Shown here: piece by piece, positions 1-64,000 of the stretch | Layout: each line of letters begins with the position of its first letter | Numbering within the stretch: position 1 is the stretch's first letter | Source of the DNA: Sulfurimicrobium sp. | GTDB lineage: Bacteria; Pseudomonadota; Gammaproteobacteria; Burkholderiales; Sulfuricellaceae | Direction of reading: 5' to 3' | NCBI GenBank assembly: GCA_030652035.1 | Contig: JAUSBJ010000009.1 | Location: 186,001 to 250,000, forward strand | DNA length: 64,000 nucleotides | The notes under the pieces: generated by a model | Database searches by the model: none | The model's input: the letters and a program-made list of their open reading frames with translations, nothing else | What the model was told of the DNA's origin: nothing | Made by a program: the position numbers and the translations under genes

Positions 1-273
1 CAGCGGCTTGAGCGCATTTTGCGCACGGGCCAATTCCTGTTTGGAGAACATCCCCCACTCCAGGCAAATTTTCGGGGAGGCTTCAGCTTGTGCAGGCTGC
101 TGCGTTTGCGTTAAATCTGCTTCCGGTAGCAAGCGGATTTGTTCTGCATGGTAGGGCGCATGACTGGCCATCGGGTCGCTGCCGGATTTTCCCTGCGAGA
201 ATTGCATGACCGTGAAGAAAGCGATGTTGGCGATGAGCAGCAGCACGAACATCCAGCGCATGAATACACTCAT
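1..273 (-). CDS. SPOR-domain-type membrane protein, 3' part outside the window
   Basis: The reading frame starts at the ATG at 273-271 and runs off the window at base 1, so only the first 91 codons are visible. Residues 5-22 form a hydrophobic membrane anchor or uncleaved signal, followed by a Gln/Pro/Ala-rich linker. Near residues 70-85 there is a CLEWGMFS motif followed by an Ala/Leu helix. That motif is typical of the start of SPOR-like domains in short betaproteobacterial envelope proteins, which bind peptidoglycan. It lies 11 bases after gcvPB on the same strand and could be the last gene of that run. The membrane anchor is clear; the SPOR call rests on one short motif. Confidence 0.55.
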   Translation of the reverse strand, partial: MSVFMRWMFVLLLIANIAFFTVMQFSQGKSGSDPMASHAPYHAEQIRLLPEADLTQTQQPAQAEASPKICLEWGMFSKQELARAQNALKPL

Positions 274-284
274 TGTATTTTTAC

Positions 285-1733
285 CTAGCCACGCCGCCAC
301 ACCAGGTCAAGCTCCCGCGCCGCCTTGACATCATCCAGGCGGCGTACCGGCATGGAATAGGGCGCCCCCTTGACCAGTTCAGGCTGGCTGTAGGCCTCGT
401 CGCGGATTTCCTTGAGTGCCGCGATGAAGGCGTCGAGCGTCTGCCTGGATTCGGTTTCGGTCGGCTCGATCAGCAGGCATTCCTGCACCAGCATCGGGAA
501 ATAGGTGGTGGGGGCGTGGAAACCCTTGTCCAGCAGGCGTTTTGCCACGTCCATGGCGGTGACGCCGGTTTCGTCCTTGAGTTTTTTCAGGGTGATGATG
601 AATTCGTGGCTGGCGCGGCGTTTGGCGAAAGCCACGTCGAAACCGGCCTGGGCCAATTCCACCATCAGGTAATTGGCGTTGAGGGTGGCGAATTCAGCCA
701 CCCGGTGCATGCCTTCCGCGCCCAGCATGCGGCCGTAGACATAGGCGCGCAATAGCACCCCGGCATTGCCCATGAAGGCGGAAAGGCGTCCGATGCTCTG
801 TGGCCGGTCCTTTTCCGTCAGCCAGCGGTAGCGCCCGGCTTCAATGCCCACCATGGGGATGGGGAGAAAGGGTTCGAGGCGCGGGCTGACGCCCACCGGC
901 CCGGCGCCAGGCCCGCCGCCACCATGGGGGGTAGAAAAGGTCTTGTGCAGGTTGAGGTGGATGACGTCGAAGCCCATGTCGCCCGGTTTGACCCGGCCCA
1001 GAATGGCGTTGAGGTTGGCGCCGTCGTAATACAGCAGCCCGCCGGTTTCATGCACGATGCGCTGGATATCCTGAATACTTTTTTCGAACACGCCCAGGGT
1101 GGATGGGTTGGTCAGCATCAGTCCCGCGGTTTGCGGCCCGACCGCGGCTTTCAACGCGGCCAGGTCGACGTTGCCTTCGCTGTCGGTGGGGATTTCGCGC
1201 ACCGTGTAGCCGCACATCACCGCCGTCGCGGGGTTGGTGCCGTGCGCCGCATCCGGCACCAGGATCTCGCTGCGCGCCGTGTCGCCGCGCGCGTCGTGGT
1301 AGGCGCGGATCATCGCCACGCCGGCAAATTCGCCCTGTGCTCCGGCCATCGGGGTGAGCGAGACGGCGGCCATGCCGGTCACTTCCTTGAGCATTTCCTG
1401 CAGGTCGTACATGGAGGCCAGGAAACCCTGCCCGGTGTTTTCCGAGCTCATGGGATGGCGCGCCAGCAGTTGCGGCAGCATGGCAAGCTGGTTGCAGGCG
1501 CGCGGGTTGTACTTCATGGTGCAGGAGCCGAGTGGGTAGAAGTGGGTGTCGATGGAGAAGTTCTTCTGCGACAGCCGGGTGTAATGGCGCACCGCGTCCA
1601 TTTCGGAAACTTCCGGCAGCAAGGGAGGCTGCCTGCGCCGCAAATGGGCCGGGATGTCGTCACAGGCGGCCAGGGTCGCCGGCGCCTGGACAGCGTTGCG
1701 GCGTTTGGGCTGGGAGAGTTCGAAGATCAGCAT
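285..1733 (-). CDS. gcvPB: Glycine dehydrogenase (decarboxylating), subunit 2 (P-protein C-terminal half)
   Basis: This is the PLP-binding half of the two-subunit glycine decarboxylase (P-protein). It decarboxylates glycine and passes the aminomethyl group to lipoyl-GcvH. The product is 482 aa, normal for the split form. The PLP lysine is K264 in the motif [16 protein letters not shown]. Other family signatures are [13 protein letters not shown] (66-78) and DAAHGTNPA (161-169). The partner subunit gcvPA lies upstream at 2386-3780, separated by tpx and an inverted-repeat element. A good ribosome binding site is not obvious before the ATG. The inserted tpx means that gcvPB may be expressed with tpx rather than strictly with gcvTH-PA. 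Confidence 0.95.
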
Positions 1734-1760
1734 GAAATAAACCTACATTTAAAAATATTC

Positions 1761-1854
1761 ACCGCAAAGGGCGCAAAGGTACGCAAGGGGAATCAACCAG
1801 GATTCTTACCTGAGCTTACGTTTTTCCTTGGCGTACCTTTGCGCCCTTTGCGGT
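1761..1854. repeat. Dispersed inverted repeat, CCGCAAAGG/CCTTTGCGG family
   Basis: The left arm (1761-1788) begins ACCGCAAAGGGCGCAAAGGT, and its complement lies at 1826-1854, ending CCTTTGCGCCCTTTGCGGT. The spacer is about 37 bases. The element fills the gap between gcvPB and tpx. Related elements recur at 14597, 31972 and 34778. It may fold in RNA as a long hairpin; it codes for nothing recognisable. Confidence 0.85.
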
Positions 1855-1862
1855 TTGGGCTT

Positions 1863-2369
1863 TTATCGACCGCTCAAGGCCTGAATCGCCGCATCGTAAT
1901 CCGGCTCCTGCGTGATTTCAGGCACCAGTTCGGTATAAATCACCCGGTCTTTTTCGTCGAGGATGATCACCGCGCGGGCCATCAGGCCGGACAGCGGCGG
2001 CTCGGTGATCATCACGCCGTAATCCTTGTGGAAATCGCGCCCGCGCATGGTGGAGAGCATGATCACATTGTCCAGCCCTTCCGCGCCGCAGAAACGGCTC
2101 TGGGCAAAAGGCAGATCGGCGGAAATCACCAGCACCACGGTGTTGGCCATTTCGCTGGCGCGCTGGTTGAAAACGCGGGTGGATGTGGCGCACACCGGTG
2201 TGTCGATGCTGGGAACCACCGACAGCACCTTGCGCTTGCCGGCAAATTCGCTGAGGGAAACATCCTTCAGGTTCTTGTCCACCAGCATGAAGCTGTGGGC
2301 AGTGTCTCCGATCTGCGGGAAATGTCCGCCAACATTGAGTGCTTCGCCTTCGAGCGTTACGATAGCCAT
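1863..2369 (-). CDS. tpx: Thiol peroxidase (2-Cys peroxiredoxin, Tpx type)
   Basis: This 168-aa protein reduces hydrogen peroxide and organic peroxides using thioredoxin. The peroxidatic cysteine is C60 in the motif [15 protein letters not shown] and the resolving cysteine is C94 in [12 protein letters not shown], both at the positions expected for the Tpx subfamily. I chose the ATG at 2369 because GAGGAG lies 7 bases upstream and the protein then begins MAIVTLEG like its relatives; the longer upstream frame has no support. The gene sits 16 bases after the stop of gcvPA and before gcvPB, so it is nested in the glycine cleavage cluster. Its role there (protecting lipoyl or thiol enzymes) is only a guess. 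Confidence 0.95.
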
Positions 2370-2385
2370 GTCGATCTCCTCGTTT

Positions 2386-3780
2386 TTACCACTTGCTGGT
2401 GGCGGTGGGTACAAGCTTGGTACAAGTCGGGCCTGAACTGCGCCTGGAAATGATGCGTTCCAGTTGCTCGGCATATTTTTGCAGATCGGCCGCCGTCCGG
2501 GTTTCGGTAGCGCAGATCAATATCGCCTGGCCGAGTTCCGGATAATACGGGCTCAGGTCGAAGCCGCCGACGATGCCCTGAACTTCGAGTGCGCGCAGCA
2601 CGTCGCCGACCGGGATCGGCAGGCGCAATACGATTTCGTTGAACACCGGCTGAGTGAAGGCGCGCTTAACGCCATTGATTTTTACCAGGCTATTCAACAG
2701 CGTCACAGTATTGGCGTGGCATGCAGCCGCCACGCGCTCCAGGCCGTCCGGTCCGAGCAGCGTCATGTGGATGGTGGCGGCAGTGGCCATCAAACCCTGG
2801 TTGGAACAGATGTTCGAGGTTGCCTTGGCGCGGCGGATATGCTGCTCACGCGCCTGCAGGGTCAAGGCAAAGCCGGGCTTGCCGTCGAGATCCACGGTGC
2901 GGCCGATGATGCGGCCGGGCATCTGGCGCACCAGCGCCTGCTTGCAGCACATGAAGCCAAAATAGGGGCCACCGCTGGAAAGGGGCGACCCCAGCGGCTG
3001 GCCTTCGCCGACCGCGATGTCCGCCCCCTTGCTGCCCCACTCCCCGGGGGGGCTGAGCAGCGCCAGTGCCAGCGGATTGACCAGGCCGATGACCAGCCCG
3101 CCCTGGCTGTGAGCCCAGTCAGTCAGCGCGTCCACTTCTTCCAGGCAGCCGAAGAAGTTGGGCTGCGGGATGACCAGTGCAGCAAAATCCTTCTCTTCCG
3201 GCAGCGCGGTGATGCCTTGCGCGGGATCGTAATCCAGCTCGACGAGTTCGATTTTCTGGTGCCTGACGATGCTGTCAACGACCCGGCGATAGAGCGGATG
3301 CACGGTTTTCGGCATCAGCACCCGGCGCGAGGTCTTGTGCGCGCGCACTGCCATCAGCACCGCCTCGGCCAGGCCGGAAGCGCCGTCGTAGAGGCTGGCG
3401 TTAGCCACGTCCATCCCGGTCAGGGAGGCCATCATGGTCTGGAATTCGTACAATAGTTGCAGCGTGCCCTGGCTGGCTTCGGCCTGATAGGGGGTGTAGG
3501 CGGAGTAGAATTCACCGCGCGTGGCGATTTGCCACACCGCCGCCGGAATGTGATGCTCGTAGGCGCCGGCGCCGGCAAAATTGAGAAAGCGGCCATCCGC
3601 CTCGGCGCGTTCGGTCATCAGGCGGGAGATGTCCATTTCCCCCATGCCGGGCGCGATGCCGGACAGTTGACCGCTACGCAGTTCGGCGGGAATTTCATCG
3701 AACAGATCGTCAATGGAAGACACGCCGATGCGCGAAAGCATGGACTTGATGTCTTCTTCGGTGTGAGGAATAAAGGGCAT
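2386..3780 (-). CDS. gcvPA: Glycine dehydrogenase (decarboxylating), subunit 1 (P-protein N-terminal half)
   Basis: This is the N-terminal half of the split glycine decarboxylase, which pairs with GcvPB in an alpha2beta2 complex. The 464-aa length fits the family. Visible signatures are [15 protein letters not shown] at the start, [16 protein letters not shown] (about 86-101), [14 protein letters not shown] (115-128) and [10 protein letters not shown] (146-155). The C-terminus ends with a Ser/Arg/Thr-rich tail of about 20 residues that looks non-conserved. GGGAAAA precedes the ATG. It is the third gene of the gcvT-gcvH-gcvPA series; a GGTGAAA-type repeat separates it from gcvH. Confidence 0.95.
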
Positions 3781-3808
3781 ATGTTTTCCCAGTGAGGCGT
3801 CAGGAATT

Positions 3809-3903
3809 CGAAGGGTGAAAGGTGAAACGTGAAGGGTGAAATGTGTTCATTGCGAGTCGTTTACCATTCACCCTTCACAGCGCAGCGGCTTCACTTATCA
3901 CCC
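3809..3903. repeat. Inverted repeat built of GGGTGAAA units
   Basis: The left part (3809-3842) contains GAAGGGTGAAAGGTGAAACG followed by a further GAAGGGTGAAA unit. The right part (3869-3903) contains the complementary TTCACCCTTCAC and TCACCCTT. It fills the gcvH-gcvPA junction. The style matches dispersed low-complexity palindromes seen in many proteobacterial genomes; that is my recollection, not a search. It is a possible RNA hairpin within the gcv operon. Confidence 0.7.
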
Positions 3904-4293
3904 TTAATGGGCTTCGCTGTCCACCAGGGCCTGGTAGGCCGCCGCATCAAGCATGGTGCCGAGATCGGCCGCGTTGTCGGGCTTGATCTTGAACAGCCAT
4001 GCGGCGTAGGCATCCTGGTTGATGCTTTCCGGCGCGCTTTCCACGTCGCCATTGGCGGCAATGACTTCGCCCGCGATGGGCGCATAGACGTCGGAAGCGG
4101 CCTTGACCGATTCGACCACGGCACACTCTTCACCCTGGGTCAGCTTGCGGCCGGCCACCGGAGTTTCCACGAAGACCATGTCGCCCAGAAGTTCCTGGGC
4201 ATGGTGGGTGATGCCGACAGTGACGCTGCCATCGGCCTCAAGGCGCGCCCATTCGTGAGATTTGGTGTATTTCAGGTTAGCCGGAAGAGTCAT
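3904..4293 (-). CDS. gcvH: Glycine cleavage system H protein
   Basis: This 129-aa lipoyl carrier shuttles the aminomethyl group from P-protein to T-protein. The lipoylated lysine is K64 in the motif [22 protein letters not shown]. The [22 protein letters not shown] start (about 12-33) is diagnostic. The gene follows gcvT by 37 bases and precedes gcvPA in the same direction. Its last codons abut a GGTGAAA-type repeat. Confidence 0.97.
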
Positions 4294-4330
4294 TTTATTG
4301 TCCTAGGGAGTTCAATGTTGTTTTCCGGAA

Positions 4331-5413
4331 TTATGCCACTAAACGCTTGCCGTTGCGCACGAAGGGGTAGCGCACGGCCTGGGCGTTGAGCAATTTTCCG
4401 CGGATTTCCACCTGTACGCGATCGCCCGCCGCGACCGTCATGGGCAGGCGAGCCAGAGCGATGGACTGGTTGAGCGTGGGCGAGAATCCGCCGCTGGTGA
4501 TTTCGCCTTCTCCCTCTGCCGTGATCACTTTTTGGTGGCTGCGCAGCACGCCCTTGTCGAGCAACAACAGGCCCATCAACTGGCGGTTTACCGCCTTGGA
4601 TGTAAGTGATTGCTTTCCGATAAAGTCACGCGGGCTGGCGAGATCGACTGTCCAGGCGAGGCCGGATTCGAGCGGGGAAACGCCTTCGTCCATGTCCTGG
4701 CCATAGAGATTCATGCCTGCCTCCAGACGCAGGGTGTCGCGTGCGCCGAGGCCGATGGGCGCCACCCCCTGCTCCAGCAATGCCTGCCACAGGAAAGGCG
4801 CGGCCTTGACCGGCACCATGACTTCGAAACCGTCTTCCCCGGTATAGCCGGTGCGGGCGATCAGCATGGTGCCCATTTCCGCCGCCTGGAAGGGTCTGAG
4901 GTGTTCGCTGATGTCCTTCGAGCCCGGCATGGCGGCCCAGAACCTGGTGCGCGCATTGGGGCCCTGCACCGCGATCATGGCGAGGTCGCGGCGCGGTGTG
5001 AGTGCCAACTGGGGCGCCAGCTTTTCGCGCTGGGTTTCCATCCACGCCAGGTCTTTCTCGGCCGTGCCCGCGTTGACCACGATGCGGAACCAGTTTTCAC
5101 GCATGAAATAGATGATCAGGTCGTCAATCACTCCGCCCTGCTCGTTGAGCATGCAGGAATACAGCGCCTTGCCCGGTAGTGTGAGTTTGTCCACGTTGTT
5201 GGCCATCATCTGGCGCAGGAAAGTGCGCGCGCCTTCACCCATCAGGTCAAGCACCTGCATGTGGGAAACGTCGAACATGCCGGCGTCGCGTCGCACCTTG
5301 TGGTGTTCCTCAAGCTGGGAGCCGTAATGGAGCGGCATGTCCCAACCGCCGAAATCCACCATCTTGGCCCCGGCAGCACGATGCGCGGCGTTGAGAGGGG
5401 TCTGTTTGAGCAT
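4331..5413 (-). CDS. gcvT: Aminomethyltransferase (glycine cleavage T protein)
   Basis: GcvT transfers the methylene from aminomethyl-lipoyl-GcvH to tetrahydrofolate, releasing ammonia. The protein is 360 aa from the ATG at 5413, which has GGAG seven bases upstream and gives the usual start MLKQTPL. An in-frame GTG four codons earlier is less likely. Family motifs are [19 protein letters not shown] and [11 protein letters not shown] (about 190-200), plus the C-terminal [17 protein letters not shown]. It is the first gcv gene, 22 bases after the DUF3426 gene, with no glycine riboswitch-like structure in that short gap. Expression therefore probably reads through from the upstream prmA operon or starts inside the preceding gene. 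Confidence 0.96.
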
Positions 5414-5435
5414 TGTATTCTCCACGGTTGCTGCT

Positions 5436-6581
5436 TCAGCCCGGATAGGGCTGGGACGGATAAAACAGGTATAGCCGGTACCCTTCGGCCTTGAGCTCGC
5501 CCAGATCCATCAGCAGTTTGACCGCCACTTCACCGCTGGGGGGGATGCCCTGGGGTATGGATGCCGGGTTGCGCAGGTATTCTCCGGGAGGGAACAGCAG
5601 GCGCGCCACCATTTCATCCTTGGTGTTGGTCAAGGTCAGTTCCAGCGTGGGATAAGCCTGGACATGGGTTGCGCGGTTACGCAGTATGCTGGTCAGCACC
5701 ACGATATTGGCACGGGCAGGATCGGCATGGAGCTCGGATGACTCGATGCTGATCAGGTCCGGGTTGCGTGGCAGGTTGACGCGGCACTCGAGGTGGACGC
5801 AAGCCTGTTCCAGCAGGGGGCGGGTCGGCGGGTAGTGAGCGGCGATATCGTCGCGGAAAGCATAAATCCCCTGGCCGGCCAGCCCAATCAGCAACAGCAG
5901 GTTTGCCAGCGCCCACGGCCAGGCGCGCTTGGGCTTGGGTGGGGGGGCGTATTTGGGGCTTGCCGGCGAGACCTTGGGCTGAATGATGACGGGAGGCGGC
6001 AGGATGCGTACCACGCGGGCTTCAGCTTTGCTTTCTGGCTCTGGCTCTGGCTCTGGCTCTGGCTGGGGCTCGAAATCGGGAGCTGCTGGCACTTCGGGCG
6101 ATGGTTCCGCCGGAGCCTTGATGGTGCTGGCTTCTTTATCGGAGAGCGTCGCCGGGCGGCTTTCCGGCGGCAGTGGCACCATGTCCGGCAGCGCATCGAG
6201 ATGAGTGGTCTCAAGCTCGAACAAGGGCTCGCCAGCGTCTACCTGGAATTCTGGATAGGTGATGTCAAGATCGAACAGCGGTTCGCTAGTATCGTCGCCG
6301 GTTTCTGGAGCAGGGGCTTCCTCTTGCCGGACTTCCTGCCCGTGCATGACGGGGGGCTCCTGAACTGGCAGGGGCGCTTCTCGTTCTGCCGCGCCGGTTT
6401 GCTGGGTAGAAGCGGGGACGGGCTCCGCTGCCAGTGGGGGCGGTTCATCAATCAGGGTAGCGAGGGCATTGAAAACATGGGAGCAGCGGCCGCAACGCAC
6501 GCTCCCATTGCGCATCTGTAACTGCTCTTCCGTCACCCGGAAACGGGTCTGGCACTCGGGGCAGGCGGTGATGTGGCTCAT
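5436..6581 (-). CDS. MJ0042-type zinc-ribbon protein with C-terminal DUF3426
   Basis: The protein is 381 aa from the ATG at 6581. It starts with a zinc ribbon of the MJ0042 family (CPEC at about 7-10 and CGRC at about 30-33). A long acidic, proline-rich linker contains a run of Pro-Glu dipeptides (about residue 180, from a short tandem GGCTCT repeat). A single transmembrane segment follows near residue 225, then a DUF3426 domain of about 145 residues. The topology suggests a cytoplasmic zinc ribbon and a periplasmic DUF3426 domain; function is unknown. The ATG overlaps the TGA of prmA (ATGA), a pairing seen in many betaproteobacteria. The alternative start eight codons upstream lacks support. 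Confidence 0.88.
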
Positions 6582-7471
6582 GTTTTTCGGATGCCGGAAA
6601 GGCAAGCCCAGCCTTCCGATTCGTCTGCCACTTCGATGTCGAACCAGTTGCGGTAAACCGCCAGCACATCGTCTGCCTGATGGGAGAGAATGCCCGAGAG
6701 CACGATTCGTCCGCCTGGGAGGGCCGCATTGGCCAGCATGGGGGCGAGCATTTTGAGCGGATTGGTGAGGATGTTGGCGACCACGATGTCCACACTGACC
6801 TGTGGTGCGTCATTGGGCAGGTAAAAGTCGGCCTTGACCTGGTTTTGCTCGGCGTTGAACACGCTGGCCTGAATCGCCTGCGGGTCGATGTCGACTCCGA
6901 TGACTTGGCCGGCACCGAGCTTCAGCGCGGCAATGGCGAGGATGCCGGAGCCGCAGCCATAGTCGAGCACTGTTTCGCCGCCGCGTATGTTGCGGTCCAG
7001 CCATTGCAGGCACAGGCGGGTGGTGGGGTGGCTGCCGGTACCGAAGGCCAGGCCGGGATCAAGGATCAGGTTGATGGCGGACTTGTCGGGAGACTCGTGC
7101 CAGGTCGGCACGATCCACAGGCGTGGAGAAATCGGAATCGGCGCGAACTGTGCCTGGGTCTGACGCACCCAGTCCTGTTCCGCCACGATTTCCACCTCGA
7201 AGGCCGGCGCGGCGGGTAGTCCGGCTGCACTGGCAGCTTCGGCAACGATTGCGGTGAGATCGGCATCCGCCTCGAACAGGGCGTTGACCAGGGCATCCTG
7301 CCATACACCTGCAGGCGGTTCGCCCGGTTCACCGAAAATTTCCTGCTCTTCCGGGGTGCCGGCGTGCGCGTCTTCGATGGAAATCGAGAGCGCGCCCAGT
7401 TCCATCAGTGCATCGCCAAGAATTTCGGCAGTGTGGGCGTTCGCCGCAATTTTCAGCGCTTGCCATGCCAT
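6578..7471 (-). CDS. prmA: Ribosomal protein L11 methyltransferase
   Basis: PrmA trimethylates residues of ribosomal protein L11 with S-adenosylmethionine. The 297-aa protein has the N-terminal L11-recognition domain (MAWQALKIAANAHTAEILGDALMELGALSISIEDA) and a Rossmann methyltransferase domain. SAM motif I is VLDYGCGSGILAIAAL at 168-183, and the catalytic-loop motif VVANILTNPL lies downstream. The gene follows accC by 39 bases and overlaps the next gene by ATGA. Conserved neighbours accB-accC-prmA support one transcript. Confidence 0.96.
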   Translation of the reverse strand: MAWQALKIAANAHTAEILGDALMELGALSISIEDAHAGTPEEQEIFGEPGEPPAGVWQDALVNALFEADADLTAIVAEAASAAGLPAAPAFEVEIVAEQDWVRQTQAQFAPIPISPRLWIVPTWHESPDKSAINLILDPGLAFGTGSHPTTRLCLQWLDRNIRGGETVLDYGCGSGILAIAALKLGAGQVIGVDIDPQAIQASVFNAEQNQVKADFYLPNDAPQVSVDIVVANILTNPLKMLAPMLANAALPGGRIVLSGILSHQADDVLAVYRNWFDIEVADESEGWACLSGIRKT

Positions 7472-7510
7472 GATGATCCCCGATTTCTTTCTCTGGTTGA
7501 TAACAGGCGA

Positions 7511-8863
<1,353 letters not shown>

Positions 8864-8880
8864 CTTGTTAAAACCTTAAT

Positions 8881-8939
8881 GGCCACAGAGAGCACAGAGG
8901 AAAGCCTCTCTGGCAGGCGGCGCTGGCGCCTCTGTGGCA
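8881..8939. repeat. Small inverted repeat in the accB-accC junction
   Basis: GCCACAGAG (8881-8889) pairs with CTCTGTGGC (8931-8939). The left arm continues AGCACAGAGGAAAGCC. This ACAGAG form resembles the other widespread dispersed repeat of the type CCACAGAG-CACAGAG and is laid out like the CCGCAAAGG elements in this window. It lies between two genes whose products act in fixed stoichiometry, so it could modulate mRNA processing. Confidence 0.7.
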
Positions 8940-8944
8940 AAAAA

Positions 8945-9388
8945 TTAGCCGATAATGAACAGGGGTTCGCCATATTCGACGGGTTGGCCGTTTTCGATCA
9001 GGATGGCTTTGATGATGCCGCTCTGGTCGGCTTCGATCTCGTTGAGCAGTTTCATGGCTTCGATAATGCACAGGGTGTCGCCGGCGGCAACGTTCTGGCC
9101 GACTTCCACGAAAGATTTGGATTCAGGCGAGGATGCGCGGTAGAAGGTGCCCACCATGGGCGATTTCACGATGTGTCCTTCCGGCTGGGCCGGTTCCGTG
9201 GCGGCGGGCAGGCTGGCCTGCTGGGTTGGCGCAGCCATCATTTGCTGCGGTGCGGCGTAATGCATCATTTGGGGTGCCTGGCCGTAACGGCTGATGCGAA
9301 CTTTTTCTTCGCCCTCGGTGATTTCGAGTTCGGCAATGCCGGAGTCTTCCACCAGATCAATCAGTTTTTTCAGTTTGCGCAAGTCCAT
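8945..9388 (-). CDS. accB: Acetyl-CoA carboxylase, biotin carboxyl carrier protein
   Basis: The 147-aa BCCP carries the biotin that shuttles carboxyl groups. K113 in the motif [13 protein letters not shown] is the biotinylation site. An N-terminal helix ([32 protein letters not shown]) is followed by an Ala/Gln/Pro-rich linker at about 38-72 and the biotinyl domain at about 73-147 ([12 protein letters not shown]). An AGGG element precedes the ATG. aroQ lies 14 bases upstream in the same direction. Confidence 0.97.
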
Positions 9389-9402
9389 GATGAGCCCTTA
9401 AT

Positions 9403-9849
9403 TTAAGGTTGTGCCAATGCGAATTCCAGCGCCAGCTCATAGCCTTTTGCCCCGAGGCCGCTGATGATGCCCACAGCGAGGTCGGAGAAGTAGGAATGAT
9501 GGCGGAAGGATTCGCGGGCGAAAACGTTGGAGAGATGTATTTCCACAAAAGGGATGTTCACACCTGATAGCGCGTCGCGCAGGGCAACGCTGGTATGGGT
9601 GAAAGCAGCGGGGTTGATGAGGATGAAATTCACCCCGTCGCGCCCCGCCTGATGAATGCGGTCGATCAATCCGGATTCGCTGTTGCTTTGAAATGCCTCC
9701 AGGCTGGCGCCGGATCGTTGGGCCTGTTGCATGAGACGCTGGTTGATGTCTTCCAGCGTGTCGCGTCCATAATGTTGAGGTTCACGGCTGCCCAGGAGAT
9801 TGAGGTTGGGGCCGTGCAATACCAGAATTTTGCTGTTTTTAGCGGGCAT
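9403..9849 (-). CDS. aroQ: 3-dehydroquinate dehydratase, type II
   Basis: This shikimate pathway enzyme dehydrates 3-dehydroquinate. The protein is about 148 aa from the ATG at 9849, with AGGTGG just upstream. The 12-codon extension to 9885 is probably not translated. Type II signatures are present: [21 protein letters not shown] (residues 8-28, with the catalytic Tyr) and [15 protein letters not shown] (about 52-66). [20 protein letters not shown] and PFVEIHLSN follow, carrying the active-site His. It is followed by accB, a common betaproteobacterial pairing. Confidence 0.95.
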
Positions 9850-9978
9850 CCGGCCACCTGTCGGTGAGGTTTTCATAAAACGCAAGTTTGCCGCAAATGG
9901 GGGTAAATTGTCCAGTTATTGCTTCTAATTGCAGGCAAAATGCAGGACCTGAAGAGGATTGATCCTGGCAATTCCGCG

Positions 9979-10506
9979 TTATAACAGGGAGTTGAGCGTG
10001 TTTTCCAGGTCTTCCTGTTTGTATTCGCCGGTCACTGTTTTTGCGATGGCGCCATCGCGGGCGAAAACAGCGGTAAATGGCAGCCCGCCGAGGCGGTTCC
10101 CTGCTGATTTCGCCAGCTCCACCGCATCGTTCTCGCCCAGCAGGATGGGGTAATTGACGCCCATTTCGTCGACAAAAGCCTGCACCTTGTCTTTCTGGTC
10201 CAGCGCCACGCCGACGAAAACCACGCCCTGTGTGCGGTATTTTTCCTGCAGCCGGATAAATGCGGGCGTTTCCTCTCGGCACGGCGGGCACCAGGGCGCC
10301 CAGAAGTTGAGCACCAGGATTTTCCCTTGCCACTGCTTCAGCGGCTGGGGCTGGCCTTCCAGGTCGGGCAGGCTGGCGGCGAAAATCGTTGCGCTTGCGC
10401 TCGTGCTCGTGGCAGCGGGCGCCTCCTGCCGTTCGGCGCAGGAACTCAGACCCATGGACAACAAGGCGCCGGCAAGGAGCGCAGTGGCGATTCCGGAGCG
10501 CATCAT
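9979..10506 (-). CDS. TlpA-family thiol-disulfide lipoprotein
   Basis: This is a periplasmic thioredoxin-fold protein of 175 aa. The signal peptide ends in a lipobox LSSC with the lipidated cysteine at C23. The redox motif is WCPPC (C73 and C76) in NFWAPWCPPCREETP, and the cis-proline loop is GGLPFTAVF. It resembles TlpA/ResA proteins that pass electrons to cytochrome c maturation or other periplasmic thiols. The start codon overlaps the dsbD stop (TGATG context, with ATG-ATG at 10506 and 10503). DsbD is the natural electron donor, so the pair probably works together at the membrane. Confidence 0.92.
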   Translation of the reverse strand: MMRSGIATALLAGALLSMGLSSCAERQEAPAATSTSASATIFAASLPDLEGQPQPLKQWQGKILVLNFWAPWCPPCREETPAFIRLQEKYRTQGVVFVGVALDQKDKVQAFVDEMGVNYPILLGENDAVELAKSAGNRLGGLPFTAVFARDGAIAKTVTGEYKQEDLENTLNSLL

Positions 10507-12743
10507 TTCAGGACGCTTTCGGTGCGGGCAAGAAACTTGTCCGGATTCTCATAGCCGACCAGACGGTTTTTTTCCTTGCCGGACGGGTCGAAGAAAATGA
10601 TGCCCGGCGGGCCGAACAGGCCGAATTTCTTCAGCAAAGCCTTGTCCTCGTCGCTGTTCGCCGTGACATCGGCCTGCAACAAGATCATGTCCCCCAGCCG
10701 TGCCTGCACACGGGCGTCGCTGAAGGTAAAGCGCTCCAGCTCCTTGCATGACACGCACCAGTCGGCGTAAAAATCCAGCATCACGAATTTGCCTTGCGCC
10801 TGCTGTATGCGTTGATCGAGTTCGGCCACGCTTTTGACTTTCTCGAAACGCACATGGCCGCTTTCCGCTGCAACTGCCGTGCCCGCTCCACGCAGCCCGG
10901 ACAGGGGCTGAAGCACGTCGCGTCCGCCGGACAGTGCGCCGATGAGCAGGGCAACACCCGCGATCAGGGCCACCACGCCCACGCCTTTCCAGAATTTGGC
11001 CCAGCCTTTGCTCGGGTGCGGCAGCGGGTCCAGGGCGCGCAGATAAATCGCCGACACGATCAGCAGGGCGGCCCATAGCAGCATGTGCACGACCGCCGGA
11101 ATGACCGGCGAAATCAGCCAGATCGCGACACCCAGCAGCAGCACGCCGAAGAATGCCTTGACCGCTTCCATCCACCCTCCGGCACGCGGCAACAGCGCCC
11201 CGGCGGAAAGCCCGATCGCCAGCAGTGGCGCGCCCATGCCCAGCGCCATGGCAAACAGCGCCCAGCCGCCCAGCCACACGTCGCGGGTGAGGCCGATGTA
11301 GGCCAGCGCGCCCGCCAAGGGTGCTGCGACGCATGGTCCGACGATAACCGCCGAAAGCGCGCCCATGGCGAATACGCCGGTCAGCTTGCCGCCTTTCATC
11401 TTGTTGCTGGCGTCGTTGAAGCGGCTCTGGATGAAATTCGGCATTTGCAGTTCGTAGAAGCCGAACATGGAAAAAGCCAGCGCCACGAACACCAGCGCAA
11501 ACGTGCCGAGAACCCAGGGATTCTGCAGGGCGCTGGTCAAGAGCGTGCCGGACAATCCGGCGGCAACGCCTGCGGCAGCGTAGGTGATGGCCATGCCCAG
11601 CACATACGCCAGGGAGAGCGCGAAGGCGCGCGGCCGGGTGAGGTGCTGCCCCTGTCCGACGATGATCCCGGAAAGAATGGGAATCATGGGGAAGACGCAC
11701 GGGGTGAGCGCCAGGAGCAGGCCGAAACCGAAAAAGCTGGCGATCACCAGCCAGAAGTTTCCGCCCTTGAGCAGCGTTTCGATCTGTGATGATTCCGATG
11801 CGTCCCCATTTGCGGAGGCAGGTGCTGGAGCGGCTTCAGGCGCTGATGCCGGCTTGGTTTCAGGGGTGCCGGACGGCATGGAAGCAGGCAGGTCAAGCGT
11901 GAAGGTCTTGTTCTGCGGCGGATAGCACACGCCCTTTTCGCTGCATCCCTGGTAAGTGGCTTGCAGGGTGAGTTTTCCGGCCGCGCCCTGGAGGTGGACG
12001 AGCGCCTGGAAGGGGTGGTGGTACACTTCGGTGGCGCCGAAACTCGGGTCGGTCTTGGTCTCGCCCTTGGGCAGTTCGATCTTCGCGATGCTGACGCCTT
12101 CGGCATCCTTCAGCACGAATTTTATCCTGTCGCGGTACAGGTAATAGCCTTCGGCCGGCGTGAAGTCGGCCACCAGCGTTTGCGCATCCCGGGCCGTGAG
12201 CGCCAGCTTGAAGGCCTGGTCGGGTTCGAGAAGTTCATCCTGCGCGCCACCCTTGATCAGCGCGGTCAGCGCCGCTAGACCGCCGGAAGAGGCTTGGGGG
12301 GGGGGTTCCGCCGCTGCTGCCGGCAGCGTGAGCTTGATTGTCTGGGTGGTCGGCGGATAGCACACGCCGACATCGGCGCAGCCCTGCGATACGGCTTTCA
12401 GCGTGATATTCTGCGCCGATGAGGCGGTGCGCGTGAGTGGCAGCTTGATGACCAGGTTCTGGCGATAGGTTTCCACCTTGCCAAAGTATTCGTCCTGCTT
12501 GATCTTGCCTGCCGGAAATTGCCCTGTGCCTAGGGTCACACCTGCCGGTTCGATGCTGAACTTGAATTTTTCGCGATAGAGGTAATATCCATTGGCAATC
12601 TGGTAACGCACTTCGATGTTGTTTGCGTCCAGCACTTTGGCGGAGAACCTGAATGCCTGTTCCGGCTCCAGCAGATCGCCTTCTTCGGCATGGGCGCCCA
12701 GGATATGCAGCATCAGCAACATGCTGATAATAAAACGCATCAT
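10503..12743 (-). CDS. dsbD: Thiol:disulfide interchange protein DsbD with duplicated N-terminal domain
   Basis: DsbD carries electrons from cytoplasmic thioredoxin to periplasmic disulfide reductases. At 746 aa it is much longer than the usual 560-600. A signal peptide (1-19) is followed by two copies of the periplasmic alpha domain (about 24-150 and 168-290). Both begin LLEP(E/D)QAF and contain GYYLYR(E/D)(K/R)(F/I)KF and a GxCYPP(T/Q) motif. The membrane domain (about 330-600) has the FFGFGLLLALTPCVFPMIPILSG segment with its redox cysteine. The C-terminal thioredoxin domain has DWCVSCKELE near residue 657. The start directly abuts the cutA stop, and the 3' end overlaps the TlpA-like gene. 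Confidence 0.94.
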   Translation of the reverse strand: MMRFIISMLLMLHILGAHAEEGDLLEPEQAFRFSAKVLDANNIEVRYQIANGYYLYREKFKFSIEPAGVTLGTGQFPAGKIKQDEYFGKVETYRQNLVIKLPLTRTASSAQNITLKAVSQGCADVGVCYPPTTQTIKLTLPAAAAEPPPQASSGGLAALTALIKGGAQDELLEPDQAFKLALTARDAQTLVADFTPAEGYYLYRDRIKFVLKDAEGVSIAKIELPKGETKTDPSFGATEVYHHPFQALVHLQGAAGKLTLQATYQGCSEKGVCYPPQNKTFTLDLPASMPSGTPETKPASAPEAAPAPASANGDASESSQIETLLKGGNFWLVIASFFGFGLLLALTPCVFPMIPILSGIIVGQGQHLTRPRAFALSLAYVLGMAITYAAAGVAAGLSGTLLTSALQNPWVLGTFALVFVALAFSMFGFYELQMPNFIQSRFNDASNKMKGGKLTGVFAMGALSAVIVGPCVAAPLAGALAYIGLTRDVWLGGWALFAMALGMGAPLLAIGLSAGALLPRAGGWMEAVKAFFGVLLLGVAIWLISPVIPAVVHMLLWAALLIVSAIYLRALDPLPHPSKGWAKFWKGVGVVALIAGVALLIGALSGGRDVLQPLSGLRGAGTAVAAESGHVRFEKVKSVAELDQRIQQAQGKFVMLDFYADWCVSCKELERFTFSDARVQARLGDMILLQADVTANSDEDKALLKKFGLFGPPGIIFFDPSGKEKNRLVGYENPDKFLARTESVLK

Positions 12744-13076
12744 TTAGTGTTGCTCCTCGTTGTTATTGGTTTCCGCCTTTATCCAGGCGAGATATTCGGG
12801 CAGACCTGCGTGAACTGGGACTGCGATGATTTCAGGAAGTTCATAAGGGTGTTGCTGCCGGATGGCAGTTTCCACCTTGCTGTAATGAATCGCCAGTGTT
12901 TTAATCAGAAGCGGGATTTCCTGAGCCGTTTCAACCTGGCCCTGCCAGCGGTAAACCGAGGTGCAGGGCGCCAGTATGTTAACGCAGGCAGCCAGATGCC
13001 GGGAAATCAAAATTTCCGCCATGCGCTGGGCGCTCTCCTGGTCCGGCAGGTTGGTGATGACTAGTAAAGGTTCCAT
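12744..13076 (-). CDS. cutA: Divalent cation tolerance protein CutA1
   Basis: The protein is about 110 aa from the ATG at 13076. CutA1 forms a ferredoxin-like trimer implicated in copper/divalent-metal tolerance. Family motifs are VITNLPDQESAQRMAEILISRHLAACVNI, SVYRWQGQVETAQEIPLLIKT and HPYELPEIIAVPVHAGLPEYLAWI. The stop is immediately followed by the dsbD start, a conserved cutA-dsbD pairing. Its start is only six bases from the divergent fxsA start. An in-frame TTG four codons upstream is an alternative start. Confidence 0.93.
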   Translation of the reverse strand: MEPLLVITNLPDQESAQRMAEILISRHLAACVNILAPCTSVYRWQGQVETAQEIPLLIKTLAIHYSKVETAIRQQHPYELPEIIAVPVHAGLPEYLAWIKAETNNNEEQH

Positions 13077-13082
13077 AACTCC

Positions 13083-13490
13083 ATGCAATTATTGTTCGTT
13101 TTTTTGATTTTACTCAGTTTTCCGGCGCTTGAGATTGTAGTCCTGTTTCGGCTGGCGGATGCTATCGGCTGGTGGCTCCTGCCCTGGCTGATTCTGAGCG
13201 CGGCGGCAGGCTGGGCACTGATTCAGGAAGAGCGGCTGGCCATGTTCGGCCGTCTGTTTTCTGCCCTTCAATCGGGTCAGCCGCCGGGATTCGCCATGCT
13301 GGACAGCCTGCGCACCCTGTTCGCCGGCGTGCTGCTGATATTCCCCGGCGTGATCAGCGATGGCCTGGCCGTCATCCTGCTGCTGTTGCCCCGTTCCAAA
13401 GTGCCGCCTTCTCCGGCGCGTGAAGCCGGTGAAGGCGAGGTCATTATCGAAGGGGAATGGCAGCGCGAAGAGGACAAGCGCCTGAAATAG
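13083..13490 (+). CDS. fxsA: FxsA family membrane protein
   Basis: The protein is 135 aa. FxsA is a small inner-membrane protein whose overproduction in E. coli counters F-plasmid exclusion of phage T7. The N-terminal hydrophobic segment LLFVFLILLSFPALEIVVLF, the motif WALIQEERLAMF and the membrane segment FAGVLLIFPGVISDGLAVILLLLP are diagnostic. The hydrophilic Glu/Lys-rich tail (100-135) is typical. It is transcribed divergently from cutA with six bases between start codons, and its 3' end faces the MoaD-like gene eight bases away with no visible terminator. Confidence 0.9.
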   Translation: MQLLFVFLILLSFPALEIVVLFRLADAIGWWLLPWLILSAAAGWALIQEERLAMFGRLFSALQSGQPPGFAMLDSLRTLFAGVLLIFPGVISDGLAVILLLLPRSKVPPSPAREAGEGEVIIEGEWQREEDKRLK

Positions 13491-13498
13491 AGCTCATA

Positions 13499-13744
13499 TC
13501 AGCGGCGGCTCAGCATCAGGCCGATTTCATCCTGATCGTTGATCCCGGCGTCCAGGCCGACAAAATTCTTGTTGACCGTGGCCTGAATTTTATCGTCGAT
13601 CAGGTACACCGGCCATTCCTCCCCGCGCTTGCGCAGAAATGCCAGCAGGCTGCGCAGATCCTGCACGCTGGGCGGAAGTTTCAGTTCTTCGGCGGTCGTG
13701 CCGAGACGATCTGCGAGAGTGGAAAAATACAATATCCTGGCCAT
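13499..13744 (-). CDS. MoaD/ThiS-family ubiquitin-fold protein lacking the C-terminal diglycine
   Basis: The protein is 81 aa with the MoaD pattern: MARILYFSTLADRLGTTAEEL at the start, a central helix (DLRSLLAFLRKRG), VNKNFVG and DEIGLML at the end. Sulfur carriers of this fold normally finish in Gly-Gly, which is adenylated and thiocarboxylated. Here the protein ends in MLSRR, so it cannot act as a standard sulfur donor. It could be a structural homologue or a degenerate copy. It follows murI by 12 bases on the same strand, away from other molybdopterin genes. Confidence 0.72.
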   Translation of the reverse strand: MARILYFSTLADRLGTTAEELKLPPSVQDLRSLLAFLRKRGEEWPVYLIDDKIQATVNKNFVGLDAGINDQDEIGLMLSRR

Positions 13745-13756
13745 TCGTAAGCTCCG

Positions 13757-14563
13757 TTACCATTTCACTACATGAACATTGGACAGCGTCCGCCCGAGAA
13801 AGCGTTCGCCTATGGTCTGAAAACGCAGCGGGACATCCGTGACATAGAACTGGTAGTCCGGCTGGCTGCGTTGCGGGTTGGCCAGCTTGAGTTCGGCCAG
13901 CAGGGCTGCAGTCTCCTCCGCCATGGCTTCCGCTGAATCCACCAGTTTCACGCCGCTGCCGGCCACCTCCTGCAGCAAGGGCTTGAGCAGGGGGTAGTGG
14001 GTGCACCCCAGGACCAGGGTGTCGATGCCTTGCGCCAGCACCGGCTTGAGGTATTCCTGGGCGGTGAGGCGGGTGACAGGGTGGTCGAGCCAGCCTTCCT
14101 CCACCAGGGGCACGAACAGCGGGCAGGCCTGGGAAAAAATGCGCACATCCGGCTCGTATTGATGGATGGCCCGGGCGTAGGCATTGCTGTTGATGGTGGT
14201 GGGCGTGCCGATGATGCCCACCTGTCTGCGCTCGCTGGCGGCAATGGCGCCCAGCGCGCCGGCGTCGATCACGTCCAGCACCGGCACCGGGGAAAGGTCC
14301 TTCACCACCTGCGAGGCCACGGCTGCCATGGTGTTGCAGGCGATGATCAGCATCTTGACCTGCTTTTGCAGCAGGAATTCGGCAATTTCCCGGGTGTAGT
14401 AGGAAATGGTCTCCACCGATTTGACGCCGTAGGGCACACGCGCGGTGTCGCCGAAGTAGACGATGTTCTCGAACGGCAGGCGTTCCATCAGGGCGCGCAC
14501 CACGGTCAATCCGCCGACGCCGGAGTCGAATACGCCGATGGCGTTGCCGGGATTAGCTTGCAT
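13757..14563 (-). CDS. murI: Glutamate racemase
   Basis: MurI makes D-glutamate for peptidoglycan. The 268-aa protein has both catalytic cysteines: C76 in MLIIACNTMAAVAS and C187 in TLVLGCTHYPLL. The N-terminal GVFDSGVGGLTVVRALMERLP and YFGDTARVPYG segments hold the active-site Asp and Ser. A long inverted-repeat element (14597-14716) lies immediately upstream. Confidence 0.97.
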   Translation of the reverse strand: MQANPGNAIGVFDSGVGGLTVVRALMERLPFENIVYFGDTARVPYGVKSVETISYYTREIAEFLLQKQVKMLIIACNTMAAVASQVVKDLSPVPVLDVIDAGALGAIAASERRQVGIIGTPTTINSNAYARAIHQYEPDVRIFSQACPLFVPLVEEGWLDHPVTRLTAQEYLKPVLAQGIDTLVLGCTHYPLLKPLLQEVAGSGVKLVDSAEAMAEETAALLAELKLANPQRSQPDYQFYVTDVPLRFQTIGERFLGRTLSNVHVVKW

Positions 14564-14596
14564 GAGTCATTCCTTGTCAATCTTAAAAACGTTTGA

Positions 14597-14716
14597 ACCG
14601 CAAAGGACGCGAAGGGACGCAATGGGATTCAAAAGCGAAAGAACCTGTTTTGTCTATCCGCAGAAAATTTTTAACCTGTCGCTTGGCCTTGCGAACCTTC
14701 GCGTCCTTTGCGGTGA
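14597..14716. repeat. Dispersed inverted repeat, CCGCAAAGG family, overlapping a gene end
   Basis: The left arm ACCGCAAAGGACGCGAAGGG (14597-14616) has its complement at 14690-14714 (GCGAACCTTCGCGTCCTTTG followed by CGGT). The right arm overlaps the last codons of the adjacent minus-strand epimerase-like gene (stop at 14671). The element is of the same family as those at 1761, 31972 and 34778. Confidence 0.85.
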
Positions 14717-15585
14717 GACGCTGTTTCCAGAGCCAACCCTAGCGCGACGCCGGGGTATTGCAGTTTAACTTTCAGTTCCAGCTTGATGCGGCGATTCAGT
14801 ATGCGGCGCGACTCCGACATGTAGGACAGCATGCCCGGCGATATTTCCTGCTGGGCCTCCTGCCAGGAAATGCGGCGCGGACGCTCAAGCTGGTAATGGT
14901 CTGCCACGAGATCAAAGTAATCGGCCATTTTCATCGGCGCATCGTCGCTGGCATTGTAAACCCTGTTGGGGCGTCCGCGGGCCAATGCGGCGGCGGCAAT
15001 GCGCGCCAGGTCGTCGCCGTGAATATGGTTGGTGTAGCCGTCGTCTTCTTCGCGCAGGGCCGGGATGCGGTTTTCCAGGCGTTCGCGCGGCAGGCGGCCT
15101 GCGGCATAAATGCCCGGCACGCGCAGGATGCTCACCCTGACGCCGTTACGCTTGCCCCAGCGCCGCAAGGCCGCTTCCGCATCGGCGCGCCGTATCGCGC
15201 GGGCCGTGGTCGGGCGGGTGGGGTGGATTTCGTCCACCTCGCCGCCCTGGCAATCGCCATACACCCCGGTGGTACTAATGTAGACCAGACGCTGTGGTAA
15301 AATTTTTGCCTGCGATAAAGCGGCAAGCAGGTTGCGGGTGCGCAGATCGCTTCGGCCCTGGCGCTGAGGCGGTGCAAAATGCAGCACAGCGTCCGCCAGT
15401 CCGCCCAGGCGTCCCAAGGTGGCAGGCTGGTCGAGATCGCCGGGTACAGGCGTCACATCCAGCGTACGCATCCGTTCCGCGCTCGCGGCACTGCGCGCCA
15501 GCGCGTAAATGCGAAAGCGGCGTGACAGCAGTGCTGCGGCCCGGGCGCCGATATCGCCGTAACCTACGATCAATAGTTTTTGCAT
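14671..15585 (-). CDS. NAD(P)-dependent epimerase/dehydratase-like protein (SDR superfamily)
   Basis: The protein is 304 aa. The N-terminus LLIVGYGDIGARAAALL is a Rossmann nucleotide-binding motif (GxGxxG). The region YISTTGVYGDCQGG (about 105-118) and the following Arg/Glu-rich helix resemble atypical SDRs such as the YeeZ group; the substrate is unknown. The final residues (about 285-304, SHRKGREGSQGQATG) are encoded inside the right arm of the CCGCAAAGG repeat, so the original C-terminus was probably replaced. It is divergent from the reductase at 15609, with 23 bases between start codons. Confidence 0.85.
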   Translation of the reverse strand: MQKLLIVGYGDIGARAAALLSRRFRIYALARSAASAERMRTLDVTPVPGDLDQPATLGRLGGLADAVLHFAPPQRQGRSDLRTRNLLAALSQAKILPQRLVYISTTGVYGDCQGGEVDEIHPTRPTTARAIRRADAEAALRRWGKRNGVRVSILRVPGIYAAGRLPRERLENRIPALREEDDGYTNHIHGDDLARIAAAALARGRPNRVYNASDDAPMKMADYFDLVADHYQLERPRRISWQEAQQEISPGMLSYMSESRRILNRRIKLELKVKLQYPGVALGLALETASHRKGREGSQGQATG

Positions 15586-15608
15586 TCTTTACTTATCAGG
15601 GTGTGCCC

Positions 15609-16625
15609 ATGTCATTTCAAGTCACCATCAAGCCCAGCAATCACCAATATTCCGCCCCGGAGCATGAAACCATTCTGGAATCGGCCCTGCGCGAGGGCTT
15701 TGCCCTGCCGTACGGATGCCGCAACGGCGCCTGCGGCAGTTGCAAGGGAAAGATTCTGCAAGGCCAGGTGGATTACGGCAAGTACCAGGACAACGCCCTC
15801 AGCGAGACCGAAAAACATGCCGGCATGGCCCTGTTCTGCACGGCAAAGCCACTGACCGACGTGGTGATCGAATGCAGGGAAGTCGGCGCGGCGCGCGATA
15901 TCCCGGTCAAAACCATGCCGTGCCGGGTGCAGAAGATGGAAAAAGTCGCGCACGACGTGATGATACTGCACCTCAAGTTACCGGCCAATGAACGTCTGCA
16001 ATTCCTCGCCGGGCAATACATCGACATCCTGCTCAAGGACGGCAAGCGGCGCAGCTTTTCCCTCGCCAACGCGCCCCACGACGACGAATTCCTGCAGCTG
16101 CATGTGCGCCACATGCCGGGCGGCGTGTTCACCGGCCAGGTGTTCAACAGCATGCAGGAAAAGGCCATCCTGCGTTTCGAAGGCCCGCATGGCAGCTTCT
16201 TCCTGCGCGAGGACAGCAAGAAGCCGATCCTGTTCGTGGCCGGCGGCACCGGTTTCGCCCCCATCAAGGGCATGCTGGAACACGCATTCCAGGCGCACTG
16301 CAAGCGTGAAATGGTGCTCTACTGGGGCGCGCGCAGCCTGCGCGACCTCTACATGCCGCACCTGGCCGGGCAATGGCAGCAGGAGCATCCCAACTTCACC
16401 TTCATCCCGGTCCTGTCCGAGCCGCTTGCCGAAGACAACTGGCCCGGCCGCACCGGCCTGGTGCACCAGGCGGTTGCGGATGACTTCGCCGACCTGTCCG
16501 GCTATCAGGTCTACGCCTGCGGCGCGCCACAGATGGTGGAGGCCGGTAAGCAGGCGTTTGTTGCACGCGGTCTGCCGGAAGACGAGTTTTTTGCGGATGC
16601 GTTTACGTTTGCTGCGGGAGTGTAG
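15609..16625 (+). CDS. 2Fe-2S ferredoxin/FAD/NAD(P)H reductase (CDP-6-deoxyglucose reductase-like)
   Basis: The protein is 338 aa from the ATG at 15609, with AGGGTG upstream; the long upstream extension is not real. Residues 1-90 form a plant-type [2Fe-2S] domain with ligands C37, C42, C45 and C77. An FAD-binding barrel follows (RRSFSLANAP, about 144-153), then an NAD(P)-binding domain (FVAGGTGFAPIKG, about 211-223, and a C-terminal CGAPQMVEAG). The architecture matches AscD-like and aromatic oxygenase reductases. With no oxygenase nearby, the acceptor is unknown. The 3' end faces the defence island. Confidence 0.9.
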   Translation: MSFQVTIKPSNHQYSAPEHETILESALREGFALPYGCRNGACGSCKGKILQGQVDYGKYQDNALSETEKHAGMALFCTAKPLTDVVIECREVGAARDIPVKTMPCRVQKMEKVAHDVMILHLKLPANERLQFLAGQYIDILLKDGKRRSFSLANAPHDDEFLQLHVRHMPGGVFTGQVFNSMQEKAILRFEGPHGSFFLREDSKKPILFVAGGTGFAPIKGMLEHAFQAHCKREMVLYWGARSLRDLYMPHLAGQWQQEHPNFTFIPVLSEPLAEDNWPGRTGLVHQAVADDFADLSGYQVYACGAPQMVEAGKQAFVARGLPEDEFFADAFTFAAGV

Positions 16626-16737
16626 GGGGCAGCTCTGTGCCATCAGCGGTCGCAAATATATCCACAAAATCGGATTGCCGAACGGCGGTTCCCACCATTA
16701 AGCGGCCACCGACTTTCCCGCGTTGCGGTAGGATTTT

Positions 16738-16835
16738 GTCTGCATATAGTGCGCGGTGCTTACTGAGTTTGTAGAAAGCGCCGTAACTGAGCGGTCATTC
16801 CATAGTGACCAAGCAGAGCCGCGCTATATGCAGAC
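16738..16835. repeat. Inverted repeat at the 3' boundary of the defence operon
   Basis: GTCTGCATATAGTGCGCGG (16738-16756) is inverted at 16819-16835 as CCGCGCTATATGCAGAC, identical apart from a 2-base gap. The right arm contains the last codons and stop of the Res-like gene (16824). The arms are 62 bases apart. This may mark an insertion boundary or be a weak bidirectional terminator; no T-run follows. The rest of 16626-16823 shows nothing recognisable. Confidence 0.7.
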
Positions 16836-19800
16836 AGCCTCAATGAGGCGCTTCACATATTCTGTATCGTCCTGCATCAACAGCACGTTCAAAGCGCGGA
16901 AATCATCCAGCGTCGTGATACCCCACTTTTGCAGGTCGCCCATCCGTGTCGGCGAAATGACGAAACTGCTCAGTGTCACCGCCTTGTCGGCAAGGCGACT
17001 TTCGATGTCCTTAATGGTCTTGAAGAACTGCACCTTCGGGCTGGACGGGCCTTCGTGGATCAGGCCATGGGGTTCGATGAAGGCGATGTGCTGCTTGCTG
17101 CCATCGAGCACCCAAAGAATGAAGTCGGGATAGAAACTGCCCGCCTCGAAGAATCCGATGCCACCGCCGCGCGCTTTGTTTCTCAACAGAAAGAATTCCT
17201 TGCCCGCATAGGCTGTCTCACTTGCCGCAAAATGCGCGTGCAAGTCATTCACGAATCTGAACTCGCTGTCTTTCAAGGCTACGGGCAGCACCTTGATACG
17301 CGCAGTTGCTGCCGTCCCGTCGGGCATGTGCAGCAGGGGCGAATAAAGATGAATCCCGCCCAGCAAGGCCCGTGGTGGATTTCCGGAAGACTTCGGTTCC
17401 TCGTGCAGCTCATCGGCCTTTCCCGACTTCTTGATAGTCTGCGCCAGCTTCTCGACATCGGCGGCCAGCTGTTTGAGATCGGCCACCAGCGCCGTTTCGT
17501 TACTATCCACCATGACCTGCCAGCGTTCGCCGGGCTGAGGCAGGTTCTCGTCGTCCGCCGTCAACTCCCGATATTCAAGACGACGTTCGAAGAAAGCATC
17601 GACGTAATAGTTGAAGAGCGCTTCCATCAACCGCTTCAACAGGGTGGTGACGATCACCTGCCACTGCTTTACCTCAGCCCATGCGCGGGGCTGCATTACG
17701 GAATCCGGTGCGTAGAGGCTATACCAGCCGCTGGCGCCGTCGGCGAATAGCAAGGGCAGGTCTTGGCGCTGAATGAGCAGATTCTCGAATCCCCGCACCC
17801 GTTTGAAGGCTTCCAATTCAAAGAACACGGCATCCCAATCCACCAATGCAAGCTGATGGCTATGGAGCTGCTGCGTCTGCTTGGTAGTGGCCTGCGCCAC
17901 GTTCGCCTTGCCCACGGCCATGGCCTCGATGCGGGGATACCAGTCCAGCTCGACACGCCGGACCAACAGTTTCGGCGGCAGCGGCAATTTGAGGATCGGG
18001 AGCGGCGCATCCAGCTTGAAGTCGTATTCCTTGCCGTTGTCCTTCTTACGCTTGGGTCGCAGTACTTTCAAACGATTGCCGAAATCGCGCGTGGTATGCA
18101 TCGGCATCTCGATGACTTCCTTGCGCTCGTTACCCGGCAAACCTTCCTCGGCAAGATAGTCGCGGAAGCGCTGCATGAACTCAGCCTCGATGCCGAACAC
18201 CTGCAAGGTTTCCAGCCACTGAATGTTGGCCGGACGCGGGACATTGACACGTGTGCAGCGGCTGCTGCGTTTCAGGCTCCAATCGAAACCTTTGAGCCGC
18301 ACGCCACGGCCAAAGAGCTGGATAATTTGCGAGCCTTCCGACTTGCCGACGTGCATCAGGCCAAGCGTGGAAACCCGCCAGCAGTCCCAGCCTTCGATGA
18401 ATTTCTTGGCGCCGATGAGGATATTCACCGGCGACTGGCTGTCAGACGCTGCCGCAAACAAGGGCCGGTCGTCAAACTCGCTGTCGGCGATTTCCACTTT
18501 GTCAGCCGGAATCTGCTCGCCGATATGGTCTGCCAGGCCCTTGGCGTCGCCCACATTGATCAAGCCAAAGGGATGCTCCGCGTGGCCGACACGCAAGTGA
18601 ATCTCACCGCTGTCGCCCTTGATCCGCGTGATGCGTAGCACGCCATTGGCCTTGGCTTGAAAAACTTCCGCCAGGATCAGCCGATAGATTTCGTCGGCTG
18701 ACGTGTCGCCATGCAATATCGCCTGCAACACGGGAAAGCAGTTGCCGAAGATGTCGCTGCCGTTGGCATCCACCATTCCATTGGCCGCGCCCGATTGGGT
18801 GAGCAGCAGCTTGATGTCCTGCTTGCTGGTGGCCGGATCGGCAAGAAACTCGCCGAGAAACAGGACGATCTTGGCCACGTCCGCAATGGCCGCCTTCTCG
18901 TCCTGGTTGGCGCCACCGGGCTTGCTGACGCTACCGCCCACGAACACCCACAACGGCTTTTCCAAATGAAAGGGCCGTAACGCCAGAGCCTCGCGGTCGT
19001 AGAGGCGAAGCTGCTGGAAATAGGCCAGCAGGCAGGCCGTCAGGTAGCGCCGCGTATTCGTTCCCTCCTGCGCCAGGTTGAGGATGCTGTAATCCTTGCC
19101 GAAGCCGTCCTCGTAGAAGTAGCGGTAGGAGTAGTCGAACAGCACGCTCTTCGCATAGGTCTGGGTAATGGTTTCGCTGCCCGCCGCTGCAACGGCCTGG
19201 GCGAACGTCGCCGAATACTCGAAGACGAAGCCGCGTGCCGCGATGGCCGCTCGGCGTTTCAGCCAGCCGGTTTCTTCCTCGCTGCCCAGCCCCCGGTGGC
19301 CTTCGTCCACCAGTAGCAGATTGTTGTCGCCGAACTCGGAGACAGCCACCGTGTTTTCTCGGCGCACCTCACCCAGCTTGGTGATTTCGATCACATCGAC
19401 GCGCCCAAGATTGGGCGTGCCCAACAGGTCCGCACGAAATCGCTGCGACGCGAGGCCGTTCAGCGCCATCTCTCGCAGATGCTGGTCGGTCAGCGATTCG
19501 TTCGGTGTCACCAGCACCGAACGGGAGAACTCATTCTCCCGGCCCGATGCCTTAGCGTAATGGCGGAACTGGATCACGTTCGCGTGCATCAGCAAGGTCT
19601 TGCCGCTGCCGGTAGCGTTCTGGTAGCACAGGCGATTCAGATCGGAGACGGTAAACGCCTCGATGGCGGTCGGCAGTTTCGCCTTCGCGCGCCAGTCGTT
19701 GAAGCGCGACAGAAAATCGTTGAGCGAATCCAGCAAACGCGTCGGCTGGTGGAAGAACAAATCGAGATAGCGTTCCGCGAACAGCAGGGAAAGCCACTGG

Positions 19801-20201
19801 TAATACTTCCAGACGATGGGGCGCAGGCCCTTGGCCTGACGCCGGTCGTTCAGCGCCTTGGTGTGGGCGAGGATATTGTCTTCATAGCTCGCCAGCTGTG
19901 CGGCGATGACTGGTGCAGTGGCCGGCCAGTTTGCATTCAGCTCATGGAAGAAACGATGGCGGCCATCTACATGCAGGCCTTCCTTGTCCTCGTCGAGGAG
20001 CGCATAAGACAGCTTGCGGATGGGGGGCAGGGTTCGCCCCTCGGCATCCCTGTGCTCCACCAGCGGATCAACCCCGAATTGCTCGATCATCCACGCATTC
20101 AGCACCAGCTTGAAAATGAATGGATCAGCCGTTGCTTTCGTCGTCCCTTTGCGCCCTCGCTTTTCCGTTCCCGTCGCGGCTGCCTTTGGTTGTCGTGCCA
20201 T
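16824..20201 (-). CDS. Type III Res-like DEAD/DEAH helicase-nuclease
   Basis: The protein is 1125 aa. Helicase motif I is QNATGSGKT (194-202), the DEAD-type box is VDEGH (298-302) and motif III is EYSATF (328-333). Motif V is FIEGWD (601-606) and motif VI is QLFGRGVRL (628-636), the layout of type III restriction Res subunits. The C-terminus has a PD-(D/E)xK-like pattern: YPDF with D1026, then E1043, but followed by Pro-His rather than x-Lys. I recall an NCBI family of such proteins called BPTD_3080-type restriction endonucleases; assignment to it is unverified. It is the last gene of the operon, 14 bases after the HNH gene, and its partner methyltransferase is three genes upstream. The start ATG has AGAGAA upstream. 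Confidence 0.85.
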   Translation of the reverse strand: MARQPKAAATGTEKRGRKGTTKATADPFIFKLVLNAWMIEQFGVDPLVEHRDAEGRTLPPIRKLSYALLDEDKEGLHVDGRHRFFHELNANWPATAPVIAAQLASYEDNILAHTKALNDRRQAKGLRPIVWKYYQWLSLLFAERYLDLFFHQPTRLLDSLNDFLSRFNDWRAKAKLPTAIEAFTVSDLNRLCYQNATGSGKTLLMHANVIQFRHYAKASGRENEFSRSVLVTPNESLTDQHLREMALNGLASQRFRADLLGTPNLGRVDVIEITKLGEVRRENTVAVSEFGDNNLLLVDEGHRGLGSEEETGWLKRRAAIAARGFVFEYSATFAQAVAAAGSETITQTYAKSVLFDYSYRYFYEDGFGKDYSILNLAQEGTNTRRYLTACLLAYFQQLRLYDREALALRPFHLEKPLWVFVGGSVSKPGGANQDEKAAIADVAKIVLFLGEFLADPATSKQDIKLLLTQSGAANGMVDANGSDIFGNCFPVLQAILHGDTSADEIYRLILAEVFQAKANGVLRITRIKGDSGEIHLRVGHAEHPFGLINVGDAKGLADHIGEQIPADKVEIADSEFDDRPLFAAASDSQSPVNILIGAKKFIEGWDCWRVSTLGLMHVGKSEGSQIIQLFGRGVRLKGFDWSLKRSSRCTRVNVPRPANIQWLETLQVFGIEAEFMQRFRDYLAEEGLPGNERKEVIEMPMHTTRDFGNRLKVLRPKRKKDNGKEYDFKLDAPLPILKLPLPPKLLVRRVELDWYPRIEAMAVGKANVAQATTKQTQQLHSHQLALVDWDAVFFELEAFKRVRGFENLLIQRQDLPLLFADGASGWYSLYAPDSVMQPRAWAEVKQWQVIVTTLLKRLMEALFNYYVDAFFERRLEYRELTADDENLPQPGERWQVMVDSNETALVADLKQLAADVEKLAQTIKKSGKADELHEEPKSSGNPPRALLGGIHLYSPLLHMPDGTAATARIKVLPVALKDSEFRFVNDLHAHFAASETAYAGKEFFLLRNKARGGGIGFFEAGSFYPDFILWVLDGSKQHIAFIEPHGLIHEGPSSPKVQFFKTIKDIESRLADKAVTLSSFVISPTRMGDLQKWGITTLDDFRALNVLLMQDDTEYVKRLIEAVCI

Positions 20202-20215
20202 GAGTTATTTTCTCT

Positions 20216-20815
20216 TTACGGCTGCACGGCAGCGGCGTTCTGTTTGTCGATAGCGGCGGCAATCAATGGCGCATTCTCGCGCAAGCCGTTCAAGTCCAGC
20301 TTCCCCTCCCGAAACAGGCGATACCAACGCCGGCGCTGACGCAGGACACGCTCATCATCGCGAAGGTGCAACCGATTCAGCGTTTCTTCGGCAAGCGCAC
20401 GCAGATGGTTTGGAACCTGGTCGGTAACGACCAATTGCAGGGATGGCAACAACACTTCAAACCAGCCGTTTTGCACCAGCAGCGGGTCAAGCACTGTTAC
20501 GGCTTTCTGTTTGCTGCTGTTTATCCAAGCCGACGCAAAGCGGTAATTGTCCCAATCGTATGCCCGCGTTTCGTCAGCATCCACCGGAATGAAATGATCG
20601 ACCGTGCCGACAGGCTCATACATGGCGCCATAAGCGCACAACTCGCAAAACGCATCGGATAGCTGGGGTTTGAATGCAGACCAGAAGGCCTTCGGACGCT
20701 TGTTTCCCTTGCGCGCGGCTTTCGGATGAGCGGCCAGCCACTGCAATCCTTTTTGCCGGCACTTCGCATCGAAATCAGCGGGCTCGTTCAAGCGTGCCGG
20801 ATCAATAGAAATCAT
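20216..20815 (-). CDS. HNH nuclease-like protein, PtuB-like partner of the adjacent ATPase
   Basis: The protein is 199 aa from the ATG at 20815, which overlaps the ATPase stop (ATGA); a frame extension to 20875 lies inside the ATPase gene. It has a CxxC pair (C57, C60) followed by TVDHFIPVDAD (D73, H74), DWDNYRFA (N90) and WINSSKQ (N99). This matches HNH nucleases of the TIGR02646/PtuB type. In Septu systems, PtuB is the nuclease effector of the PtuA ATPase. The coupled ATPase-HNH pair here fits that scheme. Sequence signs are good; true PtuB membership needs a profile search. Confidence 0.75.
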   Translation of the reverse strand: MISIDPARLNEPADFDAKCRQKGLQWLAAHPKAARKGNKRPKAFWSAFKPQLSDAFCELCAYGAMYEPVGTVDHFIPVDADETRAYDWDNYRFASAWINSSKQKAVTVLDPLLVQNGWFEVLLPSLQLVVTDQVPNHLRALAEETLNRLHLRDDERVLRQRRRWYRLFREGKLDLNGLRENAPLIAAAIDKQNAAAVQP

Positions 20816-22101
20816 GCGCCGCCCTTTTTGCTGCGGGCCAGGCCTCTTTCGGTTTCCACCACCCAGCGCGGCCAAAAATCGTCGTGCCCTGCCAGTACCC
20901 GTATCAACTCCTTGTGAATAGCGGCTTGCGTTTTCAAGTTTTCTGGCAAGCTGGCTTTGTCGCCGCGCATCCAGGCCTCAGCAGCTTCAATTGCCAGTTC
21001 AGCCTCCACGGATCGCGCCTGCTGCAATCCAAACGCATCCGAAACCAGCCAATTCACCACATCGCCTTGCTTGGCCCAAACCGCCTGCTCTATACGAGCT
21101 TCACCGTCCTTCAAGGTGAGGTTGAACACCGCATCTTTCTCTTCATCGAAAGCGGGTTCAACCGAAGCCAGCACCAGCGGCGAATGTGTCGCCACAATCA
21201 GTTGCACCGGAATCTTCCTGCCGGTAAGGGCCTGCATCACATTCAACAGTGCCGGCACAATCCGCCGCTGCCACTGAGGGTGAAGATGGCACTCGATTTC
21301 ATCCACCAGGAAAATGATTTCCTTGGCTGCCTTACGCCCTGTCTGCTGGCAAGCTATCAGGTGTTCCCGCCAAGTCCAGACCAATAGGTAAGCCAATGCC
21401 GTAATCCGGCGCATTCCCGCCGAAGCATGAATCAGCGCCACGTCTTGCCCATAAGGCATCCGCAATGAAGGGTAATCCTTTACGTCCAGCCCCACCCGCA
21501 CCGGCTCGCCCGGTGTGAGTTTTTCCTCCCCGGAAGGGGACAAGGCATCCAGTACCTTGGTCAAATCAGCAAATGCCGGGTCTTGTCCCTTTTGCCACAG
21601 CACCCAATCCAGGATCAGACCGTTGCAGTGGCGAATCCCGCCGCTGCCTTCAAGGCCCTTCCAAACCTGCTCCGGCGTGAAATTAAAGGCTTTCAGGCGT
21701 TCAAAACCTTGCACGTCCTTATCCTGCCAATAGTTACGCGCCGGGTCCCAGGCCGAAAAACTGCCATCCACACCGGCATAAATCACTACGCCCGGAATCG
21801 GCGGGCGCCCCTGCTTCACCGGCCAGACCTGCTCGCTGCGGTTGAAAAAACTCTCATCCACGAACGCGCCCGGTGTCGATTTGGTGTAGGCGTAAGAAAT
21901 GCCTGGTTTTTTTGCATCCCGCTGCGGCACGGCAACCGAGTCCCGCGCCCAAGTGCGCGTCAGCACCCACCATGCCGTATCCAGCAGAAAACTCTTGCCT
22001 AGCCCGTTATCCCCGGTAATGAAGTTGAGCCGTTGCGCAAACTCCACCGGCCCGAACTCCTTCGCCGGGCCGACGCCCTTGAGGTGCAATGATTTCAGCA
22101 T
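20812..22101 (-). CDS. RecF/OLD-type AAA ATPase, PtuA-like
   Basis: The protein is 429 aa from the ATG at 22101, which has GGAGGAGG upstream; the track of codons further upstream lies inside the methyltransferase gene. Walker A is GDNGLGKS (30-37). Walker B is IIFLVDEIECHLHP near 263-272, followed by LIVATHSPLVLAS (H-switch). The order and the short insert between the Walker motifs resemble PtuA, RloA-like and other SMC/RecF-family defence ATPases. Its start is two bases after the methyltransferase stop and its end overlaps the HNH gene, so it belongs to the operon. ATP-gated control of the HNH nuclease is the inferred role. Confidence 0.8.
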   Translation of the reverse strand: MLKSLHLKGVGPAKEFGPVEFAQRLNFITGDNGLGKSFLLDTAWWVLTRTWARDSVAVPQRDAKKPGISYAYTKSTPGAFVDESFFNRSEQVWPVKQGRPPIPGVVIYAGVDGSFSAWDPARNYWQDKDVQGFERLKAFNFTPEQVWKGLEGSGGIRHCNGLILDWVLWQKGQDPAFADLTKVLDALSPSGEEKLTPGEPVRVGLDVKDYPSLRMPYGQDVALIHASAGMRRITALAYLLVWTWREHLIACQQTGRKAAKEIIFLVDEIECHLHPQWQRRIVPALLNVMQALTGRKIPVQLIVATHSPLVLASVEPAFDEEKDAVFNLTLKDGEARIEQAVWAKQGDVVNWLVSDAFGLQQARSVEAELAIEAAEAWMRGDKASLPENLKTQAAIHKELIRVLAGHDDFWPRWVVETERGLARSKKGGA

Positions 22102-22103
22102 GG

Positions 22104-25100
22104 TTAAACCTCCTCCTGTGCCCACATGCGCCGATGGAACTCTTCTTCCAGCAGACGCACTTCTCCATATTTGCCGAGATTCGGCAGGTTGTGGGTGCCG
22201 TTGATGTAGATCACGTCGTAAAGCGTCTTGTCCTCGCGCCGCGTGGGATGCCACTTCATTTGCCGGGCCAGGAAGGCTTCGAGCACAGCCGCGTCCTGCT
22301 CGGGATCGTCGCTCAGCGTGCGCCACAACACCAGCACGCTCTGGCGGTGCCGGTCATCACCCGGCACGGTGCGCACATAGCCTTCCACCGGACGGAACCA
22401 CCAACCATTTTCACTCCCTCGCCCCTCCGGGGAGAGGGCTGGGGAGAGGGGTAACTCGGTCAGACTATCCACCTGCAAGCGAGTATGGGCATCCTTCGGC
22501 AACAGCGGATCAGGCTTGCGGACAAAGGTCGCCGAAAAACGCCGCCCGGCATGGAGCTTATCCACATGCAGGCCGATCAGCCAGTTGAAGGTTTCCACCA
22601 GATCGACGTTGCGCTTCACCCGTTCGTCGGAGCCCGGTTTCTTGATTTCCAGTTGATAGGCCGTGGGGTCGCGGAACTCGGCCACGTTGAGCAGGCTCTG
22701 GCTGCCCTGTGTTTCCACTTCCAGCATGTAGCGCAGCAGGTAGTCCCTCTGGAATGCGGGACTTGTGGCCACCTGAGTTGCCCCCTCGTTGTCGTTGAGG
22801 GCGAGGTTGTTCAGACAATCCTCGTAGGATTCCAGGCGGAGCACCTTGATGCTTTGACTAATGCCTTCCCGACCGGCTGGCTTTCCTATCCGCCAATCCT
22901 TTGAATAAACGGCTTTGAGGATGCGGGGTTTGAGCACCGTATCAAAATGCCCCCCCATTTCCACGGTCACATATTTTCGCGAACCTTGATCGTCCCGATT
23001 CAGTTTGATGACGGCGTGGGCCGTGCTCCCGGTGCCTCCGAAACAGTCCAGCACAACACTGTCCTTCTTGGCGGCATGCTGAACGAATCGGGCAACGAAA
23101 TCCGCATGTTTGGGGGCAAGGAACACCCCTGACCGTCCAAACATGGCAGAGGTCTGCTTTTCGCCATCAGAATAATCGGCGAAAACGCTCTTCCCTACAT
23201 TCGTTTCGACTTCGTGAAGCATGCGTTTAAGGCGGGGAACTTTCTTTTCGTCCGGCCCCCATGCAATGCGATGGTCTCGATCCAGTGCCACGAAGCTTCT
23301 TTTATCTGGTGAATCTTCATCATCATCGTAAGCAAACTTCCAACCGCTCTTCGGGTGCGTGCATTGCTGGCGAGTTATAGGGTGGGGTGGCTTATAAAAG
23401 CGCCAGTTCTTGTGGTCTGGATCACGAGTGCTCGCAGCTTGCTTGGTCGCCGGCATAGATGCATCACCCTCTTGCCATACCCATATTCTGGCTTTCTTAT
23501 CTCTTGCTGCCATCTCAAATACTAAGTTCCCGTCTTCGTCCCGGTATTCCGCATTGTTGTAATTGTATAGGCCCTTCCAAGGGTCATTCCCCTTTTCGTC
23601 GTCCCATTCAAGCCCCTGAGCCTCAACTTCCGTCCGATATTCAACCTTATGCCTCTCGTAGAGTTGCTTGATCTCTTCCTCAATGACAGCAATCTGTGGA
23701 TAAGACGGGTTCAACGCAGCAACAAGCTCCATGACTTCCTTATACCCGGGCTTCGGTTCCCGAAACATCCCTTTGTCTTGCTCTGCTGTCGGTTTGTCCT
23801 TGGCATAGACCAATACATATTCGTGATTGGTCGAGTAGTTCGGTGCCTGACTGTTATTGGTGTTCATTGACCAGATCAGTTCTTCAACACGATTGCTGAA
23901 GCCGAAAACGCCATCCATTACGTGCTCAAGGACAGTACGCTCAGCTTTGTCGATACTGACAAACATTGCACCATCTTTACGTAGCAGAGGATGAAGCGCC
24001 GCTACACGGTCATTCATCATCGAAGCGAACGAAGAATGCCTGTAGTCGTTCTTGTAAGGAATCGAACTGCTAGCCGTGTTGTAAGGCGGGTCAATGTAGA
24101 TACATTTCACATCTTCCCGGTAACGTGTGCACAACGCCTGTAACGCTTGAAAGTTGTCGCTATGAACTAGCGTCCCTTCGGTCGTAGAATCAAGCTCCTC
24201 TATGCTTTCAAGCAGATTTCCCGTGACGGCAGCATCAAAGAAACGGGTATCCAGAAGCAAGAAGGGGTTCGCTTTCAGGAACTCGACTGTCAATGGAACG
24301 GAATAACTTGCTACGCCCTCTATCTCATCAATGGCAAAAAGGGTCACCCACTCTTCCCGCTGGCGCTCGTTGACGGCGATCTCGGGATAGAACTTCTCGG
24401 GAATGCGGTCGAGCGTGATGCAGTAGTGCGTCTCGACGACGAATTTCTTTTTCAGCCAGAGCTTTTTCTGGAAGTCTTCGAGCTGGGTGAGGAAGTCGAT
24501 CAGCCGTTGGGACAGCAGGCGGATGGCCTGCACTATTTCCAGTGCGCTCTGCATGGCTTTCAGCCGGGCATCCGAGATACCGCCGGCCTGCACGTCGGCA
24601 TCTTCGCCGCCGACGAAATCGTCCAGTTTCAGGACTTCATTTTTCAGGTAGAAATCCAGCTCGCGGCGCAGGAAGCCACCAAGGTCTTTGTGGATGAAAT
24701 AATCCATGGTGTTGCTGGCGGTGTATTGGCCGAGGTAGCGGGCGAGTAGCGCTTGCTTCTTGTCCTTGCCCTTCGGTACGTCACGGGCCAGCACGTTGCG
24801 GTATTCCTCGGCCAGCGCCTTGCCATCGCCCGCCACGCCCGCAAGCGTTTCGAGCACCTTCTGCACCGTCTGCTCGTTGCGATCGGCCTGCCATTTACCC
24901 TTTTGTGCCCGCGAAGGCTTGGTGGCATCAGGCTGGTAGTTGATGCGGATGACCAGCTCCGAGCCTTCCCATGCGATGGGGGCTTCATCGTCGAGGATGA
25001 AGTAGCGCTCGTCCTTGTCGCTGGTCTTGACGTTGTTATGCGCTCCCTCGGCGGCATCGATGACGCGGAAATGAACTTTCAGCGCCGCCCCGCTGCTGCC

Positions 25101-25670
25101 TTCTTCATCGAACAGTTGCCGGTTGATGCCGCGCTCGTCTTTTTGCAGCGCCTTGCGTGGGTCGAAACTGAAATGGGAAAAGTTCTCGGTGGTCTTGATG
25201 TAATACTGATCCTTGTTGGCCCAATGCAGCACGACCTCGGAGCCGTCGTAAGGCACCGCATAGGTTTCCGCGCCGCCTGCCGCCCCCTTGCCATAGCGCC
25301 TGAGCGACATGAAATCGCCTTCGTCGTAGTAGCGCGAAAAGAAGCGGTGGAGGTGGTCGTAAATCTCGGCGTCCTCGCCGCCGGTGAGGCGAACCACTTC
25401 GTAGCGGGCGCGGGCCTGCTGCACCTTGGGCGCGGCATCGGGGTCAGGGGCGCCAAACTCGATGGCCTGCTGCCGGGCGCCCCGGCTGGCAAACACCTTG
25501 TCGATAAGCTGGTCGAATTCGGTTTCAAGGAAGGCTTCCACCTGCCCGCGCTTGGCGTGCATGATGCGGTAGAGTCCGAAATCCAGATCGGGCTGGTCGA
25601 GCTGGAACATCTCCCGCAGCAGGTTCAGCAGGCGCTGTTTCTTCTCGTTCATCTTGTTTTCGACGGCCAT
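22104..25670 (-). CDS. Large site-specific adenine DNA methyltransferase
   Basis: The protein is 1188 aa from the ATG at 25670 (GAGAGAAG upstream); an in-frame TTG seven codons earlier overlaps the helicase stop. The catalytic motif IV is IYIDPPYNT (about 525-532) and the SAM motif is VVLDCFGGTGSTAHA (about 872-886), the beta-class order of N6-adenine or N4-cytosine enzymes. About 500 residues precede motif IV, much longer than in type III Mod subunits and like the methyltransferases of BREX- and DISARM-type systems. A palindromic repeat at 22413-22451 adds about 14 in-frame residues (LPLSPALSPEGRGS). The C-terminus (YINGTHNLPNLGKYGEV) is unusual. It presumably marks self DNA for the operon. 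Confidence 0.88.
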   Translation of the reverse strand: MAVENKMNEKKQRLLNLLREMFQLDQPDLDFGLYRIMHAKRGQVEAFLETEFDQLIDKVFASRGARQQAIEFGAPDPDAAPKVQQARARYEVVRLTGGEDAEIYDHLHRFFSRYYDEGDFMSLRRYGKGAAGGAETYAVPYDGSEVVLHWANKDQYYIKTTENFSHFSFDPRKALQKDERGINRQLFDEEGSSGAALKVHFRVIDAAEGAHNNVKTSDKDERYFILDDEAPIAWEGSELVIRINYQPDATKPSRAQKGKWQADRNEQTVQKVLETLAGVAGDGKALAEEYRNVLARDVPKGKDKKQALLARYLGQYTASNTMDYFIHKDLGGFLRRELDFYLKNEVLKLDDFVGGEDADVQAGGISDARLKAMQSALEIVQAIRLLSQRLIDFLTQLEDFQKKLWLKKKFVVETHYCITLDRIPEKFYPEIAVNERQREEWVTLFAIDEIEGVASYSVPLTVEFLKANPFLLLDTRFFDAAVTGNLLESIEELDSTTEGTLVHSDNFQALQALCTRYREDVKCIYIDPPYNTASSSIPYKNDYRHSSFASMMNDRVAALHPLLRKDGAMFVSIDKAERTVLEHVMDGVFGFSNRVEELIWSMNTNNSQAPNYSTNHEYVLVYAKDKPTAEQDKGMFREPKPGYKEVMELVAALNPSYPQIAVIEEEIKQLYERHKVEYRTEVEAQGLEWDDEKGNDPWKGLYNYNNAEYRDEDGNLVFEMAARDKKARIWVWQEGDASMPATKQAASTRDPDHKNWRFYKPPHPITRQQCTHPKSGWKFAYDDDEDSPDKRSFVALDRDHRIAWGPDEKKVPRLKRMLHEVETNVGKSVFADYSDGEKQTSAMFGRSGVFLAPKHADFVARFVQHAAKKDSVVLDCFGGTGSTAHAVIKLNRDDQGSRKYVTVEMGGHFDTVLKPRILKAVYSKDWRIGKPAGREGISQSIKVLRLESYEDCLNNLALNDNEGATQVATSPAFQRDYLLRYMLEVETQGSQSLLNVAEFRDPTAYQLEIKKPGSDERVKRNVDLVETFNWLIGLHVDKLHAGRRFSATFVRKPDPLLPKDAHTRLQVDSLTELPLSPALSPEGRGSENGWWFRPVEGYVRTVPGDDRHRQSVLVLWRTLSDDPEQDAAVLEAFLARQMKWHPTRREDKTLYDVIYINGTHNLPNLGKYGEVRLLEEEFHRRMWAQEEV
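22413..22451. repeat. REP-like palindrome inserted in the methyltransferase coding sequence
   Basis: The plus strand reads ACTCCCTCGCCCCTCCGGGG then AGAGGGCTGGGGAGAGGGG. The CCCTC/GAGGG parts can pair. Translated on the gene strand it gives LSPALSPEGRGS, a peptide commonly produced when such CTCTCCCC-type dispersed repeats fall inside genes. The frame stays open. Base composition and low complexity differ from the flanking coding sequence. Confidence 0.8.
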
Positions 25671-25687
25671 GGTGCTTCTCTCAATAG

Positions 25688-28582
25688 TCAAACCACCCTG
25701 AATCTCAGGGTGAATAGGTTATTTGTTTCGGTGTGCTGCTGGATGCGTTTTTCGAGTTGGTCGATCAAGGCATCGCGGCGCTCGATGATTTCGTCCTCGA
25801 CGGAAAAAATGTCCTGCCGCTGTCGCCGCTGGCGGCGTTCCAGTCCGCGCAGTTCGTTCTGGATGGAGGATTGCTCTTCCAGCGTGGCGGCCTTGCGGGC
25901 GTCGCGTTTTAGTTGGGCGATACGGGCCTTGGTCTCGCGCAGGCCTTCCTCTGTGGCCAGCAGCTTGTCGTCGGCCCACTTTTCCAGCTTGTCTCGTTCC
26001 TCATTGAAAAGGCGCTGGTTGGCTTCCAATAGCTCGGCAATGCGTGCCTGTATCTGCCGACCCGCGTTGGCGGCCAGCGAATCGGGGGGCGTTTCGGTCG
26101 TGGGCGATGGCTTGCCGGTGGCCTGCACCGAGAAGAGCTTTTCGCAGGTTTCCTGATCGAGGGTTAGTCCGTCGTCGGTGATGGCGGAAAAAAGCAGCGA
26201 TTCGGCAGTATCGAAGGCCATGGCGGTCAGAGTGTTGAGCGTCAACCAGCCGCTCTTGCCGCGCAGCTGCTCGATGACCGAAAGCCGCGTTGCGTGGCCG
26301 CTGGAATCGAACGTCAGTTCGGCCAGCGGTGTGGCCGCTTGCCTGGCGTTGTCCAGCACCCATTCGCCCAGAGGGTGGTTGAGGCGGTAAGCATGGGCGA
26401 GCATGTCGCTCTGCTTGCCGCCGCGCACCAGCTGATAACGCCCCACCGGGGCCTCGGGCAGGGGTGATCGGGCCAGCGAAAACGCATAGTTGGCCTCCTC
26501 GAAGCGAGTGCCGCAGTGGGTTTCACGTTCGAGAACGTGGCGCGTCGCCCCCCAGAACCAGCGACCGATCTTGTCGAGGCGGGCTTCGGCCTCGTCCAGC
26601 CGCAATTTCAGGCGGTCATGCACGTCTTCGTCGAAGTGTTCCAGCAGTTGGGTCTGGGTTTCACGGATACGGTTGCCGATGTCCTCTTCCAGCTCCGCTT
26701 GCAGTGCGGCGAAGGCGGCCTCGATGTCTTCGGGCTGGCGGCAGGTATCGTAGATTTGCAGGATGCGGCGCTCGAAGTCGATACCGCTCTCGATGCGGCC
26801 CAGCACCTCGTCGGACGCGCCGAACACGCCGGAGAACAGGCTGAACTTCTCGGTCAGCAACTCCAATACCCGCTGGTCGGCCTGGTTGCGGGTGTTGAGG
26901 AAGTTGATTACCACCACGTCGTAGCGTTGGCCATAACGATGGCAGCGGCCTATCCGCTGCTCGATGCGTTGCGGGTTCCATGGCAGGTCGTAGTTGATGA
27001 TGAGCGCGCAAAACTGGAGGTTTATGCCTTCGGCTCCAGCTTCGGTGGCGATCATGATGTCCGCACCGTGGCCATCCATGCGGCGAAAATGGTCGATCAG
27101 GGCGGTGCGGCGATCCACCTGCGGCGATCCGGCGATGCGGTCGCTGCCCTTGTTGGCCACCATCCAGGCCTGATAGATGCGGGTGGATTCTTCTCCCGTA
27201 TTGGTGCCGCTGAATGAAACCAGCTTGTCGCCGTAGCCGTTGGCGGTGAGGAAGCGGAACAGGTATTCCTGTGTGCGGCGGGATTCGGTGAAGATGATGG
27301 CTTTGCGGGGGGCTTTCAGCTCGTCCATCTTGTCGAAGCCAAGTTCGAGTGCGACCAACAGGGCTTGGGCCTTGGTATCAGTTTCGATGCGCCCTGCCGA
27401 TTCGATGAAGCTGTTGATTTCGGCAATCTCCCGCCGCACGGCTGCCGGGTCGAATTGGGTGGGTTCGCCGTCGGTGGTGTCGTCGGGGGCATCGCCGGAT
27501 TCTTCGAGGTAGTCGTCCCCGATTTCCTCGTCCTCGATCAGCTTTTCCAGCAAGCCATCGTCAATGTCGCCTTGGCCTTCAAGCAATTTTTCTAGCCGAT
27601 TTCGGATGGTGGTCAGCGTGGCGACCACGGCATGGGAGCTGGAAGCGAGCAACTTGCGAAGGATCAGGCCCGTCAGGTGGCGCTGCTGCCGGGGCAGCGC
27701 GTAGGAGTCTTCCGTGGCGAGGAAGGCGGAAATGGCTTCGTAGAGGCTCTGCTCGTCGTCAGTGGGATTGAAAGGCTGCGTCAGTGCCTTGCGTTCGGTG
27801 TAGCGGACGTATTCCAGCACCTGCTTGCGCAGGGTTCGCTTGACGAAAGTTTGCAGCCTGTCGCGCAGGCTGGAAAGCGGCGCACCTGCCGACATGAACT
27901 GCTTGCGGAAAGCACTCTCGTCGCCGAATAAATGCTCATCAAGCAGTGTCGAGAGGCCATACAGCTCTATCAGGGAGTTTTGCAGCGGCGTGGCCGTCAG
28001 CAGCAGCTTCTTCCTGCCGTCGAAGGCCCGCCGCAAGGCCTGCCCGGTGCGATTGTTGGCACGATGGGCATTGCGAAGCTTGTGGGCCTCATCGATGACC
28101 ACCAAATCCCACGGAATGGCCCGCATTTCGGCTTCCAGCCTGGCGGCGAACTGGTAGGAGACAATCACTATCTGTTTGCCGGCGAGACCTTCCAGCGTTG
28201 ATAACGGCGTGCCGGCCCGCAGCTTGCGAAGGCTTACGGCATCGAGAACGGTAGCCCGCAGGGCGAACTTTTCCAGCAACTCCTGCGCCCACTGCTTGCG
28301 AAGGCTGGCAGGGCAAACCACCAGCAGCCGTCGCCGCCGTTCCGCCCAATACTGGCACAGCACCAGTGCCGCTTCGATGGTCTTGCCGAGGCCCACTTCG
28401 TCGGCCAGCAGCACGCCCTGCTGAATCGGATTACGCAGGGCAAACAGGGCGGCATCGATCTGGTGAGGATTTAGATCGACGTTGGCATCAAAAAGCGATT
28501 GGGAAAGTCGATCCACGCCATCGGTTTCATGGCGCCGCGTCAGCTCGTAAGCGTAATATTTTGCGTGGTAGGCGGAAATCAC
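25688..28582 (-). CDS. SNF2/DEAD-type helicase of the defence operon
   Basis: The protein is 964 aa and starts with GTG at 28582, the first start codon in the frame. Motif I is LADEVGLGKTIEAA (59-72), the DEAH box is VVIDEAHKLRN (161-171) and motif III is LLTATPLQN (194-202). The C-terminal helicase domain has GINLQ, INYDLPWNPQRIEQRIGRCHRYGQ near 530-560. The last 150 residues form a charged coiled-coil (RIAQLKRDARKAATLEEQ...). The architecture resembles DrmD of DISARM and the RapA-like remodellers of other phage defence loci. It ends 17 bases before the methyltransferase start. Its probable role is ATP-driven translocation on foreign DNA. Confidence 0.88.
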   Translation of the reverse strand: MISAYHAKYYAYELTRRHETDGVDRLSQSLFDANVDLNPHQIDAALFALRNPIQQGVLLADEVGLGKTIEAALVLCQYWAERRRRLLVVCPASLRKQWAQELLEKFALRATVLDAVSLRKLRAGTPLSTLEGLAGKQIVIVSYQFAARLEAEMRAIPWDLVVIDEAHKLRNAHRANNRTGQALRRAFDGRKKLLLTATPLQNSLIELYGLSTLLDEHLFGDESAFRKQFMSAGAPLSSLRDRLQTFVKRTLRKQVLEYVRYTERKALTQPFNPTDDEQSLYEAISAFLATEDSYALPRQQRHLTGLILRKLLASSSHAVVATLTTIRNRLEKLLEGQGDIDDGLLEKLIEDEEIGDDYLEESGDAPDDTTDGEPTQFDPAAVRREIAEINSFIESAGRIETDTKAQALLVALELGFDKMDELKAPRKAIIFTESRRTQEYLFRFLTANGYGDKLVSFSGTNTGEESTRIYQAWMVANKGSDRIAGSPQVDRRTALIDHFRRMDGHGADIMIATEAGAEGINLQFCALIINYDLPWNPQRIEQRIGRCHRYGQRYDVVVINFLNTRNQADQRVLELLTEKFSLFSGVFGASDEVLGRIESGIDFERRILQIYDTCRQPEDIEAAFAALQAELEEDIGNRIRETQTQLLEHFDEDVHDRLKLRLDEAEARLDKIGRWFWGATRHVLERETHCGTRFEEANYAFSLARSPLPEAPVGRYQLVRGGKQSDMLAHAYRLNHPLGEWVLDNARQAATPLAELTFDSSGHATRLSVIEQLRGKSGWLTLNTLTAMAFDTAESLLFSAITDDGLTLDQETCEKLFSVQATGKPSPTTETPPDSLAANAGRQIQARIAELLEANQRLFNEERDKLEKWADDKLLATEEGLRETKARIAQLKRDARKAATLEEQSSIQNELRGLERRQRRQRQDIFSVEDEIIERRDALIDQLEKRIQQHTETNNLFTLRFRVV

Positions 28583-28644
28583 AGGCTGTCGTTCATTTGC
28601 TTTTTCTTGATAGGTTGCGGTGCGGGTTTCATCAATAGTTTGAC

Positions 28645-28854
28645 CTATTTGCCACCTGTGGCGGGTTTATGCCCATCAGCAGATTGGGCGCCCTGTTCGG
28701 GGATCGTGACACCGTTCCGCCCACAATAGTCCCGAATCATCACCTCAACCATATTGGCGATGCTGCGGTGTTCCTGCTCGGCGGCGGTGCGTAACGCATC
28801 TTTCAGTCCCGGTTCGATACGAAAGGTCAGCGTGGCGGTTTTGGCGGCGGCCAT
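28645..28854 (-). CDS. Ribbon-helix-helix DNA-binding protein, likely regulator of the defence operon
   Basis: The protein is 69 aa. Residues 7-45 (ATLTFRIEPGLKDALRTAAEQEHRSIANMVEVMIRDY) have the strand-helix-helix pattern of CopG/Arc-type repressors. The C-terminal 20 residues are low-complexity and end in GGK. GAGGGAG precedes the ATG. It is the first gene of the operon, 62 bases before the helicase, and is preceded by 10-base-spaced ACATT repeats that could be its operator. Autorepression of the whole defence operon is a reasonable inference. Confidence 0.8.
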   Translation of the reverse strand: MAAAKTATLTFRIEPGLKDALRTAAEQEHRSIANMVEVMIRDYCGRNGVTIPEQGAQSADGHKPATGGK

Positions 28855-28876
28855 TGTTCTCCCTCAAGCAGCGCTT

Positions 28877-28915
28877 GTAATGCGAATGTGCTGTAATGTA
28901 CCGTAATGTCCGGCA
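28877..28915 (-). promoter_or_regulatory. Candidate promoter/operator of the defence operon
   Basis: On the gene strand the sequence upstream of the RHH gene reads ACATTACGGT, ACATTACAGC, ACATTCGCAT: three units in 10-base register, on the same face of the helix, followed by a further ATTACA. A possible -10 (TACATT, 17 bases after TTGGAT) overlaps these units. RHH proteins bind such short direct repeats cooperatively. The repeats are seen; the promoter hexamers are weak. Confidence 0.45.
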
Positions 28916-28957
28916 TAATCCAAATAATCGATTCCACCTCACCGAAGGAGCGAACAC

Positions 28958-29149
28958 ATGGCCCGGTTCGACTTCACCATAACTTGGCGCTGCGCTGTGA
29001 TCAGATTCAAAGACTACGGAGCAGTTTCATGCAGAGCGAGATTCCTCAATTGGCCGGTAAGCGGACTTTCCGACAGCGAAGGCTTCTATGACTGCAACGG
29101 GTCGAAAGTGACTATCGGTTGGCGCGTAGGAGTAAAAGCGGAGGGTTAA
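28958..29149 (+). CDS. Small ORF of uncertain reality on the island flank
   Basis: A 63-codon frame begins at an ATG with a strong AAGGAG seven bases upstream, divergent from the RHH gene. Only the first 20 codons look protein-like (MARFDFTITWRC...). From about 29020 the DNA has the AATTGGCCGGTAAGCGGAC and GGGTCGAAAG type of sequence often found in decayed intergenic DNA. It could be a gene whose 5' end survives on a rearranged tail. No function is suggested. Confidence 0.25.
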   Translation: MARFDFTITWRCAVIRFKDYGAVSCRARFLNWPVSGLSDSEGFYDCNGSKVTIGWRVGVKAEG

Positions 29150-29165
29150 CGCTGCCCACTGGGAA

Positions 29166-29453
29166 TTACCGGAACGGGTTCCTGATGCTCATCGCGTCGA
29201 TGTCCATTCCATCCTGCATGTCTTCCGAAAGCAAGACTTCCGCGCCAGGCAAAACGGCGGCTGCGCAGATATGGGCGTCATGGAGCGATATCTTGTAGCG
29301 CCTGGAAATCTCGACTGCTTTTTCGTGTGATTCCAGCGTTAGCGGGGCGATATCGCAAGTGGCCTTGACGGCAAGCAGGATGCGGTCGATTTCCTCCCAC
29401 GTCATTTTCAGCTTGCGCAAACAAACGGAAACGACTTCGTTGAGCGCCTGCAC
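29166..29453 (-). pseudogene. Truncated PIN-domain (VapC-type) toxin gene
   Basis: The 95 visible codons match the second half of a PIN-domain ribonuclease: a helix (LNEVVSVCLRKLKMTWEEIDRILLAV), then ISLHDAHICAAAV and VLLSEDMQDGMDIDAMSIRNPF, which contain the later catalytic acids. The first beta strand with the essential DxN motif is absent. Reading upstream in frame meets a stop codon (about 29500) after a Lys-rich, non-homologous stretch. No antitoxin gene is next to it. The nearest explanation is a 5' deletion when the island or its flank rearranged. Confidence 0.65.
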
Positions 29454-29525
29454 AAGCGCGGCGGGGAGCCTCCCTTTTTCTTTTTTCCGTTACTGTCGTG
29501 CTCAGTAATGATTAGCAGCCCGGGT

Positions 29526-29954
29526 TCATTTGAACATGAGCAGCCCGACACCAAAGACAATCGCAGCGGTGCCTATGGCTTGAATGCTCGTTAATTGCTC
29601 ACTCAGAAAGAAGTAGGCGAGGAGCGCGGCCACCAGGGGATAGGCCCCGGATATGGCCAACACGACTCCGGAACTCAGGCCCGGGAATGCCATGGCTTTT
29701 ACCAGAAAAATATTCCCCACTGCGCCACTCAAGGCGGCGAGAACAAGCCAAGGAATATTTCCACTAATCTTGTCAAAAGGAAACGGGTCTGAGCGGGCCA
29801 TGGCTAGCGATGCGGAGATGGCCGCGCCAAAGAGCATGACCAGCGCGACCACCCACTCCCCTTGTATTTCCTTGAGGGACAGCAGCTTGTAGGAAAACCC
29901 CCATACACCATAGAGCAACAGGGCCAGCAGGGTGAGCACGAATCCTTGGGTCAT
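29526..29954 (-). CDS. EamA/DMT family small membrane transporter
   Basis: The protein is 142 aa from the ATG at 29954, with about five hydrophobic segments. It is a single EamA repeat rather than the usual ten-helix protein. Motifs include the N-terminal GFVLTLLALLLYGVWGFSYKLLSL and the C-terminal ISGAYPLVAALLAYFFLSEQLTSIQAIGTAAIVFGVGLLMF, the canonical EamA end. Such half-size proteins work as dimers. The substrate is unknown. The 196 bases between it and ureG show nothing recognisable. Confidence 0.82.
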   Translation of the reverse strand: MTQGFVLTLLALLLYGVWGFSYKLLSLKEIQGEWVVALVMLFGAAISASLAMARSDPFPFDKISGNIPWLVLAALSGAVGNIFLVKAMAFPGLSSGVVLAISGAYPLVAALLAYFFLSEQLTSIQAIGTAAIVFGVGLLMFK

Positions 29955-30150
29955 TTCCAATCCATATCTAATTCAAAACCTGTCTTTATTAACACAAACC
30001 CGGCCACGGCGCCCGGGGACAAGCGCAAAACCGCTAACCCACCCGACATTTGGCTAAAGTTGGTGCCATTGGATGGCGTCTGTTTATGTTTTACGTGAAT
30101 GAGATTGAAGTCGATAACGCGCCGGGATTGGCGGGCACAGAGCGATCAGA

Positions 30151-30774
30151 TCATTCCCGGCAAGCAAGCATGCCCTGATGTTCAATCATGTGGATGATTT
30201 CCTCCAGCCCCTGGCCGGTTTTCATGTTTGAAAAGATGAAGGGGCGCTCGCCGCGCATTTTTTTCGCATCGCGATCCATCACTTCAAGCGAGGCGCCCAC
30301 CATGGGGGCGAGGTCGATCTTGTTGATCACCAGCAGGTCGGATTTGGTGATGCCGGGGCCGCCCTTGCGCGGGATCTTCTCGCCGGCGGCCACGTCGATG
30401 ACGTAGAGGGTGAGGTCCGATAGTTCCGGGCTGAAGGTGGCGGCGAGGTTGTCGCCGCCGCTCTCGACGAAGATCACGTCCAGGCCGGGGAAGCGCTGGT
30501 TGAGGCGCTCCACGGCTTCGAGGTTGATGCTGGCGTCCTCGCGGATGGCGGTGTGCGGGCAGCCGCCGGTTTCCACGCCGAGGATGCGCTCGGGCGCCAG
30601 GGCCTGATTTTTGACCAGGAACTGGGCATCTTCCTCGGTGTAGATGTCGTTGGTGACCACCGCGATGTTGTACTTGTCGCGCAGCGCCAGGCACAGGGCC
30701 AATGTCAGGGCGGTCTTGCCGGAGCCGACCGGGCCGCCGATGCCGACGCGCAGGGGTTGGGATGGATGGTTCAT
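30151..30774 (-). CDS. ureG: Urease accessory GTPase
   Basis: UreG uses GTP to drive nickel delivery into apo-urease together with UreD, UreF and UreE. The 207-aa protein has the P-loop [14 protein letters not shown] (about 11-24), the metal-binding CPH motif in [18 protein letters not shown], and [10 protein letters not shown] (NKxD). The ATG overlaps the ureF stop (ATGA). It is the last gene of the urt-ure series. Confidence 0.98.
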
Positions 30775-31439
30775 GATCTGAATAATCTCGTGTATTGGGT
30801 TTCGTGGCGGCAGCAGGCAATGGCGAACGCCGGCAGGTAATTATGGGTTTCAACAAGCGGTGCGGACACGGCGGCTTCCGCCAGGCGCGGGAGGTGGCTG
30901 CCCAGTTCGAGCAGCATGCGCTGGCCCGCCGTCTGACCCAGCGGAACCGCCTTGACTGCGGCCATGACCTGGTTCTCGGCCCAGGCCCAGAGATAGCCCG
31001 CCACCGCGTCCGGACCGGAGATCGCCCAGTGGGCGGCAGCGCAACTCCAGGCCAGGGGGAAACTCGGTGTGGCGAAAGCGGCGAGGCCTTGCGCGGGGAA
31101 GCCGCTCAGGTCGTTCAGCAGGCGCGTCAGCGAGTAGCCCATTTGCAAGGTTTCAGCGCGCAGCTCGGCGCTCTCACGGCTGGCGATGAATTCGGCATCC
31201 AGTTCCGCCAGCCGCGCCATGTCGCTCCTCTGCCAGGCGGCCTGCATGCGGGCGAGATACACCGCCTCGAAACGGGCGATGCCGAATTCCATGCAATCCC
31301 TGATCCACAGCAGCGCATCGGCTTCGTTCCGGATGGCCGACGTTTCCACTGCCCATTCCAGGCCTTGCGAATAGGTGTAGGCGCCAACCGGCAGCGTGGG
31401 GCTGGCGAGGTGCAGGAGACGGATCAGGGCGAGGTTCAT
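30771..31439 (-). CDS. ureF: Urease accessory protein UreF
   Basis: UreF acts as a GTPase regulator in the UreDFG activation complex. The 222-aa protein starts at the ATG at 31439, which overlaps the ureE stop (ATGA). The characteristic N-terminus is [28 protein letters not shown]. Later motifs include [10 protein letters not shown] and the C-terminal [14 protein letters not shown]. Longer frames upstream run antiparallel to real coding within ureE and are not used. Confidence 0.95.
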
Positions 31440-31948
31440 CAGCGCCCGCGCCCCGCCATGTCGTGGATGCGCGGGCCGCGCCCCTCGCCGTCGGCGCTGT
31501 GGCCGTGCGGCTGGGTATGGCCGCCGTGGCCGCCATAGGCGCCGCTCTCCGGGTCGAAGGAGGCTTCGCATTCGGTCACGGCCAGGCCCAGGCCGCGCAC
31601 CATTTCGCCCAGCACGTGATCGCGGCCAAAGCGCAGCAGGCCGGGCTGCAACTCGACCGCCACATGGCGGTTGCCGAGGTGATAGGCGGCGCGGGCCAGC
31701 AACAGCATATCGCCGCTGCGCGCTTCCATCACGGCTTCGGGCGCAGCATGGACCTGCACCACACGCCCGTCGTTGGCCAGCAGCAGGTCGCCGGCGCGCA
31801 ACACCGTGCCGCGCTCCAGGAACAGGCCGGCTTCCTCTCCGCTTAGCAGCCGGGAACGGAAGCGGCATTTGCAGCGCACGTCGAAGGGCAGCAGCAGGTA
31901 CTCGGTAGCCTCAGCATCGGCGGGGGCTTTTTTTTCGATCAGCATCAT
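31439..31948 (-). CDS. ureE: Urease nickel metallochaperone UreE
   Basis: UreE binds nickel and hands it to UreG. The 169-aa protein has the N-terminal peptide-binding domain (about 15-80: RCKCRFRSRLLSGEEAGLFLERGTVLRAGDLLL) and the metal-binding domain (YHLGNRHVAVEL, about 89-100). A short His-rich tail follows (GGHGGHTQPHGHS, about 139-151), fewer His than in Klebsiella. Two adjacent ATGs (31948 and 31945) are possible starts. The gene overlaps ureF by ATGA and is separated from ureC by a repeat element. Confidence 0.95.
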   Translation of the reverse strand: MMLIEKKAPADAEATEYLLLPFDVRCKCRFRSRLLSGEEAGLFLERGTVLRAGDLLLANDGRVVQVHAAPEAVMEARSGDMLLLARAAYHLGNRHVAVELQPGLLRFGRDHVLGEMVRGLGLAVTECEASFDPESGAYGGHGGHTQPHGHSADGEGRGPRIHDMAGRGR

Positions 31949-31971
31949 GAAGCTATAAACCTCAATTCATA

Positions 31972-32096
31972 ACCGCAAAGGACGCAAAGGTTCGCAAGGT
32001 AAGGCAATGCATGGAATAAAACCCTACACCTCCGGCCAACAGTTCTGCTTTTTCAAGCCCTTGGCTTCCTTCGCGTACCTTCGCGTCCTTTGCGGT
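31972..32096. repeat. Dispersed inverted repeat, CCGCAAAGG family, in the ureC-ureE gap
   Basis: The left arm AACCGCAAAGGACGCAAAGG (31971-31990) is complemented by CCTTCGCGTCCTTTGCGGT (32078-32096) with further partial pairing inward. The loop is about 70 bases. It is the only content of the 164-base ureC-ureE junction. Confidence 0.85.
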
Positions 32097-32112
32097 GAAA
32101 CAGTATTTAAAA

Positions 32113-33819
32113 TTAAAACAGGAAATACCGTTGCGCCATGGGCAGCACGGCAGCCGGTTCGCATACCAGCAACTCGCCGTCCGCACGCACGGCATAGGTT
32201 TCGGGGTCCACGTCGATGTGCGGCGTGGCGCTGTTGTGCACCATGTCGCGCTTGCCGATGTTGCGGGTGTTTTTCACCGCCATCAGCGGCTTGGACAGGC
32301 CCAGTGCCATGACGGCAGGGTTGTTCAGCGCGGCCTGCGAAACGAAGGTGACGGACGATTTGAGCCCGCCGCCGAAGCTGCCGAACATGGGGCGGTAGTG
32401 CACCGGCTGCGGCGTCGGGATCGAGGCGTTGGGGTCGCCCATGGCGGCCGCCGCAATCATGCCGCCCTTTAAAATCAGGCTGGGCTTGACGCCGAAAAAG
32501 GCCGGCTTCCACAGCACCAGGTCGGCCAGCTTGCCCACTTCCAGCGAACCCACCAGATGCGAGATGCCGTGCGTGATGGCGGGATTGATGGTGTATTTTG
32601 CGATATAGCGCTTGACCCGGAAGTTATCGTTGCGCGCCGGGTCGCCCTGCAGGGTGCCGCGCTGCAGCTTCATCTTGTGCGCCGCCTGCCAGGTGCGCAG
32701 GATGACCTCGCCGACCCGGCCCATGGCCTGGGAATCGGAACTCATCATGGAGAATACGCCGAGATCGTGCAGGATGTCCTCGGCGGCGATGGTCTCGCGC
32801 CGGATGCGGCTTTCCGCGAAGGCGATGTCCTCGGCGATGGAGGCATCCAGATGGTGGCACACCATCAGCATGTCGAGATGCTCGTCGATGGTGTTCACGG
32901 TGTAGGGCATGGTCGGGTTGGTGGAGCTGGGCAGCACGTTGGGCATGGCAGCCGCCCGGATGATGTCCGGCGCATGGCCGCCGCCCGCGCCCTCGGTGTG
33001 GAAGGTATGGATGGTGCGCCCCTTGAAGGCGGCCAGCGTGGATTCCACGAAGCCGGACTCGTTCAGGGTGTCGGTATGGATCGCAACCTGCACGTCCATT
33101 TCCTCCGCCACAGAAAGGCAGTTGTCGATGGCGGCGGGCGTGGTGCCCCAGTCCTCGTGCAGCTTCAGCCCGATCACGCCGGCCTCGACCTGCTCCCTGA
33201 TGGGCGCGGGCTGGCTGACATTGCCCTTGCCGAGGAACCCCAGGTTCATGGGAAAGGCGTCCGCCGCGCGCAGCATGGAGTGGATATGCCACGGCCCCGG
33301 CGTGCAGGTGGTGGCATAAGTGCCGGTGGCAGGCCCCGTGCCGCCGCCCAGCATGGTGGTCACGCCGCTCATCAGCGCTTCCTCGATCTGCTGCGGGCAG
33401 ATGAAGTGGATGTGGCTGTCGATGCCGCCTGCGGTGACGATCATGCCCTCGCCGGCGATGATTTCCGTGCCCGCGCCGATGGGAATGGTCACACCCGGCT
33501 GGATATCCGGATTGCCCGCTTTGCCGATGGCCGAAATATAGCCCTGCTTGATGCCGATATCGGCCTTGATGATCCCGCTCAGCGCATCCACGATCAGCGC
33601 GTTGGTGATGACGGTGTCCGCGACTTCCGCTGACACACGCTGGCTTTGGCCCATGCCGTCGCGAATCACCTTGCCGCCGCCGAATTTCACTTCTTCGCCG
33701 TAGAGGGTGTAGTCCTTCTCCACCTCGATCCACAGCTCGGTGTCGGCCAGCCGGACGCGGTCGCCGACAGTGGGCCCGAACATTTCGGCATAGGCCTGGC
33801 GGGAAATTTTCTGGTTCAT
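32113..33819 (-). CDS. ureC: Urease alpha subunit (catalytic)
   Basis: UreC hydrolyses urea to ammonia and carbamate at a di-nickel site. The protein is 568 aa from the ATG at 33819 ([20 protein letters not shown]); the 17-codon upstream extension is non-conserved. Nickel ligands are visible: H136 and H138 in GGIDSHIHF, carbamylated K219 in [12 protein letters not shown], and H248 and H274. The flap cysteine is C321 in LMVCHHLD. All key residues are intact, so the enzyme should be active. It lies 25 bases after the HupE-type gene. Confidence 0.98.
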
Positions 33820-33844
33820 GGCATCGTCCCGGTTAGCATGAAGA

Positions 33845-34405
33845 TCAGGATAAGAAAAGCGTTGCGGCAAGCGCAGTCATGCCGGCACCCAGCCAGCGGT
33901 CACGATTGGCGCGCTGCAGCACTTTCCCCAGCACAAGGCCGGTGCCCAGCAGCAATGCGGTCGCAGCCAGAAAACCGATCACATAAGTCTGCGGCGCAGT
34001 GGCGACAGGCAATTCCATGCCATGGGCAATCCCGTGCCAGACCGCGAACAGGGCGGCGATTGCAGCCTGCGCGGCCAGCGGCAGGCGCATGGCCAGAGTC
34101 GCCAGCAAGCCTGCTGCCAGTGCGCTTGCGGCAATCGCGGATTCCATGAATGTCGGCTGCAAGCCTTCAAAGCCGAGCAGCCCCCCGCCGATCATCCCGG
34201 CGAGAAACGCAGCGGGGGGAAGCCAGAACTTTTTGCCGGTATTGCGCGCAGCCCACACGCCAACCGCGATCATGGCCAGAATGTGGTCCAGCCCGCTGAA
34301 CGGATGGATAAAGCCGGACCACAGGCCCGAGCCGGCATGACCTGGATGTGCCCAAGCGCTGACGGGCATCAGTACGAGCAGTGCCAACAAAATGCTTTTT
34401 TTCAT
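33845..34405 (-). CDS. HupE/UreJ-type membrane protein, putative nickel permease
   Basis: The protein is 186 aa: a cleavable signal peptide (1-19, ending AWA), then [30 protein letters not shown] and about six transmembrane segments. The HPxxGxDHxxxM signature and a second conserved His in [12 protein letters not shown] are the HupE/UreJ hallmarks. Members sit in hydrogenase or urease operons and are thought to take up nickel or cobalt. Its position between ureB and ureC supports nickel supply for urease. Confidence 0.93.
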
Positions 34406-34437
34406 GATTTCTCTCCTCTTGTTTGTGAAGGCACGCC

Positions 34438-34743
34438 TTACAGCGCGCCCATGATGCGGCCCTGAAAGCCATATACCTTGCGTTCGCCCGCCAGCTCGAC
34501 CAGCGTGACGGTGCGGCTCTGTCCCGGCTCGAAGCGCACCGCCGTGCCGGCTGCGATATCGAGGCGCATGCCGCGCGCCTGCTCGCGGTCGAAGGCCAGG
34601 GCATCGTTGGTTTCGTAAAAATGGTAGTGGGAGCCGACCTGGATGGGACGGTCGCCGCTGTTGGCCACGCTCAGTGTGATCGTCCGCCTGCCGGCGTTGA
34701 GTTCGATCTCGCCGGGTTCGATCAGCATTTCTCCTGGAATCAT
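34438..34743 (-). CDS. ureB: Urease beta subunit
   Basis: The 101-aa structural subunit starts at the ATG at 34743 ([19 protein letters not shown]). Conserved stretches are [21 protein letters not shown] and [27 protein letters not shown]. The longer frame starting at 34884 is an artefact of translating the CCGCAAAGG repeat upstream. It lies 150 bases after ureA and 32 bases before the HupE-type gene. Confidence 0.97.
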
Positions 34744-34777
34744 GTCAGTATTACCCCTCGTTCCAATAAAAGCATCA

Positions 34778-34856
34778 ACCGCAAAGGAAAGGCTATTAGG
34801 CCAGCCTGCCCGGTGGTTCGGCTTTTTCCTTCGCGAACCTTTGCGTCCTTTGCGGT
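34778..34856. repeat. Dispersed inverted repeat, CCGCAAAGG family, with a shortened left arm
   Basis: The right arm CGAACCTTTGCGTCCTTTGC then GGT (34834-34856) is complete. The left arm AACCGCAAAGGAAAGG (34777-34792) is truncated after about 15 bases, so this copy is decayed. It occupies the ureA-ureB gap. Confidence 0.8.
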
Positions 34857-34893
34857 AAAAGTTTTGCCTGTTTATTCTGCACAAAATCCAATT

Positions 34894-35196
34894 TCAGACT
34901 ATCGGATGATGCACAGTCACCAGCTTGGTGCCGTCCGGGAAAGTGGCTTCCACCTGGATATCCGGAATCATTTCCGGCACGCCTTCCATCACCTCGTCGC
35001 GGCGCAGCAGGGTGGTGCCGTAGCTCATCAGTTCGGCCACGCTGCGACCATCTCGCGCGCCTTCCAGAATGGCGGCAGAGATGAAAGCCACCGCTTCCGG
35101 ATAGTTGAGCTTGAGGCCGCGCGCGCGGCGCCGCTCGGCCAGCAGGCCGGCGGTGAAGATGAGGAGTTTGTCTTTTTCGCGTGGTGTCAGTTCCAT
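34894..35196 (-). CDS. ureA: Urease gamma subunit
   Basis: The 100-aa structural subunit has the standard start [23 protein letters not shown] and the [27 protein letters not shown] helix pair. It ends VHHPIV. AAGGAG precedes the ATG at a good distance. ureA, ureB and ureC are separate genes, as in most bacteria. Confidence 0.98.
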
Positions 35197-35225
35197 CTTT
35201 TCTCCTTCAAGCGCTCGCAGCTTTA

Positions 35226-35340
35226 GTAGGGTGGGTTAGGCACGCTTCTGTGCCGTAACCCGCCAGTCGTGCCGTCAGGCACTCATCATAAATGCGTTGT
35301 GTTGCTACGCAACGCTTGGTGGGTTGCTAACCCACCCTAC
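35226..35340. repeat. Dispersed inverted repeat of the GTAGGGTGGGTTAG type
   Basis: GTAGGGTGGGTTAG (35226-35239) is exactly complemented by CTAACCCACCCTAC (35327-35340). The inside contains GCCGTAACCCGCC and GCGTTGTGTTGCTACGCAACGC, a second hairpin. The element fills the ureD-ureA gap. Repeats of this type are widespread in proteobacteria and cyanobacteria; that is from memory. Confidence 0.85.
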
Positions 35341-35357
35341 ATTTAAATTGAGCGCCA

Positions 35358-36203
35358 TCACGTATTCCAGATGCGCGGCGTGCGCGCCTCGCAGCCGATC
35401 AGGGCTGGCCTCAGGATTTGCCACAGCGCAGAAAACCAGTTGCGCGCGGATTCCGAGGCGTGACCCAGATAGCGGGCGACAAAAACCTCCGGCAAGTGCG
35501 TGAGACCATATCTGGCACCCGTCTCGACCGGAGCAATCTCCCGGCAGGCCGCCAGCAGCGCGGCATCGAGCCCAGGGCCGACTGCCAGCAGGGTAGCGCT
35601 GACGCTATAGCCCGCAAGGCCTGCCGGCGATTCCAGCAAGGGCGAACCGCCTTCCAGTTTTCCGCGTTCCAGCCAGATTGGGCGGCCATCCTGTTCCATG
35701 CGCGTGTGCAGCAGAATCTCGCCCGAGTCGAAGCGCTCTCCCCCTGCCCTGCGCCCCAGGCACAGCACTTCCCAGCCGATAAAGCGGGCGCCCCGCTGCA
35801 GGGCGATTTCCGTGCTCATGCGCGCCCTGGCGCCGTCGAACACAATGGTTTCCTGCGGCAACCATTCCAGCAGGCCGTTTTCCGCCACTTCCAGACGCAG
35901 CCGCTGTGAAGCTTCCGGGCCGCCGCTGCGGTACCACTTTCCCGCACCCGGCGTGGTCAGCAGGGCATGGGCGTGCGGGCCGATCCGCAACCCGATTTCC
36001 AGTTCGTCGCCACCGGCAATGCCGGAAGGCGGATGCAGCACGATGGCGTGGCAGATGGCCTCGCCTTCGGGATAAAGCGCTTTCTGCACGCGCAGCGGGC
36101 CGAAATGCTCGCGCCGCGCCAGGATCGTGGCCTGGTCGCGGCGCTCGAAACCCAGTTGCAGGCGCGCTTGCCAGCCAGCGGCTGGTAATGGGAGGGCAGA
36201 CAT
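35358..36203 (-). CDS. ureD: Urease accessory protein UreD
   Basis: UreD (UreH) is the scaffold that recruits UreF and UreG to apo-urease. The 281-aa protein starts at the ATG at 36203. Typical motifs are GWQARLQLGFERRDQATILARREHFGPLRVQKALYPEG, VLHPPSGIAGGDEL and TTPGAGKWYRS. EWLPQETIVFDGAR follows. It lies seven bases after urtE, so transport and urease genes appear to form one transcription unit. Confidence 0.96.
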   Translation of the reverse strand: MSALPLPAAGWQARLQLGFERRDQATILARREHFGPLRVQKALYPEGEAICHAIVLHPPSGIAGGDELEIGLRIGPHAHALLTTPGAGKWYRSGGPEASQRLRLEVAENGLLEWLPQETIVFDGARARMSTEIALQRGARFIGWEVLCLGRRAGGERFDSGEILLHTRMEQDGRPIWLERGKLEGGSPLLESPAGLAGYSVSATLLAVGPGLDAALLAACREIAPVETGARYGLTHLPEVFVARYLGHASESARNWFSALWQILRPALIGCEARTPRIWNT

Positions 36204-36210
36204 CAAGCCA

Positions 36211-36903
36211 TTATACGGAAAGCAATTCCCGGATGCCGTCCTTCTCCATGTCCGCGCCGGGGCCCTGGCGGATGATTTCGCCGCGTTCCATGAGCAGGTA
36301 CTGATCAGCCAGCGAGCGGGCAAAATCGTAATACTGCTCGACCAGCAGGATGGCCATGCTGCCCTCCTCCGCCAGGCTGCGGATGGCGCGTTCGATGTCC
36401 TTGATGATGGAAGGCTGGATGCCCTCGGTGGGTTCGTCCAGAATCAGCAGCCTGGGGCCAAAGGCCAGCGCGCGGCCGATGGCCAATTGCTGTTGCTGCC
36501 CGCCGGAGAGGTCGCCGCCGCGCCGTTTCATCATCTGTTTCAGCACCGGGAACATCTCGAAAATACGCTCCGGAATGGGCGTGCCGGCGGGCCGGGTGGC
36601 GAGGCCCATGCGCAGATTTTCCTCCACCGTCAGGCGCGGGAAGATTTCCCTGCCCTGCGGCACATAACCGATGCCCGCCTTGACGCGGGCGTGCGATGCC
36701 GCATGGGTGACGTCCTTGCCGTCGAACACGATGCTGCCGCTCTTGGCCGGCACCAGCCCCATCAGGCATTTGAGAAGGGTAGTCTTGCCCACGCCATTGC
36801 GTCCCAGCAGCGTGGTGACCTGGCCGGTTGGCGCGGTGAAGCCTACATTGCGCAGGATATGGCTGCCACCGTAATACTGGTTGAGATTTTCTACTGTCAG
36901 CAT
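36211..36903 (-). CDS. urtE: Urea ABC transporter ATP-binding protein UrtE
   Basis: This LivF-like ATPase of the high-affinity urea importer is 230 aa. Walker A is GRNGVGKTTLLK (about 34-45), the ABC signature is DLSGGQQQQLAIGRAL (about 134-149) and Walker B is LLILDEPTEGIQPSI. The start is two bases after the urtD stop. The motif QYYGGSHILRNV near the start and the C-terminal gene position separate it from UrtD. Confidence 0.96.
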   Translation of the reverse strand: MLTVENLNQYYGGSHILRNVGFTAPTGQVTTLLGRNGVGKTTLLKCLMGLVPAKSGSIVFDGKDVTHAASHARVKAGIGYVPQGREIFPRLTVEENLRMGLATRPAGTPIPERIFEMFPVLKQMMKRRGGDLSGGQQQQLAIGRALAFGPRLLILDEPTEGIQPSIIKDIERAIRSLAEEGSMAILLVEQYYDFARSLADQYLLMERGEIIRQGPGADMEKDGIRELLSV

Positions 36904-36905
36904 GC

Positions 36906-37724
36906 TTACCGCCCCAAATATACTTCGATGACGCGCGGATCGGCCTGCACGTCGGCCAGATTTCCTTCTGCCAGCACCGATCCCTCGTGTAGCACGGTCA
37001 CTTTTCCGCCCAGTTGCTCAATGAAGGCCATGTCATGCTCGACCACCACCAGGCTGTGTTTGCCCGCCAGGGATTTGAACAGCTCGCCGGTACGCTCGGT
37101 TTCGTCGTCGGTCATGCCGGCCACCGGCTCGTCCAGCAGCAGCAGCCTGGGTTCCTGCATCAGCAGCATGCCGATCTCCAGCCACTGCTTCTGTCCGTGC
37201 GAAAGCAGGCCGGCAAGGCGGTCGGCTTCATGGTCGAGGCGGATCAGCCTGAGCGTGTCCGAGATTTTGTCGCGACCTTCCTTGCCCAGCCAGGCAAACA
37301 GGCTGGTGAAGGCGCGCTTGTCCATTTTCATCGCCAGTTCCAGGTTCTCGAACACGGTATGGTTTTCGAAAATGGTCGGTTTCTGGAACTTTCGACCGAT
37401 GCCGGCATGGGCGATTTCCGGCTCGGTCATGCGCGTGAGGTCGATCGTCTGGCCGAAAAAGCAGGTGCCGGAGTCCGGCCGCGTTTTGCCGGTGATGACG
37501 TCCATCATGGTGGTCTTGCCTGCCCCGTTGGGGCCGATGATGCAGCGCAGCTCACCCGCGTCGATGGTCAGGCTGAGATTGTTCAGCGCCTTGAAGCCGT
37601 CGAAGCTGACTGAAATATCGTCCAGGTAGAGGACAACCTTGTGGGAGATGTCCAGGCCCGGCTGGAGCATGTGCCCCGTGGCGGGCGCTGAACCATCCCA
37701 ATGGCTCTCGATTTTTGTGTTCAT
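36906..37724 (-). CDS. urtD: Urea ABC transporter ATP-binding protein UrtD
   Basis: This LivG-like ATPase is 272 aa. Walker A is GPNGAGKTTMMD (about 62-73) and the signature region is LSHGQKQWLEIGMLLMQEPRLLLLDEPVAGM, with Gln-Lys in place of the commoner Gly-Gln order, a usual UrtD/LivG variation. The first 30 residues are an extra N-terminal extension. The start overlaps the urtC stop (ATGA). Confidence 0.96.
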   Translation of the reverse strand: MNTKIESHWDGSAPATGHMLQPGLDISHKVVLYLDDISVSFDGFKALNNLSLTIDAGELRCIIGPNGAGKTTMMDVITGKTRPDSGTCFFGQTIDLTRMTEPEIAHAGIGRKFQKPTIFENHTVFENLELAMKMDKRAFTSLFAWLGKEGRDKISDTLRLIRLDHEADRLAGLLSHGQKQWLEIGMLLMQEPRLLLLDEPVAGMTDDETERTGELFKSLAGKHSLVVVEHDMAFIEQLGGKVTVLHEGSVLAEGNLADVQADPRVIEVYLGR

Positions 37725-38827
37725 GCCTGTCCTTTTTTAGTCCAGCGTTTCCACAGGCCGACCACGCCTTCCGGCAGCCACAGCGTGACCATGACGAACA
37801 GCGCGCCCAGGAAGAACAGCCAGTATTCAGGGAAGGCCACGGTGAAGTAGCTCTTGGATAAATTGACGATGGCCGCGCCGATGATCGGCCCGATGAGGGT
37901 GCCGCGCCCGCCCACCGCGACCCAGATGGCGATCTCGATGCCATTGGCGGGCGACATTTCCGAGGGATTGATGATGCCCACCTGCGGCACGTACAGCGCA
38001 CCGGCCACGGCGCACAACACGGCGGACAAGGTCCACACGAAGAGCTTGAAGTGCAGCGGGTTGTAGCCGATGAACATGACGCGCGACTCGGCGTCACGGA
38101 TCGCCGCCAGCACCCGGCCGAACTTGGAGGTCACCAGGTAGCGCCCGAGCAGCAGGGTCAGCATCAGCACCAGCGCGGACAGGCCGAACAGGATCACGCG
38201 CGTTTCCGGCGAAGTGATGTCGTAGCCCAGGATGCGCTTGAAATCGGTGAAGCCGTTGTTGCCGCCGAAGCCGGTTTCGTTGCGGAAGAAAAACAGCATG
38301 GCGGCGAAGGTCAACGCCTGGGTGATGATGGAAAAATACACCCCCTTGATACGTGAACGGAAAGCAAAGTAACCGAAGATATAAGCCACCAGCGCGGGCA
38401 CGACCAGCACCAGCACAATCGACCAGAGGATGGAATCGGTCCCGGCCCAGTACCAGGGCAGCTCCTTCCAGTCGAGGAAGACCATGAAATCCGGCAGGTG
38501 CGAGTGATAGGAACCGTCGGTGCCGATCTGGCGCATCAGGTACATGCCGAAGGCGTAGCCCCCCAGGGAGAAGAACACGCCATGGCCGAGCGAGAGTATC
38601 CCGGCATAGCCCCAGATCAGGTCCATGGCCACCGCCACGATGGCGTAGCACATCAGCTTGCCGCCCAGGGTGATGACGTAGTTCGAGACATAAAACGGGC
38701 TGTCCGTGGGCATGAACAGGTGCAGCGCGGGCATGACCACCAGGGTGATGAGGGCAAACAGCGCCATGGCGATCCAGCCGCTGCGCGGCATGGCGCTGAG
38801 AAAACGGATGACGAAGGGCGTTCTCAT
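37721..38827 (-). CDS. urtC: Urea ABC transporter permease UrtC
   Basis: This LivM-like permease is 368 aa with about nine hydrophobic segments. Markers are GYAGILSLGHGVFFSLGGYAFGMYLMRQIG and AIRDAESRVMFIGYNPLHFKLFVWTLSAVLCAVAGALYVPQVGIINPSEM. WVAVGGRGTLIGPIIGAAIVN and the Lys-rich end follow. It overlaps urtB upstream and urtD downstream by four bases each, implying coupled synthesis. Confidence 0.96.
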   Translation of the reverse strand: MRTPFVIRFLSAMPRSGWIAMALFALITLVVMPALHLFMPTDSPFYVSNYVITLGGKLMCYAIVAVAMDLIWGYAGILSLGHGVFFSLGGYAFGMYLMRQIGTDGSYHSHLPDFMVFLDWKELPWYWAGTDSILWSIVLVLVVPALVAYIFGYFAFRSRIKGVYFSIITQALTFAAMLFFFRNETGFGGNNGFTDFKRILGYDITSPETRVILFGLSALVLMLTLLLGRYLVTSKFGRVLAAIRDAESRVMFIGYNPLHFKLFVWTLSAVLCAVAGALYVPQVGIINPSEMSPANGIEIAIWVAVGGRGTLIGPIIGAAIVNLSKSYFTVAFPEYWLFFLGALFVMVTLWLPEGVVGLWKRWTKKGQA

Positions 38828-40407
38828 GATTCGACAAACCTTCCTTTGAGAGCGAACAGACCCTGGGGCCGCTTTTGGATAAAGATGATGATGAACACCA
38901 GCACGGCGATCTTGGCGATCACCGCACCGGCCCAGCCTTCAAGGAACTTGGTCACGATGCCCAGGCCCAGCGCAGCCCAAACCGCACCCGCGAGCTGGCC
39001 GACGCCGCCCAGCACCACCACCATGAAGGAATCGACGATATAGCCCTGGCCCATGTCAGGGCCGACGTTGGCAATCTGCGACAGCGCCACACCGCCCAGG
39101 CCGGCAATGCCCGCACCCAGGCCGAAGGCCAGGGTGTCGATGCGCCCGGTTGGCACGCCGACGCAACCTGCCATGGGCCGGTTTTGCGTCACGGCGCGAA
39201 CGAACATGCCGAGACGGGTGCGGTTCATCAGCACCCACACCAGGGCCAGCACGAACAGGGTGAAGCCGATGATGACGATGCGGTTCCACGGCAGCACCAT
39301 GCCGGCCAGTACTTCCACGCCGCCGGACATCCAGGACGGGTTGGCCAGTTCAACATTCTGCGCGCCGAACAGCACGCGTGCCGCCTGGATCAGGATCAGC
39401 GAAAGCCCCCAGGTGGCCAGCAGGGTTTCCAGCGGACGGCCATAGAGCTTGCGGATCACCGTGCGTTCCAGCGCCATGCCGACCAGCGCCGCGGCAAGGA
39501 ACGCGGCCGGGACGGCGGCCACCACATACCAGTCGAGATAAGCCGGGAAATAAGTGCGGAAAATGCCTTGCGTGAAATAGGTGGCATAGGCGCCCACCAT
39601 CAGCAGCTCGCCGTGCGCCATATTGATCACGCCCATCACGCCGTAGGTAATCGCCAGACCCAGCGCCGCCAGCAGCAGGATGCTGCCGAGCGAGAGGCCG
39701 GAGAAAATCTGGCCCACGGTTTCGCCCAGCGCCAGGCTGGATTCAATCGCCTTGAGCGAGGTTTTTGCCGCCTTGCGCACCCTTTCGTCCGGCTCGTTAG
39801 TCGCATCGAGCAACGGCAGCAGCAGATTTTTTGCGTTGGCGCTGGCACTGTCCGCCAATGCCTCCACGGCCGTCAGGCGCAGGCCTGCGTCGGGGCTGCC
39901 GAGGCTGGATTGGGCGTGGGCCAGTTTCAGAAGCGCTTTGATTTCCGGGTCGCCTTCCTTGGCCAGCGCCCGCGCCAGAACGGGCACCAGCTCGATGCCG
40001 GCATTGCTTTGCAGTTCCCGTGCGGCGGCAAGGCGCACCGCGCGATCCGGGTTAAAGAGACGCAGCGCGGCAATGGCATTGCTCAATTCAGAGCGGATGC
40101 GATTGTTGATGGTGATCGCGTCATAGCTCTCCGGCGCAGGCTGGATGAGCGCGCCGCTGGCGGCATCGACAGGCTTCTCGCCGTCCAGCAGGTACACAGT
40201 GTCGCCCGAGACGAACAGCGCGTCCTCGGACAAAGCCTTCAGCACCCGTGCAGCGTCCTTGTCGGCACTGGCAGCCAGTTGCTGAATGGCGGCAATCTTG
40301 TCGTCTGATTCATCCGCAGCCAGTTGCTTGACCACGGCGGGGTCGAGCGCAGCCATGGCAGGCAGGGCGCAGAACCAGAGGAGCAGGGAAAATAGTATGG
40401 ATTTCAT
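38824..40407 (-). CDS. urtB: Urea ABC transporter permease UrtB with N-terminal periplasmic domain
   Basis: This LivH-like permease is 527 aa from the ATG at 40407; the upstream 65 codons of open frame belong to a repeat. A signal peptide (1-19, ending AMA) is followed by about 200 residues of helical, HEAT-like periplasmic sequence (RAVRLAAARELQ, AGLRLTAVEALADSAS). This long N-terminal domain is typical of proteobacterial UrtB. The permease core starts near residue 225 (IFSGLSLGSILLLAALGLAITYGVMGVINMAHGELLMVGAY). It lies downstream of urtA across a stem-loop-rich spacer. Confidence 0.96.
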   Translation of the reverse strand: MKSILFSLLLWFCALPAMAALDPAVVKQLAADESDDKIAAIQQLAASADKDAARVLKALSEDALFVSGDTVYLLDGEKPVDAASGALIQPAPESYDAITINNRIRSELSNAIAALRLFNPDRAVRLAAARELQSNAGIELVPVLARALAKEGDPEIKALLKLAHAQSSLGSPDAGLRLTAVEALADSASANAKNLLLPLLDATNEPDERVRKAAKTSLKAIESSLALGETVGQIFSGLSLGSILLLAALGLAITYGVMGVINMAHGELLMVGAYATYFTQGIFRTYFPAYLDWYVVAAVPAAFLAAALVGMALERTVIRKLYGRPLETLLATWGLSLILIQAARVLFGAQNVELANPSWMSGGVEVLAGMVLPWNRIVIIGFTLFVLALVWVLMNRTRLGMFVRAVTQNRPMAGCVGVPTGRIDTLAFGLGAGIAGLGGVALSQIANVGPDMGQGYIVDSFMVVVLGGVGQLAGAVWAALGLGIVTKFLEGWAGAVIAKIAVLVFIIIFIQKRPQGLFALKGRFVES

Positions 40408-40452
40408 GGGATTTCTTGGTGGATGCGCATCCGGCATGGATGTTTTGGGCAC

Positions 40453-40574
40453 TCTAACCCCCCTCAATCCCCCCTTGTGCGAGCATCCGCTACGCGGATT
40501 GCCTGCTTGACCCACTTCAGGGGGGAAGCCGTTTGTCTCCTCCCCTGACAAGGGGAGGCCGGGAGGGGTTTGAG
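40453..40574. repeat. Stem-loop-rich spacer between urtA and urtB
   Basis: CCTCCCCT-GACA-AGGGGAGG (40539-40558) is a perfect 8-bp hairpin. ATCCGC-TAC-GCGGAT near 40484-40498 is another. The outer arms TAACCCCCCTCAATCCCCCC (40454-40473) and GGAGGCCGGGAGGGGTTTGAG (about 40554-40574) can partly pair. The sequence style is that of dispersed CCCCTC repeats. Because urtA encodes the binding protein needed in excess, a processing or attenuation role is plausible but unproven. Confidence 0.7.
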
Positions 40575-40624
40575 GTGGCGTTTCAACCAACCGGATGCGC
40601 AATCTCTAAACGATGGAAGGAAAA

Positions 40625-41893
40625 TTACATGCTGTCAGGCACATCCTTTTTCTTGTCGTTGCCGGGAATGTAGGGGCTCCAGGGCTGTGCGCGAACCGGG
40701 CCCTTGGTCTTCCACACCACGTTGAACTGGCCGTCCGCCTTCACTTCGCCGATGAATACCGGCTTGTGCAGGTGGTGATTCTTCTCGTCCATCTTCACCG
40801 TGAAACCGGACGGCGCCTTGAACGTCTGGCCGCCCATCGCTGCGATCACCTTGTCCACGTCGGTGGACTTGGCTTTCTCGACGGCCTGCTTCCACATGTG
40901 GATGCCGACGTAGGTCGCTTCCATCGGGTCGTTGGTCACGACTGAATCGGCCTTGGGCAGGTTCTGCTTCTTGGCCCAATCCTTGTACATGGCGATGAAC
41001 TTGGTGTTGTCCGGATTCTTGATCGACTCGAAGTAGTTCCAGGCTGCGAGATGGCCCACCAGCGGCTTGGTGTCCACGCCGCGCAGCTCTTCTTCACCCA
41101 CCGAGAAAGCCACCACCGGCACATCGGTCGCCTTCAGGCCCGCATTGCCCAATTCCTTGTAGAAAGGCACGTTGGAGTCGCCATTGATGGTGGAAACCAC
41201 GGCGGTCTTCTTGCCTTCAGCGGAGAACTTCTTGATCTTGGCGATAATGGTCTGGTAATCGCTATGGCCAAACGGGGTGTACTCTTCCATGATGTCGGCG
41301 TCAGCCACGCCCTTGGATTTAAGGAATGCGCGCAGGATCTTGTTGGTGGTGCGCGGATAAACATAATCGGTACCCAGCAGCACGAAACGCTTGGCCGAAC
41401 CGCCGTCCTTGCTCATCAGGTATTCGACTGCCGGAATGGCTTGCTGATTGGGCGCAGCACCGGTGTAGAACACGTTCTTCTCCAGCTCCTCGCCCTCGTA
41501 CTGAACCGGGTAGAACAGCAGGCCGTTCAGTTCCTTGTAAACCGGCAGCACCGACTTGCGGGAGACTGATGTCCAGCAACCGAAAGTGACTGCAACCTTG
41601 TCCTTGCTCAGCAACTGGCGGGCCTTTTCGGCAAACAGCGGCCAGTTCGAAGCCGGGTCCACCACCACCGGCTCCAGCTGCTTGCCCATCACGCCGCCGG
41701 ACTTGTTGATCTCGGCGATGGTCATCAGCGCGGTTTCCTTCAGCGCGGTTTCGGAAATAGCCATGGTGCCGGACAGGGAATGCAGAATGCCGACCTTGAT
41801 GGTGTCGGCGGCGAGTGCGGAAAGGCTGGTCAAACCGGCGGCGGCCATGGCCACCGTGAGCGTGGCGACCTTGATGAAATTGCGACGTTGCAT
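40625..41893 (-). CDS. urtA: Urea ABC transporter substrate-binding protein UrtA
   Basis: The 422-aa periplasmic protein binds urea with high affinity and delivers it to UrtBC. The N-terminus MQRRNFIKVATLTVAMAAAGLTSLSALAA is a signal with a twin-arginine-like motif (RRNFIK). The mature part starts DTIKVGILHSLSGTMAISE and includes FGCWTSVSRKSVLPVYKELNGLLFYPVQYEGEE, a UrtA hallmark. AAGGAG lies seven bases before the ATG. It is the first gene of the urea cluster. Its upstream region is present a second time at 43652-43778. Confidence 0.97.
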   Translation of the reverse strand: MQRRNFIKVATLTVAMAAAGLTSLSALAADTIKVGILHSLSGTMAISETALKETALMTIAEINKSGGVMGKQLEPVVVDPASNWPLFAEKARQLLSKDKVAVTFGCWTSVSRKSVLPVYKELNGLLFYPVQYEGEELEKNVFYTGAAPNQQAIPAVEYLMSKDGGSAKRFVLLGTDYVYPRTTNKILRAFLKSKGVADADIMEEYTPFGHSDYQTIIAKIKKFSAEGKKTAVVSTINGDSNVPFYKELGNAGLKATDVPVVAFSVGEEELRGVDTKPLVGHLAAWNYFESIKNPDNTKFIAMYKDWAKKQNLPKADSVVTNDPMEATYVGIHMWKQAVEKAKSTDVDKVIAAMGGQTFKAPSGFTVKMDEKNHHLHKPVFIGEVKADGQFNVVWKTKGPVRAQPWSPYIPGNDKKKDVPDSM

Positions 41894-42002
41894 GGAAGGC
41901 TCCTTGTATGAATTGAGTTGATCGGACTGATGGGGTTTCCAGTCGCACTCAGATTACGAGGTGGAGCCTTGCGGAGGAATACGTCAGATGACGTATAGGG
42001 GG
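41876..42002. repeat. 127-bp direct repeat, copy 1: urtA promoter region
   Basis: This segment holds the first six codons of urtA, its SD and about 109 bases upstream. It recurs at 43652-43778 at equal length with roughly a dozen mismatches by eye and no gap. The most conserved part is the far end (GCGGAGGAATACGTCAGATG onward), which is identical. The two copies flank a 1.65-kb segment with a winged-helix gene and a vapBC pair. Confidence 0.9.
41979..41996. promoter_or_regulatory. 18-bp perfect palindrome upstream of urtA
   Basis: ATACGTCA-GA-TGACGTAT is a complete 8-2-8 inverted repeat (only the two central bases unpaired), centred about 94 bases before the urtA start codon. The length and symmetry are those of a dimeric activator site. 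It is identical in the second copy at 43755-43772. The nearby LuxR-type response regulator (44984-45919) is a candidate binder. Confidence 0.7.
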
Positions 42003-42087
42003 TCGTCAGCCAGCGCGGTGGCACCAGAAGTTGGCGCCATTGACAGGATTTCCGTAACATGTCCTCGGGAATCACAGGAGTCGAGCG

Positions 42088-42447
42088 ATGGAAGCAAGAA
42101 CACTGACCATTACCCTGCAACCGGACTGGCAGGAAGCATTGCGGCAAGCGGCAAAGACGGCCTTTCAGGCAGATGCCTACCAGGGCGAAACGCTCAACTT
42201 CGATTCTCCCGCCGCATTTTTCTCGCGTATGACTGAACGGCGCTGGGTGTTGATCAATACGCTACAGGGCTGCGGCGAGTTGCCGGTGCGCGAGTTGGCG
42301 CGGCGGGTCGGACGTGACGTCAAGCGCGTCCACGAGGACGCCGGTGTCCTCGTGGACCTCGGCCTGGTGGAACGCACCCCTCGCGGGGGCTTGATCTGCC
42401 CGTTCGCCGATATCCATGTGGATATGTACTTGCACCAGGCTGCATAA
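42088..42447 (+). CDS. Winged-helix DNA-binding protein (HVO_A0114-like, antitoxin-type)
   Basis: The protein is 119 aa, with AGGAG before the ATG. After about 50 residues (including the motif AFFSRMTERRWVLINTLQGCGELPVRELARRVGRDVKRVHEDAGVLVDLGLVERT) it forms a MarR/ArsR-like winged helix. Small proteins of this type occur as transcriptional regulators or putative antitoxins beside toxin genes. No toxin is adjacent here: the 85 bases upstream and 262 bases downstream hold nothing recognisable. It is divergent from urtA and could share its control region. Confidence 0.75.
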   Translation: MEARTLTITLQPDWQEALRQAAKTAFQADAYQGETLNFDSPAAFFSRMTERRWVLINTLQGCGELPVRELARRVGRDVKRVHEDAGVLVDLGLVERTPRGGLICPFADIHVDMYLHQAA

Positions 42448-42670
42448 AAATAAGATCGGTAAGGAAAAGCGGGAGTATCAAACTTTTCGGTAATGCAAAA
42501 TAGGTGGCGGGGGGTGTGATCGTTTGGCCAATAGGGTTCGCCCAGACAAACAAGGGTATGGTTTCCGAATTGCGGCAAGGAAATGCCATGAAGCCAGACC
42601 ATTCAACAGCATGTGGTGCCGCCAGCCGCTTGAAGATGGTTGCCATGTGCCATCCTTGATTTTTTAAATC

Positions 42671-42688
42671 CCTTACTATAAGGTAAGG
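42671..42688 (+). promoter_or_regulatory. Palindrome upstream of vapB, candidate autoregulatory operator
   Basis: CCTTAC-TATAAG-GTAAGG is a perfect 6-6-6 inverted repeat, 22 bases before the antitoxin ATG. AbrB-type antitoxins bind such sites and repress their own operon together with the toxin. A TATAAG core inside may serve as the -10. Confidence 0.6.
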
Positions 42689-42709
42689 AATTATGAAACA
42701 GGAGGGCTT

Positions 42710-42952
42710 ATGTCGACTGCAACCATAACCAGCAAGGGCCAGATCACCATCCCCGCCACCGTACGCGCCGCGCTCGGCGTCGAGGCTGGAGACCGGGTAG
42801 AGTTCGTCCAGGTTGAACCCGGACATTTTGAGCTGGTTGCCGCGACGCAACCGGTAACTGCGCTGAAAGGGCTGGTGCGCAAGCCTGCCTCGCCGGTGAC
42901 GATAGCGGCGATGAATGAAGCCATCGCCACCCAAGGGGCCAAAGCAAGATGA
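42710..42952 (+). CDS. vapB: AbrB/SpoVT-fold antitoxin (VapB type)
   Basis: The protein is 80 aa. Residues 1-45 have the swapped-hairpin AbrB pattern (MSTATITSKGQITIPATVRAALGVEAGDRVEFVQVEPGHFEL). The C-terminal half is the flexible toxin-binding part. CAGGAGGG is an excellent SD. The stop TGA lies in the 5-bp target duplication of the MITE that now separates it from vapC. Before the insertion, its stop would have overlapped the toxin start. Confidence 0.9.
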   Translation: MSTATITSKGQITIPATVRAALGVEAGDRVEFVQVEPGHFELVAATQPVTALKGLVRKPASPVTIAAMNEAIATQGAKAR

Positions 42953-43194
42953 TCCTAGAAACCTCAGTTGACCGCTTAACTAAGCGCATAACATGATGAT
43001 GTTAATAAAATTATTTGCACACATCGTGCTCATCTGCCGGGTGAATACGCTACAGGCTGAATTGCACGGATTTTGGCGCACATGGCTGCGTTGTAACTCC
43101 TTGGAATGGAATGACCATTCCGCGTCGTTACGCCTTGCCCTGCGCCCCAAAATCCGCACACTTCAACCTGTCCAACTGAGGTTTCTAGGATGAT
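42949..43194. mobile_element. MITE with 17-bp perfect terminal inverted repeats inserted at the vapB/vapC junction
   Basis: The element spans 42954-43189 (236 bp). The left end is CCTAGAAACCTCAGTTG (42954-42970) and the right end is CAACTGAGGTTTCTAGG (43173-43189), exact complements. It is flanked by the direct repeat ATGAT (42949-42953 and 43190-43194), a target-site duplication. Inside are a GGAATG/CATTCC hairpin and a subterminal pair (GCACGGATTTTGGCGCA versus TGCGCCCCAAAATCCGCAC). It encodes no transposase, so it must have been moved in trans. The feature span includes both target copies. Confidence 0.92.
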
Positions 43195-43585
43195 AGGTTT
43201 GGACACAAACGTGCTTGTTCGCTATATCGCACAGGACGATCCAAGGCAGTCGCCCAAGGCAACGAGCCTGATCGAATCGTTGACAGCGGATGCGCCGGGC
43301 TACATCAGCATCGTTTCGGTGGTGGAGCTGGTATGGGTGCTGACAGGTTGCTACGCATCAACCAAAGGCGAGATTTGCGAGGTGCTGGAAACACTGCTGC
43401 GCACCAAGGAAATTATCGTGGCGCACGCCGATACCGTGTGGAAAGCTTTGCGGCTGTTCAAGGAAGGCAAGGCAGATTTTGCAGACTGCCTGATAGAGCG
43501 GTCGGCAAATGAAGCCGGGTGCGGCTATACGACAACATTTGATCGCGACGCCGCCAAGCATTGCGGGATGCGGTTAATCGACTGA
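43190..43585 (+). CDS. vapC: PIN-domain ribonuclease toxin (VapC type)
   Basis: The 131-aa protein has all PIN acidic residues: D5 in MIGLDTNVLVRY, the Glu in SVVELVWVL (about 46), the Asp in KADFADCLI (about 103) and the Asp in TTFDRDAAKH (about 122). It is therefore likely an active RNase, held by the upstream AbrB-type antitoxin. Its ATG lies in the right-hand target duplication of the MITE. No SD of its own is evident (TTTCTAGG just before), so translation may be reduced compared with the original coupled arrangement. Confidence 0.93.
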   Translation: MIGLDTNVLVRYIAQDDPRQSPKATSLIESLTADAPGYISIVSVVELVWVLTGCYASTKGEICEVLETLLRTKEIIVAHADTVWKALRLFKEGKADFADCLIERSANEAGCGYTTTFDRDAAKHCGMRLID

Positions 43586-43651
43586 GTGTGTATGGTGGGG
43601 GCGTTGGTGTGGAAGATTATGACGCATCAATCGAGTCTGGCTCTATCGATC

Positions 43652-43778
43652 GAAATTGCGACGTTGCATGGAAGGTTCCTTGTGTAAGTAAAGTGGATCG
43701 GACTGATGGCGTTTCCAGTCGCAGCCAGATTACGAGGAGGAGCCGTGCGGAGGAATACGTCAGATGACGTATAGGGGG
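43652..43778. repeat. 127-bp direct repeat, copy 2 of the urtA promoter region
   Basis: Same length and direction as 41876-42002. On the minus strand it keeps the SD (AAGGAAC), ATG and first six urtA codons (M-Q-R-R-N-F), followed by GAT CGA and a stop, so it can make only an eight-residue peptide. The region 43586-43915 holds only this copy and the promoter area of the next gene. Confidence 0.9.
43755..43772. promoter_or_regulatory. Second copy of the ATACGTCA palindrome
   Basis: Identical 18 bases to 41979-41996. It lies about 150 bases upstream of the plus-strand gene at 43916 and no longer has a full gene on its minus side. Perfect conservation while neighbouring bases differ suggests either recent duplication or continued selection. 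Confidence 0.6.
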
Positions 43779-43877
43779 ATGCTGGAATTAATTTGCAGTC
43801 TGATTGGAAGTCGCTCATTCAGGAAGAATGGGCAGACCAACTTGGAGTCATTTATATTTACAACGACTAAATCATAA

Positions 43878-43907
43878 GTTTACAATAAACGCTATCTACG
43901 TTTACAA
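43878..43907 (+). promoter_or_regulatory. GTTTACAA repeats before the HTH-GHKL-STAS-like gene
   Basis: GTTTACAATAAAC (43878-43890) is an inverted repeat (GTTTA-CAA-TAAAC), and GTTTACAA recurs at 43900-43907, 22 bases on. TTTACA could also be a -35 hexamer. Because the gene product begins with an HTH, these may be its own binding sites. No clear SD precedes the ATG. Confidence 0.35.
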
Positions 43908-43915
43908 AATACAAC

Positions 43916-44938
43916 ATGGCCAAACCCTCAAAGTTTGAAACTCTCGTTCTTACGGTTACCCAAGACGTCGTTAATCATCCGCGCGACCTTACGCGACATT
44001 ATGCTGAACGATTTGGAATTTCAAGGGTCGCGGCCAACCGATATATCCAGAAACTTGAAACTGAAGGCTGGATCGCACGAAGCGGACCATCAACACACCC
44101 CGTATTTAGCCCTGGCTACAAGCGACGAGCTGCACATCTTTACAAGTTACAAGGACTGGAAGAGCACGTAGCGTGGGAGCGCGACTTTAAGCCCTACTTT
44201 AATCTCTCTCCAAATGTACAAAACATCGTGAATCTCGGCTTTACGGAGATGCTGAACAATGCAATCGACCATTCAGCTGGCGATTCGGCCTTCGTTTGGG
44301 GTAGCCAAAATGAAGACGTATTCATCCTAATCATTTCTGATGATGGCGTAGGTATCTTTGCAAAAATCGCTGCAGCCCTTAATCTGCCGGATATGCGCCA
44401 AGCCCTATTTGAGTTATCGAAAGGAAAACTGACAACAGACCCTAGCAAGCATACTGGTGAGGGGGTATTTTTTACTTCTCGCATGTTCGATTCATTTGAG
44501 ATTGGCGCCAATGGTTTGCAGTTTAACCACCGAGAAGATTCACCTAATGATTGGCTACATGAAGCAAAAGGTGTTTTCAGCAAAGGTACTGCTGTATACA
44601 TGCAAATCGCACTTAAATGTGAACGTAACGCATCTGATGTGTATGCGCAGTTCACAAATGCTCCAGAAGATTATGACTTTTCTAAAACCATAGTACCTAT
44701 GAAGCTGGCCACATTTGGGGATGAACAATTGGTTTCCCGCTCACAAGCTAAGCGACTAATAGCAAGATTTGATCGCTTCAAAACTGTAATCTTAGACTTC
44801 GATGGCGTTCAAGAAATAGGACAGGCTTTCGCTGATGAGCTATTTCGCGTTTATGGAGCCAGTCACCCCGATGTTGAATTATTACCGAAGAACATGTCTG
44901 CGCAAGTAGAGCGAATGTGGCTCCGCGCTGTCTCGTAG
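43916..44938 (+). CDS. HTH + GHKL ATPase + STAS-like (DUF4325) single-chain regulator
   Basis: The protein is 340 aa. Residues 8-60 form a winged helix (HYAERFGISRVAANRYIQKLETEGWI). Residues 90-250 carry a GHKL ATP fold: N box FTEMLNNAIDHS (109-120), G1 box SDDGVGIF (141-148) and G2 box HTGEGVFFTSR (179-189). Residues 255-335 match STAS-like DUF4325 (ILDFDGVQEIGQAFADELFRVY). There is no phosphoacceptor His domain, so it resembles an anti-sigma-type kinase and its antagonist joined to a DNA-binding head. It is AT-richer than its neighbours, suggesting transfer. Function unknown. Confidence 0.8.
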   Translation: MAKPSKFETLVLTVTQDVVNHPRDLTRHYAERFGISRVAANRYIQKLETEGWIARSGPSTHPVFSPGYKRRAAHLYKLQGLEEHVAWERDFKPYFNLSPNVQNIVNLGFTEMLNNAIDHSAGDSAFVWGSQNEDVFILIISDDGVGIFAKIAAALNLPDMRQALFELSKGKLTTDPSKHTGEGVFFTSRMFDSFEIGANGLQFNHREDSPNDWLHEAKGVFSKGTAVYMQIALKCERNASDVYAQFTNAPEDYDFSKTIVPMKLATFGDEQLVSRSQAKRLIARFDRFKTVILDFDGVQEIGQAFADELFRVYGASHPDVELLPKNMSAQVERMWLRAVS

Positions 44939-44983
44939 TAGCGAGTTGCAAGCCATACTTTCCACATCCTGATAGAAGTCCCT

Positions 44984-45919
44984 CTACCCGATCCCCGCAA
45001 CCTTCCCGATAGCCAGATTGGCCGCTGCCGTGCGCGTTTCCACACCGAGCTTCTCGAATACATGTTCCAGGTGCTTGTTCACCGTGCGCGGGCTGGTGCC
45101 GAGGATGTCGCCGATGTCCTTGTTGATCTTGCCCTTGGTGACCCAGTAGAGCACTTCCGCCTCGCGTGCAGTGAGGCGGAAGGCGCTGATCAGGGCTTCG
45201 ATGGTGGCGGCATGGTTTTCCTCGTGCAGTACCAGCAGCCATTCTCCTTCGTGGCCCAGGCTGCTGGGATCGTGCAGGGTGGCGAGCAGGCGGCGGCCAT
45301 CCATATTCACGAGGACCGGGGGTTCGCGGTTTTCCCTGGCGGCCAGTTGCGCTTCCTCGATCCAGTCCAGGAGGCGCGGGGGAGAGTGTTCGGTATCGAG
45401 GTCGAAATAGGCCTTGAGCAGTTTGCGCGCCAGCGGGGTCTGCCATACCAGGCGGCCATCGCCGCGGCGCACGGCGGCGGTGGCCTGGCCGAAGGCGTCG
45501 AGGGCGCTGCGGGCCTGCTTCATCTGGCGGGCGTTCTGCATGTGGGCGAATATGCGGGCCAGCACTTCCTGCGGGCGGATCGGCTTGGTGACGTAGTCGG
45601 CTCCGCCGGCGGCGAAGGCGGCCACCACGTGCTCGGTTTCGGTCAGGCCGGTCATGAAGATGACGGGAATGTGCTGGGTGGCGAAATCCGCCTTCATGGC
45701 CCGCGCTACCTGGAAGCCGTCCATGCCGGGCATCATGGCATCCAGCAACATGACGTCGGGCCGGCTCTGGCGCGCCCGCTGCAGGGCGCTTTCGCCGTTG
45801 GTGGCCACCAGCACCGTGTAACCGGCTTCATCGAGGGCATCGTGAAGCAGGGAGAGGTTTTCCGGCACATCGTCCACGATCAGGACGATGTCCGAATTGA
45901 TCCGGTCAATCGGTGTCAT
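44984..45919 (-). CDS. REC-LuxR family response regulator
   Basis: The protein is 311 aa: an N-terminal receiver with phosphoacceptor D60 in VMLLDAMMPGMDGF and the conserved Lys in YVTKPIRPQE, a middle part of about 110 residues, and a C-terminal LuxR-type HTH (LTAREAEVLYWVTKGKINKDIGDILGTSPRTVNKHLEHVFEKLGV, about 250-295). The gene overlaps the end of the hybrid kinase gene by 14 bases, so the two are a cognate pair. A dimeric LuxR regulator could bind the ATACGTCA palindrome before urtA. The gene is convergent with the HTH-GHKL gene, 45 bases away. Confidence 0.92.
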   Translation of the reverse strand: MTPIDRINSDIVLIVDDVPENLSLLHDALDEAGYTVLVATNGESALQRARQSRPDVMLLDAMMPGMDGFQVARAMKADFATQHIPVIFMTGLTETEHVVAAFAAGGADYVTKPIRPQEVLARIFAHMQNARQMKQARSALDAFGQATAAVRRGDGRLVWQTPLARKLLKAYFDLDTEHSPPRLLDWIEEAQLAARENREPPVLVNMDGRRLLATLHDPSSLGHEGEWLLVLHEENHAATIEALISAFRLTAREAEVLYWVTKGKINKDIGDILGTSPRTVNKHLEHVFEKLGVETRTAAANLAIGKVAGIG

Positions 45920-48900
45920 GCTGTTCCTGGCCCTTGCGCAGTATTTCCTTCATCGCTTCAAACTGGAACTGGCGCGCCAGCTGGCGCATCACTTCGACAA
46001 ATTCGCTGTGAGCAACATCGAGCCGCTCGATTTCACCCAGCTTGTTGAGGATGCCCCGCACGTAGCCGAGGTCGATCTGCTCTTCCAGTGCTTGCAGGTA
46101 TTCTTCGGGAGGATAGTTTAATCGCACCGGGGCCGAAGCGGGAGCGGGCTCTTGGGGCGGGGCTTCGGCCCGGACCCATTCCAGGTCGAGGTGCCGCCCG
46201 ATCCAGTCGAGCAGGGCGTCCATCCGCACCGGCTTGGTGATGAAGTTTTCACTGGCGAGGTTCACGTCATTTTCAGCGCCTTTTTCGAAGGCGTTGGCGG
46301 AAATGACGGCGATTTCGGCATCGGTCATGCCGCCCTCGTGGATGCGGCGTATGGTTTCCCAGCCGTCGATGCCGGGCATGGCCAGATCCATGAAGATCAG
46401 GTGGGGGCGAAAGCGCGGGATCAGGTCCAGGCATTCCTGGCCAGAATTCGCCTGGGCCAGTTGGAAGCCGAGCGGCTCCAGCATGCTGACCAGCAACTCA
46501 CGGTCGGTTTTTTCATTATCGACGATGAGGATGCGGCGGCGCACGCCGACGTAGCCGATGGGGCGCACGCGGGCGGCGCCTTGCCCGCTCTGTGTCGCCG
46601 CCGCGAGCTGGGGCAGAAAGAGACGGATGCGGAAGCGGCTGCCTTGGCCCGGCGTGCTTTCCACCGTCAGCTCGCCGCCCATCACGTCAGTCAGCATTTT
46701 TGCAATGGTCAGGCCGAGCCCCGTGCCCCCTGTGGCGCCGACATGGGCGGCGCGGCCGCGCGAGAAGGGCTCGAAAATGCGCTCCAGCTCCTCCGTCGCG
46801 ATGCCGGGGCCGCTATCCTCGATCTCGAAGGTGGCCATCTCGCGCTGGTATTTGAGGCGGAACACGACGCCGCCACGGGTGGTGAATTTGACCGCATTGC
46901 CAATAATGTTGATCAGGATCTGGCGCAGGCGTCGCTCGTCCGCCCGCACTTGCGCCGGCAACTCACTCTGGGGTTGGTAGCTGAAATCGATGCCCTTGTT
47001 GCGTGCCTGGAACTCGAACATGGCCACGATCTGCTGCACGAATTCAGGGAAATCCAGCGCCCGCACGTCCAGGCTCAGCTTGCCGCTCTCGATGCGGGCG
47101 ATGTCCAGGGTGCTCTCTATCAGGGAGAGCAGGTGGTCGCCACTGCGATGGATCACGCTCACCGCCTGGCGGCGGTTGGGTGGAATGGCCTCGTCGCCGT
47201 CGAGGATCTGGGCATACCCGAGGATGCTGTTCAGGGGGGTGCGCAGTTCGTGGCTGATGGCGGTGATGTAGCGGCTCTTGGCCTGGTTGGCCTGCTCGGC
47301 GGCCAGCTTGGCCTTCTGCAGCAACTCGTCGGTGCGGCGGTGCGAGTCGATTTCATGCAGCAGCAAGCGGGTCTGCCGGCTGGATTCCTCCTGCGCCACC
47401 TGGCGGCTGCGGTTGGCGAGCACCACCCACCAGGCAATGACGCCGGTGACCACCAGCAGGGCCGCCGAGGTGCGCGCGAACACATCGCGCAGATGGGGCA
47501 GCAGGTAGGCCTCGCCATCCTTGAGGGCCAGCATCTCCTGGTAATAGAGCAGGCCGATGAACAGCCCCAGGAGGGACACGATCCCGATCATCATGAGCAG
47601 GTAATGGCCCAGCCCCGCTTCCAGATAGGGCCGGGCAGATGCGGGCAGCAGGCGTTCGAGCAGGGCGGTCCACTGGTCGACGAGACGCGCGCGGGGCTTG
47701 CACTGGTCGTGGCAACGGGCGTCGAGCGTACAGCACAGGGAACAGATGTTGCCCTGGTAGGCCGGGCAGCGGGCCATGTCCTCCCCTTCGTAGTCCTTGC
47801 CGCAGAGGGTGCAGGCATGGGTGGCGCCAGCCAGGGCATTCCCGGCCCCGAGGTCCACGGGCTGGCGGGCGATGTAGTAGCGCCCTTTGGTCAGCCAGGC
47901 GATCAGGGGCGAACACACCAGGGCAGCGATCAGGGCGATGAAGATGGCGAAGGGCTGTATTTCAGGGCCGAACAGGCCGACGTAGGCCAGCACAGAAAGC
48001 AGCGAGGCGATGCCCATGGCGCCGATGCCAACCGGGTTGACATCGTACAGGTAGGCGCGGCGGAACTCGATGCCGTGCGGCGACAGACCGAGCGGCTTGT
48101 TGATCACCAGATCCGCAACCACTGCCATCATCCAGGCCACGGCCACGTTGGAGTAGAGCCCCAGCACCCGGCCCATGGCCTGGAACAGGTCGAGCTCCAT
48201 CAGCATCAGCGCGATCAGGGTGTTGAACACCACCCACACCACCCGCCCCGGATGGCTGTGGGTGATGCGCGAGAAGAAATTGGACCAGGCCAGTGAGCCG
48301 GCATAGGCGTTGGTGACGTTGATCTTGAGCTGGGACACCACGACGAACACCACCGTGGCGGCCACCGCCCAGCCCGGATTGGAAAAAACATAGCCATAGG
48401 CCACCAGGTACATCTGGTTGGGATCGACGGCATGCTCCTGCGAAATCCCGTGGCGGATGGCGAGATAGGCAAGAAAAGCGCCCCCAAGCATCTTGACCAC
48501 GCCGGGAATCACCCAGCCTGGCCCGCCGATCAGCACCCCGGCCAGCCAGCGCTTGCGGTTTTGCGTGGTGCGCTCCGGCATGAAGCGCAGGTAATCCACC
48601 TGTTCGCCCATCTGGGTGATGAGCGCCAGCGCCACGGCCAGCGCCGCGCCGAACAGGTGGACATCGAATCCGCCAGCCGGATTTTCGCTGCCGCCATGGC
48701 CGAGCAAACCGGCAAAGGCCTGCGGCTCCTTGATCAGCACGAACAGATAAGGCAGCAGCAACATCAGCAGCCAGACCGGCAGGGTGAGGGTTTGCAAACG
48801 GCTGATGGTGCTGATGCCGTGGGTCACCAGCGGGATCACCACCAGCGCGCAGATCAGGTAGCCCCAGGCAGGCGGGATGCCAAAACCCAGCTCCAGCGCA

Positions 48901-49349
48901 TAGGCCATGATGGCCGCCTCGAGGGCGAAGAATATGAAGGTGAAGGAGGCGTAGATGAGCGAGGTGACGGTGGAGCCGAGATAGCCGAAACCGGCGCCGC
49001 GCGTGAGCAGGTCCATATCCAGGCCATGAAGAGCCGCGTAGCGGCTGACCGGGATGCCGGCGAGAAAGATGATGATGCCCGCCACCACGATCGCCCAGGC
49101 GGCGTTGAGGAAACCGTAATTGACCAGCAGGGTGGCGCCCACCGCCTCCAGCACAAGGAATGAGGCAGCACCGAAAGCGGTGTTGGCGACCTGCATCTCC
49201 GACCATTTGCGGTAGCTGCGCGGGGTGAAACGTAGCGCGTAGTCTTCCAGCGTTTCGTTCGCTACCCAGGTGTTGTAGTCGCGGCGCACCTTGAAAACAT
49301 GCTGGGCAGCCGGGTTATCCTTGTTCTGGGGGGCTGGACCTGTGCTCAT
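45906..49349 (-). CDS. NCS1 permease-like sensor fused to a hybrid histidine kinase
   Basis: The protein is 1147 aa from the ATG at 49349. Residues about 55-490 form a complete NCS1 nucleobase/allantoin/hydantoin permease-like domain with about 12 membrane segments. Residues 513-550 hold eight cysteines (CTLCGKDYE...CPAYQGNICSLCC...CHDQC), a probable metal-binding knuckle. Two more membrane helices follow (about 582-605 and 628-646). The kinase has H700 in ISHELRTPLN, an N box at IIGNAVKF, GTGLGLTIAK, and a C-terminal receiver with D988 in LIFMDLAMPGIDGW. The final 90 residues bind nothing recognisable. The layout parallels CbrA-type transporter-coupled kinases. Ligand unknown; the urt-ure neighbourhood suggests urea or a purine breakdown product. 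Confidence 0.92.
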   Translation of the reverse strand: MSTGPAPQNKDNPAAQHVFKVRRDYNTWVANETLEDYALRFTPRSYRKWSEMQVANTAFGAASFLVLEAVGATLLVNYGFLNAAWAIVVAGIIIFLAGIPVSRYAALHGLDMDLLTRGAGFGYLGSTVTSLIYASFTFIFFALEAAIMAYALELGFGIPPAWGYLICALVVIPLVTHGISTISRLQTLTLPVWLLMLLLPYLFVLIKEPQAFAGLLGHGGSENPAGGFDVHLFGAALAVALALITQMGEQVDYLRFMPERTTQNRKRWLAGVLIGGPGWVIPGVVKMLGGAFLAYLAIRHGISQEHAVDPNQMYLVAYGYVFSNPGWAVAATVVFVVVSQLKINVTNAYAGSLAWSNFFSRITHSHPGRVVWVVFNTLIALMLMELDLFQAMGRVLGLYSNVAVAWMMAVVADLVINKPLGLSPHGIEFRRAYLYDVNPVGIGAMGIASLLSVLAYVGLFGPEIQPFAIFIALIAALVCSPLIAWLTKGRYYIARQPVDLGAGNALAGATHACTLCGKDYEGEDMARCPAYQGNICSLCCTLDARCHDQCKPRARLVDQWTALLERLLPASARPYLEAGLGHYLLMMIGIVSLLGLFIGLLYYQEMLALKDGEAYLLPHLRDVFARTSAALLVVTGVIAWWVVLANRSRQVAQEESSRQTRLLLHEIDSHRRTDELLQKAKLAAEQANQAKSRYITAISHELRTPLNSILGYAQILDGDEAIPPNRRQAVSVIHRSGDHLLSLIESTLDIARIESGKLSLDVRALDFPEFVQQIVAMFEFQARNKGIDFSYQPQSELPAQVRADERRLRQILINIIGNAVKFTTRGGVVFRLKYQREMATFEIEDSGPGIATEELERIFEPFSRGRAAHVGATGGTGLGLTIAKMLTDVMGGELTVESTPGQGSRFRIRLFLPQLAAATQSGQGAARVRPIGYVGVRRRILIVDNEKTDRELLVSMLEPLGFQLAQANSGQECLDLIPRFRPHLIFMDLAMPGIDGWETIRRIHEGGMTDAEIAVISANAFEKGAENDVNLASENFITKPVRMDALLDWIGRHLDLEWVRAEAPPQEPAPASAPVRLNYPPEEYLQALEEQIDLGYVRGILNKLGEIERLDVAHSEFVEVMRQLARQFQFEAMKEILRKGQEQHDTD

Positions 49350-49500
49350 GTTCAATGACGCCCCTTGCTTAAATTCTCTGGAAACTGATATTCAATTTTG
49401 GCCAAGTCGGCCCAAAAGCCGCGGCACACCGGGTTGAATCGCACAAGATTCATGAGGCAAGCTGAAACGGATGCCTTTTGTATTGAACTGAAGCTCAACG

Positions 49501-49977
49501 CTACGGCGTCATCCCTGCGTTGGGATAGTCGGCGCAAGCCTTGCCCGCCTGTGCCAGGTAGGCATCGCGCCGGTCGAATGCCTTGAGCTCGTGAGCCGCG
49601 CGGGCGGCGATCAGGGCATTTAATTCCGGCGTCTCGCCCAGTTCAAGCGCATGGGCAGCGTGTTTCTCGGCCGCCGCATAATTGCCGGCGGCAAAGTTCT
49701 GCATCCCTTCGGTCATTGCGCTGCGCGCCTTGTCCTGCTGCCTCTGCTCCTTGAAAGCGCGGACGTGGGCAGGCAGCCGGAGTACACGGCGCGCTATGCG
49801 CAACAGGCCATAAGCGATGAAAAAGGCTGCCGCCAGCAGGGTAAGCAGGAGGTTGAGGCTCAACTCGATGCGGTAGGGCGGATAGACCAGCAGCACATAG
49901 CCGGTATTGTGCGTCGCGGCTATGGTCAATGCCACGGCGAGAAGCAGGATGGCCAGGGTCCAGAACAGGGCTTTCAT
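49501..49977 (-). CDS. hemY: HemY-like membrane protein, C-terminally shortened
   Basis: The protein is 158 aa. The first 120 residues match HemY_N: two membrane helices (LFWTLAILLLAVALTIAATHNTGYVLLVYPPYRIELSLNLLLTLLAAAFFIAYG) and a helical stretch with MTEGMQNFAAGNYAAAEKHAAHALEL. HemY proteins are usually about 400 aa with a TPR-rich C-terminus, and this one stops early (ending YPNAGMTP). The start overlaps hemX (ATGA). Truncation or natural shortening cannot be told apart here. The 151 bases between its stop and the kinase start contain nothing recognisable. Confidence 0.82.
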   Translation of the reverse strand: MKALFWTLAILLLAVALTIAATHNTGYVLLVYPPYRIELSLNLLLTLLAAAFFIAYGLLRIARRVLRLPAHVRAFKEQRQQDKARSAMTEGMQNFAAGNYAAAEKHAAHALELGETPELNALIAARAAHELKAFDRRDAYLAQAGKACADYPNAGMTP

Positions 49978-51023
49978 TTGCCGGCTTTTTCCCGTCCCAG
50001 CTTGAAGGTGCGCGCCGCATTCAGGCTGGCGGAGATGTCCGGCAGGTCGATGGAGAGGCGGCTCTGGCCAAGCTGCTTGATGTGGTTGAGCGCAACGTGG
50101 ACGCTTTTGTCGCTGGTGTCGAAATAGCGATTCAGCCAGTCTTCAGCAGCCTTGATGTCAGCCTTGTAACTTGCCTCGTTGCGCTGCAGCAGGGCAAGGC
50201 GAGCCGAGAGCAGGCGCAGTCTCAGGTTCTCGCGCAGGAAATAAGCCTGCTCGGGCGGCAGGAGGGGCAGTTCGGATTTTTCCAGATTCTGGATGCGCAC
50301 CAGTTGCTTGAAATCCTCCCAGGCTTCCTCGCGCAGGCGCAGCCAGAAGCTCTCAGGCTGGGGTTGGCGCGGGGCGGGCTTTCCCGTTCCGCTCACGCGG
50401 CCCGGCAACAGCGGCAGATGCTCTACTTCCGCAGCCATGCTGTCGAGCCGCAGATTGAGGCCCGCCAGGTCGATCTGCGGCAGGGCCTGCAATTGCTCGA
50501 TGTCCTTGTTGATTGCCTTGCGCAGCGTGAAGAACTGCGGCTGGTCCATGCGCTGCAGGCGACTCTCCGCAGTTTGCAATGCGATCAGCGCGCCCTGGAC
50601 ATTGCCGGCCAGTTGCAGTTGCTGGTTGGCTATGAGGAGCATCTGTTCGATTTCGGACAGTACCCACTCGTCGCGGTTACGCGACATTTGCTGATACAGC
50701 TCTTCTACCGCCAGCTGGTGGCTCTCGGATTCGGCCATTTTCTGCGCCAGCAGGTCAAGTTTGGCCTGGGCTTCGCGCACGGTTTCCTGGGTCTGGCGAG
50801 CAAGGATTCCGCTTTCCTTGCTGTGCGCTTCGAATTCGGCCAGACGGCGGCCCAGGTTCAATTCCAGTTGCATATCCCGCTGGCGCGAGTCGAGCCAGTG
50901 CCAGCCGAGCAGTAGCAGCGCCAGCAAGCTGAACAGCAGGGATAAACGAAGCCACCATGGCGCCTGTCCTGTCGCTGGCGCATCCTGGGCCGGAATTGTT
51001 GGCGTTGTGTCTTTATCGTTCAT
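49974..51023 (-). CDS. hemX: HemX family protein
   Basis: The protein is 349 aa from the ATG at 51023, overlapping the hemD stop (ATGA); the frame extends six codons further but that is less likely. It has one N-terminal transmembrane helix (WWLRLSLLFSLLALLLLGWHWL, about 22-43) and a long helical, coiled-coil periplasmic region. Typical motifs are EQMLLIANQQLQLAGNVQGALIALQTAESRLQRM and PEQAYFLRENLRLRLLSARLALLQRNEASYKADI. Despite frequent annotation as uroporphyrinogen-III methyltransferase, it has no methyltransferase domain. Confidence 0.93.
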   Translation of the reverse strand: MNDKDTTPTIPAQDAPATGQAPWWLRLSLLFSLLALLLLGWHWLDSRQRDMQLELNLGRRLAEFEAHSKESGILARQTQETVREAQAKLDLLAQKMAESESHQLAVEELYQQMSRNRDEWVLSEIEQMLLIANQQLQLAGNVQGALIALQTAESRLQRMDQPQFFTLRKAINKDIEQLQALPQIDLAGLNLRLDSMAAEVEHLPLLPGRVSGTGKPAPRQPQPESFWLRLREEAWEDFKQLVRIQNLEKSELPLLPPEQAYFLRENLRLRLLSARLALLQRNEASYKADIKAAEDWLNRYFDTSDKSVHVALNHIKQLGQSRLSIDLPDISASLNAARTFKLGREKAGK

Positions 51024-51799
51024 GAATTGCGGAGTTTCCATTCGCTCAAACCTGCAACCAAACCCTCATCTCCCGGCAGCGTCACAATAACCTGCGTCAG
51101 GCCCATTTCATGCGCGATCTGTGCAATTCGTTGATGGGGCACGAAGAGCGGAGTTTTTTTCAGCCATTGTTGCCCAAGTTTACCCAGCAGATCAAACAGA
51201 TTGTGCAGGCTCTCGCCGCTGGTGGCCGTGATGGCATGGATTTCGCCACGCGCCCAGCGGTGCAACAGGGGCGCGGTGTCGATGCTGGGTTTGCAGCGCC
51301 GGTAGCATTCGGCGTATTCGAGCGTTGCGCCGCGCGAAATCAGGGCGTCGCCCAGGACTTCGCGCCCCCCCTCGCCGCGAAAAATGACCACTTTCTTGCC
51401 GTGCATGTCCTGGAACTGGGGCAGGGCGAGCAGGCCTTCGCTGTCGAACTGTTTTTCGGGCGCGACAATCTGGGTGATGCCGCAGTGCTGCAACTCCTTT
51501 TTGCTGCCTTTCCCAATGGCCGCGATCATTAATTGCGGGGGCAGTTGGCGTTGCGCGCGAATCAGGTTGAGTGCCTTGCTCACCGCATTGGGGCTGATGA
51601 AAATCGCTACGTCGAATTCATCCAGACGGGCGATCAAGGCATTGAGCGGGCGCAGATCCCCGGCATCCTGAATTTCCAGCACCGGGAACAGGATTGCCTC
51701 GCCGCCCGCGCCGGCGATCAACTGCGCCAGGTTTTGCGCCTGATGGATGGGCCGTGTCACCACCACGCCCATGCCCTCGAGAGGCGAAGCGTCAACCAT
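51020..51799 (-). CDS. hemD: Uroporphyrinogen-III synthase
   Basis: HemD closes and inverts ring D of hydroxymethylbilane in heme and siroheme synthesis. The 259-aa protein is divergent as is normal, but shows GMGVVVTRPIHQAQNLAQLIAGAGGEAILFPVLEIQD at the start. FISPNAVSKALNL, AIGKGSKKELQHCGI and the C-terminal ATSGESLHNLFDLLG follow. Its ATG overlaps the hemC stop by one base (TAATG) and its stop overlaps the hemX start. Confidence 0.94.
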   Translation of the reverse strand: MVDASPLEGMGVVVTRPIHQAQNLAQLIAGAGGEAILFPVLEIQDAGDLRPLNALIARLDEFDVAIFISPNAVSKALNLIRAQRQLPPQLMIAAIGKGSKKELQHCGITQIVAPEKQFDSEGLLALPQFQDMHGKKVVIFRGEGGREVLGDALISRGATLEYAECYRRCKPSIDTAPLLHRWARGEIHAITATSGESLHNLFDLLGKLGQQWLKKTPLFVPHQRIAQIAHEMGLTQVIVTLPGDEGLVAGLSEWKLRNS

Positions 51800-52722
51800 T
51801 AGATGGCGAGTTCGGCGAGAATTTTGTCCGCGCCGCGCGCGATCAGGCGTTGGCCCATCTGGGCGCCGAGTTGCTCGGCATCAGCAGGCTTGCCGCGCAC
51901 TTCGTCGCGTACCATGCGCTGGCCGTCGATGCTCGCCACAAAACCGCGCAGGTGAAGCTCGCCGTTCGCGATCTGGGCAAAACCGCCCAGCGGCACCTGG
52001 CAACTGCCTTGCAAGGCGCGGCTCATGGCACGTTCTGCCGCGACGCAGGCGGCGCTCTCCGCATGGTGCAGCGGCGCCAGCAGTTGCACCAGATCATCGC
52101 GCCCTTCGCGGCACTCGATGCCGAGCGCGCCCTGTCCTACGGCGGGCAGGCTTTGTTCCGGCTCGATCAGCGCGGCGATGCGGTGGCCCAGTTCCAGCCG
52201 CTTGAGCCCGGCAGCCGCCAGGATGATGGCGGCAAACTGGCCTTCGTCCAGCTTGCGCAGCCGGGTCTGCACGTTGCCGCGCAAGGGTTCGATCTTGAGG
52301 TGGGGAAAGCGCGCTCGCAACTGGCATTCACGGCGCAGGCTGGAGGTGCCGACCACGCTGCCTTCGGGCAGGGCTTCGAGATTGGGGTATTGGTTGGACA
52401 CGAAAGCATCCCGCGGGTCCTCGCGCTCACCGGTGGCAGCCAGCATGAAACCGGGCGGCAGGGTCATCGGCACGTCTTTCATCGAATGCACCGCGATGTC
52501 GGCGCGGCCTTCTTCCAGCGCCTGTTCAAGCTCCTTGACGAACAGGCCCTTGCCGCCGATCTTTGCCAGCGGCGAGTTGAGTATCTGGTCGCCAGTGGTG
52601 GTCATGCCCAATATTTGCACGTCCAATTGTGGATATAATGTCTGCAGGCGGCCTTGGATATGATGAGCCTGCCACATTGCCAAGGCGCTTTCGCGCGACG
52701 CGATGATAAGAGTGTTTTTCAA
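51799..52722 (-). CDS. hemC: Hydroxymethylbilane synthase (porphobilinogen deaminase)
   Basis: HemC polymerises four porphobilinogens. The 307-aa protein carries the dipyrromethane cofactor cysteine at C241 in [11 protein letters not shown]. Other motifs are [44 protein letters not shown] (D83), [11 protein letters not shown] and [12 protein letters not shown]. The start codon is TTG at 52722: the sequence there is TTTTGAAAAACACTC and no ATG is suitably placed. It is divergent from the thioredoxin-like gene with 18 bases between starts. Confidence 0.95.
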
Positions 52723-52740
52723 AAGGGGTACCTGCGCAAA

Positions 52741-53250
52741 ATGGTAATTAAGCGTTTATTTTCAAAGGTCGTGGCGACCAGCTTAGGGCTGGCTAGTTTA
52801 GCATGGTTCAGCATGGCTGGCGCGGCGAACCCGCTGGACGAGATCCTCTCGGCAACGGATTTGACGCGCGAAGCGTCCGTTGCCCAAAACAGGCAAGTGC
52901 CGATCCTGATTCTTTTCACCTCCCCGAAGTGCGCATATTGCGAGCGCGTGAAGCAGGAGTTTCTGCTTCCAATGCAGCGTAATCCCGAGTATGCGGACAA
53001 GGTTATCCTGCGCCAGATCGAGTTTCAGGACCGGACCAGGCTGGTGGATTTCTCCGGTAAAATCACTACCCCCGCCCGGTTTTCCCGGCAGCAGAAAGTT
53101 CGGCTGACGCCGACCGTCAAGCTCTTCGATGCCGCCGGACATTCGCTTGCCGATCCGCTGGTTGGCCTGACCACGCCGGATTTCTATGGCGTTTACCTCG
53201 ATCGGGCGATTGACGAAGCGCTGACGAAGATTCGCGCGCCATCCAAATAG
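52741..53250 (+). CDS. Periplasmic thioredoxin-fold protein (SoxW-like)
   Basis: The protein is 169 aa from the ATG at 52741, with AGGGG upstream. A signal peptide (1-28, ending SMAGAA) precedes a thioredoxin-like domain whose redox motif is C64-A-Y-C67 in [20 protein letters not shown]. The later segment [24 protein letters not shown] holds the cis-Pro loop. It resembles SoxW-type thioredoxins of sulfur oxidisers, which reduce disulfides in the periplasm; the specific partner is unknown. A TATAAT hexamer occurs at 52634-52639, about 100 bases upstream. Confidence 0.85.
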
Positions 53251-53328
53251 ACGGCAAGCCTGCTTCACCTCTCGCCATCATCTTGCGCCCTGACGGACAA
53301 ACCGGGTTTAAGTTTAGTCATAGCCAGA

Positions 53329-53357
53329 TTGACCTTCTGCCGAATAATCGGTATGCT
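53329..53357 (+). promoter_or_regulatory. Sigma-70 promoter of tRNA-Ser
   Basis: TTGACC (53329-53334), a 17-base spacer and TATGCT (53352-53357) form a good sigma-70 promoter. Transcription would start near 53364, about 10 bases before the tRNA. Confidence 0.75.
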
Positions 53358-53373
53358 TCCGGCTGCTCGAAAC

Positions 53374-53466
53374 GGAGAGATGGCCGAGTGGTCGAAGGTA
53401 CTCCCCTGCTAAGGGAGCGTAGGGTTTATAGCCTTACCGAGGGTTCGAATCCCTCTCTCTCCGCCA
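53374..53466 (+). tRNA. tRNA-Ser, anticodon GCT
   Basis: The 93-base gene includes an encoded CCA. The acceptor arm GGAGAGA (53374-53380) pairs with TCTCTCC before the discriminator G. The anticodon stem CTCCC/GGGAG encloses CTGCTAA, giving anticodon GCT (53408-53410), which reads AGC/AGU serine codons. A long variable arm (CGTAGGGTTTATAGCCTTACC region) and the T-loop GGTTCGAATCC are as expected for class II tRNA-Ser. Confidence 0.97.
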
Positions 53467-53475
53467 GAAACACAT

Positions 53476-53503
53476 AAAAAGCCCACGCAACGTGGGCTTT
53501 TTT
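53476..53503 (+). terminator. Rho-independent terminator after tRNA-Ser
   Basis: GCCCACG-CAA-CGTGGGC (53481-53497) is a perfect 7-bp stem with a 3-base loop, preceded by AAAAA and followed by TTTTTT. The A-run makes it usable on the opposite strand as well. The 292 bases from 53504 to 53795 contain no recognisable gene; a short A/T-rich stretch there has only low-complexity similarity to anything. Confidence 0.93.
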
Positions 53504-53795
53504 CATTTGATTCCGTTTTGCTTTCGTGCCCATTTCCTTCCGCTTATGGCCGGTGCGATCCGTATTGCAGTCCGTGTTGGAATCATTTAACCTGAATTTG
53601 AGTTTGGTTAACCCAATGACATGGATGTGAACAATTCCCCCCCCATGCGGGTCTCTGAGCCTCAACCATTTGAGGCGAGTTGCCTGATCGTATCTTAAAG
53701 TGGGAAGTGGGACGATACTCGACTTTTGTGCTGAGAAGTGTGGCCGTTGCCTGGGTTTCAAAGGGCAGGGTGGAAACGAACCTAAGGAGGTCGCA

Positions 53796-56525
53796 TTGCA
53801 GGAACCCGCATTTCCCGCCGACGAAGCGCATCGAATTGAGGTGTTGCGCGCGCTGCATATTCTGGATACGCCTCCAGAGGAGCGCTTTGACCGCATCACC
53901 CGCGTGGCCCAGCGCTTGTTTGATGTGCCTGTTGCCCTGGTTTCCCTGGTGGATGCAGACCGGCAATGGTTCAAATCCTGCCAGGGGCTGAGCGCAAGCG
54001 AGACGCCGCGCTCCATTTCCTTCTGTGGTCACGCCATTCTCAGCAGTGACACCCTGGTGGTTGCCAATGCCCTGGACGACCCGCGTTTTGCCGACAATCC
54101 GCTGGTTACCGGGGCTCCGCACATTCGCTTTTATGCCGGACGTCCGCTCAAGGCCGCCGATGGTAGCCGGCTTGGGACCTTATGCATTATTGACTACAAA
54201 CCCCGGCACTTCTCGCCCGACATGCTGGCCTCGCTGGCGGATCTCGCGGGCAGCGTGGAACGGGAACTGAATCTGCACATGCTGGCGGAAGCAAACGTCA
54301 GTATCGATGCAGGCCGCCAACTATTGCAGGCAGTGCTGGAGAGCGTCCTTGATGGCATTATCACCATCAACGCTCAGGGCATCATGGCATCGTTCAATCG
54401 TGCCGCCGGGCGTATTTTCGGTTATACCGCGGAAGAAGTGATCGGGCGTAATGTCATGATGCTCATGCCGGAGCCTTATCACAGCGAGCATGATGGCTAC
54501 CTGCACAATTTTCTTAGCACCGGCAAGAAAAAGATTATTGGAATCGGCCGTGAAGTCACTGGCCTGCGCAAGGATGGATCTACCTTTCCCATGGAGCTGG
54601 CTGTCAGCCAAATGGAGGTTGACGGAGAGTCCATGTTTACCGGCATTGTGCGTGACATTACCGACCGCAAGAGAGCCGAAGCGGCCATCAAGGCCAGCGA
54701 GACACGTATCCGAACGCTGGTCGACACCATAGTCGACGGCATTATCGTGATTGATGCCAAAGGCAGCATCCAGACGCTGAACCCGGCGGCAGTGAGGCTG
54801 TTCGGTTATGCGCCGGATGAAGTGCAGGGGAAAAACGTCAAGATGCTGATGCCGGAACCCTATGCCCATGAGCACGATGGCTACCTGCACAACTACCTGT
54901 CCACCGGAAAGAAAAAGATCATCGGAATCGGCCGTGAAGTCACCGGCCTGCGCAAGGATGGATCGACTTTCCCCATGGAACTGTCGGTCAGTGAAATGGA
55001 GGTTGACGGCGAGCGCCTGTTCAACGGTATCGTGCGCGACATCACCGAGCGCAAGAAAACGGAGCGTTTGAAAAGCGAATTTGTATCCACGGTGAGTCAC
55101 GAGTTGCGCACGCCGCTGACCTCCATCCGGGGGTCGCTGGGCCTGGTGGCGGGCGGCGTGGCGGGCGAATTGTCGCCCCAGGCCAAGAGCCTGATCGATA
55201 TCGCCTACAAGAATAGCGAGCGATTGGTGGGGCTGATCAGCGACTTGCTCGATGTGGAAAAAATCGAGTCGGGCAAGATGAAATTCGACCTCACGCCATT
55301 GCGCCTGATGAATATGATCGATCAAAGCGTGCAGGCCAACCAGGGTTATGCGCAGCAGCATGCTGTTCGCTTCGAGGTGATGCAGCGGGTTCCAGAAACC
55401 ATCCAGGCGGTGGTTGATGAGATGCGTTTGATGCAGGTGCTCTCCAACCTTTTGTCCAATGCCGTGAAGTTTTCATCCCAGGGTGGCGTAGTCGAGATTG
55501 CCGTGACGCGGAACAGCGGTCGTATTCGCGTCAGTGTGCGGGATCATGGACCGGGTATCCCGCTGGAATTCCAGACACGCATATTTCAGAAATTCTCGCA
55601 GGCGGATTCCTCCGACACTCGGCAAAAGGGCGGCACCGGACTGGGTCTCAGCATTTCCAAGGCAATTGTCGAGCAGATGCATGGAAAGATCGGTTTCGAG
55701 ACCCGGGAGGGCGAGGGGGCAACCTTCTGGTTCGAGTTGGCGGAGTGGAGCGGTGAACCCGAGAACCTTGCTCCGGCAAGCTGTGTGGCGTCTCAGCAAA
55801 TATCCAATATCCTGATTTGTGAGGATGATCCGGATGTGGCTACCTTGCTGGCGCTGATGTTGCGAGAGGCCGGCTACGAGCCGGATATCGTACATGATGC
55901 CGAACAAGCGAAGGTGATGCTGGCAAGCCACAGCTACGCTGCCCTCACGCTGGATCTCAAGCTCCCGGGGCAGAGTGGGGCGGAGTTGATTCGCGAACTG
56001 CGGGCCGATCCGGTCACGGCGAATTTGCCCATCGTGGTGGTTTCCGGAAAAATGGAGCAGGGCAAGGCGGAAATCAGTGGCGGTTTCAGTGTCTCGGACT
56101 GGCTGGGGAAACCTATCGAGCAGCAGCACCTGCTTGAAGCGCTGCACAGCGCCATCCATCGGCTGGGAGATAATCGGGCGACAATCCTGCATGTGGAGGA
56201 CGATCCGGACCTGCGCCAAGTGGTGGCTACCTTGTCGCGTGACATTGCCGATTGTGATTTTGCGGCCACGGTCGCCGAGGCGGCGGACAAGATCGCGGCA
56301 CAGCGATATGATTTGGTCATCCTGGATCTGGGCATGCCGGATCAATCCGGGTGGCATGTGCTGGAATATCTGCGGCAATGCCGGCCGCAGCCGCCGGTGC
56401 TGGTATTTTCCGGACAGAAATTGTCGAAGGAAGAGTCTGCTCGAGTCGCTTCTGTGCTGGTCAAGTCTCAAACCAGCAATGCTGAGCTGCTTGAGACGAT
56501 CCGGGCGCTGGTGCGGAAAATGTGA
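53796..56525 (+). CDS. Hybrid histidine kinase: GAF-PAS-PAS-HisKA-HATPase-REC-REC
   Basis: The protein is 909 aa, starting at TTG 53796, chosen because a perfect AAGGAGG lies five bases upstream and no ATG is near. GAF is about 15-165 (IEVLRALHILDTPPEERFDRITRVAQRLFDV, GRPLKAADGSRLGTLCIID). PAS1 (about 178-290) and PAS2 (about 303-419) are near-copies, each with MPEPY..EHDGYLHN and GREVTGLRKDGSTFPMEL. H435 is in TVSHELRTPLTS. The ATPase boxes are SNLLSNAVKF and GGTGLGLSISKAIVEQ. Receivers carry D720 (LTLDLKLPGQSG) and D844 (VILDLGMPDQSG). The PAS motifs match the FixL heme-PAS pattern, so oxygen or redox sensing is possible. No membrane segment: cytoplasmic. Confidence 0.92.
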   Translation: MQEPAFPADEAHRIEVLRALHILDTPPEERFDRITRVAQRLFDVPVALVSLVDADRQWFKSCQGLSASETPRSISFCGHAILSSDTLVVANALDDPRFADNPLVTGAPHIRFYAGRPLKAADGSRLGTLCIIDYKPRHFSPDMLASLADLAGSVERELNLHMLAEANVSIDAGRQLLQAVLESVLDGIITINAQGIMASFNRAAGRIFGYTAEEVIGRNVMMLMPEPYHSEHDGYLHNFLSTGKKKIIGIGREVTGLRKDGSTFPMELAVSQMEVDGESMFTGIVRDITDRKRAEAAIKASETRIRTLVDTIVDGIIVIDAKGSIQTLNPAAVRLFGYAPDEVQGKNVKMLMPEPYAHEHDGYLHNYLSTGKKKIIGIGREVTGLRKDGSTFPMELSVSEMEVDGERLFNGIVRDITERKKTERLKSEFVSTVSHELRTPLTSIRGSLGLVAGGVAGELSPQAKSLIDIAYKNSERLVGLISDLLDVEKIESGKMKFDLTPLRLMNMIDQSVQANQGYAQQHAVRFEVMQRVPETIQAVVDEMRLMQVLSNLLSNAVKFSSQGGVVEIAVTRNSGRIRVSVRDHGPGIPLEFQTRIFQKFSQADSSDTRQKGGTGLGLSISKAIVEQMHGKIGFETREGEGATFWFELAEWSGEPENLAPASCVASQQISNILICEDDPDVATLLALMLREAGYEPDIVHDAEQAKVMLASHSYAALTLDLKLPGQSGAELIRELRADPVTANLPIVVVSGKMEQGKAEISGGFSVSDWLGKPIEQQHLLEALHSAIHRLGDNRATILHVEDDPDLRQVVATLSRDIADCDFAATVAEAADKIAAQRYDLVILDLGMPDQSGWHVLEYLRQCRPQPPVLVFSGQKLSKEESARVASVLVKSQTSNAELLETIRALVRKM

Positions 56526-56589
56526 GGGGTTCAGTGACGGACTGGATGCGCCAGCCCGGTTTGTATGTTGTGGAATAAAGAGAATAATC

Positions 56590-56982
56590 ATGGAATTGAA
56601 AAACATTTTGTACGTGGAAGACGAGCCGGACATCCAGGCGGTTGCGCGGCTGGCACTGGAGATGGTGGGTGGGTTTGCCGTCACCATCTGTAGTTCTGGA
56701 GAGGAGGCGCTGGCCCAGTTTCCCGTGTCGAAACCGGATCTGATTTTAATGGATGTGATGATGCCTGGTATGGATGGGCCGACAACACTGAGTCATCTGC
56801 GCGAGTTGCCAGGTGCGAAGTTGACCCCGGCGATTTTCATGACAGCCAAGGTTCAGCCCGACGAGGTGGCGCACTACAAATCGCTCGGCGCACTGGGTGT
56901 GATCGCAAAACCTTTCGATCCCATGACCCTGTCCGAAACGATCCGTGGCATTTGGAATGAGTATCGTCAGTCTGCCATCTGA
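56590..56982 (+). CDS. CheY-like single-domain response regulator
   Basis: The 130-aa receiver-only protein starts at ATG 56590 with AAGAGA upstream. Phosphoacceptor is D55 in LILMDVMMPGMDG; acidic pocket residues are E10, D11 and E12 in ILYVEDEPD; the Lys is in IAKPFDP. It follows the hybrid kinase by 64 bases and is probably part of its phosphorelay. With no output domain it must act through protein contacts. Confidence 0.92.
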   Translation: MELKNILYVEDEPDIQAVARLALEMVGGFAVTICSSGEEALAQFPVSKPDLILMDVMMPGMDGPTTLSHLRELPGAKLTPAIFMTAKVQPDEVAHYKSLGALGVIAKPFDPMTLSETIRGIWNEYRQSAI

Positions 56983-57116
56983 CCCTCATCTCGCCGAGCG
57001 CCTTGCTGGCCATTCTGGACTGTATTATTTAAAAGCGTTAGAAAATGCCCGAGGGTTTTCTGCCGCGCAATAGTTGGCCAAATTTTTGTTGTACTGTTCC
57101 AATTAAGAAATGAGTC

Positions 57117-58073
57117 ATGAAAGTATCCAAGGAATCACTGCAGGAAAGCGTTACTCGTCAACGCGAAGCGTTGCTGGAGCTGTTGCAGGAGCCTCTGGGC
57201 CGCTTGGCTGAGGCCTGCTGCCCGGTGTGGGGCGAGCGTGAAAAGCTTAATGCCTTGCTGGGAGATGCGCTGAAGGCCTTGCCTTACTGTAAACACCTTT
57301 ATGCGCTTGACATCCATTCGATCCAGATCAGCGACAACGTCAGTCACGATGGATTGCTGGAGGGTTTTGGGCGGGATCGTTCAAAACGGCCTTATATGAG
57401 CGAAGTCGAGCCCAGCGCGGGTTTTGTGCTCTCCGACGCCTACATCAGCCTGCGCGAACGGCGCCCCTCGCTGACCGCCATTCAGCTTGTGCGCAACAAG
57501 GAAGGCAAGGCTCTCGGCTTCATCGGCGCCTATTTCGGCCTGCGCGATCTGCCCCTGACGCGTGAACTTTACGAGGAGCCCCGCTACTGGCGGCAGATCA
57601 AGGGCGATCCCTCGATTCGCGGCACGGTTTTCCACCAGACCCGCACAGAAAGCGAGATGGACCGGCAGATTGATACCGTGCTCGGCGTGGTATCGGAATT
57701 AATGCTCTATCACGGTGTATTTCATGTGAGTCTGCATTTTTCCAGCAGCCGCGCCATCATCTGGCTGGTTAAAGATCCATACCGCTACCGCTTGCTGGAT
57801 ATCAACGAACTGATTGATCCGGATACCTGCCTGGCCTATCCCCGCAATCCATATCCGGCGGATGCGCTGGTTCCCCCAGACCAGATCCGGGAGGTGCTGG
57901 AGGCCTTCCGGGGCTTGCGTCTGATGGATGAGATGTTTTATCTGCGTTCCGGCGCCTTGAATATTTTCAATGGCATCGTGGGCCTGACATTTTCTTGCGA
58001 CGGTTCGCACTACATTCCCTATGATGAATTCCTGAAGATGGACGATAATTTCTGGATAGGAGCCCAGCAGTGA
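57117..58073 (+). CDS. PDC-sensor-like protein without an output domain
   Basis: The protein is 318 aa and soluble. After an N-terminal helix it contains a PDC/Cache-like region (about 40-150: YCKHLYALDIHSIQISDNVSHDGLLEGFGRDRSKRPYM, GFVLSDAYISLRERRPSLTAIQLVRNKEGKALGFIGAYFGLRDLP), the typical pattern of small-ligand sensors. The second half (SEMDRQIDTVLGVVSELMLYHGVFHVSLHFSSSRAIIWLVKDPYRYRLLDI) is conserved-looking but unassigned. There is no signal peptide or membrane anchor, unusual for PDC domains. Located after the kinase/CheY-like pair, it may feed that pathway. The 134 bases before it are AT-rich and may hold its promoter. Confidence 0.72.
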   Translation: MKVSKESLQESVTRQREALLELLQEPLGRLAEACCPVWGEREKLNALLGDALKALPYCKHLYALDIHSIQISDNVSHDGLLEGFGRDRSKRPYMSEVEPSAGFVLSDAYISLRERRPSLTAIQLVRNKEGKALGFIGAYFGLRDLPLTRELYEEPRYWRQIKGDPSIRGTVFHQTRTESEMDRQIDTVLGVVSELMLYHGVFHVSLHFSSSRAIIWLVKDPYRYRLLDINELIDPDTCLAYPRNPYPADALVPPDQIREVLEAFRGLRLMDEMFYLRSGALNIFNGIVGLTFSCDGSHYIPYDEFLKMDDNFWIGAQQ

Positions 58074-58102
58074 CAACGGCAATAAATATCCGGAGCGTAT
58101 GC

Positions 58103-58471
58103 ATGAAAGCGAAAGTGTGGGTTGCGGTGCTCGGTCTATTGTCGGCGACTCATGTTTTTGCTGCCGCGCAGGTGGAAGAGCGGGAATTGAAGCGCAATGC
58201 GGTTGAGTCTGCGCAACTGAAAGCCGAGTTCGCGAGAAAGCAGGCGATAGATTCGGAGCAGCAGGTGCGGGCAGCAGAGCGGGAGGTGGCCGAGGCTGAA
58301 CGTGCCGATCAGGAAGCGCGGCAGCGCGCCAGTGCCACCGCCAGCCGTCTCGAACAGGCAAGAGCCAGGCTAAGCCGGGCCCAAGCCAGCCGGGCAGCAG
58401 CCAGCGCGTCTTCGGAGCGTGCTGTGGATGAAGTAAACAAGGAATGGTCGCAGCGCGAGCGCCTGCAATAA
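58103..58471 (+). CDS. Small secreted coiled-coil protein
   Basis: The protein is 122 aa from ATG 58103 (GGAG seven bases upstream). A signal peptide (MKAKVWVAVLGLLSATHVFAA) precedes an almost entirely helical Glu/Arg/Ala-rich region of about 95 residues with strong coiled-coil character. The frame opens at a GTG overlapping the previous stop, so it is likely cotranscribed with the PDC protein. No family recognised; a structural periplasmic helix bundle is all that can be said. Confidence 0.7.
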   Translation: MKAKVWVAVLGLLSATHVFAAAQVEERELKRNAVESAQLKAEFARKQAIDSEQQVRAAEREVAEAERADQEARQRASATASRLEQARARLSRAQASRAAASASSERAVDEVNKEWSQRERLQ

Positions 58472-58515
58472 ATAGGCATTCAGGTCAGAACACAGCAGGA
58501 TACTGCAACCCTACT

Positions 58516-58908
58516 CTATTCCTTGCGCACGGGCACGCGCCACAGGAAAAAGGCCAGCGCGACTGCGATTGCTGCCAGCATGGCACGGTGCCAGTGCGAT
58601 TCCATCAGCGCGATTGAAGTGCCGAACGACAAGCCCATCAGCAGGAAGGCCCAGGGTTTGACGCCTGGCGGCATGCTTCGATGCTCCTGCCATTCGCGGA
58701 TAATCGGTCCTGCTACACGGTGCGCCAACATCCTGTCGTGCAGATGCGTGGAGCCGCGTGCAAAGCAGGCGGCTGCCAGCAGCACGAATGGCGTGGTTGG
58801 CAGCATCGGCAGGAAGATCCCCGCCACCGCCAGCAGCAAAGCCATGATGCCCAGCCCGAGAAAAAAGACCCGCATCAGGCGTGAATTGTGAAGACGCTGG
58901 TGATCCAT
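58516..58908 (-). CDS. DUF454 (YbaN-like) inner-membrane protein
   Basis: The protein is about 130 aa from ATG 58908 (an in-frame GTG at 58923 is an alternative). Hallmarks of the YbaN/DUF454 family are FFLGLGIMALLLAVAGIFLPMLPTTPFVLLAAACFARGS followed by ARVAGPIIREWQEHRSMPPGVKPWAF-type sequence. It has three to four membrane segments. Function unknown. It is convergent with the coiled-coil gene 44 bases away. Confidence 0.88.
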   Translation of the reverse strand: MDHQRLHNSRLMRVFFLGLGIMALLLAVAGIFLPMLPTTPFVLLAAACFARGSTHLHDRMLAHRVAGPIIREWQEHRSMPPGVKPWAFLLMGLSFGTSIALMESHWHRAMLAAIAVALAFFLWRVPVRKE

Positions 58909-58985
58909 GTATTTTTGAAGCACTCGACAGTTTATCGATAACCCGCCCAGCCGCTATTTTCCTGCACGCGGCGCGATTCGGCGCG

Positions 58986-59504
58986 CTAACGCTTGCGCCG
59001 CCGCTTGCGCATGACATACAAATACCAGCCAAGGCTGATCAGGACATAGCAGGCCAATCCGGCAATGGTGGCCGTGATCGAGAGGCCGACGAGGAGCGGC
59101 AGCCCGATGCCTGCAATGCGCTCCCAGAAGCCTTCTTCCGCATCGGCAGGAAGGGCGGGTTTGTTCGGCACGCTCTTCTCCGCATCTTCTCCGGTTATCC
59201 ATGCACCGAGTTTGTAAGCCGCGTAATAGATGGGCGCAAAGGTGACCGGGTTGGTCACCAGGGTGCTCGCGGCGGCGGCGGGCAGGTTGGCGCGCAACAG
59301 CACGGCGGCTGTGGCCGAGATTGGGATTTGCGCAACCGGGATCAGAAGTCCGAAGAAAACGCCGATGGCGACACCCATCGAGACGCCCCGGCGCGACCAG
59401 TGCCAAAGCTGGGGATGGTGCAGGAGTGGCCCCAGCCAGCGTAGCCACCGGCTGGCGAGCAGGCGTTCTCGGTTCGGCAGCAGTTGTTTGAATCGATTTT
59501 TCAT
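58986..59504 (-). CDS. DUF2062 membrane protein
   Basis: The protein is 172 aa. The SRRGVSMGVAIGVFFGLLIPVAQIPISATAAVLLRANLPAAAASTLVTNPVTFAPIYYAAYKLGAWI segment is typical of DUF2062. Two to three transmembrane helices and a basic C-terminus (RKRRRKR) follow. The start codon directly abuts the mnhG stop (TAAATG), so it is probably the last gene of the antiporter operon, although no functional link is known. Confidence 0.88.
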   Translation of the reverse strand: MKNRFKQLLPNRERLLASRWLRWLGPLLHHPQLWHWSRRGVSMGVAIGVFFGLLIPVAQIPISATAAVLLRANLPAAAASTLVTNPVTFAPIYYAAYKLGAWITGEDAEKSVPNKPALPADAEEGFWERIAGIGLPLLVGLSITATIAGLACYVLISLGWYLYVMRKRRRKR

Positions 59505-59864
59505 TTAAGGGTTTCGAGAGGACTCGCTGCTGGCTTCGCTCCCGGTCTCCTTGGGAAGAGGAGTGAGCGAGGTCAATCTCAGGTGCAGTGCTGCTTTGGC
59601 CATCAGATGCGCGGAAATCGGGGCGGTGATGAACAGGAACAGGGCCACCAGCACCTCGTGCAGGCTCAGGCTCTCGCCGGTGACGCTGAAATAGACCGCC
59701 GAAGCAATCAGCAGGCTGCCCACGCCGAGCGTGGTGGCCTTGGTCGGGCCGTGCAGGCGGGTGTAGAAATCTCCGAGCCGGGCCAGCCCGAGCGAGCCGA
59801 TGAAGGTGAATATGGCTCCGGCGAGAACCAGCAGGGAAAGCAGGAGTTCGGTCGCGTCATTCAT
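59505..59864 (-). CDS. mnhG: Monovalent cation/proton antiporter subunit G
   Basis: The protein is 119 aa from the ATG at 59864, overlapping the mnhF stop (ATGA). The MnhG/MrpG/PhaG pattern is clear: LLSLLVLAGAIFTFIGSLGLARLGDFYTRLHGPTKATTLGVGSLLIASAVYF then VALFLFITAPISAHLMAKAALH. Three membrane segments. It is a small essential subunit of Mrp-type Na+(K+)/H+ antiporters. Confidence 0.94.
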   Translation of the reverse strand: MNDATELLLSLLVLAGAIFTFIGSLGLARLGDFYTRLHGPTKATTLGVGSLLIASAVYFSVTGESLSLHEVLVALFLFITAPISAHLMAKAALHLRLTSLTPLPKETGSEASSESSRNP

Positions 59865-60130
59865 TCGATGATATCTCCGCGCAGCAGGAATTTGCATAGC
59901 GCCACCGTGCCGACAAAGCCCATGAGCGCGATAAGTAGCGCTGCCTCGAAATAAAGGGCGCTGCCGAGCTGGATGCCAAGCAGCACAAGCAGCGCGATGG
60001 CGTTGATGTAAAGGGTGTCGAGCGCGAGAATGCGGTCAGGCGCGCTGGGCCCCTTGAGCAGGCGCCAAAGCGTGAGGGCAAAGGCCGTGGTGACCAGGGT
60101 AAAAGCGATAACTAGCGCGATGTTCAGCAT
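59861..60130 (-). CDS. mnhF: Monovalent cation/proton antiporter subunit F
   Basis: The protein is 89 aa with three membrane helices. Family motifs are WRLLKGPSAPDRILALDTLYINAIALLVLLGI and SALYFEAALLIALMGFVGTVALCKFLLRG. It overlaps mnhE by seven bases and mnhG by four. Confidence 0.94.
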   Translation of the reverse strand: MLNIALVIAFTLVTTAFALTLWRLLKGPSAPDRILALDTLYINAIALLVLLGIQLGSALYFEAALLIALMGFVGTVALCKFLLRGDIIE

Positions 60131-60612
60131 TCGAAAATTTCCTTGAGTGGCGCTTCATAGCGCGCCTTGATCGTGGCGACCAGCTCATCCTGATCGTCGA
60201 CATCGAGCGCATGCACGAGGAGGCTTAGCCTGTCCTCGCTTAAATGCGCCGACACCGTGCCCGGGGTAAGGCAGATGGTATTGGCCAGTACGCTGATGGC
60301 GAGTTCGTGGCGGACATCCAGGGGGACGACCACAAATGCCGGGCGCAGGGTCCGCGGTTGGCCGAGAATCAGCCACGCCACTTTCAGGTTCGCGAGCAAA
60401 ATATCGAGCAGCACCACGCCGGAAAAGCGCAGCAGTGTACGCCGGTGGCGAATGCGCACTTGTTCCGGCCAGAAAGGGAGGGTAAACAGCGGAATGGCCC
60501 AGCCCAGCAGCAGGCCGAGCACGATCTGGCCAGGTGCCATGCTGTTGTTGAGCAGCAGCCACACCAGGGCCAGCATCGGCGTGAGGATAGGGTGAGGAAG
60601 CAGGCGGTTCAT
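60124..60612 (-). CDS. mnhE: Monovalent cation/proton antiporter subunit E
   Basis: The protein is 162 aa. It has two N-terminal membrane segments and the MnhE core (VVLLDILLANLKVAWLILGQPRTLRPAFVVVPLDVRHELAISVLANTICLTPGTVSAHLSEDRLSLLVHALDVDD). The start overlaps the mnhD stop (ATGA). Confidence 0.94.
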   Translation of the reverse strand: MNRLLPHPILTPMLALVWLLLNNSMAPGQIVLGLLLGWAIPLFTLPFWPEQVRIRHRRTLLRFSGVVLLDILLANLKVAWLILGQPRTLRPAFVVVPLDVRHELAISVLANTICLTPGTVSAHLSEDRLSLLVHALDVDDQDELVATIKARYEAPLKEIFEC

Positions 60613-62120
60613 CGTGCACCTCCCAGGACGGCGGCAATGTAGGCTTCAGGTTGCAGGAGTTGGGTAGCGGCTGCGCGGGCAAAATTGGAGGCGGGCCCAG
60701 CCCAGATGGTCAGGCCGATCGCGAGCGCGAGCAGGCCGATGATGGGTACCAGCTCCTGGCTCGTAGGTGAGAAGCGGTTGGTGACTTCTGTCTTGTCGGG
60801 ATGCGAACGGAAGAACAGCAGGCTGCCCGAGCGGGCCAGCGCGATCAGGCCGAGCAGGGCGGTCGCCAGTACGATGCCCCATACCCAGGGCAGCGCGGAA
60901 TGGTCAAGTGCGGCACGCAGGATCATGAATTTGCCGATAAAGCCCGACAGCGGCGGCAGGCCAGCGAGCAGCACGGCACTGATGAAAAACAGGCCGCCCC
61001 AGAGCCCGGCGCGCGGGATGTCGCCGGAAGTCTTGAAAAAGTCGGCGCTGGCGCCGCGGCGCCGGGCAATGGCATCGCTGAGCAGAAACAGCGATGCCGC
61101 CGCGAAGGTGCTGTGGGGCAGGTAATAAAGCCCGGCGGCAATGCCATCGTGGGTGCCGAGTCCGAATGCAATCAGCAATGTGCCGACCGATGCCACCACC
61201 AGGTACGCAGCCTGCTGGGTAAGCCGCGTAGCCGCCAGGACGCCGAGCATGCCGAAGGCCAGTGTTGCAAGTGCTGCCGGGAGCAGCCAGGGCTGGACCA
61301 GATCGGCCAGAGGGCCGGCCTCGGGGCCGAACAGCAGGGTATGGGTGCGCAGGATTGAGTAGGCGCCCACCTTGGTCATGATCGCGAACAGTGCGGCCAC
61401 CGGCGCGGTAGCCGAGGCGTAAGCCGCAGGCAGCCAGAGGTGAAGCGGTAATAATGCCGCCTTGAGGGCGAAAACACCGAACAGCATGAGGCCGGCGGCA
61501 CGCACCAGGCCGAGGTTTTCTGGTGGCGTTGCCGCAATCCTGACGGCCAGATCGGCAAAATTGAGCGTGCCCAGCACACCGTAGAACAGGCCGGCGGCGA
61601 ACAGGAACAGGGTGGAGCCGAGCAGGTTGAGCACCACGTAATGCATGCCTGCCCGCACTCGATGCGCGCCGCCGCCGTGCAGGAGCAGGCCATAGGAGGC
61701 GATCAGCAGGATTTCGAAAAAGACGAACAGGTTGAAGAGGTCGCCGGTCAGGAAGGCGCCGGAAAGCCCGAACAACTGCATCTGGAAGAGGACATGGAAA
61801 TGCCGCCCGTCGCGATCGATGCCGCTGCCGGCATAAAGCAGCGCAAACAGGGCGAGCAGCGCCGTGGTCAGCACCATCCATGCAGCAAGGCGATCGGCAA
61901 CCAGCACAATGCCCCAGGGCGCAGGCCAGTCTCCCAAGGCATAAACCAGAATGTCGCCACCACTCACCGCGCACAGCAGGAGTACCGCGAGCACGATCTG
62001 GCCGATTGCGGCGGTTGCTGCAATGCGGCGCCGTGACGGCATCGGCAGGTCGCGCAGCAAAAGCAGGATGACGCCGGCCAGAAAGGGAAGCAAGACCGGT
62101 GCAATGACGAGATGGCTCAT
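60609..62120 (-). CDS. mnhD: Monovalent cation/proton antiporter subunit D
   Basis: This 503-aa NuoL/M/N-like proton-translocating subunit has about 14 membrane segments. Markers are FFEILLIASYGLLLHGG (the key Glu), LKAALLPLHLWLPAAYASATAPVAALFAIMTKVGAYSILR (the Lys in TM7 and TM8) and YYLPHSTFAAASLFLLSDAI. It overlaps mnhC upstream and mnhE downstream by four bases each. Confidence 0.95.
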   Translation of the reverse strand: MSHLVIAPVLLPFLAGVILLLLRDLPMPSRRRIAATAAIGQIVLAVLLLCAVSGGDILVYALGDWPAPWGIVLVADRLAAWMVLTTALLALFALLYAGSGIDRDGRHFHVLFQMQLFGLSGAFLTGDLFNLFVFFEILLIASYGLLLHGGGAHRVRAGMHYVVLNLLGSTLFLFAAGLFYGVLGTLNFADLAVRIAATPPENLGLVRAAGLMLFGVFALKAALLPLHLWLPAAYASATAPVAALFAIMTKVGAYSILRTHTLLFGPEAGPLADLVQPWLLPAALATLAFGMLGVLAATRLTQQAAYLVVASVGTLLIAFGLGTHDGIAAGLYYLPHSTFAAASLFLLSDAIARRRGASADFFKTSGDIPRAGLWGGLFFISAVLLAGLPPLSGFIGKFMILRAALDHSALPWVWGIVLATALLGLIALARSGSLLFFRSHPDKTEVTNRFSPTSQELVPIIGLLALAIGLTIWAGPASNFARAAATQLLQPEAYIAAVLGGAR

Positions 62121-62443
62121 GGCTCACCCCCGCCGTCGACATGGTCGTTGCCGAGTTCTGCACGCGATTTCAAGGCCAGCATGATGACGAAGGCGGTCAT
62201 GGCAAAGCCGATGACGATGGCGGTGAGCACCAGCGCCTGCGGCAGCGGGTCGGCAGAGGTCGCTGCGGCGCCGATCACCGGCGGTTGGGCAATCGCCAGT
62301 CGTCCCATGGCGAACAGAAACAGGTTGACCGCGTAGGAAAGAAAAGTCAGTCCGAGCACTACGGCGAAGCTGCGGGCGCGCAGCACAAGATAAACGCCGC
62401 AGGCGGTCAGCAGGCCGATCGAGAGGGCAAGCAGGGCTTCCAT
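62117..62443 (-). CDS. mnhC: Monovalent cation/proton antiporter subunit C
   Basis: This 108-aa NuoK-like subunit has three membrane helices: LLALSIGLLTACGVYLVLRARSFAVVLGLTFLSYAVNLFLFAMG and PQALVLTAIVIGFAMTAFVIMLAL. The start codon shares one base with the mnhA stop (TGATG). Confidence 0.95.
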   Translation of the reverse strand: MEALLALSIGLLTACGVYLVLRARSFAVVLGLTFLSYAVNLFLFAMGRLAIAQPPVIGAAATSADPLPQALVLTAIVIGFAMTAFVIMLALKSRAELGNDHVDGGGEP

Positions 62444-64000
62444 CAGGGGGTGTTCTCAAGTTTTTGCGGGGCATGGCTTGCGTTGTGCGCCAGCCCGAGG
62501 TTGATCAGGATCAGCAGCGTTGCCCCGACCACCACCAGATAGACGCCGAGATCAAACGCCATTGCTGAGGCGAGTTCGATTTCTCCAGTCAGCGGGAGAG
62601 CAAAATGGCCGAAGGCGGAGGTTAGGAAGGAATGCCCGAAAGCCCAGCTTGCCAGGCCCGTGACCAGCGCGATGGCAAGGCCTGCCGCGATCAGGGGATG
62701 CGTGTGCGCGGGCAGCCGGGCGTGGGTCCAGGCGACGCCGTTGGCGAGATACTGCATGATCAGCGCCACGGCGGTGATCAGCCCGGCGATAAAGCCGCCG
62801 CCGGGTAAGTTGTGGCCGCGCAGCAAGACGAATACCGATACCAGGAGCGCGAGCGGCAGCAGAAGCCGGGCAAAGGTGGCCATGATGAGCGGGTGCGTGT
62901 CGGGATCCCAGTGCCGCCCCGCCGCATCGCGTAGCGGCGCCGGCAGCCGCAAACCGTCGAGCATCGCGAAAATACCCAGGGCGGCGAGCGCCAGCACGGT
63001 GATTTCACCAAAAGTGTCGTAGCCGCGGAAATCGACCAGGATGACATTCACGACGTTCTTGCCGCCCCCGCCGGGGACGCTGTTGGCGAGGAACCAGCCG
63101 GAGATGGAGTCGTAAGGCCGCGTCAATACTGCCCAGGCAAGCGCGGATGCGCCCGCGCCCGCGGCCATGGCAAGAGAGGCGTCACGCAGGCGCCGGCTGT
63201 GGCTCGATTCGGCGGGGCTTTGTTGCGGCAGGAAATAGAGCGCAAGCAGCAGCAGCACGATAGTGACCACCTCGACTGAAAGCTGAGTCAGCGCGAGATC
63301 CGGGGCCGAGAATTTGATGAAGATGAGCGATACCACGAGTCCAACCGCGCCGGCCAGGATCAGCGCCGTGAAGCGCTGCCGGTGCAGGATGGTCGCGGTC
63401 AGGGCTGCTGCCGCGAGCGCCAGGGCGGCAACGAGGCTTACGCCGTCCACCGGGAGGAGTGTCCGCGGCCCGGTAAGCGGCGCGGCGGATGACCACATGC
63501 CAGCGGCGCCCAGGCACAGAGCGGCGGCAACGAACAGCAGGGTCTGGCGTTGCAGGGAACCCGTGTCAAGGCGCGCCGTGAGCGCATGCGCCAGCTGGTA
63601 CAGCATTTCCATGACCCGTTCGAATATGATGCGCGCATTGAGATTTTTCTCCATGTGGTCATGGAAGGCGAACAAGGGTTTACGGACGGTATAGAGGAGC
63701 ACTCCGCCGACCAGTGCGATCATGCTCATCAGAAGCGCCGGGCTGAAACCGTGCCAGATCGCCAGGTTGTGTTCGGGCAGCGGAGCCTGGAGCACCGCTC
63801 CGGCAGCTGCCGCCAGGAGGGGTTCGACCGTCAGCGAAGGCAAAATCCCGACCAGCAGACAGAGCACCACCAGAATCTCCACCGGCACCTTCATCCAGCG
63901 CGGCGGCTCGTGCGGTGTCCTCGGCAGGTCGATCGGCTCGCCGTTGAAGAATACGTCGTGGATGAAGCGCAGAGAATAAGCTACTGCGAAAATGCCTGCG
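62443..64000 (-). CDS. mnhA: Monovalent cation/proton antiporter subunit A fused to B, 5' part outside the window
   Basis: 519 codons are visible; the frame stays open to base 64000 (upstream of an internal Met at 63894 it reads [25 protein letters not shown], typical of MnhA). The middle has [49 protein letters not shown] and [29 protein letters not shown]. The C-terminal 150 residues are subunit B-like ([36 protein letters not shown]). This A-B fusion is the form called group 2 Mrp or PhaAB. It is the first known gene of the operon in this window. Confidence 0.95.

Follow-up and report, generated by a model that had tools for sequence, protein, structure and literature searches.

The window, the whole stretch of 64,000 nucleotides that was analysed, carries a hybrid sensor kinase gene close to urea transporter and urease genes, and the locus raises the question of what this kinase senses and which genes it controls. 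The kinase gene lies at 45906–49355 on the minus strand (ORF and Pfam matches); translation from the TTG at 49355 gives 1149 residues, and the ATG at 49349, chosen in an earlier note on this DNA, is the other candidate start. Its 3′ end overlaps by 14 nt the gene for a partner response regulator with REC and LuxR/GerE domains (44984–45919, minus strand; assigned from ORF, Pfam and neighbourhood). On the same strand lie urtA, encoding the binding protein of a urea ABC transporter (40625–41893; TIGR03407 over cut-off), urtB, urtC, urtD and urtE (36211–40602) and ureC for the urease alpha subunit (32116–33870) and ureG (30154–30774); haem genes of the hemY, hemX, hemD and hemC kinds are located upstream of the kinase. 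Judging from the sequence, kinase and regulator probably constitute a two-component system with a transporter-derived receptor ("transceptor") for urea and, in a sister clade, for short-chain amides. A PAS-type hybrid kinase at 53700–56525 on the plus strand stands outside this system.

Architecture and NCS1 descent of the kinase

The chain comprises, in order, an NCS1-derived 12-helix domain, an eight-cysteine knuckle, two more helices, HisKA, HATPase and REC. The last three score far over the Pfam cut-offs and are encoded on the minus strand: HisKA at 47082–47282 (residues 692–758, with the phospho-acceptor His702), HATPase_c at 46614–46940 (residues 806–914) and the receiver domain at 46206–46532 (residues 942–1050, with Asp990). 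In a 160-row alignment, consisting of the window protein and 159 loci, His702 is found in 159 rows and Asp990 in 156, the remaining rows being gaps; with these three domains, the His and the Asp, the protein is a hybrid histidine kinase. Residue positions and Pfam bore out the earlier description of eight cysteines within 38 residues and a hybrid kinase in one chain. That description did not include an extra transmembrane helix pair, TM13-14, which a predicted model places at residues ~582–640 (47436–47612, minus strand) and which appears in the model to run into the signalling helix.

A Pfam scan of the first 690 residues of the window kinase returned nothing over cut-off, and neither the window protein nor any row of a 22-row alignment of relatives matched PF02133 at E<0.1; for the latter reason we call the domain at residues ~24–500 (47856–49286, minus strand) NCS1-derived and do not file it as an NCS1 transporter. 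Its descent from NCS1 permeases is evident from both profiles and structure. Profile–profile comparison with 20 NCS1-type permeases (19 ORFs from the loci of a PF02133 search plus the permease of locus L215, itself over the PF02133 cut-off) gave 99.7% and E 2.5e-26. For an AlphaFold model of residues 20–670 (pTM 0.76, mean pLDDT 76.7), the best PDB matches in Foldseek were Mhp1 (1.3e-9) and CodB (9.1e-9), with the next family at 8.4e-7. VIA-align of the model ranked CodB first (Z 32.5, rmsd 3.3, 390 aligned) and gave Z scores of 28.1 (rmsd 3.9, 425 aligned), 26.9 and 24.2 for three Mhp1 structures; the best non-NCS1 family reached Z 23.4, tied with the lowest Mhp1 row. The 12-helix NCS1 permease-like domain of the earlier note is thus confirmed by profile match, AlphaFold model, Foldseek and VIA-align, and is invisible to Pfam. 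A search of PDB sequences with the kinase-family profile gave no match at E 0.01, and one with the nearest stand-alone permease gave a single weak, unrelated match; the sequence link to Mhp1 and CodB was reached through the wider NCS1 alignment. No SLC5 family matched the window kinase in Pfam, and NCS1 structures rank first for the model.

The nearest stand-alone permease seen, in locus L215, shares 32% identity and matches PF02133. Behind it, in a region at 3949–8373 of that locus, come genes for a carbon-nitrogen hydrolase and a Peripla_BP_5 binding protein, a hint that this kind of permease already handled amide-like compounds. The home genome, about 90% complete, contained no stand-alone PF02133 match.

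Candidate ligand pocket and cysteine knuckle

Pocket residues were mapped by alignment to Mhp1 and CodB, at about 15% identity, using the binding residues reported for these transporters (PMC4195764, PMC9379551). According to this alignment, the ring-stacking W117 corresponds to F142 of the window kinase, W220/F204 to L245 and Q121 to E146, and the Asn aligned with Mhp1 N318 seems to be retained as N349. S312 and T313 of Mhp1, which we take to be its sodium ligands through the Na2 hydroxyls, align with K344 and I345 (K-I/V across the family), so that both the ring-stacking aromatics and the Na2 hydroxyls of NCS1 appear to be absent. The L215 permease has Arg at the position of the sodium-site lysine, and in the sodium-independent ApcT, too, a lysine occupies this site. 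K344, Q248, E251, Q252, N346 and N349 are present in all 160 rows and E146 in 159, while position 142 is F in 147 rows and L in 13, and position 245 is L in 154, Ile in three and Met in three.

The NCS1 substrate residues, to which the earlier note had pointed, therefore gave a divided answer, with the Asn kept and the stacking aromatics replaced. This bears on the possibility that the kinase senses a purine, a hydantoin or another ring compound upstream of urea, urt and ure being induced as the end of the pathway. Such a ligand would agree with the NCS1 derivation of the domain and with the Asn at the N318 position, kept in 160/160 rows, but it is made less likely by the replacement of the stacking Trp and the second aromatic (by F/L and L/I/M, respectively), and genes for urea and short-chain amides, the classes searched, already cover 66 of the 71 sampled loci; we consider it unlikely. 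Turning to a small carbonyl-diamide or amide ligand, members of the urt/ure-type and of the fmd-type agree at most of the compared pocket positions, so that both types may recognise a single class of small ligand. Positions 244, 247 and 249 in TM6 are A, T and M in the urt/ure-type and S/A, A/V and I in the fmd-type, and could tune specificity.

The eight-cysteine knuckle, delimited by alignment and model, is encoded at 47700–47813 on the minus strand (residues 515–552). Its cysteines, at 515, 518, 530, 538, 541, 542, 548 and 552, fill a stretch of exactly 38 residues in the pattern C-x2-C-x11-C-x7-C-x2-CC-x5-C-x3-C. All eight are conserved in 160/160 rows, and in 55/55 of the first set; in the named set of loci (see below) this conservation arises partly by construction, since the cysteine motif was one fetch pattern, and the sampled set, from order and phylum genome searches, was fetched without it. 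The knuckle matched nothing in Pfam even at E 5, and its best lead among PDB sequences was nigerythrin (E 0.74). When a knuckle profile was run over 299 genomes, with up to 20 candidates per genome scored, matches were found in 43 genomes; 42 matches, with E 7e-19 or better, were all at places of this kinase family. Five matches outside the family, with E from 2e-4 to 9e-3 in frames of 32–184 aa, one of them with a stop, were attributed to chance.

Modelled on its own (pLDDT 81, pTM 0.55), the knuckle consists of a hairpin, a second hairpin and a helix. Its best structural matches are for the most part fingers of the RING, FYVE, PHD and ZZ kinds, but none is strong (Foldseek E no lower than 0.22; Z no higher than 3.6), and the likeness to two-zinc cross-brace fingers is accordingly weak. 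In the model of the kinase, a beta-rich knuckle with short helices occupies the STAC position. From these models, the knuckle may hold two structural zinc ions, and zinc binding as such seems on balance likelier than not, the earlier note having allowed for Zn or an Fe-S cluster and a redox input. Alternatively, the main input might come from the knuckle, which would respond to redox state, iron or zinc while the permease domain served only as an anchor; the invariance of its cysteines in 160/160 rows speaks for this, but the permease pocket is equally invariant, the fold hints weakly favour structural zinc fingers, and the nearby genes are urea/amide genes, leaving this option very improbable. 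We prefer a ligand bound in the NCS1-derived domain.

Urea and amide genes and a palindrome upstream of urtA

Gene neighbourhoods were compared in two sets of loci: 80 named loci (L056–L135), found by peptide patterns, and a sampled set of 79 out of 95 family places at E<1e-100 in order and phylum samples, with the own genome left out. Of the other 16 places, some are on short contigs and some are closely related to loci already in the set. The sets were kept separate because one locus occurs in both (L058 = L157), and counts retain loci with at least 7 kb on each side, dropping 23 of the 80 named and eight of the 79 sampled loci. Marker genes were urtA, UrtA-like SBP, ureC, FmdA and AmiE; the FmdA and AmiE representatives were verified by Pfam (PF03069 and PF00795). 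Some of the flank ORF clusters are probably antisense ORFs, and two of seven scanned representatives had no Pfam match.

Urea/amide genes were located within 10.5 kb of the kinase at 66/71 sampled and 46/57 named loci (72/79 and 58/80 without the flank filter), and markers were absent within this range from 5/71 and 11/57, respectively. For controls we took the best non-family hybrid kinase, one each from 20 of the same genomes, and found 0/20 near marker genes. Homologues thus mostly stand beside nitrogen-compound genes of the urt, ure, fmd or ami kinds, as the earlier note had expected, and the urea part of its ligand proposal gains support from these counts; the purine/hydantoin part is made less likely by the replaced aromatics. 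The regulator is encoded on the same strand within 3.5 kb of the kinase at 66/71 sampled and 55/57 named loci. Azonexus hydrophilus DSM 23864 (L067) and Uliginosibacterium gangwonense DSM 18521 (L099) are examples of environmental strains in which kinase, regulator and urtA are near neighbours.

The tight linkage to urt and fmd transporters would also suit a sensor domain that reads transport flux or nitrogen status via the partner ABC transporter, the permease fold serving as a scaffold, and a review deals with sensing of protein activity (PMC6978683). Pocket positions are among the invariant ones, which argues weakly against it, and we regard such indirect sensing as improbable. Direct sensing of urea, or of formamide-like amides in the sister clade, is in our estimation rather likely. 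In an 86-row tree, urt/ure and fmd labels cluster, with five changes over 30 urt/ure and 30 fmd rows; when the 26 rows with other labels are retained, urt/ure needs 15 changes and fmd nine. The specificity of the window kinase is not clean, since its nearest tree rows adjoin both cluster kinds: its seven-row group contains five rows with both, one with fmd and the window itself. No FmdA match was found in the home genome (~90% complete), which makes urea the likelier ligand there.

A palindrome, TACGTCAGATGACGTA, is situated at 41980–41995, ~94 nt ahead of the start codon of urtA, and is the proposed operator. A second perfect copy at 43756–43771 does not count as an independent site, because it lies inside a duplicated fragment (127 nt) of the urtA promoter. 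Counts of dyads in front of urtA-type genes picked out TACGT-N6-ACGTA, present in 26 of the 79 non-redundant regions; in base-shuffled copies no such dyad occurred more than once. The consensus TACGYCA-N2-TGRCGTA, with up to two mismatches, is present in 42 of the 51 kinase-linked urtA upstream regions of the discovery set (29 from the sampled set, 21 from the named set and that of the window) and, upstream of fmd-type SBP genes, in 13 of 28 regions and absent from 15, against base-shuffled means of 0.15 and 0.2, respectively. Removal of redundant regions had reduced the urtA set from 64 to 51 and the SBP set from 46 to 28, and too-short stretches were dropped as well.

Because the motif was discovered on the same 51 and 28 regions, separate tests weigh more. 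In 20 kinase-less genomes, hand-picked from the best rows of a UrtA search and not random, the palindrome was found upstream of urtA in 0/20, and the five of these that belong to the same order had best matches with 4–5 mismatches. We also analyzed 20 kinase genomes in which urtA lies tens to hundreds of kb away or on another contig. The palindrome precedes the distant urtA in 4/4 genomes with a urt/ure-type kinase (G661, G204, G049 and G651, all of family f49) and in 0/16 with fmd-type kinases only, a comparison whose urt/ure and fmd labels were assigned after the loci were seen; in two kinase-less genomes of family f49 (G234, G294) it was found in 0/2. Across the 159 loci, 61 sites have at most one mismatch, and for 53 of them the closest labelled genes within 1.5 kb include one of the urtA type; of the other eight, two are just upstream of the kinase. 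No site with up to one mismatch occurred in 378 kb of control loci. The home genome contains two perfect sites, both in the window, and none for the reversed pattern; with one mismatch allowed, three sites compare with five for the reversed pattern, and 6 of 100 shuffles of the window reach three sites at up to three mismatches. In the home genome only near-perfect matches are therefore meaningful, and the two perfect ones go back to one duplication.

Between regulator and urtA, a stretch of 127 nt with the promoter and the first codons of urtA is repeated directly (91%), at 41876–42002 and 43652–43778; the two copies bracket an HTH protein and a MazE-like/PIN toxin–antitoxin pair, and the arrangement appears from the sequence to be an insertion or duplication. 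A STAS-like DUF4325 protein with weaker HTH and HATPase_c_2 matches is encoded at 43916–44938, convergent with the regulator; when it was searched for in the 159 kinase loci, no ORF matched, and it was left out of the proposed system.

We consider it quite likely that the partner regulator binds the palindrome. In the mechanism that we propose, a small carbonyl-diamide or amide would sit in the NCS1-derived domain, where the invariant lysine would fill the sodium site, and a rocking motion of this domain would reach the kinase by way of the knuckle and TM13-14. Phosphate would move from His702 to Asp990, or straight to the partner LuxR-type regulator, which would bind TACGYCA-N2-TGRCGTA and switch on urtABCDE, with urease downstream, or an fmd-type transporter together with formamidase. 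In Burkholderia, control of urt and ure has been reported for NtrC (PMC5491218), and urea regulation therefore need not use this kinase.

Distribution of the family and relation to known systems

The fusion is no chance product: full-length relatives occur in 52 of 398 phylum-wide genomes (rows with E<1e-100); the tally at E 0.001, 67/398, includes weak matches resembling stand-alone permeases. At least 596 stretches of the family exist among bacterial genome contigs, and the kinase was found in none of eight genomes of the same genus or family. UrtA scores over cut-off in 50 of the 52 kinase genomes and in 85 of the 346 others, counts that were read by hand from two listings, with three of the 50 inferred from E-values, and that support but do not carry the case. 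Two loci (L181 and L188) have shorter frames of 894 and 899 aa without an adjacent regulator and form a long-branch pair in the tree. Another locus (L241, G119:C12) has a frame of 750 aa that is 42% identical in the kinase core and lies near a receiver like that of this regulator; the frame has no permease-domain match and is possibly a sister kinase without the sensor.

In PLSDB, 505 plasmid records match the kinase, 498 of them over 80% of its length; 338 are from Klebsiella and 302 of the 505 are typed conjugative, and some matches of 3.6–4.1 Mb resemble chromosomes. One Klebsiella plasmid (L311) carries kinase, urtABCDE and formamidase between insertion sequences. Among the records listed, plasmid annotation of the kinase is mostly "ATP-binding protein", and in some cases ArcB-like sensor or hybrid kinase. 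In a table of the 2009 genome paper on Dechloromonas aromatica, UrtA is accompanied by a histidine kinase of 1131 aa and a CheY-like receiver of 308 aa (PMC2907700), and we infer that these two are members of this system.

The comparison with CbrA-like kinases made in the earlier note holds as a functional parallel: CbrA has a transporter domain fused to a histidine kinase, and CbrA and CrbS combine the two in one chain, as here (PMC13022988). A palindromic site has been reported for CrbR, the LuxR-type regulator paired with CrbS (PMC5715377), a precedent for the palindrome of a LuxR-type regulator of a transporter-kinase. CbrA and CrbS differ in having an SLC5 domain in place of NCS1, a STAC four-helix bundle where the model here shows the eight-cysteine knuckle and helix pair, and histidine or acetate in place of urea/amide genes. 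Ks-Amt5 is likewise a transporter turned receptor, fused to a kinase and with a nitrogen compound as signal (PMC5764959); its transporter domain is of the Amt family, and the abstract and outline of that paper mention no cysteine domain. Mhp1 and CodB resemble the N-terminal domain in fold (VIA Z 24.2 to 28.1 and 32.5) and profile homology, but are kinase-free transporters with the Na2 hydroxyls and ring-stacking aromatics that appear lost here. AmiC-AmiR and NtrBC are reported to control the same kinds of amide and urea genes (PMC13209695, PMC5491218), but through a soluble ligand sensor with an RNA antiterminator or through a general nitrogen signal, with no membrane transporter-kinase. Among the literature matches listed, no study dealt with an NCS1-kinase fusion or with a two-component system of this type devoted to the response to urea, and the palindrome and its link to the kinase are new here.

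We see an even chance that these proteins represent a widespread, unnamed class of urea receptors across Pseudomonadota, in which a sodium-site-disabled NCS1 sensor, a two-metal knuckle with a helix pair (not STAC) and a kinase go together with an operator of their own before urea or formamide transporters, also on Klebsiella plasmids, including at least one that is typed conjugative. With this system, another transporter family and another coupling element join the known cases in which a transporter has become a kinase sensor, and the palindrome makes its regulon directly testable.
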